A stretch of DNA of 64,000 nucleotides from Leisingera sp. ANG-M1 (GTDB lineage: Bacteria > Pseudomonadota > Alphaproteobacteria > Rhodobacterales > Rhodobacteraceae): assembly GCF_000813745.1 (NCBI RefSeq), contig NZ_JWLC01000003.1, forward strand, positions 1 through 64,000, read 5' to 3'. Made by a program: the position numbers and the translations under genes. The notes beneath the pieces were generated by a model. The model saw only the letters and a program-made list of their open reading frames with translations. It was not told the origin of the DNA and searched no databases. Shown one piece after another: positions 1-64,000 of the stretch. Position 1 is the first letter of the stretch. Every line of letters begins with the position of its first letter.

Positions 1-99
1 ATCGTGTCAGGAAATGCCGGCAGCGCAGAAGTCGCCGTCCGCCAGCACTTGACGGAAACCGCGGCAGTCGCCGAGCGGCTGCTCTCCGGGGAAGAATAG
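1..99 (+). CDS. C-terminal end of a GntR-family (FCD-type) regulator, partial
   Basis: An open frame runs from base 1 to a TAG at 97-99 and gives 32 residues. The segment with SGNAGSAEVAVRQHL, followed by a short helical tail, resembles the last helix of FCD ligand-binding domains, where a gDxxaAexaMRxHL pattern is usual. The gene begins before the window, so DNA-binding domain and ligand are unseen. It ends 10 bases before the DUF1330 gene, so the two may be co-transcribed. The family call rests only on this short tail. Confidence 0.45.
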   Translation: MVSGNAGSAEVAVRQHLTETAAVAERLLSGEE

Positions 100-109
100 G
101 AATCATTCC

Positions 110-397
110 ATGCCCAAAGCTTTTTGGATTGCCAATGTGACAATCACAGATCCCGGCCGGTACAAAGGGTACCAGGCGGCGGCTCCCGCAGCCTTTGCCG
201 AGTTCGGCGCCCGTTTTTTGGCACGGGGAGACGCGGAGACATTGGAAGGCCGTCCCTGGCAGCGCCGGGTCGTCATTGAATTCGACAGCCTGCAGCAGGC
301 CAGGGCCTGCTATGAGTCTAAAGCCTATCAAGCCGCCCGGGCCGAGCGGGCCGGAGCTTGCGAAGCGGACATCGCTATCATCGAAGGCCTGGACTAA
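110..397 (+). CDS. DUF1330 family protein
   Basis: This 95-residue protein has the usual length and pattern of DUF1330: an N-terminal strand (FWIANVTITDP), a YxGYxxAAP helix region, FGARFLARGD, and a C-terminal helix with YESKAYQAARAER. The family adopts a ferredoxin-like dimeric alpha/beta barrel fold; its function is not established. ATG at 110 is preceded by AGGAA at good spacing. It lies 10 bases after the preceding regulator fragment and points toward the convergent lyase gene. Confidence 0.85.
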   Translation: MPKAFWIANVTITDPGRYKGYQAAAPAAFAEFGARFLARGDAETLEGRPWQRRVVIEFDSLQQARACYESKAYQAARAERAGACEADIAIIEGLD

Positions 398-600
398 GCA
401 CAGCGCCCTTTGCACAGCACGCTTTCCTGCGCCTGCGGCCCGATAGCTGCTGCTGCGGCTTCCGGTTGTTAGCGGGTCCTATCAGCATCCCCCTTCCCCC
501 GGGGCGGCCGCTGGACGGCGTTGCTGCCAAAACTGCCCGCGGCTTGGCAACCCGGCCTGACCGCTGCCGCACCTCAGAGCCAACCGGGCTAACCGGAAGA

Positions 601-2127
601 CTACCGGATGCCGTCAGCCTGCCTGGACGGCGCCGCAAACTGGCTGTCTGTTACGGCCGCTGCCAGTCTTTCGATATCCTCCCCGAGCGGGCGGTCTTCT
701 TTCAGTGCAGGCGATATCTCCCGGATGTCAGCACAGGCCTGCGCCAGGAAGCCGCCCAGGCCGCCCGCCTGGGTGCGCAACTCCACCGCCTGGCAGGCCA
801 CCAGAAGCTCTATTGCTGTCAGCCGCTGCAGGTGCCCGGCAATCCTGGCCAGCGCCTTGACCGCTGCAGGCGAGCCCGTCAGGCAGTCCTCCACGCCGTT
901 TGCATTGACACTTGGCCAGACGGGCACCGGCTGCGCCGCATGGGTCAGCTCCGCCACCAGGGCCTCAGCCGGTTTCATCACCGGCGCAAACCCGTTGGAG
1001 GCACTGTCCGGCATCGCCAGGAAGTTTTGCAGGCCGCTGAAATCCGGGTTCAGCAGTTTGGAAATCCGCGCAAGCTGCGCCATGGCCAGCGGCACCAGAG
1101 CGCGGCTGAGCGTCTCAGCAGCGCTGGTGATTTCGGCGGTAAAATAGGCACCGCAAGATGTGATCTCGCTGCTGGCGGCGAAGGCGGCAGGATTATCGCT
1201 GGAGCTGTTGATTTCCAGCTCGACACATTCCACTGCGCGGACCAGCGCCATGCCGGCGGTGCCGTGAATCTGGGCGATGTTCCGGAAGGACAATGGATCT
1301 TGCAGGCGGCGTGCCTGACCGGGCTCTAACAGTTTGCTGCCCGCCAGCCGCCTGCGCAGCCCTTCGGCCGCTTGCAACTGGCCGGGATAGGGTTTCACCA
1401 TCAGCACATGCGGCTGCAGCGGGCCGCAGTTGGCCCGGAAACCCTCCATCGACAGGGCTGCGGCCGTCTGCGCAGCCTCAAAGGCGCAGGCAGCGGCAGA
1501 GACGGCAAGTGCCGCCATACCGCCGGTGGCGCCGGAATGGTTGGCCAGAGCCAGCCCGTCGCGGGGCGCCAGCTTCAGCGGCTCGATGCCATGGGCTGCC
1601 ATCAGGTCGGCGCTGGAGCCGATGCGGCCCTTGGCATCGCGCATCCGGCCCTCGCCGATCAGGGAGAGGCCGGCGGTGGCATTCAGCACCAGATCCGCAG
1701 CACCGATCGATCCCGTCTGGCCCGCAACCGGGGTGAGGCCCGCGTTCAGGCAAGCGGCGATGTGCTGCGCCACCTCCGGACGGGCGGCGCTGTGACCCTT
1801 GAGCATGGTATTCAGCCGCACGATCAGGCCTGCCCGGATGATTTCCGGATCTTCTTCCGGTCCAACCGCATGGGCGCGGCCGCGCAGGGTCTGGACCGAG
1901 AATTCGGCCAGCGCATCAGCGCTGAGAACCTCGGTGGCACGGGCACCAAGCCCGGTGGTCACCCCGTATACCGGCACCCGGTCGCGGATCACCTGCCCCA
2001 CCAGCGCATGAGACTGTGCCATCGCCTCCAGCCCGGCCGGAGCCAGCTCAACCGTCAGGCCCTTCTTGGCCGCCTGGCTGAGGGCCGCAACCGTGAGCGA
2101 GGAACCGTCCAGCCGCAAAACTTCCAT
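601..2127 (-). CDS. Aromatic amino acid/histidine ammonia-lyase family protein lacking the MIO triad
   Basis: This 508-residue protein belongs by overall pattern to the HAL/PAL family: VYGVTTGLG with the catalytic-type Tyr54, DGLALAN with Asn196, QDPLSFRN near 276, EINSSSDNP near 305 and VED near 412. The loop that normally holds the self-cyclising Ala-Ser-Gly (GSxxASGDL) reads GSIGAADL at 139-146, one residue short and without the MIO serine. By known chemistry it should not form the MIO cofactor, so lyase activity is doubtful; it may have changed function. Start: ATG at 2127, one base after the stop of the cyclodeaminase-like gene, with a further in-frame ATG at 2136. The pair forms a coupled operon divergent from a LysR gene. 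Confidence 0.8.
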   Translation of the reverse strand: MEVLRLDGSSLTVAALSQAAKKGLTVELAPAGLEAMAQSHALVGQVIRDRVPVYGVTTGLGARATEVLSADALAEFSVQTLRGRAHAVGPEEDPEIIRAGLIVRLNTMLKGHSAARPEVAQHIAACLNAGLTPVAGQTGSIGAADLVLNATAGLSLIGEGRMRDAKGRIGSSADLMAAHGIEPLKLAPRDGLALANHSGATGGMAALAVSAAACAFEAAQTAAALSMEGFRANCGPLQPHVLMVKPYPGQLQAAEGLRRRLAGSKLLEPGQARRLQDPLSFRNIAQIHGTAGMALVRAVECVELEINSSSDNPAAFAASSEITSCGAYFTAEITSAAETLSRALVPLAMAQLARISKLLNPDFSGLQNFLAMPDSASNGFAPVMKPAEALVAELTHAAQPVPVWPSVNANGVEDCLTGSPAAVKALARIAGHLQRLTAIELLVACQAVELRTQAGGLGGFLAQACADIREISPALKEDRPLGEDIERLAAAVTDSQFAAPSRQADGIR

Positions 2128-2128
2128 C

Positions 2129-3136
2129 TCAGGCATCCCGGTAGAGGAGGTTCTGGACAATGCCCATGCCGCGCGCTTTTTCCAGAATGCGCGCGCCCAG
2201 AGCGATATCGCCGGTCGACATGCCGCGATGCCAGAACAGGATGGTCTCGTCATCGGCCTCACGGCCTGGCTTCAGCCCGGCAGCAATTTCACCGATTTCA
2301 GCATAGAAGCTCTGCTCGCTGATCAGGCCCGCATCGATATGCGGGCGAAGCGCACCCAGATGGCCTGCCCGCATCTGGCCCAGATCATCCATCACGAGTT
2401 TGTCGAAGCCTTCGGTGAAATCCAGCGGCAGCGCGCTCATGGTGCCGTAAGGCACAACAAAGGCGCCTTTTTTCACCCATGAACGGTCGAACATCGGGGC
2501 CGGCTGGTTGAGGCGGGTGGCTTCGATCAGGATATCGGCGCCCTCCAGGCAGCTTTGCCAATCCTCCGTCACGATGACTTTTTTGCCCAAGTCGCGGCTC
2601 AGCCGCTCTCCAAAGGCATCACGGCTTTCGGGGCGGCGGGAGTGCACGCGGATTTCTTCGAAGTCGAACAGATGATCCAGCAGCCGCACGTTCCAGTATG
2701 AGGTGCCGCGGGCACCCACATGGCCCAGCACTTTGGGGTTCTTGGGTCCTAGCCATTTAGCCCCCAACGCGGTCAGGGCTCCGGTGCGCATGTCAGTGAT
2801 ACCGGCCGCGTCAATCACCGCCCGCGGCATGCCGGTGCGCGGGCAGAACAGGTTCAGAAGCGCCAGCTCCGACGGCAGCCCCTGCTTGTAGTTGTCGACA
2901 AAATCGCCCACCACTTTGACCCCGGCGTAGCCCAGCGGCTCGACATAGCCGCGCAGCACGTTGAAATGGCCGTTAAAGGCCGGATCCGGCGTCAGGTGCA
3001 TGCGCGGCTCGATCACAGTCTTGCCCTGCCCGGCCGCGATCAGCCCCTGTTCGATCGCATCCAGGATGTCGTCATTGGTAAGGCCCACCCGGTCGATCTC
3101 CGGCTGACCCAGGTATTCAATTTCAATCCGTGCCAT
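2129..3136 (-). CDS. Ornithine cyclodeaminase/mu-crystallin family protein
   Basis: This 335-residue protein matches the ornithine cyclodeaminase/mu-crystallin family: an N-terminal substrate domain (PRMHLTP, GYAGVKVVGDF) and a Rossmann domain starting near LGHVGARGTSYWNVRLL, followed by IRVHSRRPESRDAFGERL and GADILIEATR. Family members are NAD(P)-dependent imine or amino-acid enzymes: cyclodeaminases, ketimine reductases, alanine dehydrogenases. The nucleotide loop is GHVGARG rather than the common GxGxQA. ATG at 3136 has AGGA 9 bases upstream and is preferred over upstream ATGs. First gene of the operon with the MIO-less lyase, so both probably act on one amino-acid-like substrate; that is inference. 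Confidence 0.85.
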   Translation of the reverse strand: MARIEIEYLGQPEIDRVGLTNDDILDAIEQGLIAAGQGKTVIEPRMHLTPDPAFNGHFNVLRGYVEPLGYAGVKVVGDFVDNYKQGLPSELALLNLFCPRTGMPRAVIDAAGITDMRTGALTALGAKWLGPKNPKVLGHVGARGTSYWNVRLLDHLFDFEEIRVHSRRPESRDAFGERLSRDLGKKVIVTEDWQSCLEGADILIEATRLNQPAPMFDRSWVKKGAFVVPYGTMSALPLDFTEGFDKLVMDDLGQMRAGHLGALRPHIDAGLISEQSFYAEIGEIAAGLKPGREADDETILFWHRGMSTGDIALGARILEKARGMGIVQNLLYRDA

Positions 3137-3242
3137 GCGCATCTTTCCTGATTTTTTCTCATCATGGGCTTTGCGCGCTGGCGTTACAGACCGGAAAATG
3201 TAAGCCTTGGCCAAGAATTTCTGATGCATAGTAGACAGGCAC
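3137..3242 (+). promoter_or_regulatory. Divergent control region of the cyclodeaminase/lyase operon and lysR
   Basis: These 106 bases separate the start of the minus-strand operon from the plus-strand LysR gene, the usual arrangement for a LysR protein controlling its divergent neighbour. An ATGCAT palindrome lies about 20 bases before the lysR start. I could not assign a convincing -35/-10 pair, so the call rests on layout. Confidence 0.4.
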
Positions 3243-4160
3243 ATGCGACTTCCCCCGCTGAACTCCTTGAAAGCATTTGAGGCTGCCGTACGCCTTGGCG
3301 GCTTTACCGCAGCGGCGGCCGAGCTCGGCGTTTCTCCCGCTGCTGTGAGCATGCAAGTCAGAAAAGCTGAGGAATTTCTTGGGAAATCCCTGTTTCGCCG
3401 CACCCATAACAGCCTGCTGCTGACCGATGCGGGCCGTTCCTACTACCCGGCAGTTTCGGAAGCGCTGATGGGGATTTCGGCTGTTACCGACCAAATTTTG
3501 GAAAACGAAGCGCGCTCCCGTATTGCGATCAGCACAATCCAATCTTTGGCAGAAAAATGGGTCGCCCCTGCGGTATCCCGGTTCCGCGAACACCACCCCG
3601 AAACCGGTATCGAGCTGCGGATCGAGCCGGATCCTGTCGACCTGCTGCGCACGCCCGCCGACATCCGGCTGACTTATGAGAGCCACCTGTACCCGCAGCA
3701 TTCTTCAGTGCCCATCTTTCAGGACACGGCCCATCCGTTTTGCACCTGGGCATTTTTCGAACAGCACATTGCAGGCCGCGGAATAGCCGCAGTGCCGGAT
3801 CACCTGCTGATCCACACAGATTGGGGTGAACAATACGCCTCCTACCCGACCTGGGCGGGTTGGTTCCGGGCCGCGGGCGCGGCCAAGACTCCCGATATGC
3901 GCAAAGGCCTGCGTGTCGGCGGTGCGGCGGTGGCCTTTGCCCTGGCTGCGCAAGGGGCCGGCATCGCACTGGCACCCAGAATGCTGACGGACGCAGCGAC
4001 GGACGCCGAACAGTTTGTTCTGCCTGAACCGCTGAACCTGCCACTTCCCTATTCCTATTCCGCTATCCTGCCGCACCAATCAGGCCCGCCGGCCAAAACA
4101 GCACTGGTCAAAACGCTGCTTGACGAATTGGTGCGCGGCAGCGAGGCGCCGGCCTCATAA
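3243..4160 (+). CDS. LysR-family transcriptional regulator (GcvA-like)
   Basis: This is a 305-residue LysR regulator. Residues 1-60 form the winged helix-turn-helix (LNSLKAFEAAVRLGGFTAAA, LGVSPAAVSMQVRKAEEFLG); the remainder is a periplasmic-binding-type effector domain. The N-terminal PPLNSLKAFEA style is typical of the GcvA subgroup. It is divergent from the cyclodeaminase/lyase operon across 106 bases and is its likely regulator; the effector would then be a related amino acid or imine. It ends shortly before a bidirectional terminator shared with the convergent glutathione transferase gene. Confidence 0.88.
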   Translation: MRLPPLNSLKAFEAAVRLGGFTAAAAELGVSPAAVSMQVRKAEEFLGKSLFRRTHNSLLLTDAGRSYYPAVSEALMGISAVTDQILENEARSRIAISTIQSLAEKWVAPAVSRFREHHPETGIELRIEPDPVDLLRTPADIRLTYESHLYPQHSSVPIFQDTAHPFCTWAFFEQHIAGRGIAAVPDHLLIHTDWGEQYASYPTWAGWFRAAGAAKTPDMRKGLRVGGAAVAFALAAQGAGIALAPRMLTDAATDAEQFVLPEPLNLPLPYSYSAILPHQSGPPAKTALVKTLLDELVRGSEAPAS

Positions 4161-4185
4161 GCCGGTGGCAAACCAACGGGAAAGC

Positions 4186-4213
4186 GCGGGTCAGATCCTG
4201 CCTGACCCGCTTT
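4186..4213 (+). terminator. Bidirectional terminator between lysR and the GST gene
   Basis: GCGGGTCA (4186-4193) and TGACCCGC (4203-4210) form an 8-bp perfect stem with a 9-base loop, followed by TTT on the plus strand and preceded by AAA, which supplies a short T-run on the minus strand. It lies between two convergent stop codons. The T-tracts are short. Confidence 0.7.
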
Positions 4214-4237
4214 GTCCATTAGCAGTGCAAACGGTGC

Positions 4238-4948
4238 TCAGCCGCAGCAACCGCTGGTCTTTTGCACGGCTGCATTGCCAGGAGCCTCGTTCAGGTTGGC
4301 GCCGCGGCCCAGCCAGGTGCGCTCGGCCAGGTAGAAGGCTGAGAACCTCTCCTCGAAATCCACTGGAACAGACTTTGCCGCGATGCCGGTCGCCAGCAGA
4401 GCCTGCTGCCAGGCTTTGACCTTGGGGTAGCCCGCCAGCAAGTCAAAGCCGTTATGGGCTTCCACCAGCGCCGCGCGGTGCAGCAAAGGCAGCCAGGCAA
4501 TGTCGACATTGCCCAGGACGCTGCCATTGAAGTACGGCCCCTCGGCCAACTGTTTCTCAGCCTTCTCAAAGGCTGGCTGCAGCTTTGCCAGGCGCTCGTC
4601 CAGCACCGTCTTGTCGGCGCTCTGCATGGTGCTGCACTGCACCAGGTACTGCTTCGAGCCCTGATAGCTCCAGGCCCGGTTGGAGGCACGCTGTTCTGGC
4701 GTCAGGCCAGGCTCCAGCGGCGCGGTCACTTCGTCGATGTATTCCACGATCGCATCCGACTCGAACAGCGCTACACCGCCTTCGGTGACCAGAACCGGCA
4801 CTTGGCCTGTGGGCGAGATGTCCAGGAACCACTGCGGCTTGCTGCTCAGCTCGATGTAGTCGATGCTGTAAGGCACGCCCTTGGCTTCAAGCATAGCAGT
4901 CACCCGTTGTACAAACGGGCAGATCTTAAAGCTGACGATCTTGATCAT
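4238..4948 (-). CDS. Glutathione S-transferase family protein
   Basis: This 236-residue protein is a glutathione transferase: a thioredoxin-fold N-domain with CPF at 10-12, a cis-Pro segment GQVPVLVTEGG and the glutathione-binding ESDAIVEYID (about residues 63-72), then an all-helical C-domain. A cysteine in the first-helix active-site position (ICPFVQRV) places it with Cys-type GSTs, which act in thiol transfer or reductive steps more than classical conjugation. It ends in Cys-Cys-Gly. It is divergent from a LysR gene 168 bases away, its likely regulator. The substrate cannot be told. Confidence 0.85.
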   Translation of the reverse strand: MIKIVSFKICPFVQRVTAMLEAKGVPYSIDYIELSSKPQWFLDISPTGQVPVLVTEGGVALFESDAIVEYIDEVTAPLEPGLTPEQRASNRAWSYQGSKQYLVQCSTMQSADKTVLDERLAKLQPAFEKAEKQLAEGPYFNGSVLGNVDIAWLPLLHRAALVEAHNGFDLLAGYPKVKAWQQALLATGIAAKSVPVDFEERFSAFYLAERTWLGRGANLNEAPGNAAVQKTSGCCG

Positions 4949-5116
4949 TGGCTGTTTTCCTTTCCTGTAGCCTTTGACCTGTAAGACGAAGGCCGCGCAG
5001 AAAAGACGGAGCTCGCAGGAAGAATTTTCGCAACCCTTTCATTTCCTGTCTTATTTTTCTCCTGCCGCATCACAAGAAAAACTTCCCGCGGCCCCCGTCC
5101 GCGGTATGGTCGGGGC

Positions 5117-6037
5117 ATGGAACTACGCCAGATCAAATATTTTTGCGCCGTTGCCGAGCTCAAGAGCTTCACCCGTGCAGCGATCTTTTGCCGGGTGACT
5201 CAGCCCGCGCTCAGCCGCCAGATCGGCGCATTGGAGCAGGAGCTGGAGGTGGAGCTGTTCGTGCGGGATGGGCGCGGCGCGCATCTGACCCCGGCCGGGG
5301 CGGAATTCTTCCGGCGCTGCGCGGATATCAATGGCATGGTCAAAGAAGCGGCGGATGCAATGCAGCCCTTCCGCGGCCGCCGCCACGAAATTTCAGTTGG
5401 CGCGCCGCCTTCACTGGGACCGGAGTTCCTGGCCTCCATGTCCGCCGCTTTGACCGCGTTTTCTTCGGGGCCTGAACTACGTCTGGTGGAGGGCTACAGC
5501 TATCAGCTGGCCGATTGGCTGGCCTCGGGGCGGCTGGATCTGGCGCTCTTGTACCGGGGCGCCAGCCATGCCCAGGCGGAACTGCTGGCCAGCCTGGTGG
5601 AATCGCTGTTTCTGATCTGCCCGGGACCAAGCATCGGAGAGCCTGCACCGGTCCGCTTTGCGGAGCTTCCCGGATATTCGCTGATCTCTCCGGACCTGCC
5701 CAGCACCACCCGGGGAGAAATGGAGCGGCTGGCGCGGCCCCTGGGCGTGAAACTGAACTTCAAAATGCAGATTGATTCCGTTGCGGCGATCAAATCCATG
5801 ACCGCAAGCGGCATCGGCCATGCGATCCTGCCCTATGCTGCAGTGGAGCAGGAGATCGGATTTGGCCTGGTCCATGCCCGGCCGATCACCGATCCGGTGC
5901 CGCAACTGAAGCTGGACCTGATGGCGAGCACAAGGTCGGGACTGGATCAGCGGATCTATGAACTCAGCCGCCCGATCCTGGACTGCCTGCGGCAGAAGAC
6001 CGAGAGCGGCGAGTGGAAAGGCGCCAGGCTGCTGTAG
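5117..6037 (+). CDS. LysR-family transcriptional regulator
   Basis: This 306-residue protein opens with the classic LysR helix-turn-helix (MELRQIKYFCAVAELKSFTR, VTQPALSRQIGALEQELEVE) and continues as an effector domain (DLALLYRGA, ASGIGHAILPYAAV). It is divergent from the glutathione transferase gene, the simplest regulatory target. It converges on the PrpD gene with only 5 bases between stop codons, so transcription from the two sides meets there. Confidence 0.88.
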   Translation: MELRQIKYFCAVAELKSFTRAAIFCRVTQPALSRQIGALEQELEVELFVRDGRGAHLTPAGAEFFRRCADINGMVKEAADAMQPFRGRRHEISVGAPPSLGPEFLASMSAALTAFSSGPELRLVEGYSYQLADWLASGRLDLALLYRGASHAQAELLASLVESLFLICPGPSIGEPAPVRFAELPGYSLISPDLPSTTRGEMERLARPLGVKLNFKMQIDSVAAIKSMTASGIGHAILPYAAVEQEIGFGLVHARPITDPVPQLKLDLMASTRSGLDQRIYELSRPILDCLRQKTESGEWKGARLL

Positions 6038-6042
6038 CCTGC

Positions 6043-7284
6043 TCAAATACCCGGGGGCAGAAGCTGCAGCAGGTCTGTTTCCGGCTCGCCATGCAGGATA
6101 ATTGGGGACAAATCCTCCCCTGCCCCGCCAACGGCGCAGTTACTCCGGTACTTCTGGATCAGCTGGTCTGCCGAGACTGGCAGCTCCAAGCTGCCCGGAA
6201 CATGCGGAGCAGACCGGGTGAGGGTTTCACCGCTGGCGAGTGTAATGCTGAGCTGATCCGGGTGATCCGGGGACAAGTCCTCGATATCCGGGGGCACGTC
6301 TTCGGGGACGAGTTCGATGCAGGCTTCCAGGCGGCTGATGTCCGGGCGGCCGCAGCCGGTTTCAAAACAGGCTATGTCCAGGGTCCCGCCGGTCAGCAAA
6401 GCGGCGGCGCACCAGCTAAGGCTGAATTTTGCCGCCTGCGCGGTTTCCGGCGCGCGCCGCGCCACCACATCCAGGAAAGGGGCCGGCATGGCGATGCGGA
6501 CGGCCTGGATGTCCTTTGACGGCACTTGCAGCAATTGGCAGAGGTGAAGGATGCGGTGACTGTAGTGGCAACACGGCCAAAGCTTGCGAAAGATCACACC
6601 CGGAGGGATGGCCAGTTTCCCAGGCGGCGCAGCTGAAATGTTTTCGCCATAAAGTTCAATGAAGCGCGGCAGCGTTTCAGTCGCGGTGGTGATCCCGCAC
6701 TGAGCCAACCCGGCAGCCTGAAGACCCGCATGGGCGGCAAATCCGAGCTGCAATCCTTTGGCGTCGGTGCCGAACTGAGTTTTGAGCCCCGCTGACTGAC
6801 TGGCAGCCAGCGACAGCGCATCAGCAGTTTGGTCCGCATTCAGGCGAAGCGCCCGGGCGCAGGCAGCTGCCGCGCCGAAGACGCCAACAGTCGACGAGGC
6901 GTGAAAGCCGCGTGCATAGTGGCCGTAGCCCAGCGCCCCGCCAATGAACTGGATGGCTGCAATGCCTGCTTCATATCCGTCCAGCGCCTGACCCAAGGTG
7001 AGCGGGCTCTTCTTGGCCAGCGCCATGAGCGCGGCATACAAGACAGTACTGGGATGGGTGGAGCCGATGAGCTCGCTGTCGTCGAAATCGTCGTAATGTC
7101 CGGCCACTGCGAGGCGCACAGCCAGCGGCATCTCCAGCGCCTGCAGCTTGGCCAGCAGCGGCGAGCGAGCGCCTGCAGCCATGCAGTCCAGAGTATCAAG
7201 CAGAGACAACCGCGCCTCGGGCCACTCACCTGACGCCGGTGCCGATGCCAGCCACTCCGCAAACTCTGCCGGGTCAGCCGCCAT
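6043..7284 (-). CDS. MmgE/PrpD family protein
   Basis: This 413-residue protein has the MmgE/PrpD pattern: DTLDCMAAGARS near the N-terminus, DDFDDSELIGSTHPSTVL, a GYEAGI segment, HASSTVGVFGAAAACARAL, AASQSAGLKTQFGTDAKGLQ, and a C-terminal alpha/beta domain. Known members are 2-methylcitrate dehydratase and cis-aconitate decarboxylase, but most are untested, and no methylcitrate-cycle partner is here. It is the last gene of the six-gene minus-strand operon and overlaps the MttB stop region by 11 bases. A dehydratase or decarboxylase on a late intermediate is inference. Confidence 0.85.
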   Translation of the reverse strand: MAADPAEFAEWLASAPASGEWPEARLSLLDTLDCMAAGARSPLLAKLQALEMPLAVRLAVAGHYDDFDDSELIGSTHPSTVLYAALMALAKKSPLTLGQALDGYEAGIAAIQFIGGALGYGHYARGFHASSTVGVFGAAAACARALRLNADQTADALSLAASQSAGLKTQFGTDAKGLQLGFAAHAGLQAAGLAQCGITTATETLPRFIELYGENISAAPPGKLAIPPGVIFRKLWPCCHYSHRILHLCQLLQVPSKDIQAVRIAMPAPFLDVVARRAPETAQAAKFSLSWCAAALLTGGTLDIACFETGCGRPDISRLEACIELVPEDVPPDIEDLSPDHPDQLSITLASGETLTRSAPHVPGSLELPVSADQLIQKYRSNCAVGGAGEDLSPIILHGEPETDLLQLLPPGI

Positions 7285-8806
7285 GGAAGCCTGTGACCGG
7301 AAACTTGGCGCAGATTTCGGCCTCCAGCGACGGGTCGGTCAGCGGTTCGGCAGCGCCGAGGATCTCATGCACCCGTTCCTTGGCCCGCTCACGCAGGTCC
7401 GGCTTGCCGGCTTCGACCCAGGCGTCCGGCGGCTCGCGGCTGGCCAGCGCCGGGTAGTGGTAGGCGGAGGACATCAGCTCCAGCGTTTGCGCGTGGCCCA
7501 GGTAGTGGCCCGGCCCGCCGAGGCAGACGTCGCGGATCACATCAATCGACAGACTCTCTTCGGTCACGTCGATGCCGCGGATCACTTGGCGGGCGGCGGC
7601 GATCATCTCGTCGTCGATCACATAGGCCTCCAGCGCGCAGCCGACGATGGAGCCAATCATGCCGGTGGCCTCATAGATCACATCCGCGCCGGCCAGGCCT
7701 GCTGCGAGGTTGGTCATGCCTTTCTCATAGCCATATTGCGCATCCGTGGTTTTGGAATCGGTCATTCCGCCGGAGGTGCAATTGGGCAGCTCGTACCAGC
7801 GCGCCATCTGGGCAGAGGCGGCATTCAGGACCGCAATTTCGCCGCCGCCGCCGGAGAAGGCACCGGTGCGCAGGTCCGAGACAAAGGGCCAGTTGGCCCA
7901 GATCACCGGCGCGCCTTTGCGGGCCAGCTGCACCATAGCGATGCCCGCGAGCGACTCGGCCACGGTCTGGGCCATAGTGCCTGCCAGCGCCGCAGGCGCA
8001 GTGGCCCCGGCCTGGGCTGCGTTGGTCATTTTGACCGGGAAGCCGCGGCGGGCTGCTTCCATGGCAACGACGGTGTTGTCTTCGCCGTACATCAAAGGCG
8101 GCACAACGGCGCACGTGTTGCAGGTGGTGAAGGGTTGCGCGGCAAAGGCGCCCTCGCCGCCCAGGATCATGTCATACATTTCTGCGCATTCGCTGACGTG
8201 TTCCGGCAGGTTGAAGCCGATCCCCAGCGGCTTGGCGGTGCCTGCCGCACAGGCATAGGCGATGGAGAGGTCGAACTGTCGCAAATCCGTGATCTCGGAC
8301 GGCACGCAGGTGCGGTTGAAGACCTGGATATGCGGCAGGTTCTCGACCAGCCGGGCGCAGTCATAGAGGTCCTGCAGAGTTGAAGGACGCCATTCGCCGG
8401 TGCTGATATCCACCATCCGCACCGCCATCCCTCCGGTGGCGTAATGGGTAATGCCGGCGCCAAGCGGCACGTTCAGCTCTTGGCGGCGGCCATGCAGGGT
8501 GATCTGCTTGGGCACCCATTCCAGCATCTCGGCAATCCAGCTGCGCGGGAAGCGGAGGCGGCCGTCATCGCCGACGGGCAGGCCTGCGGCAACGGCGGCC
8601 AAACGCAGCTCTTCCGGCACCCCGCCCATGCCGATCTCTTCGAGAATGGTCAGCGCGGCCTCGTGGATCTGCTGCACCCCTTCGTCGCTGAGCGGGCAGT
8701 AGTGGCCACCGGAAACAGGTGAGACCACTCCCGCGTCTGGCGCGGTGCGGGCCGCCTTGCGCTCTTTGCGGCCGCGGCGGCGGGTTATGTCCGGCTGATC
8801 GTCCAT
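7274..8806 (-). CDS. MttB-family (trimethylamine methyltransferase-like) protein, non-pyrrolysine
   Basis: This 510-residue protein has the length and landmarks of the MttB superfamily: a basic N-terminus (RRRGRKERKAART), HYATGGMAVRMVD, TCNTCAVVPPLMYG, an AGATAPAALAGTMAQTVAE segment and a C-terminal GPGHYLGHAQTLELM. There is no in-frame TAG, so it belongs to the pyrrolysine-free branch, whose characterised members demethylate quaternary amines such as glycine betaine, passing the methyl to a corrinoid protein. No corrinoid protein is encoded in the window. It sits in an operon with dimethylglycine-dehydrogenase-type flavoproteins, which fits stepwise demethylation of a methylated amine. Overlaps of 22 and 11 bases with its neighbours indicate translational coupling. 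Confidence 0.88.
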   Translation of the reverse strand: MDDQPDITRRRGRKERKAARTAPDAGVVSPVSGGHYCPLSDEGVQQIHEAALTILEEIGMGGVPEELRLAAVAAGLPVGDDGRLRFPRSWIAEMLEWVPKQITLHGRRQELNVPLGAGITHYATGGMAVRMVDISTGEWRPSTLQDLYDCARLVENLPHIQVFNRTCVPSEITDLRQFDLSIAYACAAGTAKPLGIGFNLPEHVSECAEMYDMILGGEGAFAAQPFTTCNTCAVVPPLMYGEDNTVVAMEAARRGFPVKMTNAAQAGATAPAALAGTMAQTVAESLAGIAMVQLARKGAPVIWANWPFVSDLRTGAFSGGGGEIAVLNAASAQMARWYELPNCTSGGMTDSKTTDAQYGYEKGMTNLAAGLAGADVIYEATGMIGSIVGCALEAYVIDDEMIAAARQVIRGIDVTEESLSIDVIRDVCLGGPGHYLGHAQTLELMSSAYHYPALASREPPDAWVEAGKPDLRERAKERVHEILGAAEPLTDPSLEAEICAKFPVTGFHGG

Positions 8807-9417
8807 CGCAATTGATCCAGTCTGTCTTGCCCGTAAACGGGCTGGTTTTGGTATTCGAACAGCGGCACGCCCCAGTGGCCGGCATCAAACATGGCCTGCT
8901 GGTTTGCCGTGAAATACGCGTCTGCCTCGGGAAGCAGCGCCTCATGCTGATCCGCCGGCCCCGCAGGCAGGCCGCAATCTGCCAGCAGCGCGCGGATCTG
9001 CTCCGGCTGGTCCCAGCCCCGGTGCAGCCCGGACCAGATGCGCCGCATCAGGCCGCTGTAGAGGGGGTACCGGCGCTCACCATCCGCAGCCCAAAGCATG
9101 TTGTAAAGTCGCCTGACCCGCGCCTGTTCGCTGGTGGCGATCCACAGCGAACCCGGCGTCCAGTTAACCGGCGAAGGATCGGGGTCACCGTAAGGCAACT
9201 TCAGGAATGCCGCGGTGCGAACCGCATCGAGACTGAAATAGGCCTGCTCAATCGGGCCGCGGTCTGCATAGGCTTCCGGGATGCGGATCACGCCCGGCAG
9301 CACCGGCCGCATCACGATCTCCACCCGGAGATCCCGGGCCAGCGCGTCAAGACGGTCCAGGGCAAAGTAGCAATAGGGGCTTTGAAAGGAGCCGAAAAAG
9401 GTGACACGCCGGGCCAT
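8785..9417 (-). CDS. DsbA-fold 2-hydroxychromene-2-carboxylate isomerase-like protein
   Basis: This 210-residue protein resembles 2-hydroxychromene-2-carboxylate isomerase and kappa-class glutathione transferases: an N-terminal strand then FFGSFQSPYCYFALDRL, with Ser13-Pro14-Tyr15 in place of a redox CxxC, a long helical insert, and a C-terminal WGVPLFEYQNQPVYGQDRLDQL that matches the family's GVPTF...FfGQdRl ending. Members use glutathione for isomerisation. Here it is the fourth gene of the methylated-amine operon, 3 bases after the FrhB-like gene and overlapping MttB by 22 bases. Its role in that pathway is unknown. Confidence 0.82.
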   Translation of the reverse strand: MARRVTFFGSFQSPYCYFALDRLDALARDLRVEIVMRPVLPGVIRIPEAYADRGPIEQAYFSLDAVRTAAFLKLPYGDPDPSPVNWTPGSLWIATSEQARVRRLYNMLWAADGERRYPLYSGLMRRIWSGLHRGWDQPEQIRALLADCGLPAGPADQHEALLPEADAYFTANQQAMFDAGHWGVPLFEYQNQPVYGQDRLDQLRWTISRT

Positions 9418-9420
9418 AGT

Positions 9421-10167
9421 TCAATCTCTCAGCTTGGGGGTAGATTCCGAGGCCCTGTCGATCTGGACCCGCTCGCGCGTGCCCTCGCGCTGGCAGGCTG
9501 CGTCCGCCGCGCGCAAGCCCTCGTAGCGGGTGCCTACGGCGTATTTCTTGTTGCGCTGCTGCGGCTGCACGCTGTCCATGTCGCGTGGATCCACCTCTTC
9601 GGTGACGGTCAAGTAGCCTGCCTCCACCGCCCGGCGCACCAGATCGGCGTCGCGGGCGCTGCGCACCACGATGGCGTTGGTGCCGGGGTCATCATCATCG
9701 GTCTCAGGGGCAGGCGAGCAGCCGGACCAGATGTGGGGGGCGGCGGTGTCGGCGGTTTCACCGATGCCGTCCGGGCAGACTTTGCAGCAGAGGGGCAGTA
9801 CCCACATGCTCTCGTTCGTGCCCCAGAAATCGGTGTAGCGTTTCTCGACCACGGTGCCGTCGGCCATCTCAATCCTGGTTGGGCCGGGGCAGCCGCGGTA
9901 GCGGAAGCCGGTGACCTGCTCCGGGTCCAGCCGTTCCAGCACATCTGCAGCGGTTTCCGAGACCGCGCGGCCGGTGGAGCTGGCATGGCGCACCTCGGGC
10001 AGGCTCAGCGAGCATTGCATGTGACTGTCGCCGCGGACAATCAGGAGTTCCTCGCTCGCGATACCCTCCTGCTCGGCGGTGATTACTTCCGGTGCAGAGT
10101 AGACGCGCCACGGCAGGCTTTCGCAGGCGCCCGGCGGTGTGGCGAATTCAATGGCTCTTGCATCCAT
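9421..10167 (-). CDS. FrhB/FdhB C-terminal-domain protein without the N-terminal domain
   Basis: The 248-residue product has the C-terminal domain of the coenzyme F420 hydrogenase/dehydrogenase beta-subunit family: GFRYRGCPGPTRIEMADG (88-104), YTDFWG, then CCKVCPDGIGETAD (127-140), which recalls the family's CxxCpD...ADi motif, and a DPGTNAIVVRSARDADLV segment. Usual family members are near 400 residues and carry a separate N-domain; here only about 85 unrelated-looking residues precede the match. A strong AAGGGAGG five bases before ATG at 10167 supports this start as real. Members bind flavin and/or Fe-S; F420 use is not implied. Third gene of the operon, 22 bases after the aldehyde dehydrogenase. 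Confidence 0.68.
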   Translation of the reverse strand: MDARAIEFATPPGACESLPWRVYSAPEVITAEQEGIASEELLIVRGDSHMQCSLSLPEVRHASSTGRAVSETAADVLERLDPEQVTGFRYRGCPGPTRIEMADGTVVEKRYTDFWGTNESMWVLPLCCKVCPDGIGETADTAAPHIWSGCSPAPETDDDDPGTNAIVVRSARDADLVRRAVEAGYLTVTEEVDPRDMDSVQPQQRNKKYAVGTRYEGLRAADAACQREGTRERVQIDRASESTPKLRD

Positions 10168-10189
10168 GGCGTCCCTCCCTTGTTGTTCG

Positions 10190-11611
10190 CTAGCCGGGTG
10201 TGATGGTGATCAGGCGTTCCTCTGTCATATCGCGGATAGCGGCACGCGGCCCTTCACGGCCCCAGCCCGAAGCCTTGCAGCCGCCATAAGGCATCGGATC
10301 GGCGCGGTTGGACGAGGTGTTGTTGGTGTTGAAAAGGCCGACCTCAACCCTCTGTGCGGCCTTCAAGGCGCGGTCGATGTCTTGGGTAAAGATGCCCGCG
10401 GACAGGCCATAGGGCGTGGCGTTCACCGCATCGATCGCGATGTCGAAGTCGTCAAAGGGGATCAGGCTGACGATGGGGGCAAAGGCTTCCTCGGCCAGGA
10501 CCGGCATATTCGGGGAGACATTTTCGAGGACCGTCGGCTGCATCAGTGCGCCTTTACGGGTGCCGCCCAGCCGCAGGGTGGCACCCATGGCAAGGCTGTC
10601 CTTGACCATCTGCTCTGCCCGTTTTGCCTCTGCCCCGGCGATCATCGGGCCGATATCGGTGGCCGGGTCGCGCGGGTCGCCGGTGACGAGCGCAGCAGCC
10701 TGGGCGGTGAAGGTTTCGGCAAAAGCCGCCATTACGCTGCGCTGCACATAGATGCGCTGGATCGAGGTGCAGACCTGGCCCGCCTTGCGAAAGGCAGTAC
10801 CGATACATTTGGCGGCAGCCTTATCTGTGTCAACATCCTCGCAGACCACGACAGCTGAGATGTTGCCCAGCTCCATCTGGGTCCGGCGCATGCCTGCGGC
10901 GGCCTGGATGGCCTCGCCTGCCGGCCCGCCGCCGGTGAAAGCGAAATAGGCCACATCCGGATTGGCGCACAGCGCCCTGCCCGTCTCACCGCCGGGGCCG
11001 TGGATCAGGTTCAGCCAGCCGGGCGGCAGACCTGCTTCCTCAAAGATTTCGGTCAGCAGGGTTGCCGCAAGCGGCGTGTAGCTGGCGGGTTTCAGCACCA
11101 CCGCACTGCCCGCGGCGATGGCCGGGGCGATCTTATGCGCGACGGTGTTGAGCGGCGAATTGAACGGGGTGATGCAGGCCACCACGCCCAACGGCACGCG
11201 GATGGTGAAGGCGAGTTCACCCGGATGGCCAGGCGCAGCGGCAATCGGGATCATCTCGCCGGAGATACGCTTAGCCTCTTCGGCGGAAGTCAGCAGCGTT
11301 TGCTCGCAGCGGGCAAAATCGCCTGCGTTGTCGGCACGGGTAAAGCCGGTTTCGGCGACAAGCGTATCGAGGACCTCCTCCCGGCGGCGCAATAGGATGT
11401 CCCGGGCGCGCATCAGCAGGGTGTAGCGGTCCGGCAGCGGGATCTCGCCGCTGCGGAAAGCGGCTTTGGCTGCAGCCACGGCCTGGTCCACCAGCGCCGC
11501 ATCGGCAATTTCCGCCATTGCGATCTGCTCGCCGGAGTATTTGTCCAGCACCGGGAAGGCGCCCGCACCGTTCTGCCATCTGCCGCCGATGTAAAGCCGT
11601 GCTTGTTTCAT
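10190..11611 (-). CDS. Aldehyde dehydrogenase family protein
   Basis: This 473-residue NAD(P)-dependent aldehyde dehydrogenase has all expected catalytic positions: Asn151 in PFNSPLN, Lys174 in VLKPAS, Glu247 in MELGN and the nucleophile Cys281 in GQVCTSIQR. The GQVCTSxQR context is common in the lactaldehyde/glyceraldehyde-3-phosphate subgroup rather than betaine aldehyde dehydrogenases. It overlaps the upstream flavoprotein gene by 4 bases (ATGA). It may oxidise an aldehyde, possibly formaldehyde or a semialdehyde, released by the demethylation or deamination steps; this is inference from the operon. Confidence 0.92.
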   Translation of the reverse strand: MKQARLYIGGRWQNGAGAFPVLDKYSGEQIAMAEIADAALVDQAVAAAKAAFRSGEIPLPDRYTLLMRARDILLRRREEVLDTLVAETGFTRADNAGDFARCEQTLLTSAEEAKRISGEMIPIAAAPGHPGELAFTIRVPLGVVACITPFNSPLNTVAHKIAPAIAAGSAVVLKPASYTPLAATLLTEIFEEAGLPPGWLNLIHGPGGETGRALCANPDVAYFAFTGGGPAGEAIQAAAGMRRTQMELGNISAVVVCEDVDTDKAAAKCIGTAFRKAGQVCTSIQRIYVQRSVMAAFAETFTAQAAALVTGDPRDPATDIGPMIAGAEAKRAEQMVKDSLAMGATLRLGGTRKGALMQPTVLENVSPNMPVLAEEAFAPIVSLIPFDDFDIAIDAVNATPYGLSAGIFTQDIDRALKAAQRVEVGLFNTNNTSSNRADPMPYGGCKASGWGREGPRAAIRDMTEERLITITPG

Positions 11612-14037
11612 GCCCGCATCCTTTCGCCCCTCGGATCAAAGGGCGCCGTCAGGTGAAGCTGCGCTGGGAAGCGCTCCAGCCCAACCTCCACTTCATAGCC
11701 GTCTGCCAGCAGATCGCGGTCCTCCATGGAGCCCAGCTCAACCCATCCCAAAGCGGCAATCTTGTCCAAAAGCGGCGAATAGGCCGCAGAGGTGATTTCC
11801 CCGGCCAGCACGCCATTCCGGTAAAGCGGCTGGTGGCCGGTGGCCCAGCTGTGTTTGGGCAGGGTCAGGGAGACCAGACGTTTGGTCAGGCCTGTTGCAC
11901 GCTGGGTTTCCAGTGCATCGCGCCCCTTGAAATCCTTGGACCAGTCAATGGCAAAGCCGAGACCCGCCTCCAGCGGTGTTTCGCGGGCGCCCATGTCGTG
12001 GCCCCAGCTGCGGAAACCCTTCTCCAGGCGGCAGGTGTTGAGGGCATGGGCGCCTGCGGGCTGGATGCCCGGGTGCGCATCCATCAGGGCGTCATAGACT
12101 GCAGCCATCATTTCGGTGGGCACATGCAGCTCCCATCCGAGGTCTCCGGCAAAGGAGAGCCGCATTGCCAGCACCCGCACCGGCCCGGCCTCGATCTCGC
12201 GGGCATGGCCGAAAGCGAAACGGGTCAGGTCTTCAGGCGTGATCTTTTGCAGCGCGGTGCGGGCGTCCGGGCCGGTCAGCAGGAGCGTGCCAAGGCCGGA
12301 GGTCACGTCAGTCACGGTGACGAAGTGATCAGCTGTGTGCGATTTGAGCCAGGCTTGGTCGCGCGTCAGCTGTGCGGTGCCAGTAACAAGCAGGAACTCA
12401 GTCTCCGACAGGCGGGTGACCGTCAGGTCGCTCTCCATCCCGCCGGCATCATTCAGAACCGGCGTGTAATGAGCCCGGTCAAAGCCCGAGATATCCGCTG
12501 CACACATCTGCTGCAGTAAGGTTTCGGCATCGCGACCCTCGACCCGCAGCTTGCCAAAGCTGGACTGGTCAAACAGCGCCGCGCCTTCGCGCACAGCGCA
12601 GGCCTCGCGGTTCACGGCCTCCTGCCAGGCGGTTTCGCCAAAGCGCAAATCCTCCGGCGCGACGGTGCCTTCGGGATCAAAGTACAGAGGCTTTTCCCAG
12701 CCGGTGCGGGCTCCGAAACAGGCGCTACGGGCCGCCAGCCTCCCATGCAGCGCAGAACGGCGGATGTTGCGCGCGGTGGCGGGTTCGCGGCCCGGGTAGC
12801 GGATCGAGAAATGGTGCGACAGCATCTCGGGGATCCTTTCAGCCAGGGCCTGCGCGGTGTCCAGCGCCGCCGGGAAACGGCGGATGTCGCAGCCTGAGAG
12901 GTCCACCGGCGGCGCACCGTTCACGATCCACTCGGCCAGCGCCCATCCCGCGCCGCCGCCCAGAACGATGCCTGCCGAATTCATGCCGCAGCAGTACCAG
13001 AAGCCGGGCAGATCTGGCGCCTCCCCCATCAGCGGGGCGTTGTCCTGAGTAAAGCTTTCCGGCCCGTTCAGCAGCATCCGCACCCCGGCGGTTTGCAGGT
13101 CGGGGATGCGGTGGATGGCGCCTTCCATCATCGGCGCGAAATGATCCCAATCCTCGTTCAGAAGGATATAGGCGGCATCCTGCGGCAGCTTCTCCAGCGG
13201 CAATGCCTTGGGGTTGGGTTCGAAACAACCGACCAGCAGCCCGCCGACCTCCTCGCGCCCGTAAAGATGCGCGTCGCCGTCGCGGAACACCGGCAAGTCT
13301 GCGGTGACGCCCGCCATCGGCTCGGTCAGCAGATAGAGGTGCTCGCAGGCAAAGAGCGGTGCGCGCTGGCCGGCCATCCCGGCGATCTCGCGGCCCCAGA
13401 GACCGGCGCAATTGATCACATGGGTTGTGGCAATATGGCCTTGGGAGGTCTCCACCCCGCTAACCCGGCCATTTTGCCGGGCAATGCCGGTGACAGCGGC
13501 ATGTTCCACGATGGTTGCGCCGCCTGCACGGGCACCCTTGGCCAGGGCGTGGCAAATGTTGGAGGGGTCAGCCCGGCTGGAGGATGGTGTCCAGACCGCC
13601 GCAATCACATCATCTGTGCGCATCATCGGCCAGCGGCGGGCGACTTCGGCGGCATCGACCATGTGGCCTTCCAGCCCGAAGTTGTTCATCAGCGTCAGCG
13701 TGTGCTTCAGCTCCTTCAGCCGCTCCTGCGATGTGGCAATGTTCAGATGGCCGCAGCGGCACATGCCCGTCTCGACACCTGTTTCTTCGCGCAGGCACTC
13801 GTACAGTTCGCCGGAATAGCGCGCCAGGGCGGTCTGCGCCCGGGTGCCGCGCATCGGGCTGACCAGCGCCGCGGAATGCCAGGTGGTGCCGGAAGTGAGC
13901 TCGTTCTTTTCCAGCAGAACCACATCCCGCCAGCCCTGCTGCACCAGGTGATAAGCCACCGACAGCCCGGCAATGCCGCCGCCGATCACAACGGCCTGCG
14001 CCTGTGCGGGGAGGGCTGAGCTGGCAGTTTCCGGCAT
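11608..14037 (-). CDS. Dimethylglycine/sarcosine dehydrogenase-type FAD + GcvT protein
   Basis: This 809-residue two-domain protein starts with a DAO-type FAD domain (VVIGGGIAGLSVAYHL at about 15-30) carrying TSGTTWHSA, the position where dimethylglycine dehydrogenases bind FAD covalently to histidine. The second half is a GcvT/aminomethyltransferase-like domain (FDQSSFGKLRVEG, GDLGWELHVP, LEKGFRSWGHDM). Characterised relatives oxidise N-methyl groups and pass formaldehyde to tetrahydrofolate. First gene of the six-gene minus-strand operon; ATG at 14037 has AAGGA 8 bases upstream. A paralogue is encoded head-to-head on the other strand. Confidence 0.9.
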   Translation of the reverse strand: MPETASSALPAQAQAVVIGGGIAGLSVAYHLVQQGWRDVVLLEKNELTSGTTWHSAALVSPMRGTRAQTALARYSGELYECLREETGVETGMCRCGHLNIATSQERLKELKHTLTLMNNFGLEGHMVDAAEVARRWPMMRTDDVIAAVWTPSSSRADPSNICHALAKGARAGGATIVEHAAVTGIARQNGRVSGVETSQGHIATTHVINCAGLWGREIAGMAGQRAPLFACEHLYLLTEPMAGVTADLPVFRDGDAHLYGREEVGGLLVGCFEPNPKALPLEKLPQDAAYILLNEDWDHFAPMMEGAIHRIPDLQTAGVRMLLNGPESFTQDNAPLMGEAPDLPGFWYCCGMNSAGIVLGGGAGWALAEWIVNGAPPVDLSGCDIRRFPAALDTAQALAERIPEMLSHHFSIRYPGREPATARNIRRSALHGRLAARSACFGARTGWEKPLYFDPEGTVAPEDLRFGETAWQEAVNREACAVREGAALFDQSSFGKLRVEGRDAETLLQQMCAADISGFDRAHYTPVLNDAGGMESDLTVTRLSETEFLLVTGTAQLTRDQAWLKSHTADHFVTVTDVTSGLGTLLLTGPDARTALQKITPEDLTRFAFGHAREIEAGPVRVLAMRLSFAGDLGWELHVPTEMMAAVYDALMDAHPGIQPAGAHALNTCRLEKGFRSWGHDMGARETPLEAGLGFAIDWSKDFKGRDALETQRATGLTKRLVSLTLPKHSWATGHQPLYRNGVLAGEITSAAYSPLLDKIAALGWVELGSMEDRDLLADGYEVEVGLERFPAQLHLTAPFDPRGERMRA

Positions 14038-14042
14038 CGGGG

Positions 14043-14074
14043 TATCCTTGTGCGGCTGTATGGCTGCAAGGATA
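14043..14074. promoter_or_regulatory. Inverted repeat in the divergent flavoprotein promoter region
   Basis: TATCCTTG (14043-14050) and CAAGGATA (14067-14074) form perfect 8-bp arms around a 16-base spacer, in the 150-base gap between two divergent flavoprotein genes. The near arm contains the ribosome binding site of the minus-strand gene, so it could act as an operator for both units or as an mRNA hairpin masking that site. No dedicated regulator gene lies in this island. Function is inferred from position only. Confidence 0.4.
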
Positions 14075-14187
14075 GGCAGCGGCTTATGCCTGCTCCCAAT
14101 GCCTTTTTGTAATAACAGTCATGCCGGCGAGTCAGCTTGCCGCATCCTCTGCTTGCCCGCAGACTGGCCCGGAAACGGGAGGCTGGC

Positions 14188-16599
14188 GTGGCGGATCACG
14201 TGCAGGTGGCAATTATCGGAGGCGGCGTTGTCGGATGTTCGACGCTGCTCCATCTGGCCGAGGCGGGGTGGCGCGATACCCTGCTGCTGGAGAAAAACGT
14301 TCTGACGGCCGGGTCGACCTGGCATGCGGCGGGCAATGGCGGCGCCTGGTCTGGCAGCACGCTGATCACCCGCTTCATGAAACATTCCCTGGCGCTTTAC
14401 CGGCAGCTGGAACGGGAGGCGGGGCAGCCCCTGGGCCTGCACCAGCCGGGGTCGTTCACGGTGACCTCCAACCCGGCGCGGCTGGATGAGTTCCGCCGCC
14501 AGGTGGCGCGCGGTAAGACACTGGGACTGGAATTCAAGATCTGCGGCCCCCGGGAAATGCGCGAACGGGCACCGCTGATGGACACCGCAGGGCTGGTGGC
14601 CGGGATCTGGGACCCGCTGCATGGACATTTCGATCCCTCCTCGGTCACAAATGCGATGGCCTCTAAGGCGCGCGGGCTGGGGGCGAAGATCCGGCAAGGC
14701 GCCAAGGTGACAGGGCTGTCCCGCGAAAACGGGCTGTGGCGGATCGAGGTTGAGGGTCAGGACCCGGTGCTTGCCGAGCATGTCGTCAATGCCGCGGGCC
14801 AATGGGCGCCGGAGATCGCCCGGCTGGCAGGCTCAAACCTGCCGATTGTGCCGATGCTGCACCAATACGTGGTGACCGAGCAGATGGACGAGGTGGCCGC
14901 CCTGGCCTCGGAGCATCCAGTGATCCGCGACCGCGAGGGCTCGTTCTACTTCCGGCAGGAGCGCAATTCGCTGCTGGTGGGGCCTTATGAGGCCAAGCCC
15001 CTGCCCTGGATGACGCGCGGCATCCCGCCGGAGTTCGGCCAGGAGCTGCTGCCCGAGGACATGGAGCGGATCGAAGACGGCATGGTGGCGGCGATGTCCC
15101 GGGTGCCGCTGTTGGAGCGCGCGGGCATTGCCCGGGTCGTGCATGGACCGATCCCCTATACACCGGACGAACGGCCGCTGATCGGCCCGCATCCGGGCCT
15201 GCCAAACATGTGGCTCAACTGCGGCACTGCAATCGGCATCATCCAGGGCGGCGGCATGGGGCGCTTCCTGGCCGAGTGGATGGTGGAAGGCGCCACCGAA
15301 TGGAACCCGATGGCCTGCCATCCGGGCCGCTTCGGGGACTACGCGACCGTCGAATACACCACGGCCCGCGCGATCGAAGCCTATGCCGAGCATTACGCCG
15401 AGGTCCCCTTTCCCGGGCTGGAGGGCCGCGCCGGTCGGCCCGCGCGCACCGGCATGATTTATGACCAGCAAAAGGCCGATGGCGCGGTTTTCGGCGTGGT
15501 GAACGGCTGGGAGCGGCCCTTATGGTTTGCGCCCGAAGGCGTAGAGCCGGTGGACAGCAACAGCTTCCAGCGGCCTGAGAGCTTTCGGTATGTGGGTGCA
15601 GAACACATAGCCTGCCGCGAGGCGGTGGCTCTGTTCGACATGTCGATCTTTGGCAAATACTGCGTGACCGGTCCGGACGCGGCGCGCTGGTACGAACGCA
15701 CCTTTACCGGGCGGGTACCCAAGGAAGGCCGCTCCACGCTGGCGCTGCTGTGCAATGCCAAAGGCGGCATCATGGGAGATTTCGCTGCGGCTCGGCTGGC
15801 CGAGGATCAGCTGTACATCGTTGGCGCCGGCGGCGGTGAAGGCATGCATTGGGACATGCTGCGCAGTGATCTTGGGCTGGACGTGCAGATCAGCCGCGAC
15901 ACCACCCGGTTCGGCGTTCTGCACATCGCAGGCCCAAGGGCGCGGGCGCTGCTAGGGAATCTGGTGGCGGAGGATGTCTCAAATGAGGCCCTGCCCTTCC
16001 TCGCCGCGCGTCATTTGGATTTCGGCCTGTGCAAGGCGCTGGTGATCCGGGTGAGCTTCTCCGGCGATCTGGGCTATGAGATCCATGTGCCGACGGAATT
16101 CCACCGCGCGCTTTATGCCCGTGTGAAAAAGGCCGGCAAGGCTCACGGCCTGCGGCTGGCGGGCGGACGGGCGCTGCATTCCTTGCGGCTGGAAAAGGGC
16201 TGGTACCTCTGGGGCCATGACGTCAACGCCGAGGTCACTCCCTATCAAGCGGGACTGGGCTGGCTGGTCAGCCTGAAAAAAGACGCGGATTTCCCGGGCC
16301 GGAAGGCGCTGGAAGCGGCACAGGATCCGGATCAGAGCCTGTGCCTGCTGCAAGTGGAGGCTCAGGACAGCGACTGCCTGGGTGGTGAGCCCCTGTTCCA
16401 CAAGGATGCCTATGCCGGGCAAGTCACCTCCGGCGGCTACGGGCATTTCACCGGCCAATCGCTGGCCATCGGCTGGCTGCCTGCGCCCCTCACTGCGGCG
16501 GGCACCCGGCTGGAAGTCGAACTCTATGGCGCGCGGATCGCGGCCCATGTGCTGAAGAAACCGCCTTTTGACCCGCAGGACACCCGCCTGCGCGGGTGA
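14188..16599 (+). CDS. Dimethylglycine dehydrogenase-type FAD + GcvT protein, second copy
   Basis: Like its divergent neighbour, this 803-residue protein joins an N-terminal FAD domain (VAIIGGGVVGCSTLLHL) with LTAGSTWHAAG, the covalent-FAD histidine motif of dimethylglycine dehydrogenase, to a C-terminal GcvT-like domain (FDMSIFGKYCV, SGDLGYEIHVP, LEKGWYLWGHDV). Folate-linked oxidative N-demethylation is the expected reaction. I chose GTG at 14188 because GGGAGG lies 5 bases upstream; an in-frame TTG at 14137 would add 17 residues. The aminotransferase gene follows after 9 bases. The two flavoproteins differ widely and probably act on successive or different substrates. Confidence 0.9.
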   Translation: MADHVQVAIIGGGVVGCSTLLHLAEAGWRDTLLLEKNVLTAGSTWHAAGNGGAWSGSTLITRFMKHSLALYRQLEREAGQPLGLHQPGSFTVTSNPARLDEFRRQVARGKTLGLEFKICGPREMRERAPLMDTAGLVAGIWDPLHGHFDPSSVTNAMASKARGLGAKIRQGAKVTGLSRENGLWRIEVEGQDPVLAEHVVNAAGQWAPEIARLAGSNLPIVPMLHQYVVTEQMDEVAALASEHPVIRDREGSFYFRQERNSLLVGPYEAKPLPWMTRGIPPEFGQELLPEDMERIEDGMVAAMSRVPLLERAGIARVVHGPIPYTPDERPLIGPHPGLPNMWLNCGTAIGIIQGGGMGRFLAEWMVEGATEWNPMACHPGRFGDYATVEYTTARAIEAYAEHYAEVPFPGLEGRAGRPARTGMIYDQQKADGAVFGVVNGWERPLWFAPEGVEPVDSNSFQRPESFRYVGAEHIACREAVALFDMSIFGKYCVTGPDAARWYERTFTGRVPKEGRSTLALLCNAKGGIMGDFAAARLAEDQLYIVGAGGGEGMHWDMLRSDLGLDVQISRDTTRFGVLHIAGPRARALLGNLVAEDVSNEALPFLAARHLDFGLCKALVIRVSFSGDLGYEIHVPTEFHRALYARVKKAGKAHGLRLAGGRALHSLRLEKGWYLWGHDVNAEVTPYQAGLGWLVSLKKDADFPGRKALEAAQDPDQSLCLLQVEAQDSDCLGGEPLFHKDAYAGQVTSGGYGHFTGQSLAIGWLPAPLTAAGTRLEVELYGARIAAHVLKKPPFDPQDTRLRG

Positions 16600-16608
16600 G
16601 GAGGACAG

Positions 16609-17916
16609 ATGAGCAAATCACAGGAATTGTTCCAGCAGGCCCGCCAGACCATGCCCGGCGGCATCTCGCACCGCTACCGCTGGCGGCTGCCCAACCCGCT
16701 TTATGTCACCCGGGCGGCAGGCGCCCACAAATGGGACGCCGACGGCAACCGCTACATCGACTACAAGATGGGCGCCGCCAGCCAGATGATGGGCCATTGC
16801 CACCCGGAGATCACCAAGGCGCTGCAGGCGCAGGCCGCAGAGGCGATTTTTGCCGCCGACTGCAACCAGGTCGAAGTCGGCTGGTCACGCAAGATCTGCA
16901 ATCTGGTGCCTTCGGTGGATCAAGTGCGGTTCACCGCTTCCGGCACCGAGGCAACGATGCTGGCCATCCGCATTGCCCGCGCCTTCACCTCCCGCGATAT
17001 AATCCTGCGGGTGGACGGGCATTACCACGGCTGGCACGACCACGTTATGAAAGGCGCCAAGGCCGGTTCTGAAGCCCCGCCCTCGCTTGGGGTGCCCGAA
17101 GCCGTTACCGCCTTGACTGATATCTGCCCGCCGGATGCAGGGACGCTGAACAGGATGCTGGCCGGTGGCACCTATGCGGCGGTGATCGTTGAAGCCTCCG
17201 GCGCCAACTACGGCGCGGTGCCGATGGTGCAGGAGATCCTGACTGCGGCCCAAGCCGCCGCCCAAGCCAACGGCAGCCTGCTGATCCTGGACGAGATCAT
17301 CACCGGCTTCCGCTGGTCTCCCGGCGGGCGGCAGGCACTGGCGGGCGTTACCCCCGACCTCACCACAATGGCCAAGATCGTCACTGGCGGCATGCCGGGA
17401 GGTGCAGTGGGAGGCTCGGCTGAAGTCATGGCCATGCTCGACCCCGCAGTTACCACCCGCGGCCACACGCCCGCGGTCCTGCACCAGGGCACTTTCAACA
17501 GCGCACCGATCGTCTCGGCTGCCGGCACAGTGATGATGGACCTGCTGGCCGATGGCAGCGCCCAGGCCCATGCGGACCGCATTGCCGCGGACATCCGGGA
17601 CGGAGTGAACGCGCTTTTCACCAAACACGGCATCGAAGGCCTTTGCTATGGCGAAAGCTCCACCTTCCACCTGTGGTTCGGCCCGCATGACGGCACGATG
17701 GCGAACATCCCCGCCGCCGCCATCCGCAGCCCCTCCCCGGATCTCGTCAAGCTTCTGCAGAACAGCCTCAACCGCAACGGCGTGGACCTGATGTCGGCGA
17801 TGAGCGCCGTCACCTCGGCAGCGCACAGTGACGATGATACCGCACAGACGCTCAGCGCCTTTGACAAAACCTTCGCTGAGCTCGCACCGATGCTGGACCC
17901 GTTGCAGCCGGGCTGA
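16609..17916 (+). CDS. Class III PLP aminotransferase, glutamate-1-semialdehyde aminomutase-like
   Basis: This 435-residue protein is a class III aminotransferase: TASGTEATMLAIRIAR (cofactor phosphate loop), GHYHGWHD, ILDEIITGFR with Asp228, and the Schiff-base Lys256 in MAKIVTGGMPGGA. These features are shared with glutamate-1-semialdehyde 2,1-aminomutase, but the GISHRYRW start and catabolic setting argue against heme synthesis. A strong GAGGAGG precedes the ATG, 9 bases after the flavoprotein stop, so the two form an operon. It probably removes or moves the amino group once N-methyl groups are gone; substrate unknown. Confidence 0.87.
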   Translation: MSKSQELFQQARQTMPGGISHRYRWRLPNPLYVTRAAGAHKWDADGNRYIDYKMGAASQMMGHCHPEITKALQAQAAEAIFAADCNQVEVGWSRKICNLVPSVDQVRFTASGTEATMLAIRIARAFTSRDIILRVDGHYHGWHDHVMKGAKAGSEAPPSLGVPEAVTALTDICPPDAGTLNRMLAGGTYAAVIVEASGANYGAVPMVQEILTAAQAAAQANGSLLILDEIITGFRWSPGGRQALAGVTPDLTTMAKIVTGGMPGGAVGGSAEVMAMLDPAVTTRGHTPAVLHQGTFNSAPIVSAAGTVMMDLLADGSAQAHADRIAADIRDGVNALFTKHGIEGLCYGESSTFHLWFGPHDGTMANIPAAAIRSPSPDLVKLLQNSLNRNGVDLMSAMSAVTSAAHSDDDTAQTLSAFDKTFAELAPMLDPLQPG

Positions 17917-17943
17917 AACCACAGCCGCAGGGGTAATTCAGCC

Positions 17944-17968
17944 GCCCGGGCAGACGTACCGGGCTTTT
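17944..17968 (+). terminator. Terminator after the aminotransferase gene
   Basis: GCCCGG (17944-17949) pairs with CCGGGC (17959-17964) and is followed by TTTT. It lies 28 bases past the aminotransferase stop and closes the plus-strand unit. The rest of the gap up to the radical SAM gene (about 170 bases) shows no clear gene. Confidence 0.65.
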
Positions 17969-18134
17969 GCCGCAGTGGAATTTCTTCGTACGAATTCGCG
18001 CGCAACATCCTGCACGGCTTGAATTTTCTTTCAGACACCTCACGTAATGCTCACACCGCGTGACGGCACCCACCCTTGCCTGTCGCTACCTGACCTTTAA
18101 GGTGTCTCTCAAGAGCACCTTCCGGAGAGCCTGC

Positions 18135-19175
18135 ATGAAAGATCTCGCCCCCGCGCCGGACCTCAGTTCGGAAACCGCGCAGCCAGACCTGCCCGACAAC
18201 CCGCCCGGCCTGCACGAGCGTGCCTTGCATTTCCTGGCCCGGTTCCTGCCGCTGGCCTATTTCAAGCGCCCGCCCAAGATCATCATCATCGACGCCACCA
18301 ATAGCTGCAACCTGCGCTGCCCGGTTTGCCCGGTGACCTTTGCCATGCAGCGCAAGCGCGGCATGATGAAGCCCAATGTGTTCCGCAAGATCATCGACGA
18401 TTTCAAGGACCAGCGGGAAAAGCCTGCGATCTATTTCAGCTTCTCGGGCGAGCCGACCCTGCACAGGGACCTGCCGGATTTCATCGCTTACGCGCATGAA
18501 AACGGCCACGACACCTATCTGTCGACCAATGCCACCCGCCTGACGCCTGAGATGAGCGAGCGGCTGATCCGCTCGGGCCTCGCCCGGGTAAACCTCTGTA
18601 TGGACGGCTTCTCGAAAGAGGCGCAGGAAACCTACCGGGTCAATTCCGACTTCGACAAGGTGAAATCCAGCATCGAGGAATTCCTGACCATCAAGAAGGA
18701 AATCGGCTCCAAATCCCCGGTCACCGTGCTGCAAACACTGCTCACCAGCTATTCCGAGCCGCAGATGGACGAGATGGAGGCCTGGGCTAAGGACGCAGGC
18801 TTCGACCGGGTGCGGTTCAAGACCTTCTCGATCGGCTCATACACCTCCGCCGACCAAAAGCGCGAGTTTGCCCATTTCCTGCCGCGGCAGAAGGAGCTGC
18901 GCCGCCATCCGCGCCACACCAGTCACGCCATGTGCACGGTGCCGCTGTTTCAGTCGGTGGTGTTCTGGAACGGCGACCTGGGCCTGTGCTGCATCGACTA
19001 CGACCAGGTGATCCAGCTGCCCAACGTAGAAAAGGACGGTTTTCTCGCAGCCTACCGCTCGGACGAAGCCGCCCGCGCCCGCAAGCGCGGCTTCCTCAAG
19101 CAATTCGGCATCTGCAAGACCTGCTCCTTCTCCAATGCCGAGAACATGGGCATCCGCCGCGATCTGAAAAAATAA
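18135..19175 (+). CDS. Radical SAM protein with SPASM-like C-terminus
   Basis: This 346-residue protein carries the radical-SAM cluster motif CNLRCPVC (Cys58, Cys62, Cys65), FSFSGEPTLHRDLPDFI, and LSTNATRLT, followed by cysteine-containing C-terminal motifs (MCTVPLF, GDLGLCCIDYD, CKTCSF) that look like a SPASM/twitch region binding further Fe-S. Such proteins often modify peptides or act in cofactor assembly. No precursor peptide or partner gene is evident beside it. ATG at 18135 follows GGAGAG by 5 bases; a longer frame to 18060 lacks support. It stands alone between two terminators. Confidence 0.87.
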   Translation: MKDLAPAPDLSSETAQPDLPDNPPGLHERALHFLARFLPLAYFKRPPKIIIIDATNSCNLRCPVCPVTFAMQRKRGMMKPNVFRKIIDDFKDQREKPAIYFSFSGEPTLHRDLPDFIAYAHENGHDTYLSTNATRLTPEMSERLIRSGLARVNLCMDGFSKEAQETYRVNSDFDKVKSSIEEFLTIKKEIGSKSPVTVLQTLLTSYSEPQMDEMEAWAKDAGFDRVRFKTFSIGSYTSADQKREFAHFLPRQKELRRHPRHTSHAMCTVPLFQSVVFWNGDLGLCCIDYDQVIQLPNVEKDGFLAAYRSDEAARARKRGFLKQFGICKTCSFSNAENMGIRRDLKK

Positions 19176-19179
19176 ACGC

Positions 19180-19202
19180 GCAGCCGGGGCTGCACGCTTT
19201 TT
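19180..19202 (+). terminator. Terminator of the radical SAM gene
   Basis: GCAGCC (19180-19185) and GGCTGC (19188-19193) form a stem separated by GG, followed after four bases by a five-T run (19198-19202). It begins four bases after the TAA stop codon. Confidence 0.7.
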
Positions 19203-19207
19203 GCTTC

Positions 19208-19265
19208 TTTCTGGTCCCAAATACTCTGGGGTGAAGGCCGTCAGGCCCGAGGGGGCAAAGCCCCC
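19208..19265. repeat. AAATACT-type intergenic element, half copy with GGGGGC hairpin
   Basis: TTTCTGGTCCCAAATACTC (19208-19226) is nearly identical to the right arm of the element at 55176-55195. It is followed by GGGGGC/AAA/GCCCCC (19251-19265), a small perfect hairpin. No matching left arm is present here. The element lies between convergent stop codons of the radical SAM and PhyH genes, where such elements are likely to serve as terminators. Confidence 0.6.
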
Positions 19266-19272
19266 TCCTCCC

Positions 19273-20073
19273 TTACCGCTGCAGCAGCACCGGGAACCAG
19301 TCTTCGCGCAGGCGCTGGCCGGGCTGCATATCATGGCCCGGGAACGGCGGCGAAGTGCGGCCCGGGCGCTCCACATAGCGCGCATCATCCCCGACCAGCC
19401 GCAGCGAGAATGCCCGGCGGCGCGAGGTTGAAGTATTGCCACGGGCGCCATGCAGGATCTTGTAGTTGAAGGCCACCGCATCGCCTGGCTGCATTTCATA
19501 TTCCAGCACCGTCATGCTGTCTTCGGCATCCGGATCCGGCACCGCCATGTACTGGCCTTCATCCGGGAAGAAGTCCTCCTCGGACACCCAGCGGGTAGGC
19601 AGCACTTCCTTCTCCCATTTATGCGAGCCTGCGACGCAGCGCAGCGCGGCTTCCTTCACCTCGTCCAGCGGCGACCAGAAGCTGATGGTCTGCTGGCCTT
19701 CGACAAAGTAATAAGGCCCGTCCTGGTGCCACGGCGTCGGCATGGAGGTGCCCGGTTCCTTGACCAGCACATGGTCGTGGAACATCTGCACCGAAGTCGA
19801 CTTCATCAGATCGGCAGCAACCTCGGCAACCGGCGACTGCTCGATGGCCTGCTGAAACTCGGGGATCCGGGTCCAGTTGCAGTAGTCGTCAAAGAACCGG
19901 CCGGTCTGGCCTTCCTTCTTGTTTTCCGAAGCGTAAGGCCCCGGGTCTTCCATATTTGCTGCAACGCCGCTGCGCAGCAATTCGACCTGATCCGCAAACA
20001 GGCCGCGGATCAGCACGACGCCATCGCGCTGGAACTGCTCGACATGTTCCTGGGTGATAAGGGGGTGGACCAT
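19273..20073 (-). CDS. Phytanoyl-CoA dioxygenase (PhyH) family protein
   Basis: This 266-residue protein belongs to the PhyH Fe(II)/2-oxoglutarate oxygenases: His116 and Asp118 in TPWHQDGPYY, and His208 in NYKILHGARGN make the iron triad, with an Arg-rich stretch (RRRAFSLRL) after it for 2-oxoglutarate. Such enzymes hydroxylate small molecules; ectoine and proline hydroxylases are relatives, but the substrate here is unknown. I chose ATG at 20073 because GGAGG lies 5 bases upstream; upstream ATGs at 20100 and 20169 have weaker sites. Divergent from a LysR gene 99 bases away, the likely regulator. Confidence 0.88.
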   Translation of the reverse strand: MVHPLITQEHVEQFQRDGVVLIRGLFADQVELLRSGVAANMEDPGPYASENKKEGQTGRFFDDYCNWTRIPEFQQAIEQSPVAEVAADLMKSTSVQMFHDHVLVKEPGTSMPTPWHQDGPYYFVEGQQTISFWSPLDEVKEAALRCVAGSHKWEKEVLPTRWVSEEDFFPDEGQYMAVPDPDAEDSMTVLEYEMQPGDAVAFNYKILHGARGNTSTSRRRAFSLRLVGDDARYVERPGRTSPPFPGHDMQPGQRLREDWFPVLLQR

Positions 20074-20172
20074 TTCTGCCTCCGCTGCTGAATGATGCAT
20101 TTCTGATGCGTCCTTCCTGCCGCGCTCCAGGCATAGTTTCAAATCATATCTCTCTAATATACCCTTCATCCC

Positions 20173-21105
20173 ATGTTATACCTCACCCTGCGCCACTACG
20201 AATACATTTGCGCTGTCGCCAAGCACGGCAGCCTGTCAGCCGCGGCCGAAGCCGTGCATGTCAGCCAGCCAGCGCTTTCCGCGGCCCTCAGCCGGATCGA
20301 GGAACATCTGGGCCACCCCTTGTTCCTGCGCCGCCGCGGGGCGGCCCTGGCGCTGACGCCGCAAGGCCGCAAGTTTGCAGACCAGGCGCAGGAGCTGCTG
20401 GATCAGGCCGCACGGCTGGAGGACCCAAAAGGTGCTGGCCAAAGGCCGCAGCGGCTGATGCTGGCCTGCTTTTCGGACCTTGCCCCCTTCCTGCTGGCAC
20501 CCGCGCTGAGAGCCCTGCGCGAGGCCCTGCCTGAGGTGGAAATCAGCCACCGCGCTTGCGGATTCGAACCGCTTATCACTGCCCTCACCACAGGCGAGGC
20601 CGATCTGGCCATCACCTATGATCTGGGCCTGGATGCCGCCTTCAGCCGGACCGGGCTGGACCGCTACGCGCCCCACGCACTGGTACCCCCGGAGCATCCG
20701 CTGGCCGGACGCGGCAGTGTCACCCTGGAGGAACTCACGCACTACCCGCTGGTGCTGTCGCAGGAAGGCATGTCGCTGCAGCATATGCTGGGGCTGTTCA
20801 AGACGCATGGGCTGGTGCCGCGGATTGCGCACCGGGCGGATTCGCTGGAGCTGCTGCGCAGCCTGGCGGCCAATGGAGAGGGCGTGGGCATTAGCTACAG
20901 CCTGCCGCCGGGCGGCATCAGCTATGACGGCAAACCGCTGACTGCGGTGCGGGTCACGGACCCGGCAGCGGAAGAGCCGGTGATTCTTGCCGCACATGCC
21001 CATGCGCCCAAGGCCTCCGCCGCGGCAAAGGCACATGAAATCCTGCTGAAGACGCTGAGCTCCGGCCGGTCAGACCTTGCGCAGGCGGATCACCACGTCG
21101 ACTGA
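20173..21105 (+). CDS. LysR-family transcriptional regulator
   Basis: This 310-residue regulator has the LysR helix-turn-helix at residues 1-60 (LTLRHYEYICAVAKHGSLSA, VSQPALSAALSRIEEHLG) and an effector domain (DLAITYDLGLD, NGEGVGISYSLPPGG). It is divergent from the PhyH gene. An ATAT/ATAT pair with 7-base spacing lies in the gap about 15-30 bases before its start and could be part of an operator. Its last 36 bases overlap the 3' end of the convergent irr gene. Confidence 0.87.
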   Translation: MLYLTLRHYEYICAVAKHGSLSAAAEAVHVSQPALSAALSRIEEHLGHPLFLRRRGAALALTPQGRKFADQAQELLDQAARLEDPKGAGQRPQRLMLACFSDLAPFLLAPALRALREALPEVEISHRACGFEPLITALTTGEADLAITYDLGLDAAFSRTGLDRYAPHALVPPEHPLAGRGSVTLEELTHYPLVLSQEGMSLQHMLGLFKTHGLVPRIAHRADSLELLRSLAANGEGVGISYSLPPGGISYDGKPLTAVRVTDPAAEEPVILAAHAHAPKASAAAKAHEILLKTLSSGRSDLAQADHHVD

Positions 21106-21501
21106 GGCAATCTCCATCCCCTCGGGGGCCTCCGGCAGCTTGTGAATCACCAGATCCTGCGCCGGCGCATCGCTGACGCGGCCCTCATCCTCCCAGAAGA
21201 AATGCGGGTGGTCGTGGGTGTTGGTGTCGAAATAGCTTTTGGAGCCGTCCAGCGGGATCTCCTGCAGCACGCCTGCATCGCAAAAGGCACGCAGCGTATT
21301 GTAGACGGTGGCCAGCGACACCGCAGCCCCGTTTTTCTTGGCGGATTCGAACAGGCTTTCGGCGGTGATGTGGCGGTGTTTGCCGTCGCCGACCAGCAAT
21401 TCGGCAAGCGCCACCCGCTGCCGGGTGGGTCTCAGCCCGGCGTCTGTCAGCCAGCGTGTGGCCACGTGTTCGCTGTTTGGCGTCATGAGCAGGTCCTGCA
21501 T
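21070..21501 (-). CDS. irr: Fur-family iron response regulator Irr
   Basis: This 143-residue Fur-superfamily protein has the winged-helix core (LRPTRQRVALAELL, ITAESLF, VSLATVYNTLRAFCDAGVLQEI) and the histidine-rich NTHDHPHFF of the metal/heme site. The ALAELL context, position beside fabA and length fit Irr, which in alphaproteobacteria represses or activates iron-use genes in response to heme status. ATG at 21501 gives 143 residues; a second in-frame ATG 15 bases further is also possible. It is divergent from fabA, and its own promoter is readable at 21518-21547. Confidence 0.87.
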   Translation of the reverse strand: MQDLLMTPNSEHVATRWLTDAGLRPTRQRVALAELLVGDGKHRHITAESLFESAKKNGAAVSLATVYNTLRAFCDAGVLQEIPLDGSKSYFDTNTHDHPHFFWEDEGRVSDAPAQDLVIHKLPEAPEGMEIASVDVVIRLRKV

Positions 21502-21517
21502 CGCGTTGCTGACCGTA

Positions 21518-21559
21518 TATATAGGAGCAACACCCCGGGTTTTTCAAATGAAATTCATT
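21518..21559 (-). promoter_or_regulatory. irr promoter with an adjoining 13-bp palindrome
   Basis: Read on the minus strand, TTGAAA (21547-21542) and TATATA (21523-21518) are spaced by 18 bases and end about 16 bases before the irr start, a good sigma-70-type promoter. Directly upstream, AATGAA-A-TTCATT (21547-21559) is a perfect 6-bp inverted repeat touching the -35 box, suited to an iron-responsive or autoregulatory operator. It is not the textbook ICE box, so the binding protein is uncertain. Confidence 0.55.
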
Positions 21560-21701
21560 CGCAGCTGATGCACACTTTCCAATGCATCTGTGGCACATTC
21601 AGCGCAGGAAGTGACGCAGGGTACTCTTGCGGGACCCTTTGGCCCGGTGCTACAGGGTTCCAGATACCTATACACGAACCTCACGCAGGAGATGCGCCCG
21701 G

Positions 21702-22211
21702 ATGGCCGATTACCCCAGCAGCTTTGACAAGGACGATTTGCTGAAATGCGCGCGGGGCGAGCTGTTCGGACCGGGCAATGCCCAGCTGCCGGCACCGCCG
21801 ATGCTGATGATGGACCGGATCACCGAGATTTCCGGCGATGGCGGCGAGCACGGCAAGGGCCATGTGATTGCCGAGTTCGACATCACCCCGGACCTTTGGT
21901 TTTTTGACTGCCACTTCCCCGGCAACCCGATCATGCCCGGCTGCCTGGGCCTGGACGGCCTGTGGCAGCTGACCGGCTTCAACCTGGGCTGGCGCGGCTG
22001 GCAGGGCCGCGGCTATGCGCTGGGTGTGGGCGAAGTGAAACTCACCGGCATGGTGCGCCCGGACCGCAAGATGCTGACCTACCGCGTCAACTTCACCAAA
22101 GCCGTGCAGACCCGCCGCCTGACCATGGGCGTCGCCGACGGCATCGTCGAGGCGGACGGCGAAGTGATCTATCAGGTCAAAGACATGAAAGTGGCACTTA
22201 GCGAGAGCTGA
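21702..22211 (+). CDS. fabA: 3-hydroxydecanoyl-[ACP] dehydratase/isomerase FabA
   Basis: At 169 residues this is a standard FabA, which dehydrates 3-hydroxydecanoyl-ACP and isomerises the product to the cis-3 isomer, the branch point to unsaturated fatty acids. The hot-dog active site is clear: His71 in [14 protein letters not shown] and Asp85 in [13 protein letters not shown] at 21702 follows AGGAG by about 10 bases. It is divergent from irr. Unlike the frequent fabA-fabB arrangement, it is followed by a terminator and an opposite-strand gene before fabB. Confidence 0.96.
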
Positions 22212-22240
22212 GCATCGGCCAGGAAATGCCACGAGCTCAG

Positions 22241-22265
22241 AAAGAGGCCGCATGGCCTCTTTTTT
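22241..22265 (+). terminator. Rho-independent terminator after fabA
   Basis: AAAGAGGC (22241-22248 region) pairs with GCCTCTTT around a short CGCATG loop and runs into TTTTT. It sits 30 bases after the fabA stop and 20 bases before the stop of the convergent DUF2189 gene; the leading AAA gives it some activity in reverse. Confidence 0.85.
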
Positions 22266-22283
22266 GTTGCAGCAAGCGGGTGT

Positions 22284-23123
22284 TCAAGGTGTCTGGCGGA
22301 CGGGCTCGCCCTCCGCCGGGGGCACCGCCCGCTGATAGAGATGCCACGTTGTGTGGCCAAGGACCGGCAGGGTGAAAATCAGGCCCAGAAATGCCGGAAC
22401 CATCGACAGCAGCATAGCGGCAGAGATGATCACTGCCCAGCTGAGCATGACCAGCGGGTTTTCTGTTACGACGCGAATGGACGTCAGCATCGCGGAAACA
22501 AAATTTGTTTCCCGGTCGAGCAGCATTGGCATGGCGACAACAGTCACCGAGAACAGCACCACCGACAAAGCCGCGCCTGCACAGGTCCCGATCGCAAGGA
22601 AGGTCCAGCCCTGCGGTGTGAAGAACACGATGTTCAAAAAACCGTCAAAATCCGAGAAGGATGTATTCTTAAGGGTGATCGCCAGCCAAAGCCGGACCTG
22701 GTAGATCCACACCCAGAAAATGAACAGGGTGACAAAGGCCATCCAGCCCATTTCCCGTTTGCGCTGGCGGGCCATGACGGTGAAGATTTCAAACCAGCCG
22801 AAACTCTCTCCTTTCTGCAGCCGGCGGGACATTTCATAAAGCCCAGCGGCAGCAAAGGGAGCGACCAGCGGAAAGCCGACAGCAGCGGGAATGATCATCC
22901 AGATCTTGCCGAGCCAAACCAGGCACCAAACAAACAAGATTCCGAAAGCCGCATAAAACAGGCCGAAAAAGCCGCTCAGGAAGGGACGCGCCAGAAAGTC
23001 GGAAAATCCGGCCTTCAGCGAGGCGGTGATATCCCCCGGTGTGACCTTGTTGACCTTGGGTATTTCTTGCGGCCGCGGCGCCAGTTTGTCCGGTGATGTG
23101 GAACCTTCGGTCTTGGATGTCAT
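22284..23123 (-). CDS. DUF2189 family membrane protein
   Basis: This 279-residue protein matches DUF2189: a soluble N-terminus, IPKVNKVTPGDITASLKAGFSDF, then paired hydrophobic segments (about 60-100, 130-155, 175-205, 225-265), giving four to six membrane helices, with the ENPLVMLSWAVII and PVLGHTTWHLYQRAV family signatures. Function is unknown. ATG at 23123 has GGGAGGAG 6 bases upstream and is preferred over 23192. It lies on the minus strand between fabA and fabB, which splits the common fabA-fabB unit. Confidence 0.85.
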   Translation of the reverse strand: MTSKTEGSTSPDKLAPRPQEIPKVNKVTPGDITASLKAGFSDFLARPFLSGFFGLFYAAFGILFVWCLVWLGKIWMIIPAAVGFPLVAPFAAAGLYEMSRRLQKGESFGWFEIFTVMARQRKREMGWMAFVTLFIFWVWIYQVRLWLAITLKNTSFSDFDGFLNIVFFTPQGWTFLAIGTCAGAALSVVLFSVTVVAMPMLLDRETNFVSAMLTSIRVVTENPLVMLSWAVIISAAMLLSMVPAFLGLIFTLPVLGHTTWHLYQRAVPPAEGEPVRQTP

Positions 23124-23365
23124 GGCACACTCCTCCCAAAGCATGGCCCCTGCCGGTCCGTCTGCCAACAGACCCGGTGGAAAAACAGACATCGCGCCTC
23201 CGCGTACAAGTTTGCATCAGGTGCTGCATCCGGACAAGGGGAGTATTGCCGCGAAGTCCTGCAAACCTGACCATACCCGTCACCGCTGCCGCCTGCAGAC
23301 CAACCCATCTTGCACCTCCCCCCCTCAAAGCCTAGTAAGGCTTAAGCAAACAAGGGAGTGCAGGT

Positions 23366-24595
23366 ATGCGCCGTGTCGTCGTCACCGGTCTGGGGATCGT
23401 CTCCTCCATCGGGAACAATGCCGAAGAGGTCATCGCCTCGCTGAAAGCCGGCAAGTCCGGCATCGTCGCCAGCCCGGAAATGACCGAGCACGGCTTCCGC
23501 AGTCAGGTAGCCGGCACACTCAAGATCGACACGGCGGAACATGTGGACAAGCGCACCCTGCGCTTCATGGGCCCTGGTGCGGCCTATGCCCATATCGCCA
23601 TGAGCCAGGCGATTGCCGACGCAGGCCTCTCTGAGGATCAGGTGGTGAACGAGCGCACCGGCCTGGTGGCAGGCTCCGGCGGCCCGTCGACTTCTGCCAT
23701 GCTGGCCGCGCACCAGGTGGTGGCCAAGACCGGCGCGACCAAGCGGATCGGCCCCTTTGCGGTGCCGAAGTGCATGTCCTCGACGATCTCCGCCAACCTG
23801 GCGACTGCGTTCAAAATCAAGGGCATCAACTACTCGATCACCTCGGCCTGCTCGACCTCGCTGCACTGCATCGGCAATGCAGCGGAGCAGATCATGATGG
23901 GCAAGCAGGACGTGATGTTCGCCGGCGGCGGCGAGGAGCTGGACTGGACTCTCTCCTGCCTCTTTGACGCCATGGGCGCGATGTCTTCGAAAAAGAACGA
24001 TGATCCGGAGAAGGCCTCGCGCGCCTTTGATCAGGACCGCGACGGTTTTGTGATCTCCGGCGGCGGCGGCATCGTGGTGCTGGAAGACCTCGACCACGCG
24101 CTGGCACGCGGTGCGAAGATTTACGCCGAGGTGACCGGTTTTGCTGCGACCTCGGATGGCCACGACATGGTGGCACCGTCCGGCGAGGGCGGCGAGCGGG
24201 CAATGCGCCTAGCGCTGTCGACCCTGCCCGAAGGCCGCAAAGTGGATTACATCAACGCCCATGGCACCTCGACCCCGGTTGGTGATGTGGGTGAAGTTGA
24301 GGCCGCACGCCGCGTGTTCGGCGAAGGCAAGGTGCCGCCGATTTCCTCGACAAAATCGATGACCGGCCACGCCCAGGGTGCCGCCGGCGCGCTGGAGGCG
24401 ATTTTCTGCCTGCTGATGCTGGACAATGATTTCATTACCCCGTCGATCAATGTAGAGACCCTCGCCGAAGGCATCCTGCCGGGCGAGATCGCCACGGACC
24501 TGGTGGAAAATGCCGGGCTGGATTCGGTGATGACCAACAGCTTCGGCTTTGGCGGCACCAACGGCTCGATGGTTCTGAGCAAATACAAGGGATAA
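23366..24595 (+). CDS. fabB: 3-oxoacyl-[ACP] synthase I FabB
   Basis: This 409-residue condensing enzyme has the KAS I triad: Cys162 in TSACSTSLH, His299 in NAHGTSTPVGD and His335 in MTGHAQGAAG, close to E. coli FabB positions 163, 298 and 333. It elongates the unsaturated acyl-ACPs made by FabA. Ribosome binding site GGGAG precedes the ATG. The 242-base gap before it must hold its promoter, because the upstream gene is on the other strand. fabI follows 6 bases after its stop. Confidence 0.95.
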   Translation: MRRVVVTGLGIVSSIGNNAEEVIASLKAGKSGIVASPEMTEHGFRSQVAGTLKIDTAEHVDKRTLRFMGPGAAYAHIAMSQAIADAGLSEDQVVNERTGLVAGSGGPSTSAMLAAHQVVAKTGATKRIGPFAVPKCMSSTISANLATAFKIKGINYSITSACSTSLHCIGNAAEQIMMGKQDVMFAGGGEELDWTLSCLFDAMGAMSSKKNDDPEKASRAFDQDRDGFVISGGGGIVVLEDLDHALARGAKIYAEVTGFAATSDGHDMVAPSGEGGERAMRLALSTLPEGRKVDYINAHGTSTPVGDVGEVEAARRVFGEGKVPPISSTKSMTGHAQGAAGALEAIFCLLMLDNDFITPSINVETLAEGILPGEIATDLVENAGLDSVMTNSFGFGGTNGSMVLSKYKG

Positions 24596-24601
24596 GTGAC
24601 G

Positions 24602-25393
24602 ATGGCGGGACTGTTGACAGGCAAACGCGGCCTGATTATGGGCGTTGCCAATGACCGCTCCATCGCGTGGGGCATTGCCAAGGCGATGGCGGATGCCGGG
24701 GCCGAGCTGGCCTTTACCTACCAGGGTGAAGCCTTCGGCAAACGGCTGGAGCCGCTGGCGCAAAGCGTCGGGTCGGACTTCATGGTCGATGTGGATGTGA
24801 CCGACGACGCCTCGCTGGATGCGGCGTTCGAGCAGCTGGCAGGCCGCTGGCCGTCGATCGACTTCGTGGTCCATGCGATTGCCTATTCGGACAAGAACGA
24901 ACTGACCGGACGGTTCCTGGACACGACGCGCGCGAACTTCAAGAACTCGCTGGATATCTCGGCTTATTCCTTCATCGAAGTGGCGCGCCGTGCGCATCCC
25001 ATGATGAAAGAGAACGGAGGCACCCTGCTGACCCTGACCTATCAGGGCTCAAACCAGGTGGTGCCGAACTACAACGTGATGGGTGTTGCCAAGGCAGCAT
25101 TGGAATCGGCCACCCGCTACCTGGCCAACGATCTGGGCCCAGAAGGCATCCGCGTGAACGCCATCTCGCCCGGTCCTATGAAGACCCTGGCCGGCGCCGC
25201 CATCGGCGGTGCACGCAAGACATTCAAGCATACCGACCAGAACGCGCCGCTGCGCTCCAACGCCACGCTGGAAGCCGTTGGCGGCACTGCCGTCTATCTG
25301 GCGTCCGACGCGGGCGCCTGCACCACCGGAGAGATCATCCGTGTCGACGGCGGCTTCCACGTTCTGGGCATGCCGCAGCCGGACCACCTCTGA
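24602..25393 (+). CDS. fabI: Enoyl-[ACP] reductase (NADH) FabI
   Basis: This 263-residue SDR-type enoyl-ACP reductase has the FabI nucleotide motif GVANDRSIAWGIA (14-26) and catalytic Tyr147, Tyr157 and Lys164 in LTYQGSNQVVPNYNVMGVAK. It completes each elongation cycle. ATG at 24602 with AGGGA 9 bases upstream is preferred over a GTG at 24596 directly after the fabB stop. fabB and fabI form an operon closed by a strong terminator. Confidence 0.95.
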   Translation: MAGLLTGKRGLIMGVANDRSIAWGIAKAMADAGAELAFTYQGEAFGKRLEPLAQSVGSDFMVDVDVTDDASLDAAFEQLAGRWPSIDFVVHAIAYSDKNELTGRFLDTTRANFKNSLDISAYSFIEVARRAHPMMKENGGTLLTLTYQGSNQVVPNYNVMGVAKAALESATRYLANDLGPEGIRVNAISPGPMKTLAGAAIGGARKTFKHTDQNAPLRSNATLEAVGGTAVYLASDAGACTTGEIIRVDGGFHVLGMPQPDHL

Positions 25394-25414
25394 GGGCCCA
25401 GCCCCTGACATGAT

Positions 25415-25442
25415 AAAAGGCGCCTGCAGGGCGCCTTTTTTT
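25415..25442 (+). terminator. Strong terminator after fabI
   Basis: AAAAGGCGCC and GGCGCCTTTT arms around TGCAG, followed by a run of seven T. It starts 22 bases after the fabI stop. Confidence 0.9.
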
Positions 25443-25532
25443 ACTGGCAGTCACCAAGCCTCTGCGGTCTCACCCGGATCTTCGCAGCGTCTCTCCCGCC
25501 CGTCGCAGGGCTTCTAGCGCAGCCCGCTCCCG

Positions 25533-25571
25533 TTGGGCGTGGCACCGCGCTCTGCGCGGTGCCACGCCCAA
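25533..25571. repeat. CACGCCCAA-type intergenic palindrome, copy 1
   Basis: A 17-bp perfect inverted repeat (25533-25549 and 25555-25571) with a 5-base loop ends in GCCACGCCCAA. The same GCGCCACGCCCAAC or close variant occurs at 38040-38052 and 55224-55236, each next to a GC-rich hairpin and each beyond a gene end. It lies in the 253-base gap between fabI and the FKBP gene; the remainder of that gap shows only GC-rich sequence. Confidence 0.75.
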
Positions 25572-25646
25572 GGCCGCCAGGTATCGCTCCGGCGCAGCCG
25601 GGGGGATCTGCGGGCGCGGGAGCTCCCCCTGCCCGCGGACGCAGGG

Positions 25647-26075
25647 TCAGTTGACCGAGACCAGCTCGATGTCGAACACCAGATCCTTGCCCGCCAGGAA
25701 GTGGTTGGCATCCAGGGTAACCGTCTCATCGCTCACTTCCACCACGGTCACCGGCAGCACATGGCCTTCGGGACTTTGCATCTGCAGCTGAGTGCCCAGC
25801 TCCAGCGGGATATCCGCAGGGATGCCTTCGCGCGGGATCTCTTGGCGCGCGGCCGGATTAATTGGGCCATAGGCTTCGGCGCAGGGGATTTCGAGGACCT
25901 TCTTCTCACCCACGGCCATACCTTCGAGACCTGCGTCCATGCCGGCAATCACTTGGCCGGAACCGACAGTGAATTCCAGCGGGTCACGGCCTTCGGAACT
26001 GTCGAACACGGTACCGTCCGTCAGCTTGCCGGTGTAGTGGATGCGCACGGTGTCGCCGTTCTTGACCTCGGTCAT
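25647..26075 (-). CDS. FKBP-type peptidyl-prolyl cis-trans isomerase, SlyD-like
   Basis: This 142-residue protein is a SlyD-type FKBP: VRIHYTGKLTDGTVFDSSEGRD and FTVGSGQVIAGMDAGLEGM build the FKBP half-domain, with an insert-in-flap chaperone domain in the middle (about 70-120), then LDANHFLAGKDLVFDIELV. It lacks the metal-binding His/Cys tail of E. coli SlyD. It catalyses proline isomerisation and chaperones folding in the cytosol. ATG at 26075 follows GGAG by 5 bases. Single gene. Confidence 0.92.
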   Translation of the reverse strand: MTEVKNGDTVRIHYTGKLTDGTVFDSSEGRDPLEFTVGSGQVIAGMDAGLEGMAVGEKKVLEIPCAEAYGPINPAARQEIPREGIPADIPLELGTQLQMQSPEGHVLPVTVVEVSDETVTLDANHFLAGKDLVFDIELVSVN

Positions 26076-26213
26076 GGGATCTCCAGTCCAGATGAGGGGT
26101 ATCAAAGCCGCGCAGCCTAAGGCGTGACGCTGCGATGTAAAGCCGTAAGGGGTACAATTATCCGCTTTGCCCGCCCTGCCCTTCGTGCAACTCTCGCCGC
26201 AAGGGAGGGAGCC

Positions 26214-26900
26214 ATGCCGATTACCACCTGTATCTTTGACGCCTACGGAACCCTGTTTGACGTGGCAGCAGCGGCGCGCCAGGCCGCAAGCGAGCCGGCG
26301 TTTCCGCATCTGCAGGACAGCTGGGCCGAGCTTGCCAATCACTGGCGGCTGAAGCAGCTGCAGTACACCTGGCTGCGCGCGATCACCAATGCCCATGCGG
26401 ATTTCTGGGATGTCACCCAGGACGGGCTCGACTGGGCGATGGAAGCAAGCGGCCTGGCAGGCGACGCAGCCCTGCGCCAGCGGCTGCTGGATCTGTATTG
26501 GGAGCTGCAAGCCTACCCAGAGGTGCCCGCTATGCTGAAGGCACTGAAAGACGCAGGGCTCAACACCGCCATTCTGTCCAACGGCTCGCCCGCGATGCTG
26601 GATGGCGCGGTACAATCTGCCGGGCTCGGCGGGGTGCTGGACGATGTGCTGTCAGTGGAAAGCGTTGGAATCTTCAAGCCTGATGCCCGGGTCTATGACC
26701 TCGTCGGCAAACGCTTTGGCTGCGCCAATGAAGAGGTGCTGTTTGTTTCCTCCAACGGCTGGGATGCAGCAGGCGCCGCAGGCTATGGCTTTGCCACTGC
26801 CTGGGTGAACCGCGCGGGCGAGCCGGTGGACCGGCTGCCTTGGAAACCTGCCCATATCCTGCCGGACCTGACCGCCATTCCCGATCTCGCCAAGGGCTAA
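26214..26900 (+). CDS. HAD-superfamily hydrolase, haloacid dehalogenase type II
   Basis: This 228-residue protein has the HAD motifs FDAYGTLFDV with nucleophile Asp9, ILSNGSPAML (motif II), KPDARVYDL with the motif III Lys, and FVSSNGWDAAGAAGYG (motif IV). The AYGTLFD and SNGWDAAGA forms are characteristic of L-2-haloacid dehalogenase type II. AAGGGAGGG lies just before ATG 26214. It opens a three-gene run with an alpha/beta hydrolase and a threonine-dehydratase-like gene. True dehalogenase activity is likely from family but not proven. Confidence 0.9.
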   Translation: MPITTCIFDAYGTLFDVAAAARQAASEPAFPHLQDSWAELANHWRLKQLQYTWLRAITNAHADFWDVTQDGLDWAMEASGLAGDAALRQRLLDLYWELQAYPEVPAMLKALKDAGLNTAILSNGSPAMLDGAVQSAGLGGVLDDVLSVESVGIFKPDARVYDLVGKRFGCANEEVLFVSSNGWDAAGAAGYGFATAWVNRAGEPVDRLPWKPAHILPDLTAIPDLAKG

Positions 26901-26909
26901 AGCACACCT

Positions 26910-27740
26910 ATGCCATTTTTCAAAACCTCTGACGGTTTGAACCTCTACTATTCCGATACCGGCGCAGGCCTGCCGCTGCTGTGCCTGGCCGGGCTCACCC
27001 GCGACAGCCGGGATTTCCGCTACTTCGCGCCGCATGCCGCGCGCTGCCGGATGGTCACTCTGGACGCACGGGGACGCGGCCGGTCGGACCGTGACCCGGA
27101 CTTCATGACCTACAACGTCCTGCGCGAGGCGCAGGATGTGCTGGAGCTGCTGGATCACCTGGGGCTTGGTCAAACCGCCATTCTGGGCACTTCGCGCGGC
27201 GGGCTGGTGGCGATGACACTGGCGGCCATGGCCAAGGACCGGCTGCAGGCGGTGATTCTGAATGACATCGGCCCGGAGATCGCTGCAGACGGCATCACAC
27301 GCATCATGGACTATGTCGGGCGCCGGCCATCCGCGAAAACCCATGCGCAGGCTGCGGAGGCTTTGCAGGCGGTGATGTCCCCGGCCTTTCCTGATGTACC
27401 GATGGCACGCTGGCTGGAAGAGGCGCAGACATTCTACAAACAGGAGGCAGACGGTCTGTTACTGAGCTATGACCCGCGCCTGCGCGATGCTCTGCTGGCG
27501 CAAGCCGAGGCAGGCCCGGCCCCGGACCTCTGGCCCTTATTCATGTCCCTGGACGGCCTGCCCTGCGGGGTGATCCGCGGTGCCAACTCAGATCTGCTGA
27601 GCCAGGCGACCTACCAGGAAATGCAGCAGCGCTTGCCTGTGATCCAAGCCGTCGAGATTGCCAACCGCGGCCATGTGCCGTTTCTGGACGAGCCGGATGC
27701 GCTAGCCCTATTCCATTCCGTACTGGAGCAGATCCAATGA
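26910..27740 (+). CDS. Alpha/beta hydrolase
   Basis: This 276-residue alpha/beta hydrolase carries the nucleophile elbow GTSRGG with Ser95, an oxyanion-region LCLAGLTRDSRDF, DARGRGRSDRD, and a C-terminal NRGHVPFLDEP with the catalytic His. Substrate is unknown; the family includes ester and enol-lactone hydrolases. It starts 9 bases after the dehalogenase stop and overlaps the next gene by 4 bases. Confidence 0.88.
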   Translation: MPFFKTSDGLNLYYSDTGAGLPLLCLAGLTRDSRDFRYFAPHAARCRMVTLDARGRGRSDRDPDFMTYNVLREAQDVLELLDHLGLGQTAILGTSRGGLVAMTLAAMAKDRLQAVILNDIGPEIAADGITRIMDYVGRRPSAKTHAQAAEALQAVMSPAFPDVPMARWLEEAQTFYKQEADGLLLSYDPRLRDALLAQAEAGPAPDLWPLFMSLDGLPCGVIRGANSDLLSQATYQEMQQRLPVIQAVEIANRGHVPFLDEPDALALFHSVLEQIQ

Positions 27741-28714
27741 CCTCGATTGCCATGATCGAAGCCGCCGCTGAACGGCTGAAAAGCCATGCGAGGGTAACAC
27801 CGCTATTGTCCTCGCCGTTCTTGGACGAAATTGCCGGGCGCCGCCTGTTTGTGAAGGCGGAATGCCTGCAGCACACCGGGTCCTTCAAGTTCCGGGGCGG
27901 CTGGTCGGCGGTTTCGGCGCTGCCGGAGAACGACCGCAAACGCGGGGTGATTGCCTATTCCAGCGGCAACCATGCCCAGGGCGTGGCTGCGGCGGCCAAG
28001 GCGCATGGAGCGCCGGCAGTCATCGTGATGCCTGCGGATGCTCCGCAGCTGAAGATCCAGAACACCCGAGACCTGGGTGCCGAGGTGGTGCTCTATGACC
28101 GTGCAGGGGGAGAAAGCCGTGAAGCGGTTGGTGCTCAGCATGCGGAAGAACGCGGGCTGACCCTGATAAAGCCCTATGATGAGCCGCTGGTCATTGCCGG
28201 CCAAGGCACGACGGGCTTGGAGATCGCGGAACAGGCCGCTGCAGAGGGCGTCACGCAGGCAGATGTGCTGGTCAACTGCGGCGGTGGCGGCCTGTCCTCA
28301 GGCATTGCGCTGGCGCTGGAAGCCCGCGCACCGGGCCTGCGGGTGCGCCCGGTTGAACCGGAAGGATTCGACGATGTGACCCGGTCTCTGGCCACGGGAG
28401 AGGTGCAGCAGAACCCCAGTCTCTCCGGCTCCATCTGCGACGCGATCCTGACACCGCAGCCGGGCGAGATTACTTTTCCGATCCTCAGCCGCCTGTGCGG
28501 CCCCGGCATCGTGATCACCGAAGACGAAGCGATGCGGGCCATGGCCCTCGCCTTCCTGCGGCTGAAGATTGTGCTGGAGCCCGGCGGCGCGGCTTCTCTG
28601 GCCGCGGCACTGTTTCATGCGGACCAGATCAAGGGCGATGCGGTGTTTGCAGTGGCGACAGGCGGCAATGTGGATGCAGAGCTGTTCCGGGAGGCGCTCT
28701 CGCGCTATGCTTGA
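27737..28714 (+). CDS. Threonine/serine dehydratase-like PLP enzyme
   Basis: This 325-residue fold-type II PLP protein has the Schiff-base Lys51 in HTGSFKFRGG, the substrate loop SSGNHAQG and the phosphate-binding CGGGGLSSG. Length without a regulatory ACT domain fits catabolic threonine/serine dehydratases and serine racemases; hydroxyaspartate-type enzymes are possible too. ATGA overlap couples it to the alpha/beta hydrolase. Confidence 0.9.
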   Translation: MTSIAMIEAAAERLKSHARVTPLLSSPFLDEIAGRRLFVKAECLQHTGSFKFRGGWSAVSALPENDRKRGVIAYSSGNHAQGVAAAAKAHGAPAVIVMPADAPQLKIQNTRDLGAEVVLYDRAGGESREAVGAQHAEERGLTLIKPYDEPLVIAGQGTTGLEIAEQAAAEGVTQADVLVNCGGGGLSSGIALALEARAPGLRVRPVEPEGFDDVTRSLATGEVQQNPSLSGSICDAILTPQPGEITFPILSRLCGPGIVITEDEAMRAMALAFLRLKIVLEPGGAASLAAALFHADQIKGDAVFAVATGGNVDAELFREALSRYA

Positions 28715-28715
28715 G

Positions 28716-28750
28716 CCCTGAGCGCGCGATTTGCCGCGCGCCACTCAGGG
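28716..28750 (+). terminator. Hairpin after the dehydratase-like gene
   Basis: CCCTGAG (28716-28722) pairs with CTCAGGG (28744-28750), with inner GCGCG/CGCGC pairing. It starts one base after the stop codon and lacks a T-run, so it may be a weak or factor-assisted terminator or an mRNA stabiliser. Confidence 0.45.
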
Positions 28751-28759
28751 GGGCACGTC

Positions 28760-29956
28760 ATGACACGTTTCACCATCGCCTCGTTCAACGTGAAGAACCT
28801 GATCGGGCCGGAGCGGGAGTACTACCGGTTCCAAAGCTACACGCCCGAGGAATACGCGTGGAAAGCCGATTGGATGGCCGACCAACTGCTGACGCTGAAT
28901 GCGGATATCGTCGGATTTCAGGAGATTTTCGAGGAGATGCCCTTGCGGCAGGTGATTGCCGAGGCCGACCGGCGCGGGAGTGAGGCCAATGAGGCCAGCA
29001 TTCCCGACCCCTCCAAGCGCTATCACCGCAAGGCGATATTCCAAAAACTGGCTTACGGCTCTTATGCCGAAGCCGAACTGGCCTTTGCCCCCAACATCAA
29101 TGACAGCGGCGAGCCGGGTAAGCGGCGGCCAGGGCTGGCGGTGCTGTCGCGCTTCGGCTTCGTGGGAGAGCCGGAGGTGATCCAGGACCTGGCGCAGCCG
29201 CTGGACATTCCGATGGCCTGCCTGGGCGAGGAGGAGGAGGCGGGTTTTTACACCCTGCGCCGCCTGTCCCGCCCGGTCTTGAAAGTGCGCGTGCCTGTCG
29301 GGAACCAGATAGTCACCGTTTTCAACTGCCATCTGAAGTCGAAACTGGGAGAATACATCACCCCGCAAGGCGCAACACATGCCCCCGAAACCGTGCTGAC
29401 AGCCTATGACGCGGCGGGGCGCGCCCTGGGTTCGCTCAGAGCCGCTCTTAGGCGGATGGGTGAGGCCTGGGTACTGCGCCGCGCCGTGCTGGACGAGTTG
29501 GAACAGGGCCGTCCGGTGTTGGTGCTGGGCGATTTCAATGACGGCGAACATGCGGTCAGCAGCGAGATCATCTCGGGCGAGACACCGTTCCGCAACTATG
29601 CCTGGATGCTGCGCCATGATGCCCAGCACCCGGGCGACCGCTACAGCGATGAGGAAGATGCGCAAATCCGTGAGGCAATCGACCGGCTGCGGCTGCGTTC
29701 GGCCGAAAAGATGTTCCTGAAAAAGAGCCTGCGCGATGTGGTCTACACCACCGCTTTTGGCGGCGTGCATGAAAGCATCGACCAGATCTACATGTCGCGC
29801 CACTTTGACCCTACCTGGGAAGGCGCCTTAGGAGAGATGCTCTATTTCAGCGTCTTCAACGATCATCTGACCGACGGCAGCCATCCGGAGGCCCCCTACA
29901 ACAAGCTGGCCTCGGACCATGGGCAGATCATGGCCCATATGGAACTGCGCGGCTGA
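28760..29956 (+). CDS. Endonuclease/exonuclease/phosphatase family protein
   Basis: This 398-residue protein has the EEP fold motifs: FTIASFNVKNL at the start, ADIVGFQEIFEE with the metal-binding Glu, FNCHLKSK, VLGDFND and SDHGQIM with the terminal catalytic His. Family members cleave phosphodiester bonds in nucleic acids, lipids or small molecules, so substrate is undetermined. No signal peptide is evident, implying a cytosolic location. Closed by a terminator 8 bases after the stop. Confidence 0.88.
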   Translation: MTRFTIASFNVKNLIGPEREYYRFQSYTPEEYAWKADWMADQLLTLNADIVGFQEIFEEMPLRQVIAEADRRGSEANEASIPDPSKRYHRKAIFQKLAYGSYAEAELAFAPNINDSGEPGKRRPGLAVLSRFGFVGEPEVIQDLAQPLDIPMACLGEEEEAGFYTLRRLSRPVLKVRVPVGNQIVTVFNCHLKSKLGEYITPQGATHAPETVLTAYDAAGRALGSLRAALRRMGEAWVLRRAVLDELEQGRPVLVLGDFNDGEHAVSSEIISGETPFRNYAWMLRHDAQHPGDRYSDEEDAQIREAIDRLRLRSAEKMFLKKSLRDVVYTTAFGGVHESIDQIYMSRHFDPTWEGALGEMLYFSVFNDHLTDGSHPEAPYNKLASDHGQIMAHMELRG

Positions 29957-29963
29957 AGGGCGC

Positions 29964-29995
29964 GCCGGAAAAATGCAACTTTTCCGGCCAATTTT
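29964..29995 (+). terminator. Terminator after the EEP-family gene
   Basis: GCCGGAAAA (29964-29972) and TTTTCCGGC (29980-29988) form a perfect 9-bp stem with a 7-base loop, followed by CAATTTTC. Confidence 0.8.
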
Positions 29996-30091
29996 CACAA
30001 GGAAGAAAATTCCCCCGCTTGCGGCTGGCCGCTGGTTTACCTCTCTGCCCCGGCGCAGTTAGACTGCGGCGGAACAAACAAGAGGCTTTTC

Positions 30092-30883
30092 ATGCAGACC
30101 GCAGATCTGGGCGATGTACAGCTCAACTACCGCATCGACGGGGATCCCGGCGGCGCGCCGCTTGTCTTTGCCAACTCGCTCGGCACGGATCTGACCGTCT
30201 GGGACGCCGTTGTGGAGCGGCTGCCTGCCGGCCTGCGCATCATCCGCTACGATAAACGCGGCCACGGGCTGTCCTCCTGCCCTCCCGCCCCCTACTCTAT
30301 GGGTGCGCTGGTGCGCGATGCAGAGCGGCTGCTGGATCATCTTGAGGTGCGCGACTGTGTTTTTGTCGGCCTGTCGATCGGCGGCATGATTGCACAGGGG
30401 CTGGCGGTGAAGCGGCTGGATCAGATCCGGGCGCTGGTGCTGTCGAACACGGCGGCCAAAATCGGCACCGCAAAGATGTGGCAGGAACGGGTTCAAACGG
30501 TGCAGGACAGCGGTATCGAAGCGCTGGCGGATGCGGTGATGGAGCGCTGGTTCTCCAAGCAGTTCCGCGCCACGCCGGAACTGCGCCATTGGCGCGACAT
30601 GCTGGTGCAGCAGTCGCGCGACGGCTATGCCGGCTGCTGCGCAGCAATTGCCGGCACCGATTTCTACACTCCAACCAGCGGCTTGCGGCTGCCGTGCCTC
30701 GGGATCGCGGGCACTGAGGACGGCTCCACGCCGCCCGACCTGGTGCGGGAGACTGTGGATTTGATTCCAGGCAGCCGGTTCCAGCTGATCCGCCGCGCAG
30801 GCCATATTCCTTGCGTCGAGCAGCCCGATGAATACGCGCAGCACCTGACTGCCTTTCTGCGGGAGACCGGGCACATTGGCTGA
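30092..30883 (+). CDS. pcaD: 3-oxoadipate enol-lactonase PcaD
   Basis: This 263-residue alpha/beta hydrolase fits PcaD closely: FANSLGTDLTVWD, RYDKRGHGLSS, the nucleophile GLSIGG with Ser95, and GHIPCVEQPDEYA at the C-terminus. PcaD opens 3-oxoadipate enol-lactone to 3-oxoadipate in the protocatechuate branch. pcaB lies two genes downstream; pcaC, pcaG, pcaH and pcaQ are not in the window. The stop overlaps the following gene by 8 bases. Confidence 0.9.
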   Translation: MQTADLGDVQLNYRIDGDPGGAPLVFANSLGTDLTVWDAVVERLPAGLRIIRYDKRGHGLSSCPPAPYSMGALVRDAERLLDHLEVRDCVFVGLSIGGMIAQGLAVKRLDQIRALVLSNTAAKIGTAKMWQERVQTVQDSGIEALADAVMERWFSKQFRATPELRHWRDMLVQQSRDGYAGCCAAIAGTDFYTPTSGLRLPCLGIAGTEDGSTPPDLVRETVDLIPGSRFQLIRRAGHIPCVEQPDEYAQHLTAFLRETGHIG

Positions 30884-31586
30884 GTTCCTTCTGGTCCACG
30901 GCTCCTGCCACGGTGCCTGGTGCTGGCGCGATGTGCTTCCCTTGCTGGAGGCGCGCGGCCATACCGCCCGCACCGTTGCATTGCCGGGGCACAACGACGG
31001 GCGTGACCCGGCCGGCGTCACACTGGATGAATCCGCAGCGGCGGTATTGGCGGCCTCCTCTCCCGAAACCATTGTCCTGGGGCACTCCTGGGGCGGCTTT
31101 CCAGTTTCGTCAGCGGCTGAAGCCGGCCCCGGCAGACTGCGCGGGCTGATCTACCTATGTGCCTACCTGCCCGTCAGCGGCATGTCGCTGATTGATATGC
31201 GCAAGGCCGGGCCGCGGCAGACACTGACCGGAGCCACGCAGAAGAATGCTGCAGGCACCGGCTACAGCCTGCTACCGGAAACCACGCCGGATCTGTTTTA
31301 CCATGACTGCCCCGAAGAGGCTGTGCAGTATGCCATGGAAAACCTCTGCCAGCAGCCGATCCTTCCACAGGACACGCCCATCGCTCTTGCAGAACAGTTT
31401 GCGAGCGTTCCCAAGGCCTATATCCGCTGCACCGGCGACCGGGTGATCCCGCCGGAATACCAAGCGCAGATGGCTGCTTCCCTGCCTCCAGGCCGGGTTT
31501 ACAGTATGAACACATCCCATTCGCCCTTCTTTGCCGACCCCATTGGTCTCGCAGAGCTGATCGGGCACATTGCAAAGGATTTCTGA
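30876..31586 (+). CDS. Alpha/beta hydrolase inserted between pcaD and pcaB
   Basis: This 236-residue protein has VHGSCHGAWCWRDVLPLLE at the N-terminus, GHSWGG with Ser71 and NTSHSPFFADP with the catalytic His, placing it near plant-type methyl-ester hydrolases and related bacterial esterases. The start appears to be TTG at 30876, since the beta-strand before HGSCHG needs those residues; a GGGAG sits about 10 bases upstream. It overlaps pcaD by 8 bases and pcaB by 1, so it is made with them. An aromatic ester would be a fitting substrate, but that is inference. Confidence 0.85.
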   Translation: MAEFLLVHGSCHGAWCWRDVLPLLEARGHTARTVALPGHNDGRDPAGVTLDESAAAVLAASSPETIVLGHSWGGFPVSSAAEAGPGRLRGLIYLCAYLPVSGMSLIDMRKAGPRQTLTGATQKNAAGTGYSLLPETTPDLFYHDCPEEAVQYAMENLCQQPILPQDTPIALAEQFASVPKAYIRCTGDRVIPPEYQAQMAASLPPGRVYSMNTSHSPFFADPIGLAELIGHIAKDF

Positions 31587-32923
31587 TGGCGGGTTCCGTC
31601 TTTGACAGCCAAGTGTACGGCGGCCTTTTCAGCAGCGGCGAGGCAAGCCGCCTGTTCTCCGACAGCGCTGAAGTGCGCGCCATGCTTCTGGTAGAGGGCG
31701 CTCTGGCTAAGGCCCAGGGCGAGGCCGGCGTGATCCCGCAAGAGAGCGCCGCGGCAATAGGCCGGGCAGTGGTGGAGATTGCCGTCGATCCCGGAGTTCT
31801 TAAACAGCCTGCGGTGCAAAACGGCGTGCCGGTTCCGGGACTGGTCGCGGCTTTCCGGGAAGAGATGAAAGCCCCGGAACATGCGCAGTTCGTGCACTGG
31901 GGCGCCACCTCGCAGGACATCATGGACAGCGCGCTGATGCTGCGTCTGCGGCAGGTACTGGCGCTGGTGGAGGCCGATGTGAACACCGCTGTGAAGGCGC
32001 TTGGCAAGCTAGCCAAGGCGCATGCGGAATTGCCCATGCCAGCCCGGACCTATGGCCAGCATGCGACGCCGACCAGCTTTGGCGCGGTGGCAGCAGGCTG
32101 GGGGGCTCCTTTGCTGGACCTTCTGGAAGAATTGCCCGCGATGCGGCAATCCTGCCTTGTTGTTTCGCTATCTGGTGCGGCCGGCACCTCTTCAGCCCTG
32201 GGTGCCAAGGCCGCAGAAGTGCGCGCCGCAATGGCGAAGGGCCTGGCCCTTCAGGACCCGGGGCGCAGCTGGCACACAGACCGTACACCCGTTCTGCGGA
32301 TTGCGGACTGGCTGCTGCGTGTGACGCTGGCCTTTGGCAAGATCGGCGAAGACAGCACCGCCCTGGCGCAGACAGGCATCCAGGAAATCCTCCTGGGCGG
32401 CGCGGGTGCGTCCTCGACCATGCCGCAGAAACAGAACCCGGTGGCACCTTCGGTGCTGGCAGCGCTGGCCCGTCAGAGCAGCGGGCTGTTTGCGGTTCTG
32501 CAGGGCGCCTCGATGCAGCAGCACCAGCGCGACGGCGCGGCCTGGTTCACCGAGTGGATGTGCCTGCCGCAGATTGTTCTGGGTGCGGCAAGCGCTGCCA
32601 AAACCGGCAAGGAGCTTTGCACGGGACTTGCCCCAAACCCGGAAGCGATGTCTGCGGCCCTGTCTGGCGGATTGGGCATGATCCATGCCGAAGCGCTGAG
32701 CTTTGCCCTGGCAGAAAAGATGCCGCGGCCGGATGCGCAGGCTGCGGTGAAGGCGCTGTGCCAGGAGGCCCAGTCCGGGAAAACACCCCTGCCGGAACTG
32801 GTCAAACGGGACTACCCCGATCTGGACACGGAAGCGCTGTTTGATCCGGCGCAGCAAATGGGCCGGGCGCCGTGGGATGCCTTGCAATTTGCCCGGCAAG
32901 CAGAAGAACTGGGCAACGGCTGA
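31586..32923 (+). CDS. pcaB: 3-carboxy-cis,cis-muconate cycloisomerase PcaB
   Basis: This 445-residue protein belongs to the fumarase/adenylosuccinate lyase superfamily: HWGATSQDIMDS (104-115), RTYGQHATPTSFG and the signature GASSTMPQKQNP (274-285). Length and these motifs match PcaB, which lactonises 3-carboxy-cis,cis-muconate in protocatechuate breakdown. ATG overlaps the stop of the upstream hydrolase by one base (TGATGG), so translation is coupled. Confidence 0.92.
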   Translation: MAGSVFDSQVYGGLFSSGEASRLFSDSAEVRAMLLVEGALAKAQGEAGVIPQESAAAIGRAVVEIAVDPGVLKQPAVQNGVPVPGLVAAFREEMKAPEHAQFVHWGATSQDIMDSALMLRLRQVLALVEADVNTAVKALGKLAKAHAELPMPARTYGQHATPTSFGAVAAGWGAPLLDLLEELPAMRQSCLVVSLSGAAGTSSALGAKAAEVRAAMAKGLALQDPGRSWHTDRTPVLRIADWLLRVTLAFGKIGEDSTALAQTGIQEILLGGAGASSTMPQKQNPVAPSVLAALARQSSGLFAVLQGASMQQHQRDGAAWFTEWMCLPQIVLGAASAAKTGKELCTGLAPNPEAMSAALSGGLGMIHAEALSFALAEKMPRPDAQAAVKALCQEAQSGKTPLPELVKRDYPDLDTEALFDPAQQMGRAPWDALQFARQAEELGNG

Positions 32924-33091
32924 CCACGGACCGGGTTGCGGAATGAAGCAGTTGCCGAATGGCTTTGAGAGCAGCGCCGGATCCGGCGTGGCAGACAGGC
33001 GGACTCTGCCTGTTTTGGCAGAGGCCCGGCTCCTGGTTGCATCTGAGTGGAAAGGGTGCGCCCCCGCATGCCGGCAGGCGGGGAACCTGTA

Positions 33092-34291
33092 ATGCGGCTG
33101 TCTCTCGTCTTTGTCCTTGCCACCGTAATGATCGATGCCATGGGTATTGGGCTGATCATGCCGGTGATGCCCAGTCTGATCACCGAGGTGCAGGGCGGCT
33201 CGCTGGCGCAGGCGGCGGTGTGGGGCGGCGTGCTCAGCACCGTTTTTGCGGTGATGCAATTCCTGTTCAGCCCCATTCTCGGCAGCCTGTCCGATGCGGT
33301 GGGCCGCCGGCCAGTGCTGCTGGTGTCGCTGTTTGTTATGGCGCTGGACTATTTGATCATGGCTGTGGCCGGCACCATGTGGCTGCTGCTTCTGGGCCGT
33401 GTCCTGGGCGGCATCACCGCCGCTACTCATTCAACTGCAGGCGCCTATATCGCAGACATCTCTCCGCCGGAGAAGAAGGCCGCCAATTTCGGCCTCTTGG
33501 GCGCGGCCTTCGGCGCCGGCTTTGTGCTGGGCCCTCTGATGGGCGGGCTGCTGGGTGAACTGGGCACAAGAGCGCCCTTCTATGCTGCAGCGGTGCTGGT
33601 GCTGCTGAACTTCACCCTCGGCTGGTTTGCGATGGGGGAAACCGTCCGCGAGGAGAACCGCCGCCCGTTCGACTGGCGCCGCGCCAATCCCTTTGGCGCA
33701 TTCCGCGCTGTTGGCCGCATCCCAGGCATCAAGGCGCTGCTGTGGGTCTATTTCCTCTATTCCCTGGCGATCTATGTCTACCCGTCGGTCTGGTCCTATT
33801 TCACGCTGGAGCGCTTTGGCTGGCAGCCGCAAGTGATTGGCCTGTCACTGGCGGTCTACGGCATCTCGATGGCTTTGGTGCAGGGCTGGCTCCTGCGCTA
33901 CACGGTGGTCTGGTTCGGCGAGCGGCGCACGGTGTTCTGGGGGCAAATCTTCGACTTCATCGCCTTTGGCATCCTCGCCTTTATCAGCAACGGCGTGCTG
34001 GCGATGATGCTGATCCCGGTCTCAGCCCTGGGGGCCGTCGTGCAGCCTGCATTGCAAGGCATGATGTCCAAAGCCGTCGATGACAATCAGCAAGGCGAGC
34101 TGCAAGGCGTCATGACGGCGGCTCACGCGCTGGCCATGATCCTGTCGCCGCTGATGATGACAGCGGTCTTTGCGCGCTTCACCGCCGAGGGCACAGGGTT
34201 CTACCTGCCTGGCGCGCCGTTCCTTTTGGCGCTGCTGCTGATGGCGATCGGTTGCGCCGTGTTATTACGGAGCAGATCTTCCGTCGCGTAA
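33092..34291 (+). CDS. MFS transporter, TetA/DHA1-like
   Basis: This 399-residue membrane protein has 12 hydrophobic segments and the MFS motif A GSLSDAVGRRPVLL between helices 2 and 3. IDAMGIGLIMPVMP at the N-terminus and GRVLGGITAATHSTAGAYIAD in helices 4-5 are typical of TetA-class drug:proton antiporters. Substrate unknown; chromosomal TetA-like proteins often export other compounds. GGCGGGGAA precedes ATG 33092. It follows pcaB by 168 bases with no recognisable gene between. Confidence 0.9.
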   Translation: MRLSLVFVLATVMIDAMGIGLIMPVMPSLITEVQGGSLAQAAVWGGVLSTVFAVMQFLFSPILGSLSDAVGRRPVLLVSLFVMALDYLIMAVAGTMWLLLLGRVLGGITAATHSTAGAYIADISPPEKKAANFGLLGAAFGAGFVLGPLMGGLLGELGTRAPFYAAAVLVLLNFTLGWFAMGETVREENRRPFDWRRANPFGAFRAVGRIPGIKALLWVYFLYSLAIYVYPSVWSYFTLERFGWQPQVIGLSLAVYGISMALVQGWLLRYTVVWFGERRTVFWGQIFDFIAFGILAFISNGVLAMMLIPVSALGAVVQPALQGMMSKAVDDNQQGELQGVMTAAHALAMILSPLMMTAVFARFTAEGTGFYLPGAPFLLALLLMAIGCAVLLRSRSSVA

Positions 34292-34369
34292 TACCGTTTC
34301 CGCTGCCGCATACCGGCTTGATACGAACAATTCCCCGCGCCACGCTGACGGAAAACGGGGAGAAAGATC

Positions 34370-35458
34370 ATGCAAACCATCAAGGCCGCCGTCTGCCGTA
34401 AATTCGGCGCCCCGCTGGTGATCGAAGAGGTACAGCTGGCCGCGCCCGGCATGGGCGAGGTTGAGGTCACGCTGGACGCGGTTGCCATCTGCCACAGCGA
34501 TATTTCCTATGCCGAGGGCGCCTGGGGCGGGCACCTGCCGGCCGTCTACGGGCACGAGGCCGCCGGGATGATCAGCGCCGTGGGCGAGGGCGTGCAAGGC
34601 TTTGCCGAGGGCGATTCCGTGGTAGTCACCCTGATCCGCAGCTGCGGCACCTGCCCCTCCTGCGCGGGCGGCAAACCCACTATCTGCGAAACGCCGCATG
34701 ATACGGCGAACGGTCCGTTGAAAACAGCCGATGGCCAGCCCCTGGACCAGGCCATGGCCTGCGGCGCCTTTGCCGAGAAAGTGGTGGTGGATCAGCGTCA
34801 GATCGTGAAGATCCCCGCGGATATGGCGAAGGACGCTGCGGCATTGGTCTCTTGTGGGGTGATCACCGGGGTCGGCGCCGTGGTGAACGCGGCGCAGCTC
34901 CGCGCGGGCCAGGATGTGGTAGTCATCGGCGCCGGCGGCGTCGGCCTCAACGCAATCCAGGGCGCCCGCATCGCAGGCGCCCGCCGCATCGTTGCGGTCG
35001 ATATGAGCCCGGAAAAACTTGGAATCGCGAAGGAATTCGGCGCCACCCACGGCGTGCTCGCCACCGAAGAGAAACCCTGGAAAGCCGCATACAAGGCGCT
35101 TGGAGGCCGCGGTGCCGATGCGGTGCTGATCACCGTCGGCGCCATCCCCGCCTATGACCAAGCGCCGCGCTACCTGGCCCGCGGCGGCAGGGCAGTGCTG
35201 ATCGGCATGCCGCATTCCGGTGCCAAGGCGGCTTATGAGCCCGTGGTGCTCGCAGCCGTTGGCCAGGGGCTCATTGGCTCCAAAATGGGCGATGTGGTCA
35301 TTCAGCGCGATATCCCGTGGATGGTGGATCTCTACCAGCAGGGCCGCCTGAAACTGGATGAGCTGATCTCGGGCCGCTGGACGCTGGAGCAGATCAACGA
35401 GGCGATTGCCGACACCAAGACTGGCAGCGCCAAGCGCAATGTGATTGTCTTCGGCTGA
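34370..35458 (+). CDS. Zinc-dependent alcohol dehydrogenase
   Basis: This 362-residue medium-chain dehydrogenase has catalytic-zinc positions Cys41 in ICHSD and His62-Glu63 in YGHEAAG, four structural-zinc cysteines (92, 95, 98, 106 in SCGTCPSCAGGKPTIC) and the NAD motif VVIGAGGVGLNAIQ. The pattern is of the class III/formaldehyde-dehydrogenase-like group, but glutathione-specific activity cannot be assumed. A GGGGAG site precedes the ATG. A small unknown gene follows after 22 bases, then an enolase-superfamily gene, so the three may work together. Confidence 0.9.
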   Translation: MQTIKAAVCRKFGAPLVIEEVQLAAPGMGEVEVTLDAVAICHSDISYAEGAWGGHLPAVYGHEAAGMISAVGEGVQGFAEGDSVVVTLIRSCGTCPSCAGGKPTICETPHDTANGPLKTADGQPLDQAMACGAFAEKVVVDQRQIVKIPADMAKDAAALVSCGVITGVGAVVNAAQLRAGQDVVVIGAGGVGLNAIQGARIAGARRIVAVDMSPEKLGIAKEFGATHGVLATEEKPWKAAYKALGGRGADAVLITVGAIPAYDQAPRYLARGGRAVLIGMPHSGAKAAYEPVVLAAVGQGLIGSKMGDVVIQRDIPWMVDLYQQGRLKLDELISGRWTLEQINEAIADTKTGSAKRNVIVFG

Positions 35459-35480
35459 CGCCCCAACCGGAGCCTGGCCT

Positions 35481-35849
35481 GTGCTGAAATTCCTGACCGA
35501 CCTGTTCAAACCCGAAGCGCCCAAGGCGCAGCCGATCACCTCGGAGACCTCGATGAGCTTTGCCAGCATTGAGGTCGGCCCTTTCCTCACCCGGCTGGCC
35601 AATAATCCGCGCTTCGGCCTGCCAGCCAATTTCGCCGCCTCGATTGCCGATGAAGTCCCCGGCCTGGCCCGGGACGCCACACGCCGCTGGAAGGCCGATG
35701 GCGGATTTGACGGGGCGCCGGTTGAACTGGTGATCGAAGTCTTCATGAACGGCACCGACGCACCCGACCTCACCTTCTTCAGCAGCCAGGCAGCCATCGA
35801 AGAGATCGAACGGGAGCTGACCGCCTTTGCCGAGGCAATGGAAGGATAA
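35481..35849 (+). CDS. Small protein of unknown function
   Basis: I do not recognise this 122-residue protein. It starts with an amphipathic MLKFLTDLFKPE, contains ARDATRRWKADGG and ELVIEVFMNGTDAPDL, and ends in an acidic helix (EEIERELTAFAEAMEG). There is no signal peptide or membrane segment. GTG at 35481 is preferred, with GGAG 8 bases upstream; a TTG at 35445 would overlap the dehydrogenase. It is 3 bases upstream of the enolase-superfamily gene, so co-translation is likely. Confidence 0.7.
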   Translation: MLKFLTDLFKPEAPKAQPITSETSMSFASIEVGPFLTRLANNPRFGLPANFAASIADEVPGLARDATRRWKADGGFDGAPVELVIEVFMNGTDAPDLTFFSSQAAIEEIERELTAFAEAMEG

Positions 35850-35852
35850 CGC

Positions 35853-37085
35853 ATGAAGCTGCAGGACCTGGACATCATCGTCACCGCGCCCCCTGCCCCC
35901 GGCTGGGGCGGGCGCTACTGGATCCTGGTGAAGGTCACCACCGACACCGGCATCACCGGCTGGGGTGAATGCTATGCCTCCTCGGTCGGCCCCGAGGCTA
36001 TGGTCCACGTGATCCGGGATGTCTTCGAGCGCCACATGGCGGGCGAGAACCCGGAAAACATCGAGCTGATGTTCCGCCGCGCCTACTCCTCTGGCTTCAC
36101 CCAGCGCCCTGACCTGACGGTGATGGGCGCCTTCTCTGGGCTCGAGATCGCCTGCTGGGATATCCTGGGCAAGGACCGCGGCCGCCCGGTCCATGCGCTG
36201 ATCGGCGGCCGGATGAATGACCGCATCCGTGCCTATACCTACCTCTACCCGCTGCCTGATCAGGACATCATGGCATTCTGGACCTCTCCGGAAATGGCCG
36301 CCGAGGCTGCCCGGCAGCGGGTCGCGGAAGGCTATACCGCGCTGAAGTTTGATCCCGCAGGTCCCTATACGATGCGCGGCGGCCATATGCCCGCGATGTC
36401 CGACATCTCGATGTCCGTGGCCTTCTGCAAGGCGATCCGCGAGGCGGTGGGCGACAAGGCCGACCTGCTGTTCGGCACCCACGGCCAGTTCAATACCGCA
36501 GGCGCTATCCGCCTGGGCCAGGCGCTGGAGCCCTATGCGCCGCTCTGGTTCGAGGAACCGACCCCGCCCGACAATATCGAGGACATGGCCCGCGTCGCCC
36601 GCAGCGTGCGTATCCCCGTTGCCACCGGTGAGCGGATGACCACCAAATCGGAATTCGCCGCCGTGCTGCGCTCCGGCGCCGCCGAAATCCTGCAGCCTGC
36701 CCTTGGGCGTGCCGGAGGTATCTGGGAGATGAAGAAAGTTGCCGCCATTGCCGAAGTCTTCAACGCGCAGATGGCACCGCATCTCTATGCCGGGCCGGTG
36801 GAATGGGCTGCCAACATCCACCTTGCCGCTTCAATCCCCAACATCCTGTTGCTGGAGACCATCGAGACCCCCTTCCACGACCAGCTGATCAAGGGCTCGA
36901 TCCGGGTCGAAAACGGCTTTGTCACCCCGCCGGAAACCGCAGGCCTCGGCATTGAGGTGGACGAAGACCTTGCCCGCGCCCATCCCTTCGCCGGCAGCGA
37001 TCTGCACCTGAACATGCAAGAAGCTCCGTGTAATTACGCCGGAGGCAATGCCTTTACCGGAGGCTCTCCGCCAATCGTCGAGTGA
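35853..37085 (+). CDS. Mandelate racemase/muconate lactonizing enzyme (sugar-acid dehydratase-like) family protein
   Basis: This 410-residue enolase-superfamily protein has an N-terminal capping domain (about 1-125) and a barrel with TALKFDP (162-168), WFEEPTPP (Glu234/235), ATGERMTTK (Glu260) and MAPHLYAGPV (His310), as in acid-sugar dehydratases. The first metal ligand, usually Asp or Glu in the LxDAHG/EAHG strand, reads FGTHGQF at 207-213, with Gly where the carboxylate is expected. Metal binding may thus be altered. Probable substrates are aldonic or uronic acids; not determinable here. Confidence 0.87.
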   Translation: MKLQDLDIIVTAPPAPGWGGRYWILVKVTTDTGITGWGECYASSVGPEAMVHVIRDVFERHMAGENPENIELMFRRAYSSGFTQRPDLTVMGAFSGLEIACWDILGKDRGRPVHALIGGRMNDRIRAYTYLYPLPDQDIMAFWTSPEMAAEAARQRVAEGYTALKFDPAGPYTMRGGHMPAMSDISMSVAFCKAIREAVGDKADLLFGTHGQFNTAGAIRLGQALEPYAPLWFEEPTPPDNIEDMARVARSVRIPVATGERMTTKSEFAAVLRSGAAEILQPALGRAGGIWEMKKVAAIAEVFNAQMAPHLYAGPVEWAANIHLAASIPNILLLETIETPFHDQLIKGSIRVENGFVTPPETAGLGIEVDEDLARAHPFAGSDLHLNMQEAPCNYAGGNAFTGGSPPIVE

Positions 37086-37160
37086 ATTCGCACCAACGGG
37101 GTGACTCGGCGTCAGGAAATAGGGCAAGGTGCGGCAAAGACCGAAGCAGGATGCCGCAAA

Positions 37161-37493
37161 TTGCCGACCAAGACCAGCGAAACCCTCCCCCCGGACACCC
37201 CCGAGGACATGCAGGAACGTGCCGCGGCGGCCGCCGCTTTCCTGAAAACGCTCGCGCATGAGGGCCGGCTGATGATCCTCTGCTACCTGGGAACCGGAGA
37301 GCGTTCAGTGGGCGAGCTGGAGGCGCTTTTGAACATGCGCCAGGCAGCGGTGAGCCAGATGCTCGCCCGGCTGCGCGAGGACGGACTGGTTGCCACCCGG
37401 CGGGAGGGGAAGACGATTTACTACTCCCTGAAGGACCGCAACGCCGAAGAGATCATCGCCCTGCTCTACAAACAGTTCTGCAGCGGCACGTAG
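37161..37493 (+). CDS. ArsR-family regulator resembling persulfide sensors SqrR/BigR
   Basis: This winged-helix ArsR protein (FLKTLAHEGRLMILCYL, SVGELEALLNMRQAAVSQMLARLREDGLV, REGKTIYYSL) has two cysteines, one in LMILCYL and one in the C-terminal YKQFC, 66 residues apart. Published persulfide sensors of the SqrR type use Cys41 and Cys107, the same spacing. With TTG at 37161 as start the cysteines fall at exactly 41 and 107; a GTG at 37101 and ATG at 37209 are alternatives. No sulfide:quinone reductase or persulfide dioxygenase gene is adjacent, so the target is unknown. A GNAT gene follows after 20 bases. Confidence 0.78.
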   Translation: MPTKTSETLPPDTPEDMQERAAAAAAFLKTLAHEGRLMILCYLGTGERSVGELEALLNMRQAAVSQMLARLREDGLVATRREGKTIYYSLKDRNAEEIIALLYKQFCSGT

Positions 37494-37513
37494 CCCGGGC
37501 AGGAGGACGCACT

Positions 37514-38014
37514 TTGCCGCCTGTCCCAACACTTCAAACCGAACGGCTGCTGCTGCGCCCGCAGATTGCGGCGGATTGGGATCAATACCGCGACTTGATG
37601 CAATCGGACAAGGCGCGCTTCATGGGCGGCACCTTCAGTCTGCGCGAAGCCTGGGGGCTGTTCTGCCACGACCTGGCGCAATGGCAGCTGTTCGGTCACG
37701 GCGCGCTGATGGTGGAGTGCAGGGACAGCGGGCGCTGCTTCGGCCAGGTCAGCATCAACGCAGGCCCGCTGTTCCCCGAGCGGGAGCTAGGCTGGCTGCT
37801 TTATCCCGAAGCCGAGGGCCAGGGCTACGCCTATGAAGCCGCCCTGGCACTTCGGGACTGGGCCTTTGGCACCGCTGGCTTTTCAACCCTGGTCAGCTAT
37901 GTCAGCCCGGACAACGCCAGATCGCAACGCCTGGCAGAACGGCTTGGCGCGGTGCTTGATCCGCGCGCCGCGCCGCAAGCCCCTGGTGATCTGGTCTACC
38001 GCCACAGCCCGTGA
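37514..38014 (+). CDS. GNAT-family N-acetyltransferase (RimJ-like)
   Basis: This 166-residue protein has the RimJ/RimL-type GNAT pattern: LQTERLLLRP at the start, then ELGWLLYPEAEGQGYAYEAALAL with the acetyl-CoA-binding Q-G-x-G-like loop (EGQGYAYEA), and SYVSPDNARSQRLAERLGA. Acceptor unknown. The start is TTG at 37514 with GGAGG 7 bases upstream; no ATG fits. It follows the ArsR gene by 20 bases. Confidence 0.85.
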   Translation: MPPVPTLQTERLLLRPQIAADWDQYRDLMQSDKARFMGGTFSLREAWGLFCHDLAQWQLFGHGALMVECRDSGRCFGQVSINAGPLFPERELGWLLYPEAEGQGYAYEAALALRDWAFGTAGFSTLVSYVSPDNARSQRLAERLGAVLDPRAAPQAPGDLVYRHSP

Positions 38015-38020
38015 GACGCC

Positions 38021-38052
38021 GCGCTGCGCGTAAGCGCAGCGCCACGCCCAAC
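38021..38052. repeat. CACGCCCAAC-type intergenic palindrome, copy 2
   Basis: GCGCTGCGC (38021-38029) and GCGCAGCGC (38034-38042) form a 9-bp stem with a GTAA loop and run into CACGCCCAAC. It lies six bases past the GNAT stop. The following 70 bases hold GGAGCGGGCGGGAGCC, which resembles sequence after the copy near 55.2 kb. Confidence 0.7.
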
Positions 38053-38122
38053 CGTGCAGGTGCATTCTTTGAATGCTCCGGAGCGGGCGGGAGCCCTCCC
38101 CCGCCGCTTGGTTCAACGCTGT

Positions 38123-38971
38123 TTAGTCATCTGCCCGCACGGTCTGGGTCTGCACGCCCAGGCCTTCGATTTCCAGCCGCATCACGTCGCCCGCCTTCAG
38201 ATAGACCGGCTCCGGCTTAATCCCCATGCCGACACCCGGCGGGGTGCCGGTGGCAATCACATCGCCCGGATGCAGCGTCATCAGCTGGCTCAGATGCGAA
38301 ATGATCTGCGCTACTGTGAACACCATGGTGCCGGTATGGCCGCTCTGCCGCCGCTCGCCATTCACATCGCAGGTGAGCCAAAGGTCCTGCGGGTCCGCCA
38401 CCTCGTCCTGGGTCACCAGCCAGGGTCCGATAGGGCCAAAGGTGTCGCAGCTTTTACCTTTGGTCCATTGCCCGGCAAGTTTGGTCTGGTAATCGCGCTC
38501 GGAAACATCGTTGATCACGCAATAGCCTGCCACATGGCTCAGCGCATCCGCTTCAGTGACGTATTTGGCTGCCGTGCCGATCACCACGCCCAGCTCCACT
38601 TCCCAATCCGCAGCAACCGAGCCGCGCGGCAGCACCACGTCGTCATTGGCTCCGGTCATCGAAGACGTGGCCTTCAGAAACAGGATCGGGTGCTCCGGCA
38701 GTGCAAGCCCCATTTCCTCGGCATGATCGGTGTAGTTGAGACCGATGCCCAGAAATTTGCCGGCCTGTCCGACGCAGGGTGCCAAGTCCACAGGCCCTTC
38801 CACCAGCGGCAAGGCTTCCGCATCCAAAGCCGCCAGCCTCCCCAGCGCCGCATCATCCAGCACCGCACCGGTAATATCCGGCACATGCGCTGACAGATCC
38901 CGGACCCGGCCCGCGCCATCCAGCAGCCCCGGCCTGACCTCTCCCTCTGCGCGGTATCGCAGCAGTTTCAT
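38123..38971 (-). CDS. Fumarylacetoacetate hydrolase family protein
   Basis: This 282-residue protein has the FAH C-terminal fold with metal-binding residues in DWEVELGVVIG and NDVSERDYQ, and TGTPPGVGMG near the C-terminus. GIGLNYTDHAEE and WTKGKSCDTFGPIGP are typical of the short bacterial FAH group, which includes acylpyruvate hydrolases and 2-keto-4-pentenoate-type hydratases. Exact substrate unknown. It lies 29 bases downstream of the ABC-like gene on the same strand and may be co-transcribed. Confidence 0.9.
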   Translation of the reverse strand: MKLLRYRAEGEVRPGLLDGAGRVRDLSAHVPDITGAVLDDAALGRLAALDAEALPLVEGPVDLAPCVGQAGKFLGIGLNYTDHAEEMGLALPEHPILFLKATSSMTGANDDVVLPRGSVAADWEVELGVVIGTAAKYVTEADALSHVAGYCVINDVSERDYQTKLAGQWTKGKSCDTFGPIGPWLVTQDEVADPQDLWLTCDVNGERRQSGHTGTMVFTVAQIISHLSQLMTLHPGDVIATGTPPGVGMGIKPEPVYLKAGDVMRLEIEGLGVQTQTVRADD

Positions 38972-39000
38972 GTCACACTTCCCTGTTGTTGATTTTCTGC

Positions 39001-41997
39001 TCAGTTGGAGACGTAGCCCGCCACCACCTGCAAAAGTTTGAAGGCGGTCGAGGCATCGTTTTCCACCACCGCCAGGAATTCCTCCTCACCGATCCGCAAG
39101 CAGTTGAGATCGGTGGCCGCGATCATGCTTAGCGCCCGCGGCTCGTGCCGGATCAGTCCCAGCTCACCCACCAGCCGCCCGGGGCCCACCATGGCAATCA
39201 GCCGGTCCTCGGCGCCCTCCTGCGGCAGATACAACCCAGCCTCGCCTTCCAGGATCATATAGGCACCGTCCGAGGCTTCATCATCCTTCAGGAACACCAC
39301 CTCGCCCGCCTTGGCATCATACCAGCGCGCGCCAAAGGCCAAGAGGCGCAGCTGGCGGCGGTTCAGCCCAGAAAACAGCTCGGTCTGCTCCAGCGCCCTG
39401 AGCTTGCGCGCCAGGTCCTGGCTCGCCGCCCCGTCGCCTGCCGCCGCGGCCTGGGCCTCGTCGCTGACCAGACGGCCTTGGCGCAGCTCGTAATAGACAT
39501 CAAAGACATCCGGGCTCTGGAAAGCAGGCGCCAGGTAGATCAGCGTGGTTTCCGGCAGCAGCTTGCGCAGGTTCTTGTGCACCGCCACCCGGGTTTCCAG
39601 GTCATAGCTCGCCATGGCGGAATCAAGGATCAGCACATCCGGCCGTTTGATAGTCGCCCGGCAGAAGGCCAGCGGTTCGGCAAAGCTGGCGGCCAGCCCC
39701 TGCCCGCCCACGGCAATCGGCATGTCAAAGATCAGCTCAACAACCTGATCGCGCAGGCCGTCCCGCACCATGAGGTCCGAAACGAGTTTCCGCACCTCGT
39801 CCCCCTTGGCACCAGCAGCATCGGAGATCTTGCCGAACAGGGCGTTTTCCAAAACCGTCAGGCTGGGTGCGAAACTGTCGTTGGAAAACGGCACGAACCC
39901 TGCGCCCAGCGCCTTGCGCAATCCCTGCCCGTGGCTGCGGCGGAAGCCGAGGATGCGCTCCATCATGCCGTCCTCGAAGGCCGGGCCGATCTGTTCGGCT
40001 GAAATGGTGAAAGGCACGATCAGCAGCTGAGCCAGCTCTTCGCGGCTTAATGCTGCCGCATCGACGTCGCCTGGCTTGTCGACTAGCGCCAGTGCCGCTT
40101 CATAAGCCTCAATATCCAGGCCAAGCTTGCGGAACAGCGGATGGGTTGTACCGTCCATTCCGAAAATCTGCCGCAGCATCTCGACCACATCGCGGGTCAG
40201 TGCTACCAGCCCCTCGTCCAGGCCCAGCTGCTTGAGCTGATCGAGAAACTCAGCATGGCGGTGCAGCATTTCGCCAGTCATTGCTTTCTGCGAAGCTGCA
40301 AACAGCAAGTTCTCCGCCACCGGCAGTGCCGGGTTGTAACTCTCGGCCTCCAGGAAATGCACATGCATATCCAGCCCGGCTTCCTGCAGCGCCTGCCGGA
40401 CAACAGGGCGGAGTTTCACCAATTGCTCCGCCAGCTCTGCGTGGGCTGAGGCGTCAAAAACCTGTTCTATGCCGCGGCGGAACAGGGCGGTGTCCGAGCC
40501 GATCCCTTCGACCAGCTTCAGCCACCAGTCCCGCAGCTCTGCCTCGCTGGAAAACCCGGCCAGATGCGGATCCAGCCAGGGCACATCAAAGGGATCCGGG
40601 CTGTTGCCTGCCTTCTTGGCGACCTCCAGCTTCTGCCTGTCGCGCGGCTCGCCGACCGGGCGCAGCCGCATCGGCATCATCACATTGTCGCCAAAGGAGC
40701 CCTGAAACAGAACGGGCCGCGAGGTGGCGTAGCCGATCCGCGCCGCAACCGTGGCCTGATGCAGCCCGCTGAGGTTCTGCTCTGCCACCGTGACAGTGCC
40801 TGCAGTTGGCAGGATTTCCCGGGTCAAGAGTTCCGCAAGCGCCCGCCGGTCTTCCTCTGACGGCGCCGCAATGCCAATCACCTGCCCCGCCGGGAAGGTA
40901 GCGCTCAGGTCCTCCAGTACCAGGTTGCCATCAGTATCGCGCACATTGACCGCATCCAGCACCACGTCTCCCTTGAGCCGCCCCAGCTCTTCTGGCGCGC
41001 CGCGCATCAGGTTTTCATCCACCATGCCCTGCGGCGCAAACCGCTCCAGGATCACTTCCCAGCGCAGGGACATGTCCTGGGTCTGGTTGTAATAGGCCAG
41101 CAGTTCCTTCCACGGGGATGCCAGGTCCTTGTAGGCCGCCAGCGCCGCCACCAGCGCGCCCAGCGAGACCTTGCCCTGCAGCACCAGAAACCCGCCGACC
41201 GCGTAGAAGAAGAACGGTGTCAGCTGGGTAATGAAGTTGTTGAGAAACTTCATGAAGAATTTCTTCTGGTAGATCTCGAAGCGAATATCGAACAGCCGCC
41301 CCAGCCGGTCGGTGATCACCGCCATCCGGTAGCGCCAGCCGCCATTGATCCGAAGCGTCGAGGCCCCCGCTGCGCTTTCGCCGATCTCGGTCGCCAGCGC
41401 CCGCACCTGCTTGATGCGCTTCTTGTTCAACAGGTTGATCTGGCGCTGCAGCTTGGGAATCAGCCAGCCCTGCAGCGGAATGAGCGCAATGGCAGCCAGC
41501 CCGAACCAGACACTTTGCAGAAACAGAAAGAACAGGATCGTCAGCATCTGCCCCGCCTGCAGCACCGGCTGGCTGACCGCATCCCCCATCAGCCCGCCCA
41601 TCGGCTCGGATTCGGAGGTGACCATCGACACCAGCTCGCCCTGGCTGACCCGCTCGAAATAAGGCTGCGGGAAGCGCAGTACGCGGGCGATCAGCTGATA
41701 GCGGAAGCGGCGCAGCATGCGCTCGGCCAGCACCCCCTTCATGGTGTTGATCCGCATCTTCAGCAGGCCGTGGCACAATACGGCTAGCAGGAAGCCGCCG
41801 CAGAGGATCCACAGGAAGGTCAGCTGGTCAAAGCTCTGCCCCAGCACCGTGATGGTTGAGGTTTCCGAGCCGATGGCATCATTGATGATCCGCTTCGGCA
41901 GTTCCAGCGTCAGGTAGAGCAGCGGGAACAGGCAGGCGGTGACCAGCAGCAGTACCAGCTGGTCGCGTTTTGAGTATTTCCAGATGAAACGGAACAA
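39001..41997 (-). CDS. ABC-exporter-like protein with degenerate ATPase domain and C-terminal cNMP-binding-like domain
   Basis: The 998-residue protein begins as a type I ABC exporter with membrane helices and coupling regions at 1-310 (FERVSQGELVSMVTSESE, SLGALVAALAAYKDL). The ATPase domain follows (from about 345) but every key motif appears lost: Walker A reads APSEEDRRA at 378-386, the Q-loop IGYATS, the signature VGGQGLA at 763-769, Walker B ends LILDS with Ser for Glu at 793, and the H-loop lacks His (YLAPAF). About 270 extra residues lie between Q-loop and signature. Residues 870-998 look like a cyclic-nucleotide-binding domain (GELGLIRHEPRALSMIA). It is probably not an ATP-driven pump; a sensor or regulatory membrane protein is one possibility. 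Confidence 0.85.
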   Translation of the reverse strand: MFRFIWKYSKRDQLVLLLVTACLFPLLYLTLELPKRIINDAIGSETSTITVLGQSFDQLTFLWILCGGFLLAVLCHGLLKMRINTMKGVLAERMLRRFRYQLIARVLRFPQPYFERVSQGELVSMVTSESEPMGGLMGDAVSQPVLQAGQMLTILFFLFLQSVWFGLAAIALIPLQGWLIPKLQRQINLLNKKRIKQVRALATEIGESAAGASTLRINGGWRYRMAVITDRLGRLFDIRFEIYQKKFFMKFLNNFITQLTPFFFYAVGGFLVLQGKVSLGALVAALAAYKDLASPWKELLAYYNQTQDMSLRWEVILERFAPQGMVDENLMRGAPEELGRLKGDVVLDAVNVRDTDGNLVLEDLSATFPAGQVIGIAAPSEEDRRALAELLTREILPTAGTVTVAEQNLSGLHQATVAARIGYATSRPVLFQGSFGDNVMMPMRLRPVGEPRDRQKLEVAKKAGNSPDPFDVPWLDPHLAGFSSEAELRDWWLKLVEGIGSDTALFRRGIEQVFDASAHAELAEQLVKLRPVVRQALQEAGLDMHVHFLEAESYNPALPVAENLLFAASQKAMTGEMLHRHAEFLDQLKQLGLDEGLVALTRDVVEMLRQIFGMDGTTHPLFRKLGLDIEAYEAALALVDKPGDVDAAALSREELAQLLIVPFTISAEQIGPAFEDGMMERILGFRRSHGQGLRKALGAGFVPFSNDSFAPSLTVLENALFGKISDAAGAKGDEVRKLVSDLMVRDGLRDQVVELIFDMPIAVGGQGLAASFAEPLAFCRATIKRPDVLILDSAMASYDLETRVAVHKNLRKLLPETTLIYLAPAFQSPDVFDVYYELRQGRLVSDEAQAAAAGDGAASQDLARKLRALEQTELFSGLNRRQLRLLAFGARWYDAKAGEVVFLKDDEASDGAYMILEGEAGLYLPQEGAEDRLIAMVGPGRLVGELGLIRHEPRALSMIAATDLNCLRIGEEEFLAVVENDASTAFKLLQVVAGYVSN

Positions 41998-42202
41998 AGA
42001 GCGTTCGATGGGAAAGCTCCATCAATGGCGGCTTCGGATATGGGCTGCCTATGGGTAGCGCGGTTTGGCAGGCACAGGCAATGGGCAGAAACCCGCCCGG
42101 CCGCGCCCTGTCCCGTTACGGCACCTTGCCGGCGCAGCATTTGCCAGACGGCAAAAAATCCGTAAGGTTCCAGCACCGTACACTTGCTGGAGGTCATTCG
42201 GT

Positions 42203-42595
42203 TTGCCTGAATACGTCGGTTCCGTCCTGCTTTTGCTCTGCGCGCTGCAGGTCAAGCACATGTTTGCCGACTTCTTTCTGCAGACGCCGAAGATGCTGGC
42301 CGGCCGCTGCGCCTATGTCCACATGGGCCGCGCGCAGCATGCGGGGGTGCATATCATCGGCTCGGCCATTGTCTTTGCCCTGTTCGGAGCACCTGTGGTT
42401 TTCATCCTGGTGCTGGCCGCATTGGAATGGGTGGTGCATTTCCACATCGACTTCGGCAAGGCGCGCTATTCAGAGGTGAAGAAACTGAACCCGCAGCAGG
42501 CACGGTTCTGGCAGGCCATGGGCGCGGACCAGATGCTGCACCAGCTGACCTATGTCGCCATGGCCTGGGCCTGGGTCAAATACACGGCGATGTAA
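42203..42595 (+). CDS. DUF3307 family membrane protein
   Basis: This 130-residue protein fits DUF3307: a first helix with LLLLCALQVKHMFADFFLQT, a second hydrophobic stretch (HIIGSAIVFALFG, FILVLAALEWVVHFHIDF) and a C-terminal FWQAMGADQMLHQLTYVAMAWAW. Function unknown; inner-membrane location expected. TTG at 42203, with GGAGG 9 bases upstream, gives the family's usual N-terminus; longer frames add unconserved sequence. It is divergent from the ABC-like gene. Confidence 0.8.
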   Translation: MPEYVGSVLLLLCALQVKHMFADFFLQTPKMLAGRCAYVHMGRAQHAGVHIIGSAIVFALFGAPVVFILVLAALEWVVHFHIDFGKARYSEVKKLNPQQARFWQAMGADQMLHQLTYVAMAWAWVKYTAM

Positions 42596-42604
42596 ACCGC
42601 AGCC

Positions 42605-42685
42605 TTGGGGGCCAGCCCCCAAACCCCCGGAGTATTTCCAGCAAGATGAATGAGCAGGCCCCTTTTCATCTTGCTCCAAATACTC
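42605..42685. repeat. AGTATTT inverted-repeat element, full copy with flanking hairpin
   Basis: TTGGGGG/CCCCCAA (42605-42611 and 42616-42622) forms one hairpin. Just after it a 21-base arm beginning GAGTATTT (42630-42650) pairs with a 21-base arm ending AAATACTC (42665-42685), with a single 2x2 mismatch. It stands between convergent genes, where a bidirectional terminator is expected. Related copies are at 19208-19226 and 55129-55195. Confidence 0.75.
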
Positions 42686-42749
42686 TCGTCCCGCCGCCCG
42701 GCAGGCGGCTTTGCCGCCGAGAGGGGGCCAGCGCCGCGAGGCGCAATTA

Positions 42750-43208
42750 CTAGGGCACGACAGGTTTATCCCGCTTAATGGTCCGCAGCACCACATTGGT
42801 CTGGGCGCTGGCCACGGCCGGCAGGCGGAACAGGAAATCCTCCAGGAACCGGTTGTAAGCTTCCAGATCAGGTGCCAGCACCCGCAGGTGATAGTCCGCC
42901 TGCCCGGTAGTGGCATAACATTCCTGCACCAGCGGGCTGGTTTCCACCGCCCGTATAAACTCCACCAGCCTGTCCGGGTCGTGACGGGTCAGATGCACAT
43001 GCACCAGCGCCTGAAACCCCAGACCCATGGCCGGCGCATTCACCACCGCCCCGTAACGCTCGATAATGCCTGCCTCCTCCAGCGCCCGCACCCGGCGCCA
43101 AAGGGCGGAGGCGGACATCCCCACCGCCTCGGCCAGATCGGCATTCGAGATGCGGGAGTCTTCCTGCAGCAGGGTCAGAATGCGGCGGTCGCGGTCGTCG
43201 ATCTTCAT
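42750..43208 (-). CDS. Lrp/AsnC-family transcriptional regulator
   Basis: This 152-residue protein has an N-terminal helix-turn-helix (DDRDRRILTLLQEDSRISNADL, MSASALWRRVRALEEAGII) and a C-terminal RAM effector domain (ALVHVHLTRHD, VQECYATTGQADYHLRV). ATG at 43208 is preferred to 43289, which would add unconserved residues. It is divergent from the indolepyruvate oxidoreductase gene, an amino-acid catabolic enzyme and its likely target. A perfect TTGATCAA palindrome lies in the shared gap at 43243-43250. Confidence 0.9.
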   Translation of the reverse strand: MKIDDRDRRILTLLQEDSRISNADLAEAVGMSASALWRRVRALEEAGIIERYGAVVNAPAMGLGFQALVHVHLTRHDPDRLVEFIRAVETSPLVQECYATTGQADYHLRVLAPDLEAYNRFLEDFLFRLPAVASAQTNVVLRTIKRDKPVVP

Positions 43209-43355
43209 GAATCGGTCCAGATTTTCAGAAAGCGGCGGTGATTTGATCAATCTAACCATAAATCTCCGCAAAACCAGCAACAGGGGCAAATCTTTTCAGG
43301 CTTTGGGGATTATTCTTCCGAAAAACACGACTTTGCGCGCAAGGACTCCCCCGCG

Positions 43356-46300
43356 ATGACCAAGCTGAGCCACGATTTCCGCAGCTACAAGCTGGATGAC
43401 AGATACGACATGACCAAGGGCCGGGTGTTCCTCACCGGCACCCAGGCGCTGGCCCGGATCATGCTGGACCAGGCCCGGCGCGACCGCGAAAGCGGGCTGA
43501 ACACCGCAGGCTTTGTTTCGGGCTACCGCGGCTCGCCCTTGGGCGGCGTCGATCTGGAGTTCTGGCGCGCCCAGGAGCGGATGCAGGCGAACCGGATCAA
43601 ATTCATGCCCGCCGTAAACGAGGACCTCGGCGCGACGGCCGTCCTGGGCGCGCAGCAGGCGGTGCTGGACCCGCACTGCGAGGTCGAAGGCGTGTTCTCC
43701 ATGTGGTACGGCAAAGGCCCGGGCGTGGACCGCTCCGGCGATGCGCTGAAGCATGGCAACGCTTATGGGTCGTCGGAAAAGGGCGGCGTGCTGGTGGTGG
43801 CGGGCGATGACCATGGCTGCGTCAGCTCCTCCATGCCGCATCAGTCGGACGCCGCTTTCCTGGCCTGGTTCATGCCGATCCTGAACCCGGCGGATGTGTC
43901 GGAATACCTGACTTTCGGCGAATACGGCTTTGCCCTGTCGCGCTACTCGGGCACCTGGGTGGGGTTCAAGGCAGTGTCTGAAACCGTGGAGAGCGCCCGC
44001 TCGGTGGAGCTCCGCCCGGACCGCAGGTTCATCTACCCGGAGCTGCCGGACTACCCCGGCGGGCTGCATATCCGCCGCGCCGACCTGCCCTCGCCCGAGA
44101 TCGAAACCCGCATCCATGCCAAGCTGGACGCAGTGCGCGCCTTTGCCGAGGCCAATCCGATCGACAAGCGGATTTATGACATCAAGGAGGCGAAGTTCGG
44201 CTTTGTCTCCACCGGCAAGGGGCATCTGGACCTGATGGAGGCGCTGCGGCTTCTGGGGCTGGACGAGGCCGCCTGCCGCCGCCTCGGCATCGACATCTAC
44301 AAGGTTGGCATGGTCTGGCCGCTGGACCGCACCGACGCGCTGCGGTTTGTCCGCGGCAAGCAGGAGGTGCTGGTTGTTGAAGAGAAGCGCGGCATCATCG
44401 AGAGCCAGTTCAAGGAGAACTTCTACGACTGGCCCGGCAGCAAACCGGAGAAGATGGTCGGCAAATACGACAGCCAGGGCGCGCCGCTGATCCCCTGGAC
44501 CGGAGAGCTGAGCCCGCTGTTGCTGGCGCCCATCGTGGCGGCGCGGCTGGACAAGTTCTTCCCCGAGGAAAACCTGCCCGCAAAGGCCGCAGCGCTGACG
44601 GCTGAACCGCCGAAGGTGCTGAACGTGCCCGGCGCCACCCGCACGCCCTATTTCTGCTCGGGCTGCCCGCATAACTCCTCGACCAAGCTGCCTGAAGGGT
44701 CCAAGGCGTTTTCCGGCATCGGCTGCCATGTGATGGCCAGTTGGATGGACCGGGAGACCGCAGGCTATGCGCAGATGGGCGGAGAAGGCGTGCCCTGGAC
44801 TGTCGCCTCGCAGTTCAACGGCAACAAGCATGTGTTCCAGAACCTGGGCGAAGGCACCTGGTACCACTCGGGCTCTTTGGCGATCCGCCAGGCGGTCGCG
44901 GCCGGCACCAACATCACCTACAAGATCCTCTACAATGACGCGGTGGCGATGACCGGCGGCCAGCCGGTGGACGGGCCGGTCTCGGTGCATGGCATCGCCC
45001 AGACCTGTCGCGCCGAAGGGGTGGAGCGGATTGCCCTGGTCTCTGATGACATCGGCAAATTTATTCATAGCGATTTCCCACGCGGCACCACCTTCCACGA
45101 CCGCGCCGAACTCGACAGGGTGCAGCGCGAGCTGCGGGACATCCCCGGCGTCACCGTGCTGATCTACGAGCAGACCTGCGCCACCGAAAAGCGCCGCCGC
45201 CGCAAGCGCGGCAAGATGGAGGACCCCAAGCGCTTTGCCTTTATCAACGATCTGGTCTGCGAGGGCTGCGGCGATTGCTCGGTGGAGAGCAACTGCCTGA
45301 GCGTGGAGCCGAAAGAGACCCCCTTTGGCCGCAAGCGCAAGATTAACCTCAGCACCTGCAACAAGGACTTCTCCTGCCTGAACGGATTCTGCCCCAGCTT
45401 TGTGACCGTCGAAGGCGCCACCCGGCGCAAGAAGAAGCCAGCCGGGCTGGACGCGGCTCAATTGACCACCAAGCTGCCCGCCCCCGAACTGCCTTCGCTC
45501 ACGGAGCCGTTCGATCTGCTGGTCACTGGGGTCGGAGGCACCGGCGTGGTCACCGTTGGCGCGCTGATCACCATGGCCGCACATCTGGAGGGCAAGGGCG
45601 CCAGCGTCCTGGACTTCACCGGCTTTGCCCAGAAGTTCGGCACAGTGCTGAGCTATATCCGGCTCTCCAAGGAACCGGAGAGCCTGAACCAAGTGCGCAT
45701 TGATCAGGGCGGCGCCGATGCCGTCATCGGCTGCGACGTGGTGGTGAGCTCGGCGCCCAAGGCCTCGGTGCACTACCGCCGTGGCACCAAGGTGGTGCTG
45801 AACCGGGCAGAGATGCCCACCGGCGATCTGGTGCTGCGCCGCGATGCTGACCTGATGGCCGGGGTGCGGGAACAGACCGTCGCAGAAGCGGTGGGTCCGC
45901 AGAACCTGTCGGGCTTCAACGCAAATGAAGCGGCGGAGGAGATGCTGGGCGATGCGGTGCTGGCCAATGTCATGATGCTGGGCTTTGCCTGGCAGAAAGG
46001 GCTGGTGCCGGTGAGCGCTGGCGCATTGGACCAGGCGATTGAGCTGAACGGGGTTGCGGTAGAGAAAAACCGCCTTGCATTTGCCATCGGCCGGGCGATG
46101 GCCGCGGACCCGCATCTGGTCGCCAGCCACTACGAGGAGAAACCGGAACAGGATGAAACCCTGGACTGCATGATCGAGCGGCGCGCGACCTTCCTCACAG
46201 GGTATCAGAACATGGCCTATGCCGGACGCTATACCAGTGCCTTGAAACGGTTCCGCAGCACGCTGCCGGAGGCTGCGCAGGAAGAGCTTACCAAGCCCGC

Positions 46301-46778
46301 CGCCCAGGCGCTGTTCAAACTGATGGCCTACAAGGACGAGTTCGAAGTGGCCCGCCTCCTGACCAGCGAGGCTTTCCAGCATCAGCTGGCAGATGAATTC
46401 GAAGGCGATTTCAGCATCAAATACCACCTCGCCCCGCCGTTGCTGAACTGGAAACAGGACGCGCAGGGACGCCCTGCCAAACGTGCCTTTGGCGCCTGGC
46501 TGCGGCCCGCAATGAACCTGCTGGCCAAAGGGAAAGCCTTGCGCGGCTCAGCCTTCAATCCCTTCGGCTACCACGAGGAGGCGCGGCTCCACCAGGACCT
46601 GCTGGCGTGGTTTGAAACTGCTTTGGACACCGTCGCCAGCCGCTACAGGGTGGAAACCCATGACGATTGCCTGAAAGTGCTGCAGGCGCCGATGGAGATC
46701 CGCGGTTATGGACCTGTGCGCCTGGAGGCCGCCCGGGACGCGCGGAACCGGGCCGAGGAATTGCTTGCCAGTCTCTAG
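43356..46778 (+). CDS. Indolepyruvate:ferredoxin oxidoreductase, fused single chain
   Basis: This 1140-residue protein joins the thiamine-diphosphate (alpha-type) and gamma-type parts of indolepyruvate:ferredoxin oxidoreductase. The N-terminal region has GFVSGYRGSPLGG and SMWYGKGPGVDR; two cysteine clusters, CEGCGDCSVESNC and CNKDFSCLNGFC (about 635-682), can hold Fe-S centres; the gamma part starts with VTGVGGTGVVTVGAL near 726. It oxidatively decarboxylates aryl or branched 2-oxoacids to acyl-CoA in amino-acid breakdown. The fused aerobic form is common in alphaproteobacteria. Divergent from Lrp; convergent TetR starts 2 bases after its stop. Confidence 0.93.
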   Translation: MTKLSHDFRSYKLDDRYDMTKGRVFLTGTQALARIMLDQARRDRESGLNTAGFVSGYRGSPLGGVDLEFWRAQERMQANRIKFMPAVNEDLGATAVLGAQQAVLDPHCEVEGVFSMWYGKGPGVDRSGDALKHGNAYGSSEKGGVLVVAGDDHGCVSSSMPHQSDAAFLAWFMPILNPADVSEYLTFGEYGFALSRYSGTWVGFKAVSETVESARSVELRPDRRFIYPELPDYPGGLHIRRADLPSPEIETRIHAKLDAVRAFAEANPIDKRIYDIKEAKFGFVSTGKGHLDLMEALRLLGLDEAACRRLGIDIYKVGMVWPLDRTDALRFVRGKQEVLVVEEKRGIIESQFKENFYDWPGSKPEKMVGKYDSQGAPLIPWTGELSPLLLAPIVAARLDKFFPEENLPAKAAALTAEPPKVLNVPGATRTPYFCSGCPHNSSTKLPEGSKAFSGIGCHVMASWMDRETAGYAQMGGEGVPWTVASQFNGNKHVFQNLGEGTWYHSGSLAIRQAVAAGTNITYKILYNDAVAMTGGQPVDGPVSVHGIAQTCRAEGVERIALVSDDIGKFIHSDFPRGTTFHDRAELDRVQRELRDIPGVTVLIYEQTCATEKRRRRKRGKMEDPKRFAFINDLVCEGCGDCSVESNCLSVEPKETPFGRKRKINLSTCNKDFSCLNGFCPSFVTVEGATRRKKKPAGLDAAQLTTKLPAPELPSLTEPFDLLVTGVGGTGVVTVGALITMAAHLEGKGASVLDFTGFAQKFGTVLSYIRLSKEPESLNQVRIDQGGADAVIGCDVVVSSAPKASVHYRRGTKVVLNRAEMPTGDLVLRRDADLMAGVREQTVAEAVGPQNLSGFNANEAAEEMLGDAVLANVMMLGFAWQKGLVPVSAGALDQAIELNGVAVEKNRLAFAIGRAMAADPHLVASHYEEKPEQDETLDCMIERRATFLTGYQNMAYAGRYTSALKRFRSTLPEAAQEELTKPAAQALFKLMAYKDEFEVARLLTSEAFQHQLADEFEGDFSIKYHLAPPLLNWKQDAQGRPAKRAFGAWLRPAMNLLAKGKALRGSAFNPFGYHEEARLHQDLLAWFETALDTVASRYRVETHDDCLKVLQAPMEIRGYGPVRLEAARDARNRAEELLASL

Positions 46779-46780
46779 GG

Positions 46781-47446
46781 TCAGACGTCCCAGTGCTGTT
46801 TGGTGAACTCGGTGAAAGCCTGCATTTCCTCCGGCAGCGGCTCGCGGCCGGTGAAGACTTTGAGGTACTCCGGTGTCACTTCCAGCCGGTGGGCATGGCT
46901 TTCGTTCGGGTCCGCCATGTCATAACCCAGCTGCATATAATAGAGTACTTTGGCCCGGGTCATCGCCTCGCGGTTTGCGTAGCCGTAGCGTTCGAACATG
47001 CCTGTCAGCGCCTCGACCCTGCGGCTGTCGGAGCGGTCCAGCAGGCTGCGCACCTTGCCTGAGCGGCGCGACCAGTCGCGTACCGCAAAATCCAGCGCAG
47101 TGTTGAAGAGGTTAGGATTGGTGATGCAGTGGAAGACGTTCAGCACCGCCCCGGTGATGGTCTTGGCCGGCGCCTCGGCCTGGCGCACCATGCCGGCGGT
47201 GTTGGTCTGCTCCCAGGTTTTCAGCAGCGCGTCCAAAAGGTCCTGGCGCGACTTGAAATACCAGTAGAAAGAGGAGCGTGAAACCTGCATCCGCTCGGCC
47301 AGCGCCAGCACCTTGACCTGCTCCACCCCGTCCGAGATCAGCACGTCCATCGCCACGTTCAGCCAATCATCGCGGGTGACCTTGATATTGCCCACCAGCG
47401 GCTCGGCCTCGGGGTTGTCCCGGTGCAGTACAGGTTTTTGCGCCAT
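46781..47446 (-). CDS. TetR/AcrR-family transcriptional regulator
   Basis: This 221-residue protein has a TetR-type N-terminal helix-turn-helix (WLNVAMDVLISDGVEQVKVLALAERMQVSRSSFYWYFKSRQDLL) and a helical ligand domain. AAGG precedes ATG 47446. Target unknown: it converges on the indolepyruvate oxidoreductase gene and is divergent from the peptide-type ABC operon across 416 bases, the likelier target. Confidence 0.88.
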   Translation of the reverse strand: MAQKPVLHRDNPEAEPLVGNIKVTRDDWLNVAMDVLISDGVEQVKVLALAERMQVSRSSFYWYFKSRQDLLDALLKTWEQTNTAGMVRQAEAPAKTITGAVLNVFHCITNPNLFNTALDFAVRDWSRRSGKVRSLLDRSDSRRVEALTGMFERYGYANREAMTRAKVLYYMQLGYDMADPNESHAHRLEVTPEYLKVFTGREPLPEEMQAFTEFTKQHWDV

Positions 47447-47862
47447 TTGCCGCCTTTCACGTCCATCGCTTCCCGCCCCATCCTAGGAGGGCGGGCTGCC
47501 GCCGCCAACAGCACAGCCCCGCCGTTTCGGCCAGCAAGTGGCGGCAAAGCAACAGCCGTGCCCCGGCGGCGTCCGGATCGGTTCCGGCATGGAAACCATA
47601 ACCGGAACGCGGATGTTATCATTTGTGAACCCAGGCTATGTACAAACCGCAAAACCGTCACAAAACCGGTACCGGCATTGGCTAACAGGCGCGTACCGGG
47701 CCTTTGGCGGCGGTCGGAAAGCCGTTCACATTTCCCTTGCGCCGCGGACGGATGGCCAAATGGGGTTTGACTAAACGGCGCCGGTCGCGCGAAGGTGAGC
47801 AAAAAAACAGGGGAAAACACGATCTCATGAACGCCTTAAACCAGCCGGGCGGGCAAAACTGA
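47447..47862. promoter_or_regulatory. 416-base control region between tetR and the ABC operon
   Basis: No gene is evident. Two symmetric sites stand out: GTTCCGG (47581-47587) with CCGGAAC (47602-47608), and the perfect 10-bp palindrome CCGGTACCGG (47666-47675). Either could be an operator for the divergent TetR. A TTGACT at 47767-47772 resembles a -35 box, but I see no matching -10. Confidence 0.4.
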
Positions 47863-49644
47863 ATGCGTCCGCTGCTGTCCGTCGAAAACCTCAGCATCGG
47901 ATTTGGCAAGGGCGAGCCGGTCGTGAAGGACGTGAGCTTTGCCGTGCAGCCGGGTGAGACACTGGCCCTGGTCGGCGAAAGCGGCTCTGGCAAGACGATC
48001 TCCTGCCGTGCTGCCCTGCGCATCCTGCCCAAGGCGGCACAGCTGCGTTCGGGGCGCATTCTGCTGGAAACCCGCGGCGAAACGCTGGACCTGGCAACGC
48101 TGGACGAGCGGCGGATGCGCGATGTCCGCGGCAATACCGTGTCGATGATTTTTCAGGAGCCGATGCGCTCGCTGTCGCCTTTGCACCGGATCGGCAACCA
48201 AGTGTCCGAGGTGCTGTGGCTGCACGGCCGCAAGTCCGAGCGCGCGGCGCGCAAGGAGGTGCTGGAGTGTTTCGAACGGGTCGGCTTTCCGGATCCGGAC
48301 CGCACTTACCGGTCCTATCCGTTTGAGCTCTCGGGCGGTATGCGCCAGCGGGCGATGATCGCGATGGCAATGGTGGCCAAGCCTGACCTGCTGATTGCGG
48401 ATGAACCCACCACCGCGCTGGATGTGACCACCCAGGCCCAGGTGCTGGGGCTGATGAAGGAACTGCAGCGCGAAACCGGCATGGCGATGATCCTGGTCAC
48501 CCACGATCTGGGGGTTGTCGCCAATATGGCCGAACAGGTGGTGGTGATGCACAAGGGCCGGGTGATGGAATCCGGCCGCGCCGAGCCGATGCTGCGCGCT
48601 CCCGCCCACCCCTACACCAAGGCTCTGTTCAGCGCCGCCCCCGAGATCCCGGATGAGGCCATCGTCGCTATCCCGCCGTCGCGCGACGATCTGATCATGG
48701 AAATAAAGTCGGTCTCCAAGACTTATACCCTGCGCGCCAGCAAAGGCTGGCAGGCCCCCACCCTGATCCACGCCTGTCGCGAAATCGACTTGCGGGTCAC
48801 GCGCGGCGAGACGCTGGCAATCGTCGGTGAAAGCGGCTCGGGCAAGACCACCGCCGCGCGGATTGCCCTGGGGGCTGAGCTGCCCGATCCGGGCGGTGAA
48901 GTGCTGTTCCGCCCCGACGCGGAGAAACCGCCCATCGAGGTCCACAACATGGACCGCGCGGCCCGCACCGCCTTTCAGCGGCAGGCGCAGATGGTGTTCC
49001 AGGATCCCTACTCCTCGCTGTCGCCGCGGATGCGGATCCAAGACACACTGACGGAGCCGCTGGAAATCCACGGCATCGGCTCCCGCACCGAACGCCGCGA
49101 CAAGGCGGCCGAGATGCTGCGGCTGGTGGGCCTGTCGCCAGACATGCTGAAACGCTATCCGCATGCGTTCTCCGGCGGCCAGCGCCAGCGCCTATCGATC
49201 GCGCGCGCCCTGATGCTGGACCCGGCGCTGATTGTTTGCGACGAGCCAACCTCGGCGCTGGATGTTTCGGTGCAGGAGCAGATCCTGCGGCTGCTGGAAG
49301 AGATCCGCGACCAGCAAAACCTGTCTTACCTGTTCATCAGCCACGACCTGGCGGTTGTGGCGCGGATTGCCGACGAGGTTGCCGTGATGCGGCGCGGGCT
49401 GATTGTCGAACAGGCACCGCCGGAAACCCTGTTCTACAACCCTCAGCATCCCTACACTAAGGCGCTGATAGCCGCCCAGCCGGAACCGGACATTGACCGC
49501 CCCATCGACCTGGACCTGGTGTCGCAAGGCGCCGGCGCGCCGGACTGCTGGCCCGAGGAATTCCGCTTCAACGGCACCCATGCGCCGCCTCTGGTGAACC
49601 TCAGCCACCTGGAAGCCGGTCACAAGGTACGCTGCCATGCTTGA
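47863..49644 (+). CDS. Peptide-type ABC importer, fused dual ATP-binding protein
   Basis: This 593-residue protein has two complete ATPase domains of the Dpp/Opp type: GESGSGKT (about 38-45) and [29 protein letters not shown] style motifs in the first half; [23 protein letters not shown] and [12 protein letters not shown] in the second, each followed by the HPYTKAL tail typical of oligopeptide transporters. It powers the two permeases encoded downstream. The next gene overlaps it by 8 bases. Confidence 0.93.
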
Positions 49645-51550
49645 TGTTTTGAAACCGCTTCTGACAGCGGCCCTATGCCTGGCGCCGCTGCCTGTGCTGG
49701 CCGGGCCTGACTTGCAGGAAAGCAAGTTCTGGAAATCCGAGGTCAAGGCAGGCTACCTGCCCCCGGTTGCCGAACGCCTGCCGGATGTGCCGCTGGTGGT
49801 GAACCTGGCCGCCAAGGGTCGTGAATTCGGCATTCAGGGCGGGACCCTCAACACCATGGTCACCCGCTCCAAGGACATCCGCCAGATGGTGGTCTATGGC
49901 TATGCGCGGCTGGCCGGCTACGATGAAAACTACCGGCTGCAGCCGGATATCCTGCTGGGGTTTCTGAACGAGAACAACCGCCGTTTCACCCTGAAACTGC
50001 GCCCCGGCCATCACTGGTCCAGCGGCGATCCCTTCACCTCGGATGATTTCCGCTATTGGTGGGAGGATGTTGCCAACCATCCAGAGCTGAGCCCCGCAGG
50101 CCCGCCGGATTTCCTGCGGGTGAACGGCAAACTGCCGCGGGTGAGCTTCCCGGACGAAACCACTGTCATCTACGAATGGGACGACCCCAACCCCAGCTTC
50201 CTGCACACGCTGGCCCAGGCCCGCCCGCCGTTCATCTACCGGCCGGCAAAATACCTGAAGCAGTACCACGCGGATTATGCTGATCCGGAGATGCTGGAAG
50301 AAGAAGTTGACTATGCCCGCGTCAAAAGCTGGGCGGCGCTGCACAACAAGTTCGACAACATGTACAAGTTCGACAACCACGAACTGCCGACCTTGCAGCC
50401 CTGGATCAATGCCTCGCCCGGCAAGAAGATCCGCCACCAGTTCGTGCGCAACCCCTATTACCACCGGATCGACAGCCGCGGCGTGCAACTGCCCTATATC
50501 GACACAGTAGAAATGGAGATCGTCAGCCCCGGGCTGGTCGCTGCCAAGTCGAACGCCGGTGAAGCCGACCTGCAGGCCCGCGGCCTGGGTTTCCGCGACA
50601 TTCCGATCCTGCGCAAGGGCGAGAAGGACGGCTCCAACTACAAGACCTTTCTCTGGGGCAGTGGCGCCGCCTCGCAGATCGCGATTTATCCGAATCTCAA
50701 CGTGAACGACCCGGTCTGGCGCGGGATCTTCCGCGACGTGCGGGTGCGCCGGGCCTTGTCATTGGCCATCAACCGCCGCGCCATCAACCGGGCGCTCTAT
50801 TTCAACCTGGCCAAGCCCGGCGCCATGACGGTGCTGGAGCAAAGCGAGTTCTTCGACCCCGAGCTGCGCGCTGCCTGGGCGGATTTCGATCCGGAACTGG
50901 CCAACAGGCTGCTGGATGAAGCGGGACTGGACAAGAAGGACGGCTACGGCATCCGCTACCTGCCAGACGGTCGGCTGATGGAACTGGTGGTGGAGACCGC
51001 CGGCGAACGCCAAGAGGTGGAGAACGCGCTGCAGATCATCTCGGACGACTGGCGCGATGTAGGCATCAAGCTCGTGATGCGGCCCTTGGACCGCGACATC
51101 CTACGCAACCGGGTGTTTTCCGGCAACACCATGGCCTCGGCCTGGTTCGGCTGGGACAACGGGCTGCCGCAGGCCTATACCTCCCCGGTCTATCTGGCGC
51201 CGACCGATCAGGTGTTCCTGTCCTGGCCGAAATGGGGCCAGTATTATCAAACCGGCGGCGACGCAGGCGAGCCGCCGGATATGGCGCCCGCCCAGCGGCT
51301 GATGGAGCTGATGCAGGACTGGGACCGGGCCACTACGGATGAAGAGCGCTCGGCAGCCTGGCGCGAAATGCTGAAAATCCACGCCGACCAGGTCTATGCC
51401 ATTGGCGTCGTGGCCGGTGCGCCGCAGCCTGTGGTCGTCAGCAACCGTCTACGCAATGTTCCCAAACAGGCAACCTGGGCCTGGGATCCGGGGGCGCATT
51501 TCGGCCTCTACCGCCCGGACGAATTCTTCTTCGAGGACGGCAAAGGCTGA
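49637..51550 (+). CDS. ABC transporter substrate-binding protein, peptide/solute family 5
   Basis: This 637-residue protein starts with a clear signal peptide ([22 protein letters not shown], cleavage near 22 written here in parts: hydrophobic core 8-18, Ala-x-Ala-like end). The body fits family 5 solute-binding proteins: RLQPDILLGFL, FTLKLRPGHHWSSGDPFTSDDF, DVRVRRALSLAINR and a C-terminal DWDRATTDEERSAAW. It is longer than most, as in the subgroup paired with fused ATPases. It captures the imported substrate, peptide or other, in the periplasm. Confidence 0.92.
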   Translation: MLDVLKPLLTAALCLAPLPVLAGPDLQESKFWKSEVKAGYLPPVAERLPDVPLVVNLAAKGREFGIQGGTLNTMVTRSKDIRQMVVYGYARLAGYDENYRLQPDILLGFLNENNRRFTLKLRPGHHWSSGDPFTSDDFRYWWEDVANHPELSPAGPPDFLRVNGKLPRVSFPDETTVIYEWDDPNPSFLHTLAQARPPFIYRPAKYLKQYHADYADPEMLEEEVDYARVKSWAALHNKFDNMYKFDNHELPTLQPWINASPGKKIRHQFVRNPYYHRIDSRGVQLPYIDTVEMEIVSPGLVAAKSNAGEADLQARGLGFRDIPILRKGEKDGSNYKTFLWGSGAASQIAIYPNLNVNDPVWRGIFRDVRVRRALSLAINRRAINRALYFNLAKPGAMTVLEQSEFFDPELRAAWADFDPELANRLLDEAGLDKKDGYGIRYLPDGRLMELVVETAGERQEVENALQIISDDWRDVGIKLVMRPLDRDILRNRVFSGNTMASAWFGWDNGLPQAYTSPVYLAPTDQVFLSWPKWGQYYQTGGDAGEPPDMAPAQRLMELMQDWDRATTDEERSAAWREMLKIHADQVYAIGVVAGAPQPVVVSNRLRNVPKQATWAWDPGAHFGLYRPDEFFFEDGKG

Positions 51551-52578
51551 TGGAAATCCTGAAATACGCCATTTACCGCTTTGGCACCATGCTGCTGACC
51601 CTGCTTGTGGTCTCGGTGCTGGTCTTTGCCATCATCAACCTGCCGCCCGGCGACTACCTGTCGAACCAGATCGCCGAGCTGCAGGCCACCGGCCAATCCG
51701 CAGGTGTGGCCAAGGCGGAATTCCTGCGCAAGGAATATGCACTCGATAAGCCTTTATGGCAGCAATACATGATCTGGATGGGGTTCATGCCTGGCCCGCA
51801 TGGGTTCTCCGGCATGATCCAGGGCAATTTCGGCTGGTCGTTTGAATTCGACAGCCCGGTTGCGGATATCGTCGGCGACACCCTGTGGCTGACAGTGCTG
51901 GTGAATCTCGCTGCCGTTGCCTTTGTCTATGCCGTGGCGCTGCCGCTTGGCGTGCTTGCCGCCGCCCGCGCACGGACCTGGGTCGACTACACCTCTGCCT
52001 TCATCGGCTATCTGGGCCTTGCCACACCGAACTTCCTGCTGGCGCTGATCCTGTTCTACTACGGCCACCGATGGTTCAACCTCCCGATCGGCGGGCTTAT
52101 GGCGCCTGAATTCGAAGGCGTTCCGATGAACTGGGAGAAGGTGAAATCTATTCTGGTGCATCTGATCGTGCCCACCTTCGTGATCGGCACCGCAGGCGCC
52201 TCTGCCATGATGCAGCGGCTGCGCGCAAACATGCTGGACGAGCTGGGCAAGCCCTATGTGGAGACCGCCATCGCCAAGGGCATGAAGTCCTCGCGGATGC
52301 TGGCCAAATACCCGCTGCGGGTGGCCTTCAACCCCTTTGTCGCCGATATCGGCAACCTGCTGCCCTCGATGATCTCCGGCTCGGTGCTGGTGTCAGTGGT
52401 GCTGGGCCTGCAGACCATCGGCCCGACCCTGCTGACGGCGCTCAAGACCCAGGACATGTTCCTGTCGGGCTTCGTGCTGATGTTTGTCGCCCTGCTCACC
52501 CTGATCGGCACCATGATTTCGGACGTGCTCCTGGTGCTGCTTGATCCCAGAATCCGCTATGAGGGGCGCGGCACATGA
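51550..52578 (+). CDS. ABC transporter permease, DppB-like
   Basis: This 342-residue membrane protein has an N-terminal helix (FGTMLLTLLVVSVLVFAII), a periplasmic loop with YALDKPLWQQYMIW, and a permease core with RLRANMLDELGKPYVETAIAKGM, the EAA-type loop that docks the ATPase. Six membrane helices expected. Its ATG overlaps the last base of the upstream stop, and the next permease overlaps it by 4 bases. Confidence 0.92.
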   Translation: MEILKYAIYRFGTMLLTLLVVSVLVFAIINLPPGDYLSNQIAELQATGQSAGVAKAEFLRKEYALDKPLWQQYMIWMGFMPGPHGFSGMIQGNFGWSFEFDSPVADIVGDTLWLTVLVNLAAVAFVYAVALPLGVLAAARARTWVDYTSAFIGYLGLATPNFLLALILFYYGHRWFNLPIGGLMAPEFEGVPMNWEKVKSILVHLIVPTFVIGTAGASAMMQRLRANMLDELGKPYVETAIAKGMKSSRMLAKYPLRVAFNPFVADIGNLLPSMISGSVLVSVVLGLQTIGPTLLTALKTQDMFLSGFVLMFVALLTLIGTMISDVLLVLLDPRIRYEGRGT

Positions 52579-53732
52579 CTCAGCTACCCGACGGACGTTA
52601 TGTCGACGATGCCCCTTTCGATCCGCAGGCCTCGCTGCTGGAAATCGAACGTAAGGACCTGGACGCCCCCAACTGGCTGCTGGTCTGGCGCAAATTCCGC
52701 ACCCACAAGCTGGGCCTCATCTCCGGCGCCTTCCTGCTGATCTGCTATCTGCTGCTGCCAGTGGCCGGGTTTATCGCCCCCTACGGGCCGAACCAGCGCC
52801 ACAGCGAGCACCTCTATTCGCCGCCGCAATCGATAAACCTGTTCCACCAGGGCGAATTCATCGGACCATATGTCTACCCGCTGACCTCGCATGCCGACCT
52901 GGAGACTTTCCAGTGGGTGTTTACTCCTGATCTCGAGAACCCGCAGAATCTGGAGTTTTTCTGTGAGGGGCGCGAGTACAACATCGCCGGGCTGATCCCC
53001 TCCACCACACATCTGTTCTGCTCGCCTGACGAGAACAGCCCGGTGTTCCTTTGGGGCTCCGACCGGCTGGGCCGGGATATCTTCTCGCGCATCCTTTACG
53101 GTGCACAGCTATCGCTGACTGTCGGCCTGATAGGGATCACCGTGTCCTTTGTGCTCGGCATCTTTTTCGGCTCGCTGGCGGGCTATTTCGGCGGCAAGAC
53201 CGATTGGGTGATCAACCGGGTGATCGAAATCCTGCGGTCGCTGCCCGAACTGCCCTTGTGGCTAGCGCTCTCTGCCGCGGTGCCCTCTAACTGGTCGCCG
53301 GTGGCGGTGTTCTTCATCATTTCAATCATCCTTGGCATTCTCGACTGGCCCGGACTGGCAAGATCCGTGCGCGCCAAATTCCTCAGCTTGCGCGAAGAGG
53401 AATACGTCCGCGCTGCCGAGATGATGGGTGCCTCTTCCGGCCGGGTTATCCGCAAGCATCTGCTGCCGAACTTCATGTCGCATCTGATCGCCTCAGCCAC
53501 TTTGTCGATCCCTGCTATGATCCTGGGTGAAACAGCGCTCTCCTTCCTTGGCCTCGGCCTGCGCGCGCCTGCCGTCAGCTGGGGGGTAATGCTGAATGAC
53601 GCGCAGAACCTGGCCTCGATCGAGATCTACCCGTGGACGGCAATCCCGATGCTGCCGATTGTTGTGGTCGTGCTCGCCTTCAACTTCCTGGGCGATGGTC
53701 TGCGGGACAGCCTGGACCCCTATCAGCAATGA
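52575..53732 (+). CDS. ABC transporter permease, DppC-like
   Basis: This 385-residue second permease has the short cytosolic N-terminal region of DppC types, a first helix (LISGAFLLICYLLLPVAGF), an extended periplasmic segment, GSDRLGRDIFSRILYGAQLSL, the docking loop EEYVRAAEMMGASSGRVIRKH and FLGDGLRDSLDPYQQ at the end. It pairs with the preceding permease. The ATGA overlap couples it to the CoA-transferase gene. Confidence 0.93.
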   Translation: MTQLPDGRYVDDAPFDPQASLLEIERKDLDAPNWLLVWRKFRTHKLGLISGAFLLICYLLLPVAGFIAPYGPNQRHSEHLYSPPQSINLFHQGEFIGPYVYPLTSHADLETFQWVFTPDLENPQNLEFFCEGREYNIAGLIPSTTHLFCSPDENSPVFLWGSDRLGRDIFSRILYGAQLSLTVGLIGITVSFVLGIFFGSLAGYFGGKTDWVINRVIEILRSLPELPLWLALSAAVPSNWSPVAVFFIISIILGILDWPGLARSVRAKFLSLREEEYVRAAEMMGASSGRVIRKHLLPNFMSHLIASATLSIPAMILGETALSFLGLGLRAPAVSWGVMLNDAQNLASIEIYPWTAIPMLPIVVVVLAFNFLGDGLRDSLDPYQQ

Positions 53733-55075
53733 CCCTGCTCACCGCTCTGCCTGCCCCGGACAGCTACCGCACCTCCGGCACCGGCCAATGGCGCAGCGCC
53801 TTTGCGGTGACTGAACTGGCCAATGCCTCGGTAGCCGCCGTGGGGCTGGAGCTGGCGGGGCTGATAGAAGCGCTGAACCTGGCACCGGCTGCACCTGAGG
53901 TCACTGTGGACCAGCGGCTGGCCTCGCTCTGGTTCAGCTACAGTTTCCGCCCCGAAGGCTGGGAGATTCCCAGCCTCTGGGATTCGATTGCCGGCGTCTA
54001 CGAAGCATCTGACGGCTGGATCCGCCTGCACACCAACCTGCCGCACCACCGGCGTGCGGCGCTGCAGGTGCTGGGATGCACGGGTGAGCGCGCTGCCGTC
54101 GCAGCTGCGGTCAAATCCTGGCAGGCAGACACTCTCGAATGCGAAATCGTTGCCGCAGGCGGTGTTGCCGCTGCCATGCGCAGCCGCGCAGAGTGGCTGG
54201 CGCATCCGCAAGGCCACGCGGTCGCTGCAGAACCGTTGATCCATTGGACCGAACCCCAGCACATCAAGCTGCGCGGCAGGCCGCAGGCAACCGCTGCCCG
54301 CCCTTTGGCCGGCCTCCGGGTTCTGGACCTGACGCGGGTGCTGGCCGGCCCGGTCTCCACCCGCACCCTGGCCGGCTTCGGCGCCGAGGTGCTGCGCATC
54401 GATCCGCCTGGCTGGGACGAGCCCGGGGTGATCACCGACATCTCACTGGGCAAACGCATGGCGGCCCTCGACCTGGCCAAGGGCGAAGACCGGCTGGTGT
54501 TCGAAACACTGCTGTCCCAGGCCGACGTGCTGGTGCACGGCTACCGCCCCGGTGCGCTGGAGGGATTGGGCTATGATCGCGAGACCCGCCGCCGGATCGC
54601 ACCGAATACCGTGGAGGCCAGCCTGGACGCCTATGGCTGGACAGGCCCCTGGGCCGCCCGCCGCGGCTTCGACAGCCTGGTGCAAATGAGCGCAGGCATT
54701 GCAGAGGCCGGGCAGTACTGGGCTGGCACAGACGGGCCGCACCCTTTGCCCGTGCAGGCGCTGGACCACGCCACTGGCTACCTGATGGCCGCGGCGGTGT
54801 TGTCGGCGCTGACCGTCGCAGCCCGCAACGAAGCAGCACCCGCCGCCCGCCTTTCCCTGGCCCGCACCGCTGAACTGCTTGCCGGCCTGAACAAGACTGC
54901 CGAGGGCGCCGAAATCACCGCTGCGGACACAGGCGACTACAGCGGCAGGCTTGAAAACAGCGGCTGGGGCCCGGGCCGCCGCCTTGCTGCGCCCCTTGTC
55001 CTCAGCTCAGCGCAGATGCGCTGGGAACTGCCTGCCACCCGCTGCGCCAGTGCCGCTGCCTGCTGGCAGGGATAG
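53729..55075 (+). CDS. CaiB/BaiF (class III) CoA-transferase family protein
   Basis: This 448-residue protein has the class III CoA-transferase core from about residue 190: PLAGLRVLDLTRVLAGPVSTRTLAG, GAEVLRIDPPGWDEPG, LDLAKGEDR, YRPGALEGLGYD and RRGFDSLVQMSAGIA with the candidate catalytic Asp. The first 190 residues are less typical and may be a partial duplicate of the fold. ATG overlaps the permease stop (ATGA), so it is co-translated with an importer, suggesting that the imported compound is, or becomes, a carboxylic acid activated as a CoA ester. That is inference. Confidence 0.88.
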   Translation: MTLLTALPAPDSYRTSGTGQWRSAFAVTELANASVAAVGLELAGLIEALNLAPAAPEVTVDQRLASLWFSYSFRPEGWEIPSLWDSIAGVYEASDGWIRLHTNLPHHRRAALQVLGCTGERAAVAAAVKSWQADTLECEIVAAGGVAAAMRSRAEWLAHPQGHAVAAEPLIHWTEPQHIKLRGRPQATAARPLAGLRVLDLTRVLAGPVSTRTLAGFGAEVLRIDPPGWDEPGVITDISLGKRMAALDLAKGEDRLVFETLLSQADVLVHGYRPGALEGLGYDRETRRRIAPNTVEASLDAYGWTGPWAARRGFDSLVQMSAGIAEAGQYWAGTDGPHPLPVQALDHATGYLMAAAVLSALTVAARNEAAPAARLSLARTAELLAGLNKTAEGAEITAADTGDYSGRLENSGWGPGRRLAAPLVLSSAQMRWELPATRCASAAACWQG

Positions 55076-55086
55076 CCCCCAGGAAA

Positions 55087-55195
55087 AGGGGCGCTGCCCC
55101 TCTTGGCCCTCCCGGGCCAATTCACCCCGGAGTATTTTCGACCAGAAAAAAGCCTGTCCGGGACAGCTCTGTTTCTTTCTGGTCTCAAATACTCC
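55087..55195. repeat. AGTATTT inverted-repeat element with flanking hairpin, third site
   Basis: AGGGGC/GCT/GCCCCT (55087-55101) forms a hairpin 11 bases after the CoA-transferase stop. A 20-base arm beginning GGAGTATTTT (55129-55148) pairs with the arm ending AAATACTCC (55176-55195) apart from two mismatches. The loop holds a perfect CTGTCC-G-GGACAG palindrome (55154-55166). The structure stands between convergent genes and is likely a bidirectional terminator. Confidence 0.75.
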
Positions 55196-55210
55196 CGCCG
55201 GAGGCAGCGG

Positions 55211-55236
55211 CGCGCATTAGCGCGGCGCCACGCCCA
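55211..55236. repeat. CACGCCCAAC-type intergenic palindrome, copy 3
   Basis: CGCGC (55211-55215), ATTA loop, GCGCG (55220-55224), then GCGCCACGCCCAAC-like sequence. It adjoins the AGTATTT element, so both repeat families meet in one gap of 217 bases between convergent genes. Confidence 0.65.
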
Positions 55237-55292
55237 ACCCCAAGCGGAGCGCGCCAGCGGTCCGGCGCGGGGGCGGGAGCCGCTCCGCTCAG

Positions 55293-57614
55293 TCAGCGGT
55301 CGTCGCCGCCGGGGCCACCCATTTCTTCCAGCAGATCTTCATCAATCGCAGCCTGGACCGCGCCAACGGCCGCTTCCTTCTGCTTCGGCGTTACCTCGCC
55401 TTCCTGATCGGGGGCCAGCCGCACAGTGACTTCGCGGTGCGCAAACTTAACGCCTTCCCGGGCAAACAGTTCCCGGATTTCCTGATAGACACGCTTGCGG
55501 ACAATCCATTGATCCCCTGGCTTGGTCATGAATTTCACCCGGATGATCATCGCTGAATCCTGCATCTCGATCACCCCTTGCGACTTCAGCGGCTGGATGA
55601 AGGTGTGACCGACAACCGGATCATCCATCAGCCGCTGCCCCAGCTTCTTGATCAGCTTGCGGACCTTTTCCACATCGGTGTCATAGGTCACCCGCAGCGG
55701 CAGCTTCATCATCACCCAGTCGCGGGAGTAGTTGGTCAGCACCTTGATCTCACCGAAAGGAATAGTGTGCAGCGCGCCCAGGTGGTGGCGCAGCTGGAAC
55801 GAGCGCACTGAAATCTTCTCGACCGTCCCTTTCACATCGCCGATGTCGATGTATTCGCCTTTGCGGAACGCATCATCGACCAGGAAGAACGCACCCGAGA
55901 AAATGTCCCGCACCAGTGTCTGCGAGCCGAAACCCACGGCCAGCCCGACCACACCGGCACCGGCAAACAGCGGGCTCACATTAATCCCCAGCTCCAGGAG
56001 CACGATCAGCACGATCGACACCAGCACCACCGCCAGGATCGCGCCGCGGAACAGCGGCAGCAAGGTGGCCAGCCGGCTAGCGCCGCCGGCGCCGCCTTCG
56101 TCACCCAACTCCCCAGGCTGCACGTCGCCAACTTCCTCGTCGATCTTGCTGTCGATCCAGATCCGGAACAGGTGATAGACGATGTAGCCGATGAACAGGA
56201 TCACGGTGACATCAATCACCCGCTCCGCTGACGTGGTTTCAGTCCAGCTGGCCTCCGGGTTCCAGACAATCACCAGCGAATAGGCGCCAACCACGAAGGC
56301 TAGGATGCCAGCAACCCGGCGCGCAAGATCCTCGTAGGTGGAAATCGGGTGCTTTACCGCCGGAAGAGCTTCTGCTTCCTCCGCCTCGGCCGCCTCTTCC
56401 GCGTCTGTTTCTTCAGGCGCTTCCACCAGCCGGCTGCGGCGGAAATAGCGCTCGATGAAATAGTTGATGGCACCGTAGACGATCAGAATTGTCGTCAGCA
56501 CAAAGTAGCTGCCCGCCATCAGCGGTATCGACACATCGTTCTCCAGCACCAGGTCAAAAGCCAGTTTGAGCCAGCCGAAGGCCATATAGGCCATCAGAAC
56601 CGGAGCCCAGGCCACCGCCAGGACGCGTACCAGCCAGGAACAGTCCTCCGGCACCCGCCCAGCGCGGATCGCATTGGAAATCGCCCGGCCGTTGACAAGC
56701 ACCATCAGCAAGTTGCCAATCAGCCCGGCCAAGGCCAGCACCCCGTAGACCATCGCGTAGACATTATAGTTGAGCCCGAAGTCCCCGACCCAGGTGGCAA
56801 ACAGCACCGAAGAGATATCGTAAGTCGCCAGAAGCGCAGCCCAGATATAAAGCCGCTTGGCATCCCTATCGGAGAACACCGGTATCCGGTACTGGGCCAG
56901 GAACGGCGACAGAACCATCCGCCACAGGTCCGACACCGTGCGGGCCAGAAAGAAGGCGGTGTAAATCGCTGTGGCGGTGAATTCGATGGAAGGATCCCCG
57001 GACGAACCGAAGATCAGGTAGGAAATCAGCGCTGCAAAGATCATTGCAAACACTGTGCCGCCGATCCCCATCAGGAAACGGTAGACCAGGAACGGCATCT
57101 TCTCTTCGTAGCCCTCCGGATTGGCCCGGATCCGCGCCACCACAAAGCGTTTGGCAAAGCGCTTGCCGTAGATTTCCGTCGACAGCCAGCGGCCGATCAG
57201 CAGGAACAGCACGCTCCAGCCCAGCACCTCGACATAGGTCATGATGCGCCCGTCCGGACTGGTCTGGCGCAGGATGTACTGCATCTCGAAGATGGAATAG
57301 GGCAGCGCCTCCAGCCGGCTGTTCAGCTCGGCCCGGAAGGCGCCGACCTTGGACTGCGCCTTCATCAGCATCGATGGCTGCTCCATCAGCTCGGTGGCTG
57401 GATCTTCGTCCTCCGGCCCGGTGCCGGGCGGCGCATTCAGCAGCTGACCGCTGCTGTCGACAACCACAACACTGACGCCGCTTTCCGCCGCCTGTTCGAT
57501 CGCCTGGGCCAGCGCATCCGCTCCCGCAGCGTCACTTTCCTGCGCGCCGGCGTGAGCGGTCAGGGTGAAACTCAGCAGCCCGCAAAGCAGAAACCGGTAC
57601 AATACTTGCAGCAT
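55293..57614 (-). CDS. MscS-family mechanosensitive channel, large form
   Basis: This 773-residue protein has a signal peptide (hydrophobic 5-22, ending near Ala24), a periplasmic region with a coiled segment, about ten membrane helices, and the MscS pore and beta domain near the C-terminus: GVVGLAVGFGSQTLVRDIFSG (pore-lining helix) and YIDIGDVKGTVEKISVRSFQLR. It probably protects against osmotic downshock from the inner membrane. An acidic stretch rich in EE/AEE (about 400-420) links two membrane bundles. Single gene; length is normal for the extended MscS group. Confidence 0.92.
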   Translation of the reverse strand: MLQVLYRFLLCGLLSFTLTAHAGAQESDAAGADALAQAIEQAAESGVSVVVVDSSGQLLNAPPGTGPEDEDPATELMEQPSMLMKAQSKVGAFRAELNSRLEALPYSIFEMQYILRQTSPDGRIMTYVEVLGWSVLFLLIGRWLSTEIYGKRFAKRFVVARIRANPEGYEEKMPFLVYRFLMGIGGTVFAMIFAALISYLIFGSSGDPSIEFTATAIYTAFFLARTVSDLWRMVLSPFLAQYRIPVFSDRDAKRLYIWAALLATYDISSVLFATWVGDFGLNYNVYAMVYGVLALAGLIGNLLMVLVNGRAISNAIRAGRVPEDCSWLVRVLAVAWAPVLMAYMAFGWLKLAFDLVLENDVSIPLMAGSYFVLTTILIVYGAINYFIERYFRRSRLVEAPEETDAEEAAEAEEAEALPAVKHPISTYEDLARRVAGILAFVVGAYSLVIVWNPEASWTETTSAERVIDVTVILFIGYIVYHLFRIWIDSKIDEEVGDVQPGELGDEGGAGGASRLATLLPLFRGAILAVVLVSIVLIVLLELGINVSPLFAGAGVVGLAVGFGSQTLVRDIFSGAFFLVDDAFRKGEYIDIGDVKGTVEKISVRSFQLRHHLGALHTIPFGEIKVLTNYSRDWVMMKLPLRVTYDTDVEKVRKLIKKLGQRLMDDPVVGHTFIQPLKSQGVIEMQDSAMIIRVKFMTKPGDQWIVRKRVYQEIRELFAREGVKFAHREVTVRLAPDQEGEVTPKQKEAAVGAVQAAIDEDLLEEMGGPGGDDR

Positions 57615-58008
57615 GAAGGCCTATCCTTTTGGAAACTTGCATCAAATTAACCACGCGCCGGAGCGTTGCGCAAATAGCGCGGAGGCAAATTCCTGTGCGC
57701 TTTGCAACAAAGGCGCATGATTGCATGCACAGGGTCTCCGGGCTATACAATTTCAGACATCCGCCCCTTGGGCGGAGCGCCGCAATGCCCCGGCCCGGCA
57801 CAGCCTGCCATGCCCCGAATGCGGCACAAGCAAAAACTGACCGCGCCTCCGCCGCAGCTGGCTGCGGGGCGCGCAAACTGAGGCGGAAGATGGCGGAGCA
57901 CAAGAGCACGCGCCCGGAGACGAGCGACAGCAGCGGCTGGCCTGGTCCCGGCACTGCTGGAAATCTCCCTCTGCCAGGCTCAGCCCAGCACCCCAATCAG
58001 GCATCCCT
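57615..58008. promoter_or_regulatory. 394-base gap upstream of the glycosyltransferase operon
   Basis: I see no convincing gene here. TTGCAT (57721-57726) and TATACA (57744-57749) with 17-base spacing could be a plus-strand promoter for the glycan operon. Just after it CCGCCC/CTT/GGGCGG (57761-57775) forms a hairpin, and CCGCAGC/TG/GCTGCGG lies near 57860. A long structured 5' leader of about 250 bases would result. Confidence 0.4.
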
Positions 58009-59235
58009 ATGACGGACACAGGCACCACACAGACAGCTGCGGACACCGGCACGCGCGGACCGCGGATCATGTTCTACAGCCACGACACCTTCGGGCTGGG
58101 GCATCTGCGCCGTTCGCGGGCGCTGGCCGGCGCCATCACCGCCGCCAATCCGGACGCCTCGGCACTGATCCTGACCGGCTCGCCGGTGGCCGGCCGTTTC
58201 TCCTTCCCGTCCCGGGTCGACCATGTCCGCCTGCCCGGCGTAATCAAGCGCTCGGATGGCTCCTATGCTTCGCGCACCATGGGCATGAGCATCGAGGAAA
58301 CCGCCGAGCTGCGCGCCGCGCTGATCCGCTCCACGGTGGAGCAATACGAGCCGGATGTTCTGATCGCTGACAAAGAGCCGACAGGTTTTCGCGGCGAGCT
58401 GATGCCGGCGCTGGACCTGCTGAAATCCGAGGGGCGCTGCAAGATGGTGCTGGGCCTGCGCGACGTGCTGGACGATCCCGACGTGCTGGCCGCCGAATGG
58501 GAGCGCAAGCACGCGGTCGAGGCAACCCGCGATTTCTATGACGAGATCTGGGTCTACGGGCCCCGCTCGGTTTATGACCCCACCGCCGGGCTGCCCTTCA
58601 CGCCAGAGATGCAGGCGCGGATGCATTGGACCGGCTATCTGCGCCGCGATCTCGGCCAGGTCGGCGAGCCGCCCGAGCAGCCTTACCTGCTGATCACCCC
58701 CGGCGGCGGCGGCGATGGCGAGATGATGGTGGACCTGGCGCTTGCCGCCTATGAGGCCGACCCGGAACTCACCCCGCGCGCGGTGCTGGTCTACGGGCCC
58801 TTCCTGTCCGGCGAAACCCGTGACGATTTTGAGGAACGCGTCGCCCGCCTCAATGGCCGCGTCACCGCTGTCGGCTTTGAATCGCAGATTGAGACCCTGT
58901 TTGCCGGCGCTCAGGGCGTCGTCTGCATGGGCGGCTACAACACCTTTTGCGAGGTTCTGTCCTTTGACAAACCCGCGGTGATCGTGCCCCGCACCACGCC
59001 GCGGCTGGAGCAGTGGATCCGTGCCAGCCGGGCCGAGGAGATCGGCCTCACCACCATGCTGGACGAGACCCGCGACGGCTGGAATGCCCCGGCCCTGGCT
59101 CAGGCCATCCGCGCGCTGGCCAAACAGAAACCGCCCTCCGCGGCCGGTTCTGAGGGCCTGCTGGACGGGCTCGACTATGTCACCCGCCGGATCGACGCCC
59201 TGCTGCAGAATACCCATCAAGAGGCCGCTGAATGA
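58009..59235 (+). CDS. MurG-like glycosyltransferase family protein (COG4671-like)
   Basis: This 408-residue GT-B-type protein starts with MFYSHDTFGLGHLRRSRALAGAI, a glycine-rich acceptor-domain motif, and has the donor-domain signatures LLITPGGGGDGE and VCMGGYNTFCEVLSFDKPAVIVPR, like the nucleotide-sugar site of MurG/UDP-glycosyltransferases. No signal peptide; it should act on the cytosolic face. It is first in an operon of six or more genes and overlaps the next by 4 bases. Donor and acceptor are unknown. Confidence 0.85.
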   Translation: MTDTGTTQTAADTGTRGPRIMFYSHDTFGLGHLRRSRALAGAITAANPDASALILTGSPVAGRFSFPSRVDHVRLPGVIKRSDGSYASRTMGMSIEETAELRAALIRSTVEQYEPDVLIADKEPTGFRGELMPALDLLKSEGRCKMVLGLRDVLDDPDVLAAEWERKHAVEATRDFYDEIWVYGPRSVYDPTAGLPFTPEMQARMHWTGYLRRDLGQVGEPPEQPYLLITPGGGGDGEMMVDLALAAYEADPELTPRAVLVYGPFLSGETRDDFEERVARLNGRVTAVGFESQIETLFAGAQGVVCMGGYNTFCEVLSFDKPAVIVPRTTPRLEQWIRASRAEEIGLTTMLDETRDGWNAPALAQAIRALAKQKPPSAAGSEGLLDGLDYVTRRIDALLQNTHQEAAE

Positions 59236-60476
59236 ACACGCCCCGCCCGCCGCTGGCGGTGGTGGTCAAGGGCTGGCCGCGGCTGTCCGAGACTTTCATC
59301 GCGCAAGAACTGGTTGCCCTTGAGGCGGCCGGCCATGCGTTTGAGATCTGGTCGCTGCGCCACCCCACCGACGTCAAGCGCCACCCGCTGCACGCGCAAC
59401 TCAAGGCCCGGGTAAACTACCTGCCCGAATACCTCTATGAGGAGCCGGAGCGGGTCTGGCGTGCCCGCAGCATTGCGCAATCCCTGCCCGGCTACGCCGA
59501 GGCCTACCGGATCTGGCGCGCCGATCTGCGCCGCGACCGCACCCCCAACCGCATCCGCCGCTTTGGCCAGGCCTGCGTGCTGGCCGCCGAAATGCCGGAC
59601 GAGGTACTGGGGCTTTACGCGCATTTCCTGCACACGCCTTCTTCAGTGGCCCGCTACGCCGCCATCATGCGCGGCCTGCCCTGGAGCTTTTCGGCCCACG
59701 CCAAGGACATCTGGACCTCGCCGGAATGGGAGCTGGAAGAGAAACTCTCCGCGGCTCACCATGGGGCCGCCTTCGGCGCCACCTGCACCGGTTTTGGTGC
59801 CAAGCACCTGCAGGAAATGGCAGATACGCCAGAACAGGTCGACCTGGTCTATCATGGCCTTGACCTATCGCGTTTCCCGGAACCGCCGAAGCGCAGCCTG
59901 CGCCAGCCGCAGGATCCGGTGCATTTCATGTCCGTCGGCCGCCTGGTCGAAAAGAAAGGCTTCGATCGGCTGATCGCCGCGCTGGCGCTGCTGCCCGCTA
60001 GCCTGGACTGGCACTGGACCCATATCGGCGGCGGCGGGTTGGGAGATCTCTTGCAAGGCATCGCCGAGGACGCAGGCATCGCCGGCCGCATCACCTGGCG
60101 CGGGGCCTGCGATCAGCCCGAAGTGATCGAGGCGATGCGCAACTCAGATCTGTTTGTCCTGCCCAGCCGCGTGGCTGCAGACGGCGACCGCGACGGGCTG
60201 CCCAACGTGCTGATGGAGGCCGCCTCGCAATCCCTGCCGATCTTGTCGACCCCGGTCTCGGCAATCCCCGAGTTCATCGACCACGGCACCCATGGCCTGC
60301 TCAGCGAAGACAGCCCCGAGGCGCTGGCCGAAACCCTGCTTTACGCCGCCCGCCACCCGCAAAAGCTGGCAGCGATGGCGGACTCAGCCCTCACCCGTCT
60401 GCGCACCGACTTCGGTATGGACCCCGGCATCGCCCAGCTCTCCAAGCGGCTGAACGCGATGCTGCAGGGCGGCTGA
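59232..60476 (+). CDS. Family 4 glycosyltransferase
   Basis: This 414-residue protein has the GT4 pattern: an N-terminal VVVKGWPRLSETFIAQELVALE, WSFSAHAKDIW, a hinge then VHFMSVGRLVEKKGFDRLIAAL, and the donor-binding LFVLPSRVAADGDRDGLPNVLMEAASQSLP with the E-x7-E motif. It resembles colanic acid WcaL-type transferases. It is coupled by ATGA to the upstream gene. Confidence 0.9.
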   Translation: MNTPRPPLAVVVKGWPRLSETFIAQELVALEAAGHAFEIWSLRHPTDVKRHPLHAQLKARVNYLPEYLYEEPERVWRARSIAQSLPGYAEAYRIWRADLRRDRTPNRIRRFGQACVLAAEMPDEVLGLYAHFLHTPSSVARYAAIMRGLPWSFSAHAKDIWTSPEWELEEKLSAAHHGAAFGATCTGFGAKHLQEMADTPEQVDLVYHGLDLSRFPEPPKRSLRQPQDPVHFMSVGRLVEKKGFDRLIAALALLPASLDWHWTHIGGGGLGDLLQGIAEDAGIAGRITWRGACDQPEVIEAMRNSDLFVLPSRVAADGDRDGLPNVLMEAASQSLPILSTPVSAIPEFIDHGTHGLLSEDSPEALAETLLYAARHPQKLAAMADSALTRLRTDFGMDPGIAQLSKRLNAMLQGG

Positions 60477-60481
60477 GGCCG

Positions 60482-61570
60482 ATGGCACCCGGAGCCGGAA
60501 AGCGGGTCGCCTTCTACGCGCCGATGAAGCCGCCGCATCACTCGGTGCCCTCCGGCGACCGTGAGATTGCCCGCAACCTGATGGGCCTGCTGAGCGGCAG
60601 CGGCGCGAACGTTCAACTGGCCTCAGATCTGCGGATCTATGACAAAGCGGGGGATGCCGGCTTTCAGGCCGGTCTGCGGCAGCAAGCAAAGACTGCCGCC
60701 GAACGGCTGATCCGCGAAATGCCCGAAACGGACCTCTGGGTCACATACCACAACTACTACAAGGCCCCCGACCTGATCGGCCCGGCTGTGGCCCGCGCCC
60801 GCGGCATTCCCTATGTGCAAATCGAATCCACCCGCGCCAAGAAGCGCTTGACCGGGCCGTGGAGCGGCTTTGCCGAAGCGGCCCACGCTGCCGCAGATGC
60901 CGCCGACGCAATTTTCTATTTCACCGAACAGGACCATTTCGCCTTGAACCGCGACCGCTGCGGCAGCCAGGTCCTGGCCCATCTGCCGCCCTTCCTGCCG
61001 CTGGACACCCTGCCTGCCGCATCCTCGCTGGACGGCCCGATGCTGGCCGCAGGCATGATGCGGGAAGGCGACAAGCTCAATTCTTACCGCTTCATCACCG
61101 AAACGTTGGCGCATCTGCCCGGCGGCTGGCGGCTGGATGTCGCGGGCGACGGCCCCGCGCGGCCCAAGGTCGAGGCGCTCATGGCACCGTTTGGCAGCAA
61201 AATCCGTTTCCTTGGCCAACTGTCCCGCCCGGAGCTGGCGGCAGCCTATGCCAAAGCCAGCCTGTTCCTATGGCCCGGCGTCAATGAGGCCTTCGGCATG
61301 GTCTACCTGGAAGCCCAGGCACACGGCCTGCCGGTGGTGGCCCAGAACCGCCCCGGCGTGCGCGATGTGCTGCAGCCCGGAACATACCCCTCGCCTGAAG
61401 ACGGCCCGGAAGCTCTCGCAGCCTTTACCGCCCATCTGCTTGCAAATCCTGCGCTGCGCACCGAAGCTGGCCGCAATGCCCGGAACTATATCTCTTCCCG
61501 CCACCTTGCGCCCGCTGCAGCCCGGACCTTCTGGGAAACCGTTTTGCCGTTGATGGAGGCCTCCGCATGA
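60482..61570 (+). CDS. Family 4 glycosyltransferase
   Basis: This 362-residue protein has a GT4-type C-terminal domain: FLGQLSRPELAAAYAKASLFLWPGVNEAFGMVYLEAQAHGLPVVAQ with the E-x7-E pair, and an N-terminal VAFYAPMKPPHHSVPSGDREIARNLMGLL typical of this group's acceptor half. It starts 5 bases after the previous stop and overlaps the phosphatase gene by 4 bases. Substrate unknown. Confidence 0.88.
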   Translation: MAPGAGKRVAFYAPMKPPHHSVPSGDREIARNLMGLLSGSGANVQLASDLRIYDKAGDAGFQAGLRQQAKTAAERLIREMPETDLWVTYHNYYKAPDLIGPAVARARGIPYVQIESTRAKKRLTGPWSGFAEAAHAAADAADAIFYFTEQDHFALNRDRCGSQVLAHLPPFLPLDTLPAASSLDGPMLAAGMMREGDKLNSYRFITETLAHLPGGWRLDVAGDGPARPKVEALMAPFGSKIRFLGQLSRPELAAAYAKASLFLWPGVNEAFGMVYLEAQAHGLPVVAQNRPGVRDVLQPGTYPSPEDGPEALAAFTAHLLANPALRTEAGRNARNYISSRHLAPAAARTFWETVLPLMEASA

Positions 61571-62154
61571 TCCGCCTCGCCCTGCTGCGCCACGGCCACA
61601 CCGCCTGGAACCGCGCCGGCCGCATCCAGGGCCGCAGCGACATCCCGCTGGACGATCAGGCCCGCGAGGAACTGCGTGGCTATTCTCTCCCTGCCGAGTG
61701 GTGTCAGGCAGAGCTCTGGTCCAGCCCGCTGCTGCGAGCAGCAGAGACCGCGGAACTAGTGGCAGGCCGCAAACCCCGCACCGCGGCTGAGCTGACCGAA
61801 ATGAACTGGGGTGATTGGGAAGGCCTGCACGGCCTGGACCTCAAGGCCGATCCGGACAGCGGCTTCCGCGATATCGAGGACTGGGGCTGGGACTACCGGC
61901 CGCCTGGCGGCGAGAGCCCGGCCGAGGTCTGGAACCGCATCGCGCCCTGGCTTCACAGCCTGACACAGGACAGCATTGCCGTCTGCCATATCGGCATCAT
62001 GCGGATGATCCTGGCACGCGCCCATGGCTGGAACTTCGTCGGCACCGCTCCGTTCCGCATAAAACGCAACCGGTTGTTTGTGGTGGAGATTGAAGGGGCC
62101 TCCCTCTCACCCTGGCTCGAGCCCGTCCGTCTCATCCGCAAGGACGCAGCATGA
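61567..62154 (+). CDS. Histidine phosphatase superfamily protein
   Basis: This 195-residue protein has the RHG motif LLRHGHTAWNRAGRIQGRSD, a central EMNWGDWEG and a second catalytic His in AVCHIGIMRMIL, matching the phosphoglycerate-mutase-like histidine phosphatases. Inside a glycosyltransferase operon it may dephosphorylate a sugar phosphate or a lipid/glycan intermediate, which is inference. ATGA overlaps on both sides. Confidence 0.9.
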   Translation: MIRLALLRHGHTAWNRAGRIQGRSDIPLDDQAREELRGYSLPAEWCQAELWSSPLLRAAETAELVAGRKPRTAAELTEMNWGDWEGLHGLDLKADPDSGFRDIEDWGWDYRPPGGESPAEVWNRIAPWLHSLTQDSIAVCHIGIMRMILARAHGWNFVGTAPFRIKRNRLFVVEIEGASLSPWLEPVRLIRKDAA

Positions 62155-63287
62155 AAGTCCTGATCGCCGTCACCCATCTGCTTGGCACCGGCCATCTGTC
62201 CCGCGCGCTGACCCTGGCCCGCGCCTTCACCGCGGCCGGACATCAGGCGCAAGTGGCCTCCGGCGGCTTCCCCGCCCCGCAGCTCAATGCCGATAGAATA
62301 GACCTGGTCCAACTGCCGCCGCTGCGCTCAGACGGGGTGGATTTCACCCGGCTGCTGGCGCAAGACGGGACCTTGGCCGATGACCCCTGTCTGAGCCGCC
62401 GCCGGGACACCCTCTGCAGAACGTTGCAGGTCCTGCAGCCGGATGTGCTGATCACCGAGCTTTACCCCTTTGGCCGCCGCTCCCTGCGCAAGGAGTTCCT
62501 GGCGCTGCTCGAAGCCGCCCATGCGATGCCTCAAAGGCCAGTGATCCTGTCTTCGGTCCGCGACATCCTCGCTCCGCCCTCCAAGCCGGAGAAGGCGGAA
62601 AAAGCCGATGCAGTCATTGCCAAATTCTATGACGCGGTGCTGGTGCATTCCGACCCCGCCGCCACCACGCTGGACGCAAGCTGGCCGGTCTCTGACATGT
62701 TGGCGGCCAAGCTGCGCTATACCGGTTACGTCGCCCCGCCCGCCGCCGGGCCGCACCCGCAGCAGGCGGGCGCCGGCGAGGTACTGGTCAGCGCCGGCGG
62801 CGGCAGCGTCGGCACCCCGCTATTTGAAACCGCGCTGGAAGCCGCCAAGCTGATGCCCGAGACCCCCTGGCGCCTGCTGGTCGGCGGCTCCGACGCGGCC
62901 GCGCGAATCGAGGCCTTTGCCAAGGCTGGCTCCCCTGCCCTGCTCGAGCCCGCCCGCAAGGACTTCCGGCAGATGCTCTCCCACGCCGCCGCCTCGGTCA
63001 GCATGTGCGGCTACAACACCGCACTGGATTTGCTGCAAGCCGGAACGCCCGCCGTCCTGGTGCCTTTTGACGCCGGAAACGAAACGGAACAAGGGCTTCG
63101 CGCCGCCAGCCTGGCGCCCTTGGACGGCATCCAGGTTGTGAAGACCGCAGACCTTTCCCCCGCCATGCTATGCACTGCGGTCAATTCGGCTTTGCGCGCA
63201 TCCAGGCGGGTTGCAGGCGGTTTCAGGTTTGACGGAGCCGCCCGGTCTGTGGAAATTGCCGCAGAACTGGCGGGGGAGCGCGGATGA
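62151..63287 (+). CDS. MurG-like glycosyltransferase family protein, second copy
   Basis: This 378-residue GT-B-type protein parallels the operon's first gene: VLIAVTHLLGTGHLSRALTLARAF at the N-terminus, VLVSAGGGSVGTPL, and SMCGYNTALDLLQAGTPAVLVPF in the donor site. The two are diverged paralogues, so they probably add different sugars or act on different acceptors. Coupled by ATGA to both neighbours. Confidence 0.85.
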   Translation: MKVLIAVTHLLGTGHLSRALTLARAFTAAGHQAQVASGGFPAPQLNADRIDLVQLPPLRSDGVDFTRLLAQDGTLADDPCLSRRRDTLCRTLQVLQPDVLITELYPFGRRSLRKEFLALLEAAHAMPQRPVILSSVRDILAPPSKPEKAEKADAVIAKFYDAVLVHSDPAATTLDASWPVSDMLAAKLRYTGYVAPPAAGPHPQQAGAGEVLVSAGGGSVGTPLFETALEAAKLMPETPWRLLVGGSDAAARIEAFAKAGSPALLEPARKDFRQMLSHAAASVSMCGYNTALDLLQAGTPAVLVPFDAGNETEQGLRAASLAPLDGIQVVKTADLSPAMLCTAVNSALRASRRVAGGFRFDGAARSVEIAAELAGERG

Positions 63288-64000
63288 TACCGGACTGGAG
63301 CGAGCTGGACAGGGAACTGGCCCATTGGCAGGAGGCGGGCATGACCCTGCCGCTGTGGTGGCGGGATGATGACGCGATGTCCCATTCAACCGAGCTGGAG
63401 CGGCTGGCCACGCTCGCCGCAGAGCTGGATCTGCCTGTGCATCTGGCGGTTATCCCGCAGGGTGTGACCCCGGACCTCAGCCGCTTTGTGGCGGACCATC
63501 CGTTGCTGATCCCGGTGGTGCACGGCTGGGCGCATCAGAACCACGCGCCCGCCGGCGAGAAAAAGGCCGAGTTCGGCGCCCACCGCCCGCTGGAAGAGCT
63601 TCTGGATGACGCCGAACGTGCCTTTTCCGCCCTGAAGGAAACCTTCGGCGCCAGCCTGCGGCCGATGTTCGTGCCGCCCTGGAACCGGATCTCGCCGGAA
63701 ATGCTGACCTGGCTGGCAGGCGCCGGCTATACCGCTGTTTCCACCTTTACCCCGCGCAAAGCCGCTAAACCTGCTTCGGGCCTCTTGCGGGTGAACACCC
63801 ACCTCGATCCGATCGACTGGAAGGGCAGCCGCAGCCTGCTGGCGCCAGAGCAGCTGATCGCGCAAGTTGCCCGCCAGATGCGCGACCGCCGCCTGGGCGA
63901 AGCGGACAATACCGAACCCTACGGCCTGCTCACCCACCACCTGGTGCATGACGAGGCCATCTGGGCCTTCACTGCTGCCCTCGCGCGACGCCTGCTTGAT
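63284..64000 (+). CDS. Polysaccharide deacetylase family protein, 3' end outside window
   Basis: The 239 residues present begin MIPDWSELDRELAHW and include LPLWWRDDDAM with the metal/catalytic Asp pair, VHGWAHQNHAPAGEKK with HxxxH for the metal site, and FVPPWNRISPEML, all typical of the NodB-type deacetylase fold. The enzyme would remove N- or O-acetyl groups from a glycan. No signal peptide, which suggests a cytosolic step, unusual for this family. The ATG overlaps the previous stop (ATGA). The frame is open to the window's end. Confidence 0.85.
   Translation, partial: MIPDWSELDRELAHWQEAGMTLPLWWRDDDAMSHSTELERLATLAAELDLPVHLAVIPQGVTPDLSRFVADHPLLIPVVHGWAHQNHAPAGEKKAEFGAHRPLEELLDDAERAFSALKETFGASLRPMFVPPWNRISPEMLTWLAGAGYTAVSTFTPRKAAKPASGLLRVNTHLDPIDWKGSRSLLAPEQLIAQVARQMRDRRLGEADNTEPYGLLTHHLVHDEAIWAFTAALARRLLD

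Follow-up and report, generated by a model that had tools for sequence, protein, structure and literature searches.

The ATP sites are the defining feature of ABC proteins, each site being formed in the dimer by Walker A and Walker B of one chain and the signature of the other. The protein described here belongs to a conserved lineage that appears to have lost both halves of the site, whilst keeping the exporter fold, on which purifying selection is strong. It has in common with the type IV ABC exporters (MsbA, TmrAB, BmrCD, PCAT1 and Atm1) a PF00664 membrane domain, the overall fold and a recognisable nucleotide-binding domain (NBD) fold; unlike them, it lacks Walker A, the Q-loop Gln, the signature, the Walker B Glu and the H-loop His, and has both an insert of about 310 residues in the NBD and a cyclic-nucleotide-binding (cNMP) tail. 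Two ABC-fold proteins that do not pump, the gated channel CFTR and the regulatory subunit SUR, differ from it in that both bind ATP, with at least one site still functional in each; to our knowledge, a fused cNMP domain gates neither of them.

In the parts of the literature available to us on ABC proteins that lack a functional ATP site or that contain a cNMP domain, the only exporter found to carry such a domain was HetC of Nostoc PCC 7120. According to the available portion of its description, this peptidase-type exporter binds ppGpp and has an N-terminal cNMP domain needed for function, together with a C39 peptidase and an ATPase residue that is essential (PMC10986499). The likeness lies in the fusion of an ABC exporter to a cNMP domain; in the window protein, by contrast, that domain is C-terminal, and there is neither a peptidase nor the ATPase residues. 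No peptidase domain was present among the Pfam families matching up to an E value of 1, and the 25 NCBIfam matches listed, of 80, were all far below their cut-offs.

Organisation of the protein

The gene lies on the reverse strand of the window, a 64,000 nt stretch of Leisingera sp. ANG-M1 contig NZ_JWLC01000003.1, in which the frame 39001-41997 is open over 998 codons. Its parts are as follows, clade 1 being the clade of the window protein itself.

39001..42009 (-): revised gene, starting at ATC and 1002 codons long, of the putatively ATPase-dead ABC exporter with cNMP tail (homology, Shine-Dalgarno, conservation profile)
41140..41892 (-): ABC_membrane (PF00664) transmembrane domain, residues 36-286 (Pfam; Foldseek to type IV exporters)
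40663..40965 (-): degenerate NBD, first part, residues 345-445 (sub-threshold PF00005; modelled strands and P-loop-like helix)
40840..40866 (-): pseudo-Walker A loop APSEEDRRA, residues 378-386 (motif alignment, clade-1 conservation)
39733..40662 (-): insert of about 310 residues (446-755), from the Q-loop region to the signature region (alignments and model)
40198..40530 (-): repeat module copy 2, residues 490-600, containing AENLLFA (HHalign against copy 3)
39718..40050 (-): repeat module copy 3, residues 650-760, containing LENALFG (HHalign against copy 2)
39448..39732 (-): degenerate NBD, second part, residues 756-850 (includes the sites where signature, Walker B and H-loop would lie)
39004..39414 (-): cyclic-nucleotide-binding domain, residues 862-998 (PF00027; PDB sequence relatives PKA-R)
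39127..39180 (-): phosphate-binding-cassette region, residues 940-957 (clade-1 conservation)

The membrane domain had been described in an earlier note on this DNA as that of a type I exporter, in agreement with which residues 36-286 match PF00664 at 64.6 bits (cut-off 28) and the predicted structure of the whole chain, of moderate quality (pLDDT 74.4, pTM 0.57), is matched by Foldseek to BmrCD (E 1.2e-12), PCAT1, TmrAB and Atm1, all with low TM-scores, the best single-chain match having a TMt of about 0.46. Conservation is highest here (0.85), next highest in the cNMP domain (0.82), and lower in the insert and the two parts of the NBD (0.67-0.74). Membrane-domain relatives that have no NBD, 410-465 residues long and 38-43% identical, also exist, one of them encoded in the host genome.

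The insert that splits the NBD was absent from the earlier description. It is the least conserved portion of the protein and contains an internal repeat, copies 2 and 3 of which align in HHalign with a probability of 98.95 (E 1e-17); it could harbour an unrelated activity. The listed insert stretches exclude those of L226 and L237, and 39 of the 46 listed were used in the follow-on comparison.

The resemblance of the C-terminal domain to cyclic-nucleotide-binding modules, also proposed in the earlier note, is upheld by a PF00027 match over residues 896-981 (56.8 bits, cut-off 27.5) and by its relatives in the PDB, namely PKA (5j3u, E 5.3e-14) and PKA RI-alpha (E 6.4e-14); the top rows are PKG, with an E of 2.1e-15 summed over four weak domain matches. 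Residues G944, E945, L946, R954 and L956 are invariant in 103 of 103 clade-1 rows, with L082 left out, and E945 and R954, which we take to be the Glu and Arg of the phosphate-binding cassette, align with the GE...PR stretch of the PKG domain. A second clade, clade 2, has Asp in place of the site Glu in 25 of 25 rows. The host genome has 12 matches to PF00211 cyclases above the cut-off. The cNMP domain is therefore likely, in our judgement, to be the functional input; such domains can bind other ligands, that of HetC binding ppGpp and not cAMP, as stated in the accessible part of that report (PMC10986499).

Conservation and selection

Public genomes were scanned, and the best 80 of 337 orthologs were compared. 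Of these, 79 match the window protein from residue 1 to at least 996 and the other, at a contig end, to 978; since the set covers the full length, the frame is not a chance one. An early in-frame stop is found in a single member of the best 80, L082, a metagenome bin sequence interrupted at codon 538, which was left out of the conservation counts. Clade-1 orthologs, counted as genomes with a row of at least 55% identity and including both the window's genome and the partial G150, are present in 69 of 292 Rhodobacterales genomes; 68 of the 69 match from residue 1 or 2 through at least 996, whilst the 794-residue frame of G150 spans residues 205-998 only.

Median dN/dS lies between 0.03 and 0.13 in every domain, the pseudo-NBD included; these values come from groups of 8, 7 and 16 chosen rows (28, 21 and 120 pairs), in which the pairs with a total dS between 0.05 and 1.2 were kept (22, 15 and 19). 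Together with the clade-wide conservation, they argue against a recent pseudogene. The orthologs and the purifying selection bear out the view that this is an intact, conserved ABC-exporter-like protein with a cNMP module and no recognisable ATP site. Further row sets consisted of 22 rows (the truncated L082 left out), the window with 39 of the 80 orthologs, and the window with 37. An unrooted tree was built from 80 of 174 family rows and three outgroup rows, the rooting being disregarded because the outgroup comprised the longest frames, two of them without ABC motifs. Clade 2 falls on one side of a branch in this tree (100*), as does clade 1 without support, L199 being unplaced; in a faster tree, clades 1 and 2 each lie on one side of a branch (100*), and the long rows L199 and L206 join.

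Loss of the ATPase motifs

Residues 361-451 match ABC_tran (PF00005) at 24.6 bits, narrowly below the cut-off of 25, and a model of residues 330-858 (pTM 0.77) has the ABC nucleotide-binding fold, which Foldseek matches to the NBDs of TAP1 and HlyB (E about 1e-7, TMt about 0.6, rmsd 9-14 A). The Walker A position is occupied by APSEEDRRA, which does not fit GxxGxGK(S/T), and the signature position by LAASFAEPLAF (768-778); T425 stands at the Q-loop position and P824 at that of the H-loop. Walker B reads VLILDSAMASYD, in which D792 is retained and the catalytic Glu is replaced by Ser793. Walker A, the Q-loop, the signature, the Walker B Glu and the H-loop His are thus all replaced in an intact frame, just as the earlier note had it.

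These replacements extend to the whole of clade 1, for which 104 rows were counted, including that of L082, with a gap at four of the signature, Q-loop, Walker B and H-loop positions. Each Walker A Gly (G1, G4 and G6) and the Lys, replaced by Arg, is found in 0 of 104 rows, as is the S/T, one row having Gly at that position. The signature Gln, Q-loop Gln, catalytic Glu and H-loop His are likewise all at 0/104; the signature Ser is kept in 9 and the Walker B Asp in 65. The pseudo-Walker A loop is itself well conserved (E382 0.98; D383 0.97, 101/104; R384 1.00, 104/104; A386 0.98). All 104 clade-1 rows and all 25 clade-2 rows keep between 0 and 2 of 11 diagnostic ATPase residues, the best retention elsewhere being 9/11 (L221) and 8/11 (L219), in other alphaproteobacterial families. 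It had been suggested that homologues with intact motifs would indicate a recently decayed copy: partly intact homologues do exist in those families, but in the window's clade the loss is clade-wide, old and under purifying selection. Judging from the models, a complete nucleotide site built from other residues is unlikely, and the alignments indicate that this is almost certainly a conserved protein without a canonical ATP site.

The wider family and its gene neighbourhood

A wider alphaproteobacterial family, for which no name was found in the Pfam or NCBIfam matches, has in common an insert of about 310 residues in the NBD and partly eroded ATPase motifs. The scan took in 398 genomes, listed without a breakdown into those inside and outside the class. 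Outside clades 1 and 2, the cNMP module is a separate gene on the same strand in 38 of 44 loci, counting L235, a 975-residue frame that overlaps the ABC frame; these separate modules retain the site Glu in 37 of 38 cases and the site Arg in 38 of 38. Four further loci (L232, L234, L246 and L247) have it fused according to Pfam, and it is fused in clades 1 and 2; the module is in this sense the family's constant element. With its relatives having partly eroded motifs and a separate cNMP gene, the window protein thus appears to be a fusion standing at the end of motif loss. It is, on sequence comparison, the extreme member of this family, and not the wholly new type of protein that had been proposed.

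One such relative is WKL29738.1 on Sinorhizobium meliloti pSymB, the insert of which matches that of the window protein at 26.6% identity. Found 96 bases downstream is WKL29739.1, a lone cNMP_binding domain of 154 residues; in contrast to the fused window protein, these are separate genes, lying near glycosyltransferase and methyltransferase genes. They are annotated as an 'ABC transporter ATP-binding protein' and, as a transcriptional regulator, 'Crp/Fnr family', respectively. No account of this locus was found in the literature available to us, the accessible part of PMC2912261 treating other pSymB genes. Relatives in other families may therefore be seen as intermediate stages, with partly eroded motifs and the cNMP module still a separate gene, which together with the complete loss in the window's clade offer a natural progression along which to study what an ABC membrane domain is capable of without ATP, and how a new input came to be wired in.

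Neighbouring genes were counted among homologs of the frames in window positions 33001-52000. One neighbour is divergent:

42065..42595 (+): DUF3307 gene (open reading frame as listed; the true start is probably further in)

In the available parts of the literature, DUF3307 was named in one paper, on a phage genome.

A probable unusual translation start

42007..42009 (-): proposed ATC start codon (homologous codon in the best 80 of 337 orthologs)
42017..42020 (-): Shine-Dalgarno-like GGAG, 7 nt upstream of the ATC (sequence)

The true start is probably the ATC at 42007-42009 and not the TTG at 41997, from which it was moved on account of homology and the Shine-Dalgarno sequence; a TTG is present at the latter site in 7 of the best 80 of 337 orthologs. 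A longer upstream start is unlikely, as an in-frame stop lies five codons up in the window with no ATG, GTG or TTG between. Among the same best 80 of 337, the codon homologous to the ATC is ATA in 61, ATC in 17 and ATG in 2, so that 78 have ATA or ATC, whereas the paralogs have ATG or GTG in 25 of 25; GG is found at -11/-10 in 77, and 50 have no ATG, GTG or TTG from the start site to the upstream stop. Sequence 5' of the Shine-Dalgarno shows little conservation in the orthologs. In clade 1, ATA and ATC have replaced one another at least 15 times, against three changes to ATG. The near-cognate codon behind a Shine-Dalgarno is a conserved feature.

An alternative ATG, GTG or TTG within ten codons upstream is present in 10 of the best 80 of 337 orthologs and in 12 of 23 deep clade-1 rows, making the start less sure in the latter; L206 has an ATG two codons further up with a better-placed Shine-Dalgarno. 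That the codon is simply an Ile within a longer frame was rejected, since ATA accounts for 145 of 4147 Ile codons (3.5%) in gene bodies, against 61/80 at the start site, and ATT for 1026 of 4147 in gene bodies and none at the start site. Control genes start with ATG wherever placed for MR_MLE (58/58, from 62 loci), zinc dehydrogenase (61/61, from 62 loci) and FAA hydrolase (11/11), and in 29 of 30 placed for IOR (34 loci). The AsnC and DUF3307 genes were unplaceable as controls, their N-termini being unaligned in 29/33 and 71/79, with the remaining 8 DUF3307 codons non-starts; in the wider family, 4 of 31 loci were unplaced and 2 of 31 read CTC, which is not trusted.

AUA and AUC belong to the class of start codons against which IF3 discriminates. 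Translation of the window gene thus seems to begin at an unusual, weak start codon, and the comparisons make it very likely that AUA/AUC is the real start. Conserved AUA/AUU starts behind a Shine-Dalgarno have been described for infC, ccpN and cvfC1 of Staphylococcus aureus, where, in the portion of the paper available, ccpN and cvfC1 give about 10% of the expression from AUG in poor medium and ccpN up to 30% in rich medium (PMC13009471). Those genes encode a translation factor, a repressor and a small protein of Firmicutes; the window gene, in contrast, has 1002 codons, encodes a membrane protein in the Rhodobacterales, and belongs to a set in which AUA and AUC interchange. The clade-wide ATA/ATC, with ATG/GTG in the paralogs, is a further case of near-cognate starts apparently under selection. 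Such starts can lead annotation to misplace the N-terminus of the gene; a misplaced N-terminus was seen in one record, that of Ruegeria sp. TM1040.

Possible function

The architecture suggests that a pump fold has been reused as a signal-controlled device. The best reading, to which we assign a probability of about 0.5, is a translationally throttled, cyclic-nucleotide-controlled, ATP-independent membrane device, for which conservation, fusion and start codon are taken from the sequences, whilst we infer the ligand, gating and cargo. The pseudo-NBDs of the dimer would run no ATP cycle, serving instead as a scaffold that relays the state of the C-terminal cNMP domains, ligand-bound or free, to the membrane domain, which would switch conformation without ATP. 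The product would be either a passive translocator, channel or flippase under cyclic-nucleotide control or a membrane-bound signal receiver, and its amount would be kept low by the conserved AUA/AUC start, because IF3 discriminates against initiation there. That the cNMP domain controls the membrane domain without ATP hydrolysis is plausible without being assured. More tentatively, an ABC-exporter fold may have become a cyclic-nucleotide-gated, ATP-independent translocator: a cNMP module that began as a neighbouring subunit and was later fused would have taken charge of the membrane domain as the ATPase motifs disappeared stepwise, with an IF3-sensitive AUA/AUC start, retained throughout the clade, keeping the product at low copy.

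The membrane domain might instead move nothing, simply anchoring the cNMP sensor and insert and recruiting partners such as the DUF3307 protein. The DUF3307 gene is divergent in 79 of 80 ortholog loci (best 80 of 337), the insert is large with an internal repeat, and the low expression expected would suit a regulator; however, no other region is as conserved as the membrane domain, which goes beyond what an anchor would be expected to need, and the glycosyltransferase genes that recur near wider-family loci indicate transport. We regard such a scaffold or receptor as unlikely.

It is similarly improbable that the protein pairs, as the inactive partner, with a competent ABC half-exporter from another locus, in the manner of asymmetric heterodimeric exporters. 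Partners do exist, there being 12 PF00664 matches in the host genome (the window protein included), and the heterodimeric TmrAB and BmrCD are among the top fold matches. Of 80 loci (best 80 of 337), 5 have a frame with both Walker A and LSGGQ-like motifs in flanks reaching up to 6 kb, but its absence from the other 75 means that it is not a conserved partner; a competent ABC gene was accordingly rejected as a conserved neighbour. Moreover, as the window chain lacks both the Walker and the signature halves, a heterodimer would still have no complete ATP site.

There is little more to favour a protein that binds ATP through other residues without hydrolysing it, ATP and cyclic nucleotide jointly setting its conformation. 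In the models the nucleotide-binding-domain fold is kept, the Walker B Asp is often retained (in the window and the 65 clade-1 rows), and the conservation of the pseudo-Walker A loop suggests that it has a role; against this, none of the 104 clade-1 rows has Gly at the three Walker A Gly positions, the Lys has given way to Arg, and the Q-loop Gln, signature Gln, catalytic Glu and H-loop His are absent throughout.

Ordinary decay of a dying transporter gene, to which the lost catalytic motifs, the stop in L082 and the partial frame of G150 might point, is scarcely credible given the low dN/dS even in the pseudo-NBD, the near full-length matches in 68 of 69 clade-1 genomes and the conserved residues within the altered loops.

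Loss of ATPase motifs in an intact gene

The frame at 39001-41997 (reverse strand) is open and codes for the membrane domain of an exporter, a disrupted nucleotide-binding domain (NBD) and a cNMP domain, bearing out the description in an earlier note of an intact frame with a normal-looking membrane domain. The motif replacements reported there were likewise seen: Walker A has A378 at the first Gly, R384 at the Lys and R385 at the Ser/Thr position; T425 replaces the Q-loop Gln; the signature is LAASF instead of LSGGQ; S793 replaces the catalytic Glu of Walker B, the Asp of which is kept (D792); and P824 replaces the H-loop His. The nearest named relatives are from Leisingera, with 98% identity to Leisingera sp. 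ANG-Vp; the host genome is 5.37 Mb in size. The features of the locus are:

39001-41997, reverse strand, ABC exporter frame
42065-42595, forward strand, DUF3307 gene, divergent and upstream of the ABC gene

The DUF3307 gene hardly ever fails as divergent neighbour, occurring in 79 of 80 ortholog loci (the best 80 of 337); the FAA hydrolase gene lying 29 bases downstream of the ABC gene has a homolog in only 11. Two of these loci have oddities of their own: the protein of L013 (JAHVJD010000004.1) is 87% identical, in a record that names Nocardioides marinus in its perhaps mistaken title, and in L082 (6001 onward), which comes from a metagenome bin, codon 538 is an in-frame stop.

Of 292 genomes from the order, 69 carry a member of the protein's own clade (clade 1) by our own count, and in 68 of the 69 the match starts at residue 1 or 2 and reaches 996 or beyond. 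The earlier note had proposed dN/dS as a check; calculated with our own Nei-Gojobori script for pairs within the Leisingera, Pseudophaeobacter and Ruegeria groups, the median was 0.03-0.13 in every domain, including the pseudo-NBD. The altered Walker A loop is itself conserved in clade 1 (E382 0.98, D383 0.97, R384 1.00, A386 0.98). Gene decay was rejected on these three grounds. Mean conservation is 0.85 in the membrane domain, 0.82 in the cNMP domain and 0.67-0.74 in the NBD parts and the insert that interrupts them.

Of 11 diagnostic ATPase residues, 0-2 are kept in both clade 1 (104 rows) and the paralogous clade 2 (25 rows), and 1-9 in 44 related sequences of alphaproteobacteria belonging to other families and genera (the wider family, loci L210-L249 and L119-L122, annotated as an ordinary ABC transporter on S. 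meliloti pSymB). In working ATP sites, the Walker A Ser/Thr, Q-loop Gln and Walker B Asp contact magnesium. Across the wider family, Ser/Thr follows the Walker A Lys in 3 of 44 (Glu in 18 and Asp in 14 instead), the Q-loop Gln is present in 0/44, and the Walker B Asp in 10, with Asn there in 25; 36 members retain the signature Gln, 27 the Walker A Lys, 21 the catalytic Glu and 12 the H-loop His. Hence the three magnesium-contact residues are already mostly lost in the wider family, many members of which still have the Lys, the signature Gln and the catalytic Glu.

The NBD insert and predicted structure

Residues 446-755 interrupt the NBD between the Q-loop and signature regions. Stretches 490-600 and 650-760 of this region form a homologous pair (HHalign probability 98.95, E 1e-17); the NBD proper has the first ENLLFG-like stretch, which resembles these two only weakly (E 1e-4, probability about 56). 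A profile of the insert region sets the family apart from ordinary ABC proteins: the best matches in 385 alphaproteobacterial genomes, seven of which gave no match, are of two sorts, strong ones at E of about 1e-47 or lower, for the most part ~900-residue frames, and a background with E values of about 1e-4 to 1e-11. Of 398 genomes sampled from the phylum, the listing of which does not give the number outside the window's class, 31 match at E 1e-25 or better, all 31 within that class.

An AlphaFold2 model of the whole chain, from 40 rows, had a pLDDT of 74.4 and a pTM of 0.57; Foldseek placed it closest to type IV exporters (E 1.2e-12), but TM-scores were low, the top match having a TMt of 0.46. 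Residues 330-858 alone gave a pLDDT of 80.2 and a pTM of 0.77, and matched the NBDs of TAP1 and HlyB with a TMt of about 0.6, from which the chain, modelled singly, is predicted to keep the NBD fold around the insert. We regard the protein as an ABC exporter fold that lacks its defining ATPase and is joined to a predicted signal-binding module. It is less a wholly new type of protein, as the earlier note had suggested, than an extreme member of an alphaproteobacterial ABC family.

Origin of the cNMP module

The cyclic-nucleotide-binding-like tail of the earlier note is upheld: among solved structures with one strong domain match, PKA regulatory chains are the closest by sequence, and the site Glu and Arg are each found in 103/103 clade 1 sequences. 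In clade 2 the Glu position is Asp in 25/25, and the Arg is kept in 25/25. In the wider family, 38 of 44 loci have a separate cNMP frame on the same strand beside the ABC gene, with the site Glu in 37 and the Arg in all 38; 36 of these frames lie between a 142 base overlap and a 136 base gap from it, the others being an over-extended frame call (L235) and one 615 bases away (L227). In four loci (L232, L234, L246 and L247) a cNMP domain forms the end of the ABC frame itself (PF00027 over the cut-off in all four), and in the remaining two (L237 and L238) no cNMP domain, separate or fused, was seen. The module may have been a partner gene at first, or may have joined more than once. On the simplest reading, the cNMP domain of the window protein would derive from fusion of a pre-existing gene pair, a direction that we infer because the tree is unrooted.

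Each of two glycosyltransferase families recurs in 29 of the wider family's 44 loci, encoded for the most part upstream and on the opposite strand. On S. meliloti pSymB, a lone cNMP gene lies 96 bases downstream of the ABC gene, which has a divergent methyltransferase gene and, ~2 kb upstream, a same-strand glycosyltransferase gene. These neighbours suggest that the cargo in the wider family may be glycan-related.

A possibly ATPase-independent membrane domain

Relatives of the membrane domain without an NBD, 410-465 residues long, were examined in six genomes, including the window's own:

L129, 6399-7631 (contig C13), copy in the window's own genome, near CopD and multicopper-oxidase genes
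L130 and L132-L135, copies in the other genomes, exporter membrane domains of the same family as the window's

The L135 copy is near multicopper oxidase, outer-membrane efflux (OEP) and CusF genes. These relatives support the idea that a membrane domain of this kind could serve a function without an ATPase on its own chain. A second, shorter membrane-domain-only type (309-361 residues, 25-30% identity) is represented by L137 6011-6979 in genome G184, with similar frames in G041, G196, G226, G109, G071, G093 and G148.

We propose that the cNMP domains would receive input, possibly from a cyclic nucleotide, that a pseudo-NBD dimer and the insert would relay it, and that the membrane domain would respond without ATP. 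Class III cyclases are represented in the host genome by 12 matches over the cut-off.

A probable unusual start codon

The start codon of the paralogs corresponds in the window to an ATC (42007-42009, reverse strand), which has a Shine-Dalgarno-like GGAG 7 bases before it and a stop in frame five codons up. In the 80 orthologs (best 80 of 337) the homologous codon is ATA in 61, ATC in 17 and ATG in two, and codon-like conservation starts there. Mean pairwise identity is 0.24-0.45 per base upstream of -12, rises to 1.00 and 0.93 at a GG at -11/-10 (present in 77/80), and is 0.32-0.53 between the GG and the codon, except for the two bases directly before it (0.71, 0.69). Fifty of the 80 have no ATG, GTG or TTG between this site and the upstream in-frame stop; in 67, the first such codon downstream lies 17-22 codons into the frame. 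Within gene bodies, ATA makes up 3.5% of Ile codons.

Deeper clade 1 rows (n=23) have ATC in 17, ATA in five and ATG in one, and 30 further clade 1 loci (the window's included, species partly repeated) have ATA in 22 and ATC in eight. Clade 2 uses ATG (23) or GTG (two), and the wider family, placed in 27 of 31, ATG (21), TTG (three), GTG (one) or CTC (two). A 128-row tree gives at least 15 swaps between ATA and ATC within clade 1, and three changes to ATG at this codon. The same method applied to four neighbouring genes gave ATG in 58/58, 61/61, 29/30 and 11/11 of those placed; the AsnC and DUF3307 genes, whose starts were not placeable in this way, were outside this control. An alternative start within 10 codons upstream, in 12/23 deep rows and 10/80 orthologs, counts against the simple picture, and L206, a clade 1 locus, looks likely to start at an ATG two codons upstream. 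The GG at -11/-10 is present in 16/23 deep rows, and so would still favour an ATA or ATC start in several.

A study of S. aureus (PMC13009471) reports about 10% of AUG expression for conserved AUA or AUU starts, in poor medium. Expression from the ATC start may similarly be low. For the homolog in Ruegeria sp. TM1040, RefSeq sets the start at a TTG that lies 17 codons further into the gene than the ATA (L252 4672-4723). Judging by inspection of one sequence, ATA (L169 1459-1461), behind AGAAGGA, seems to be the start of infC in the window's genome as well.
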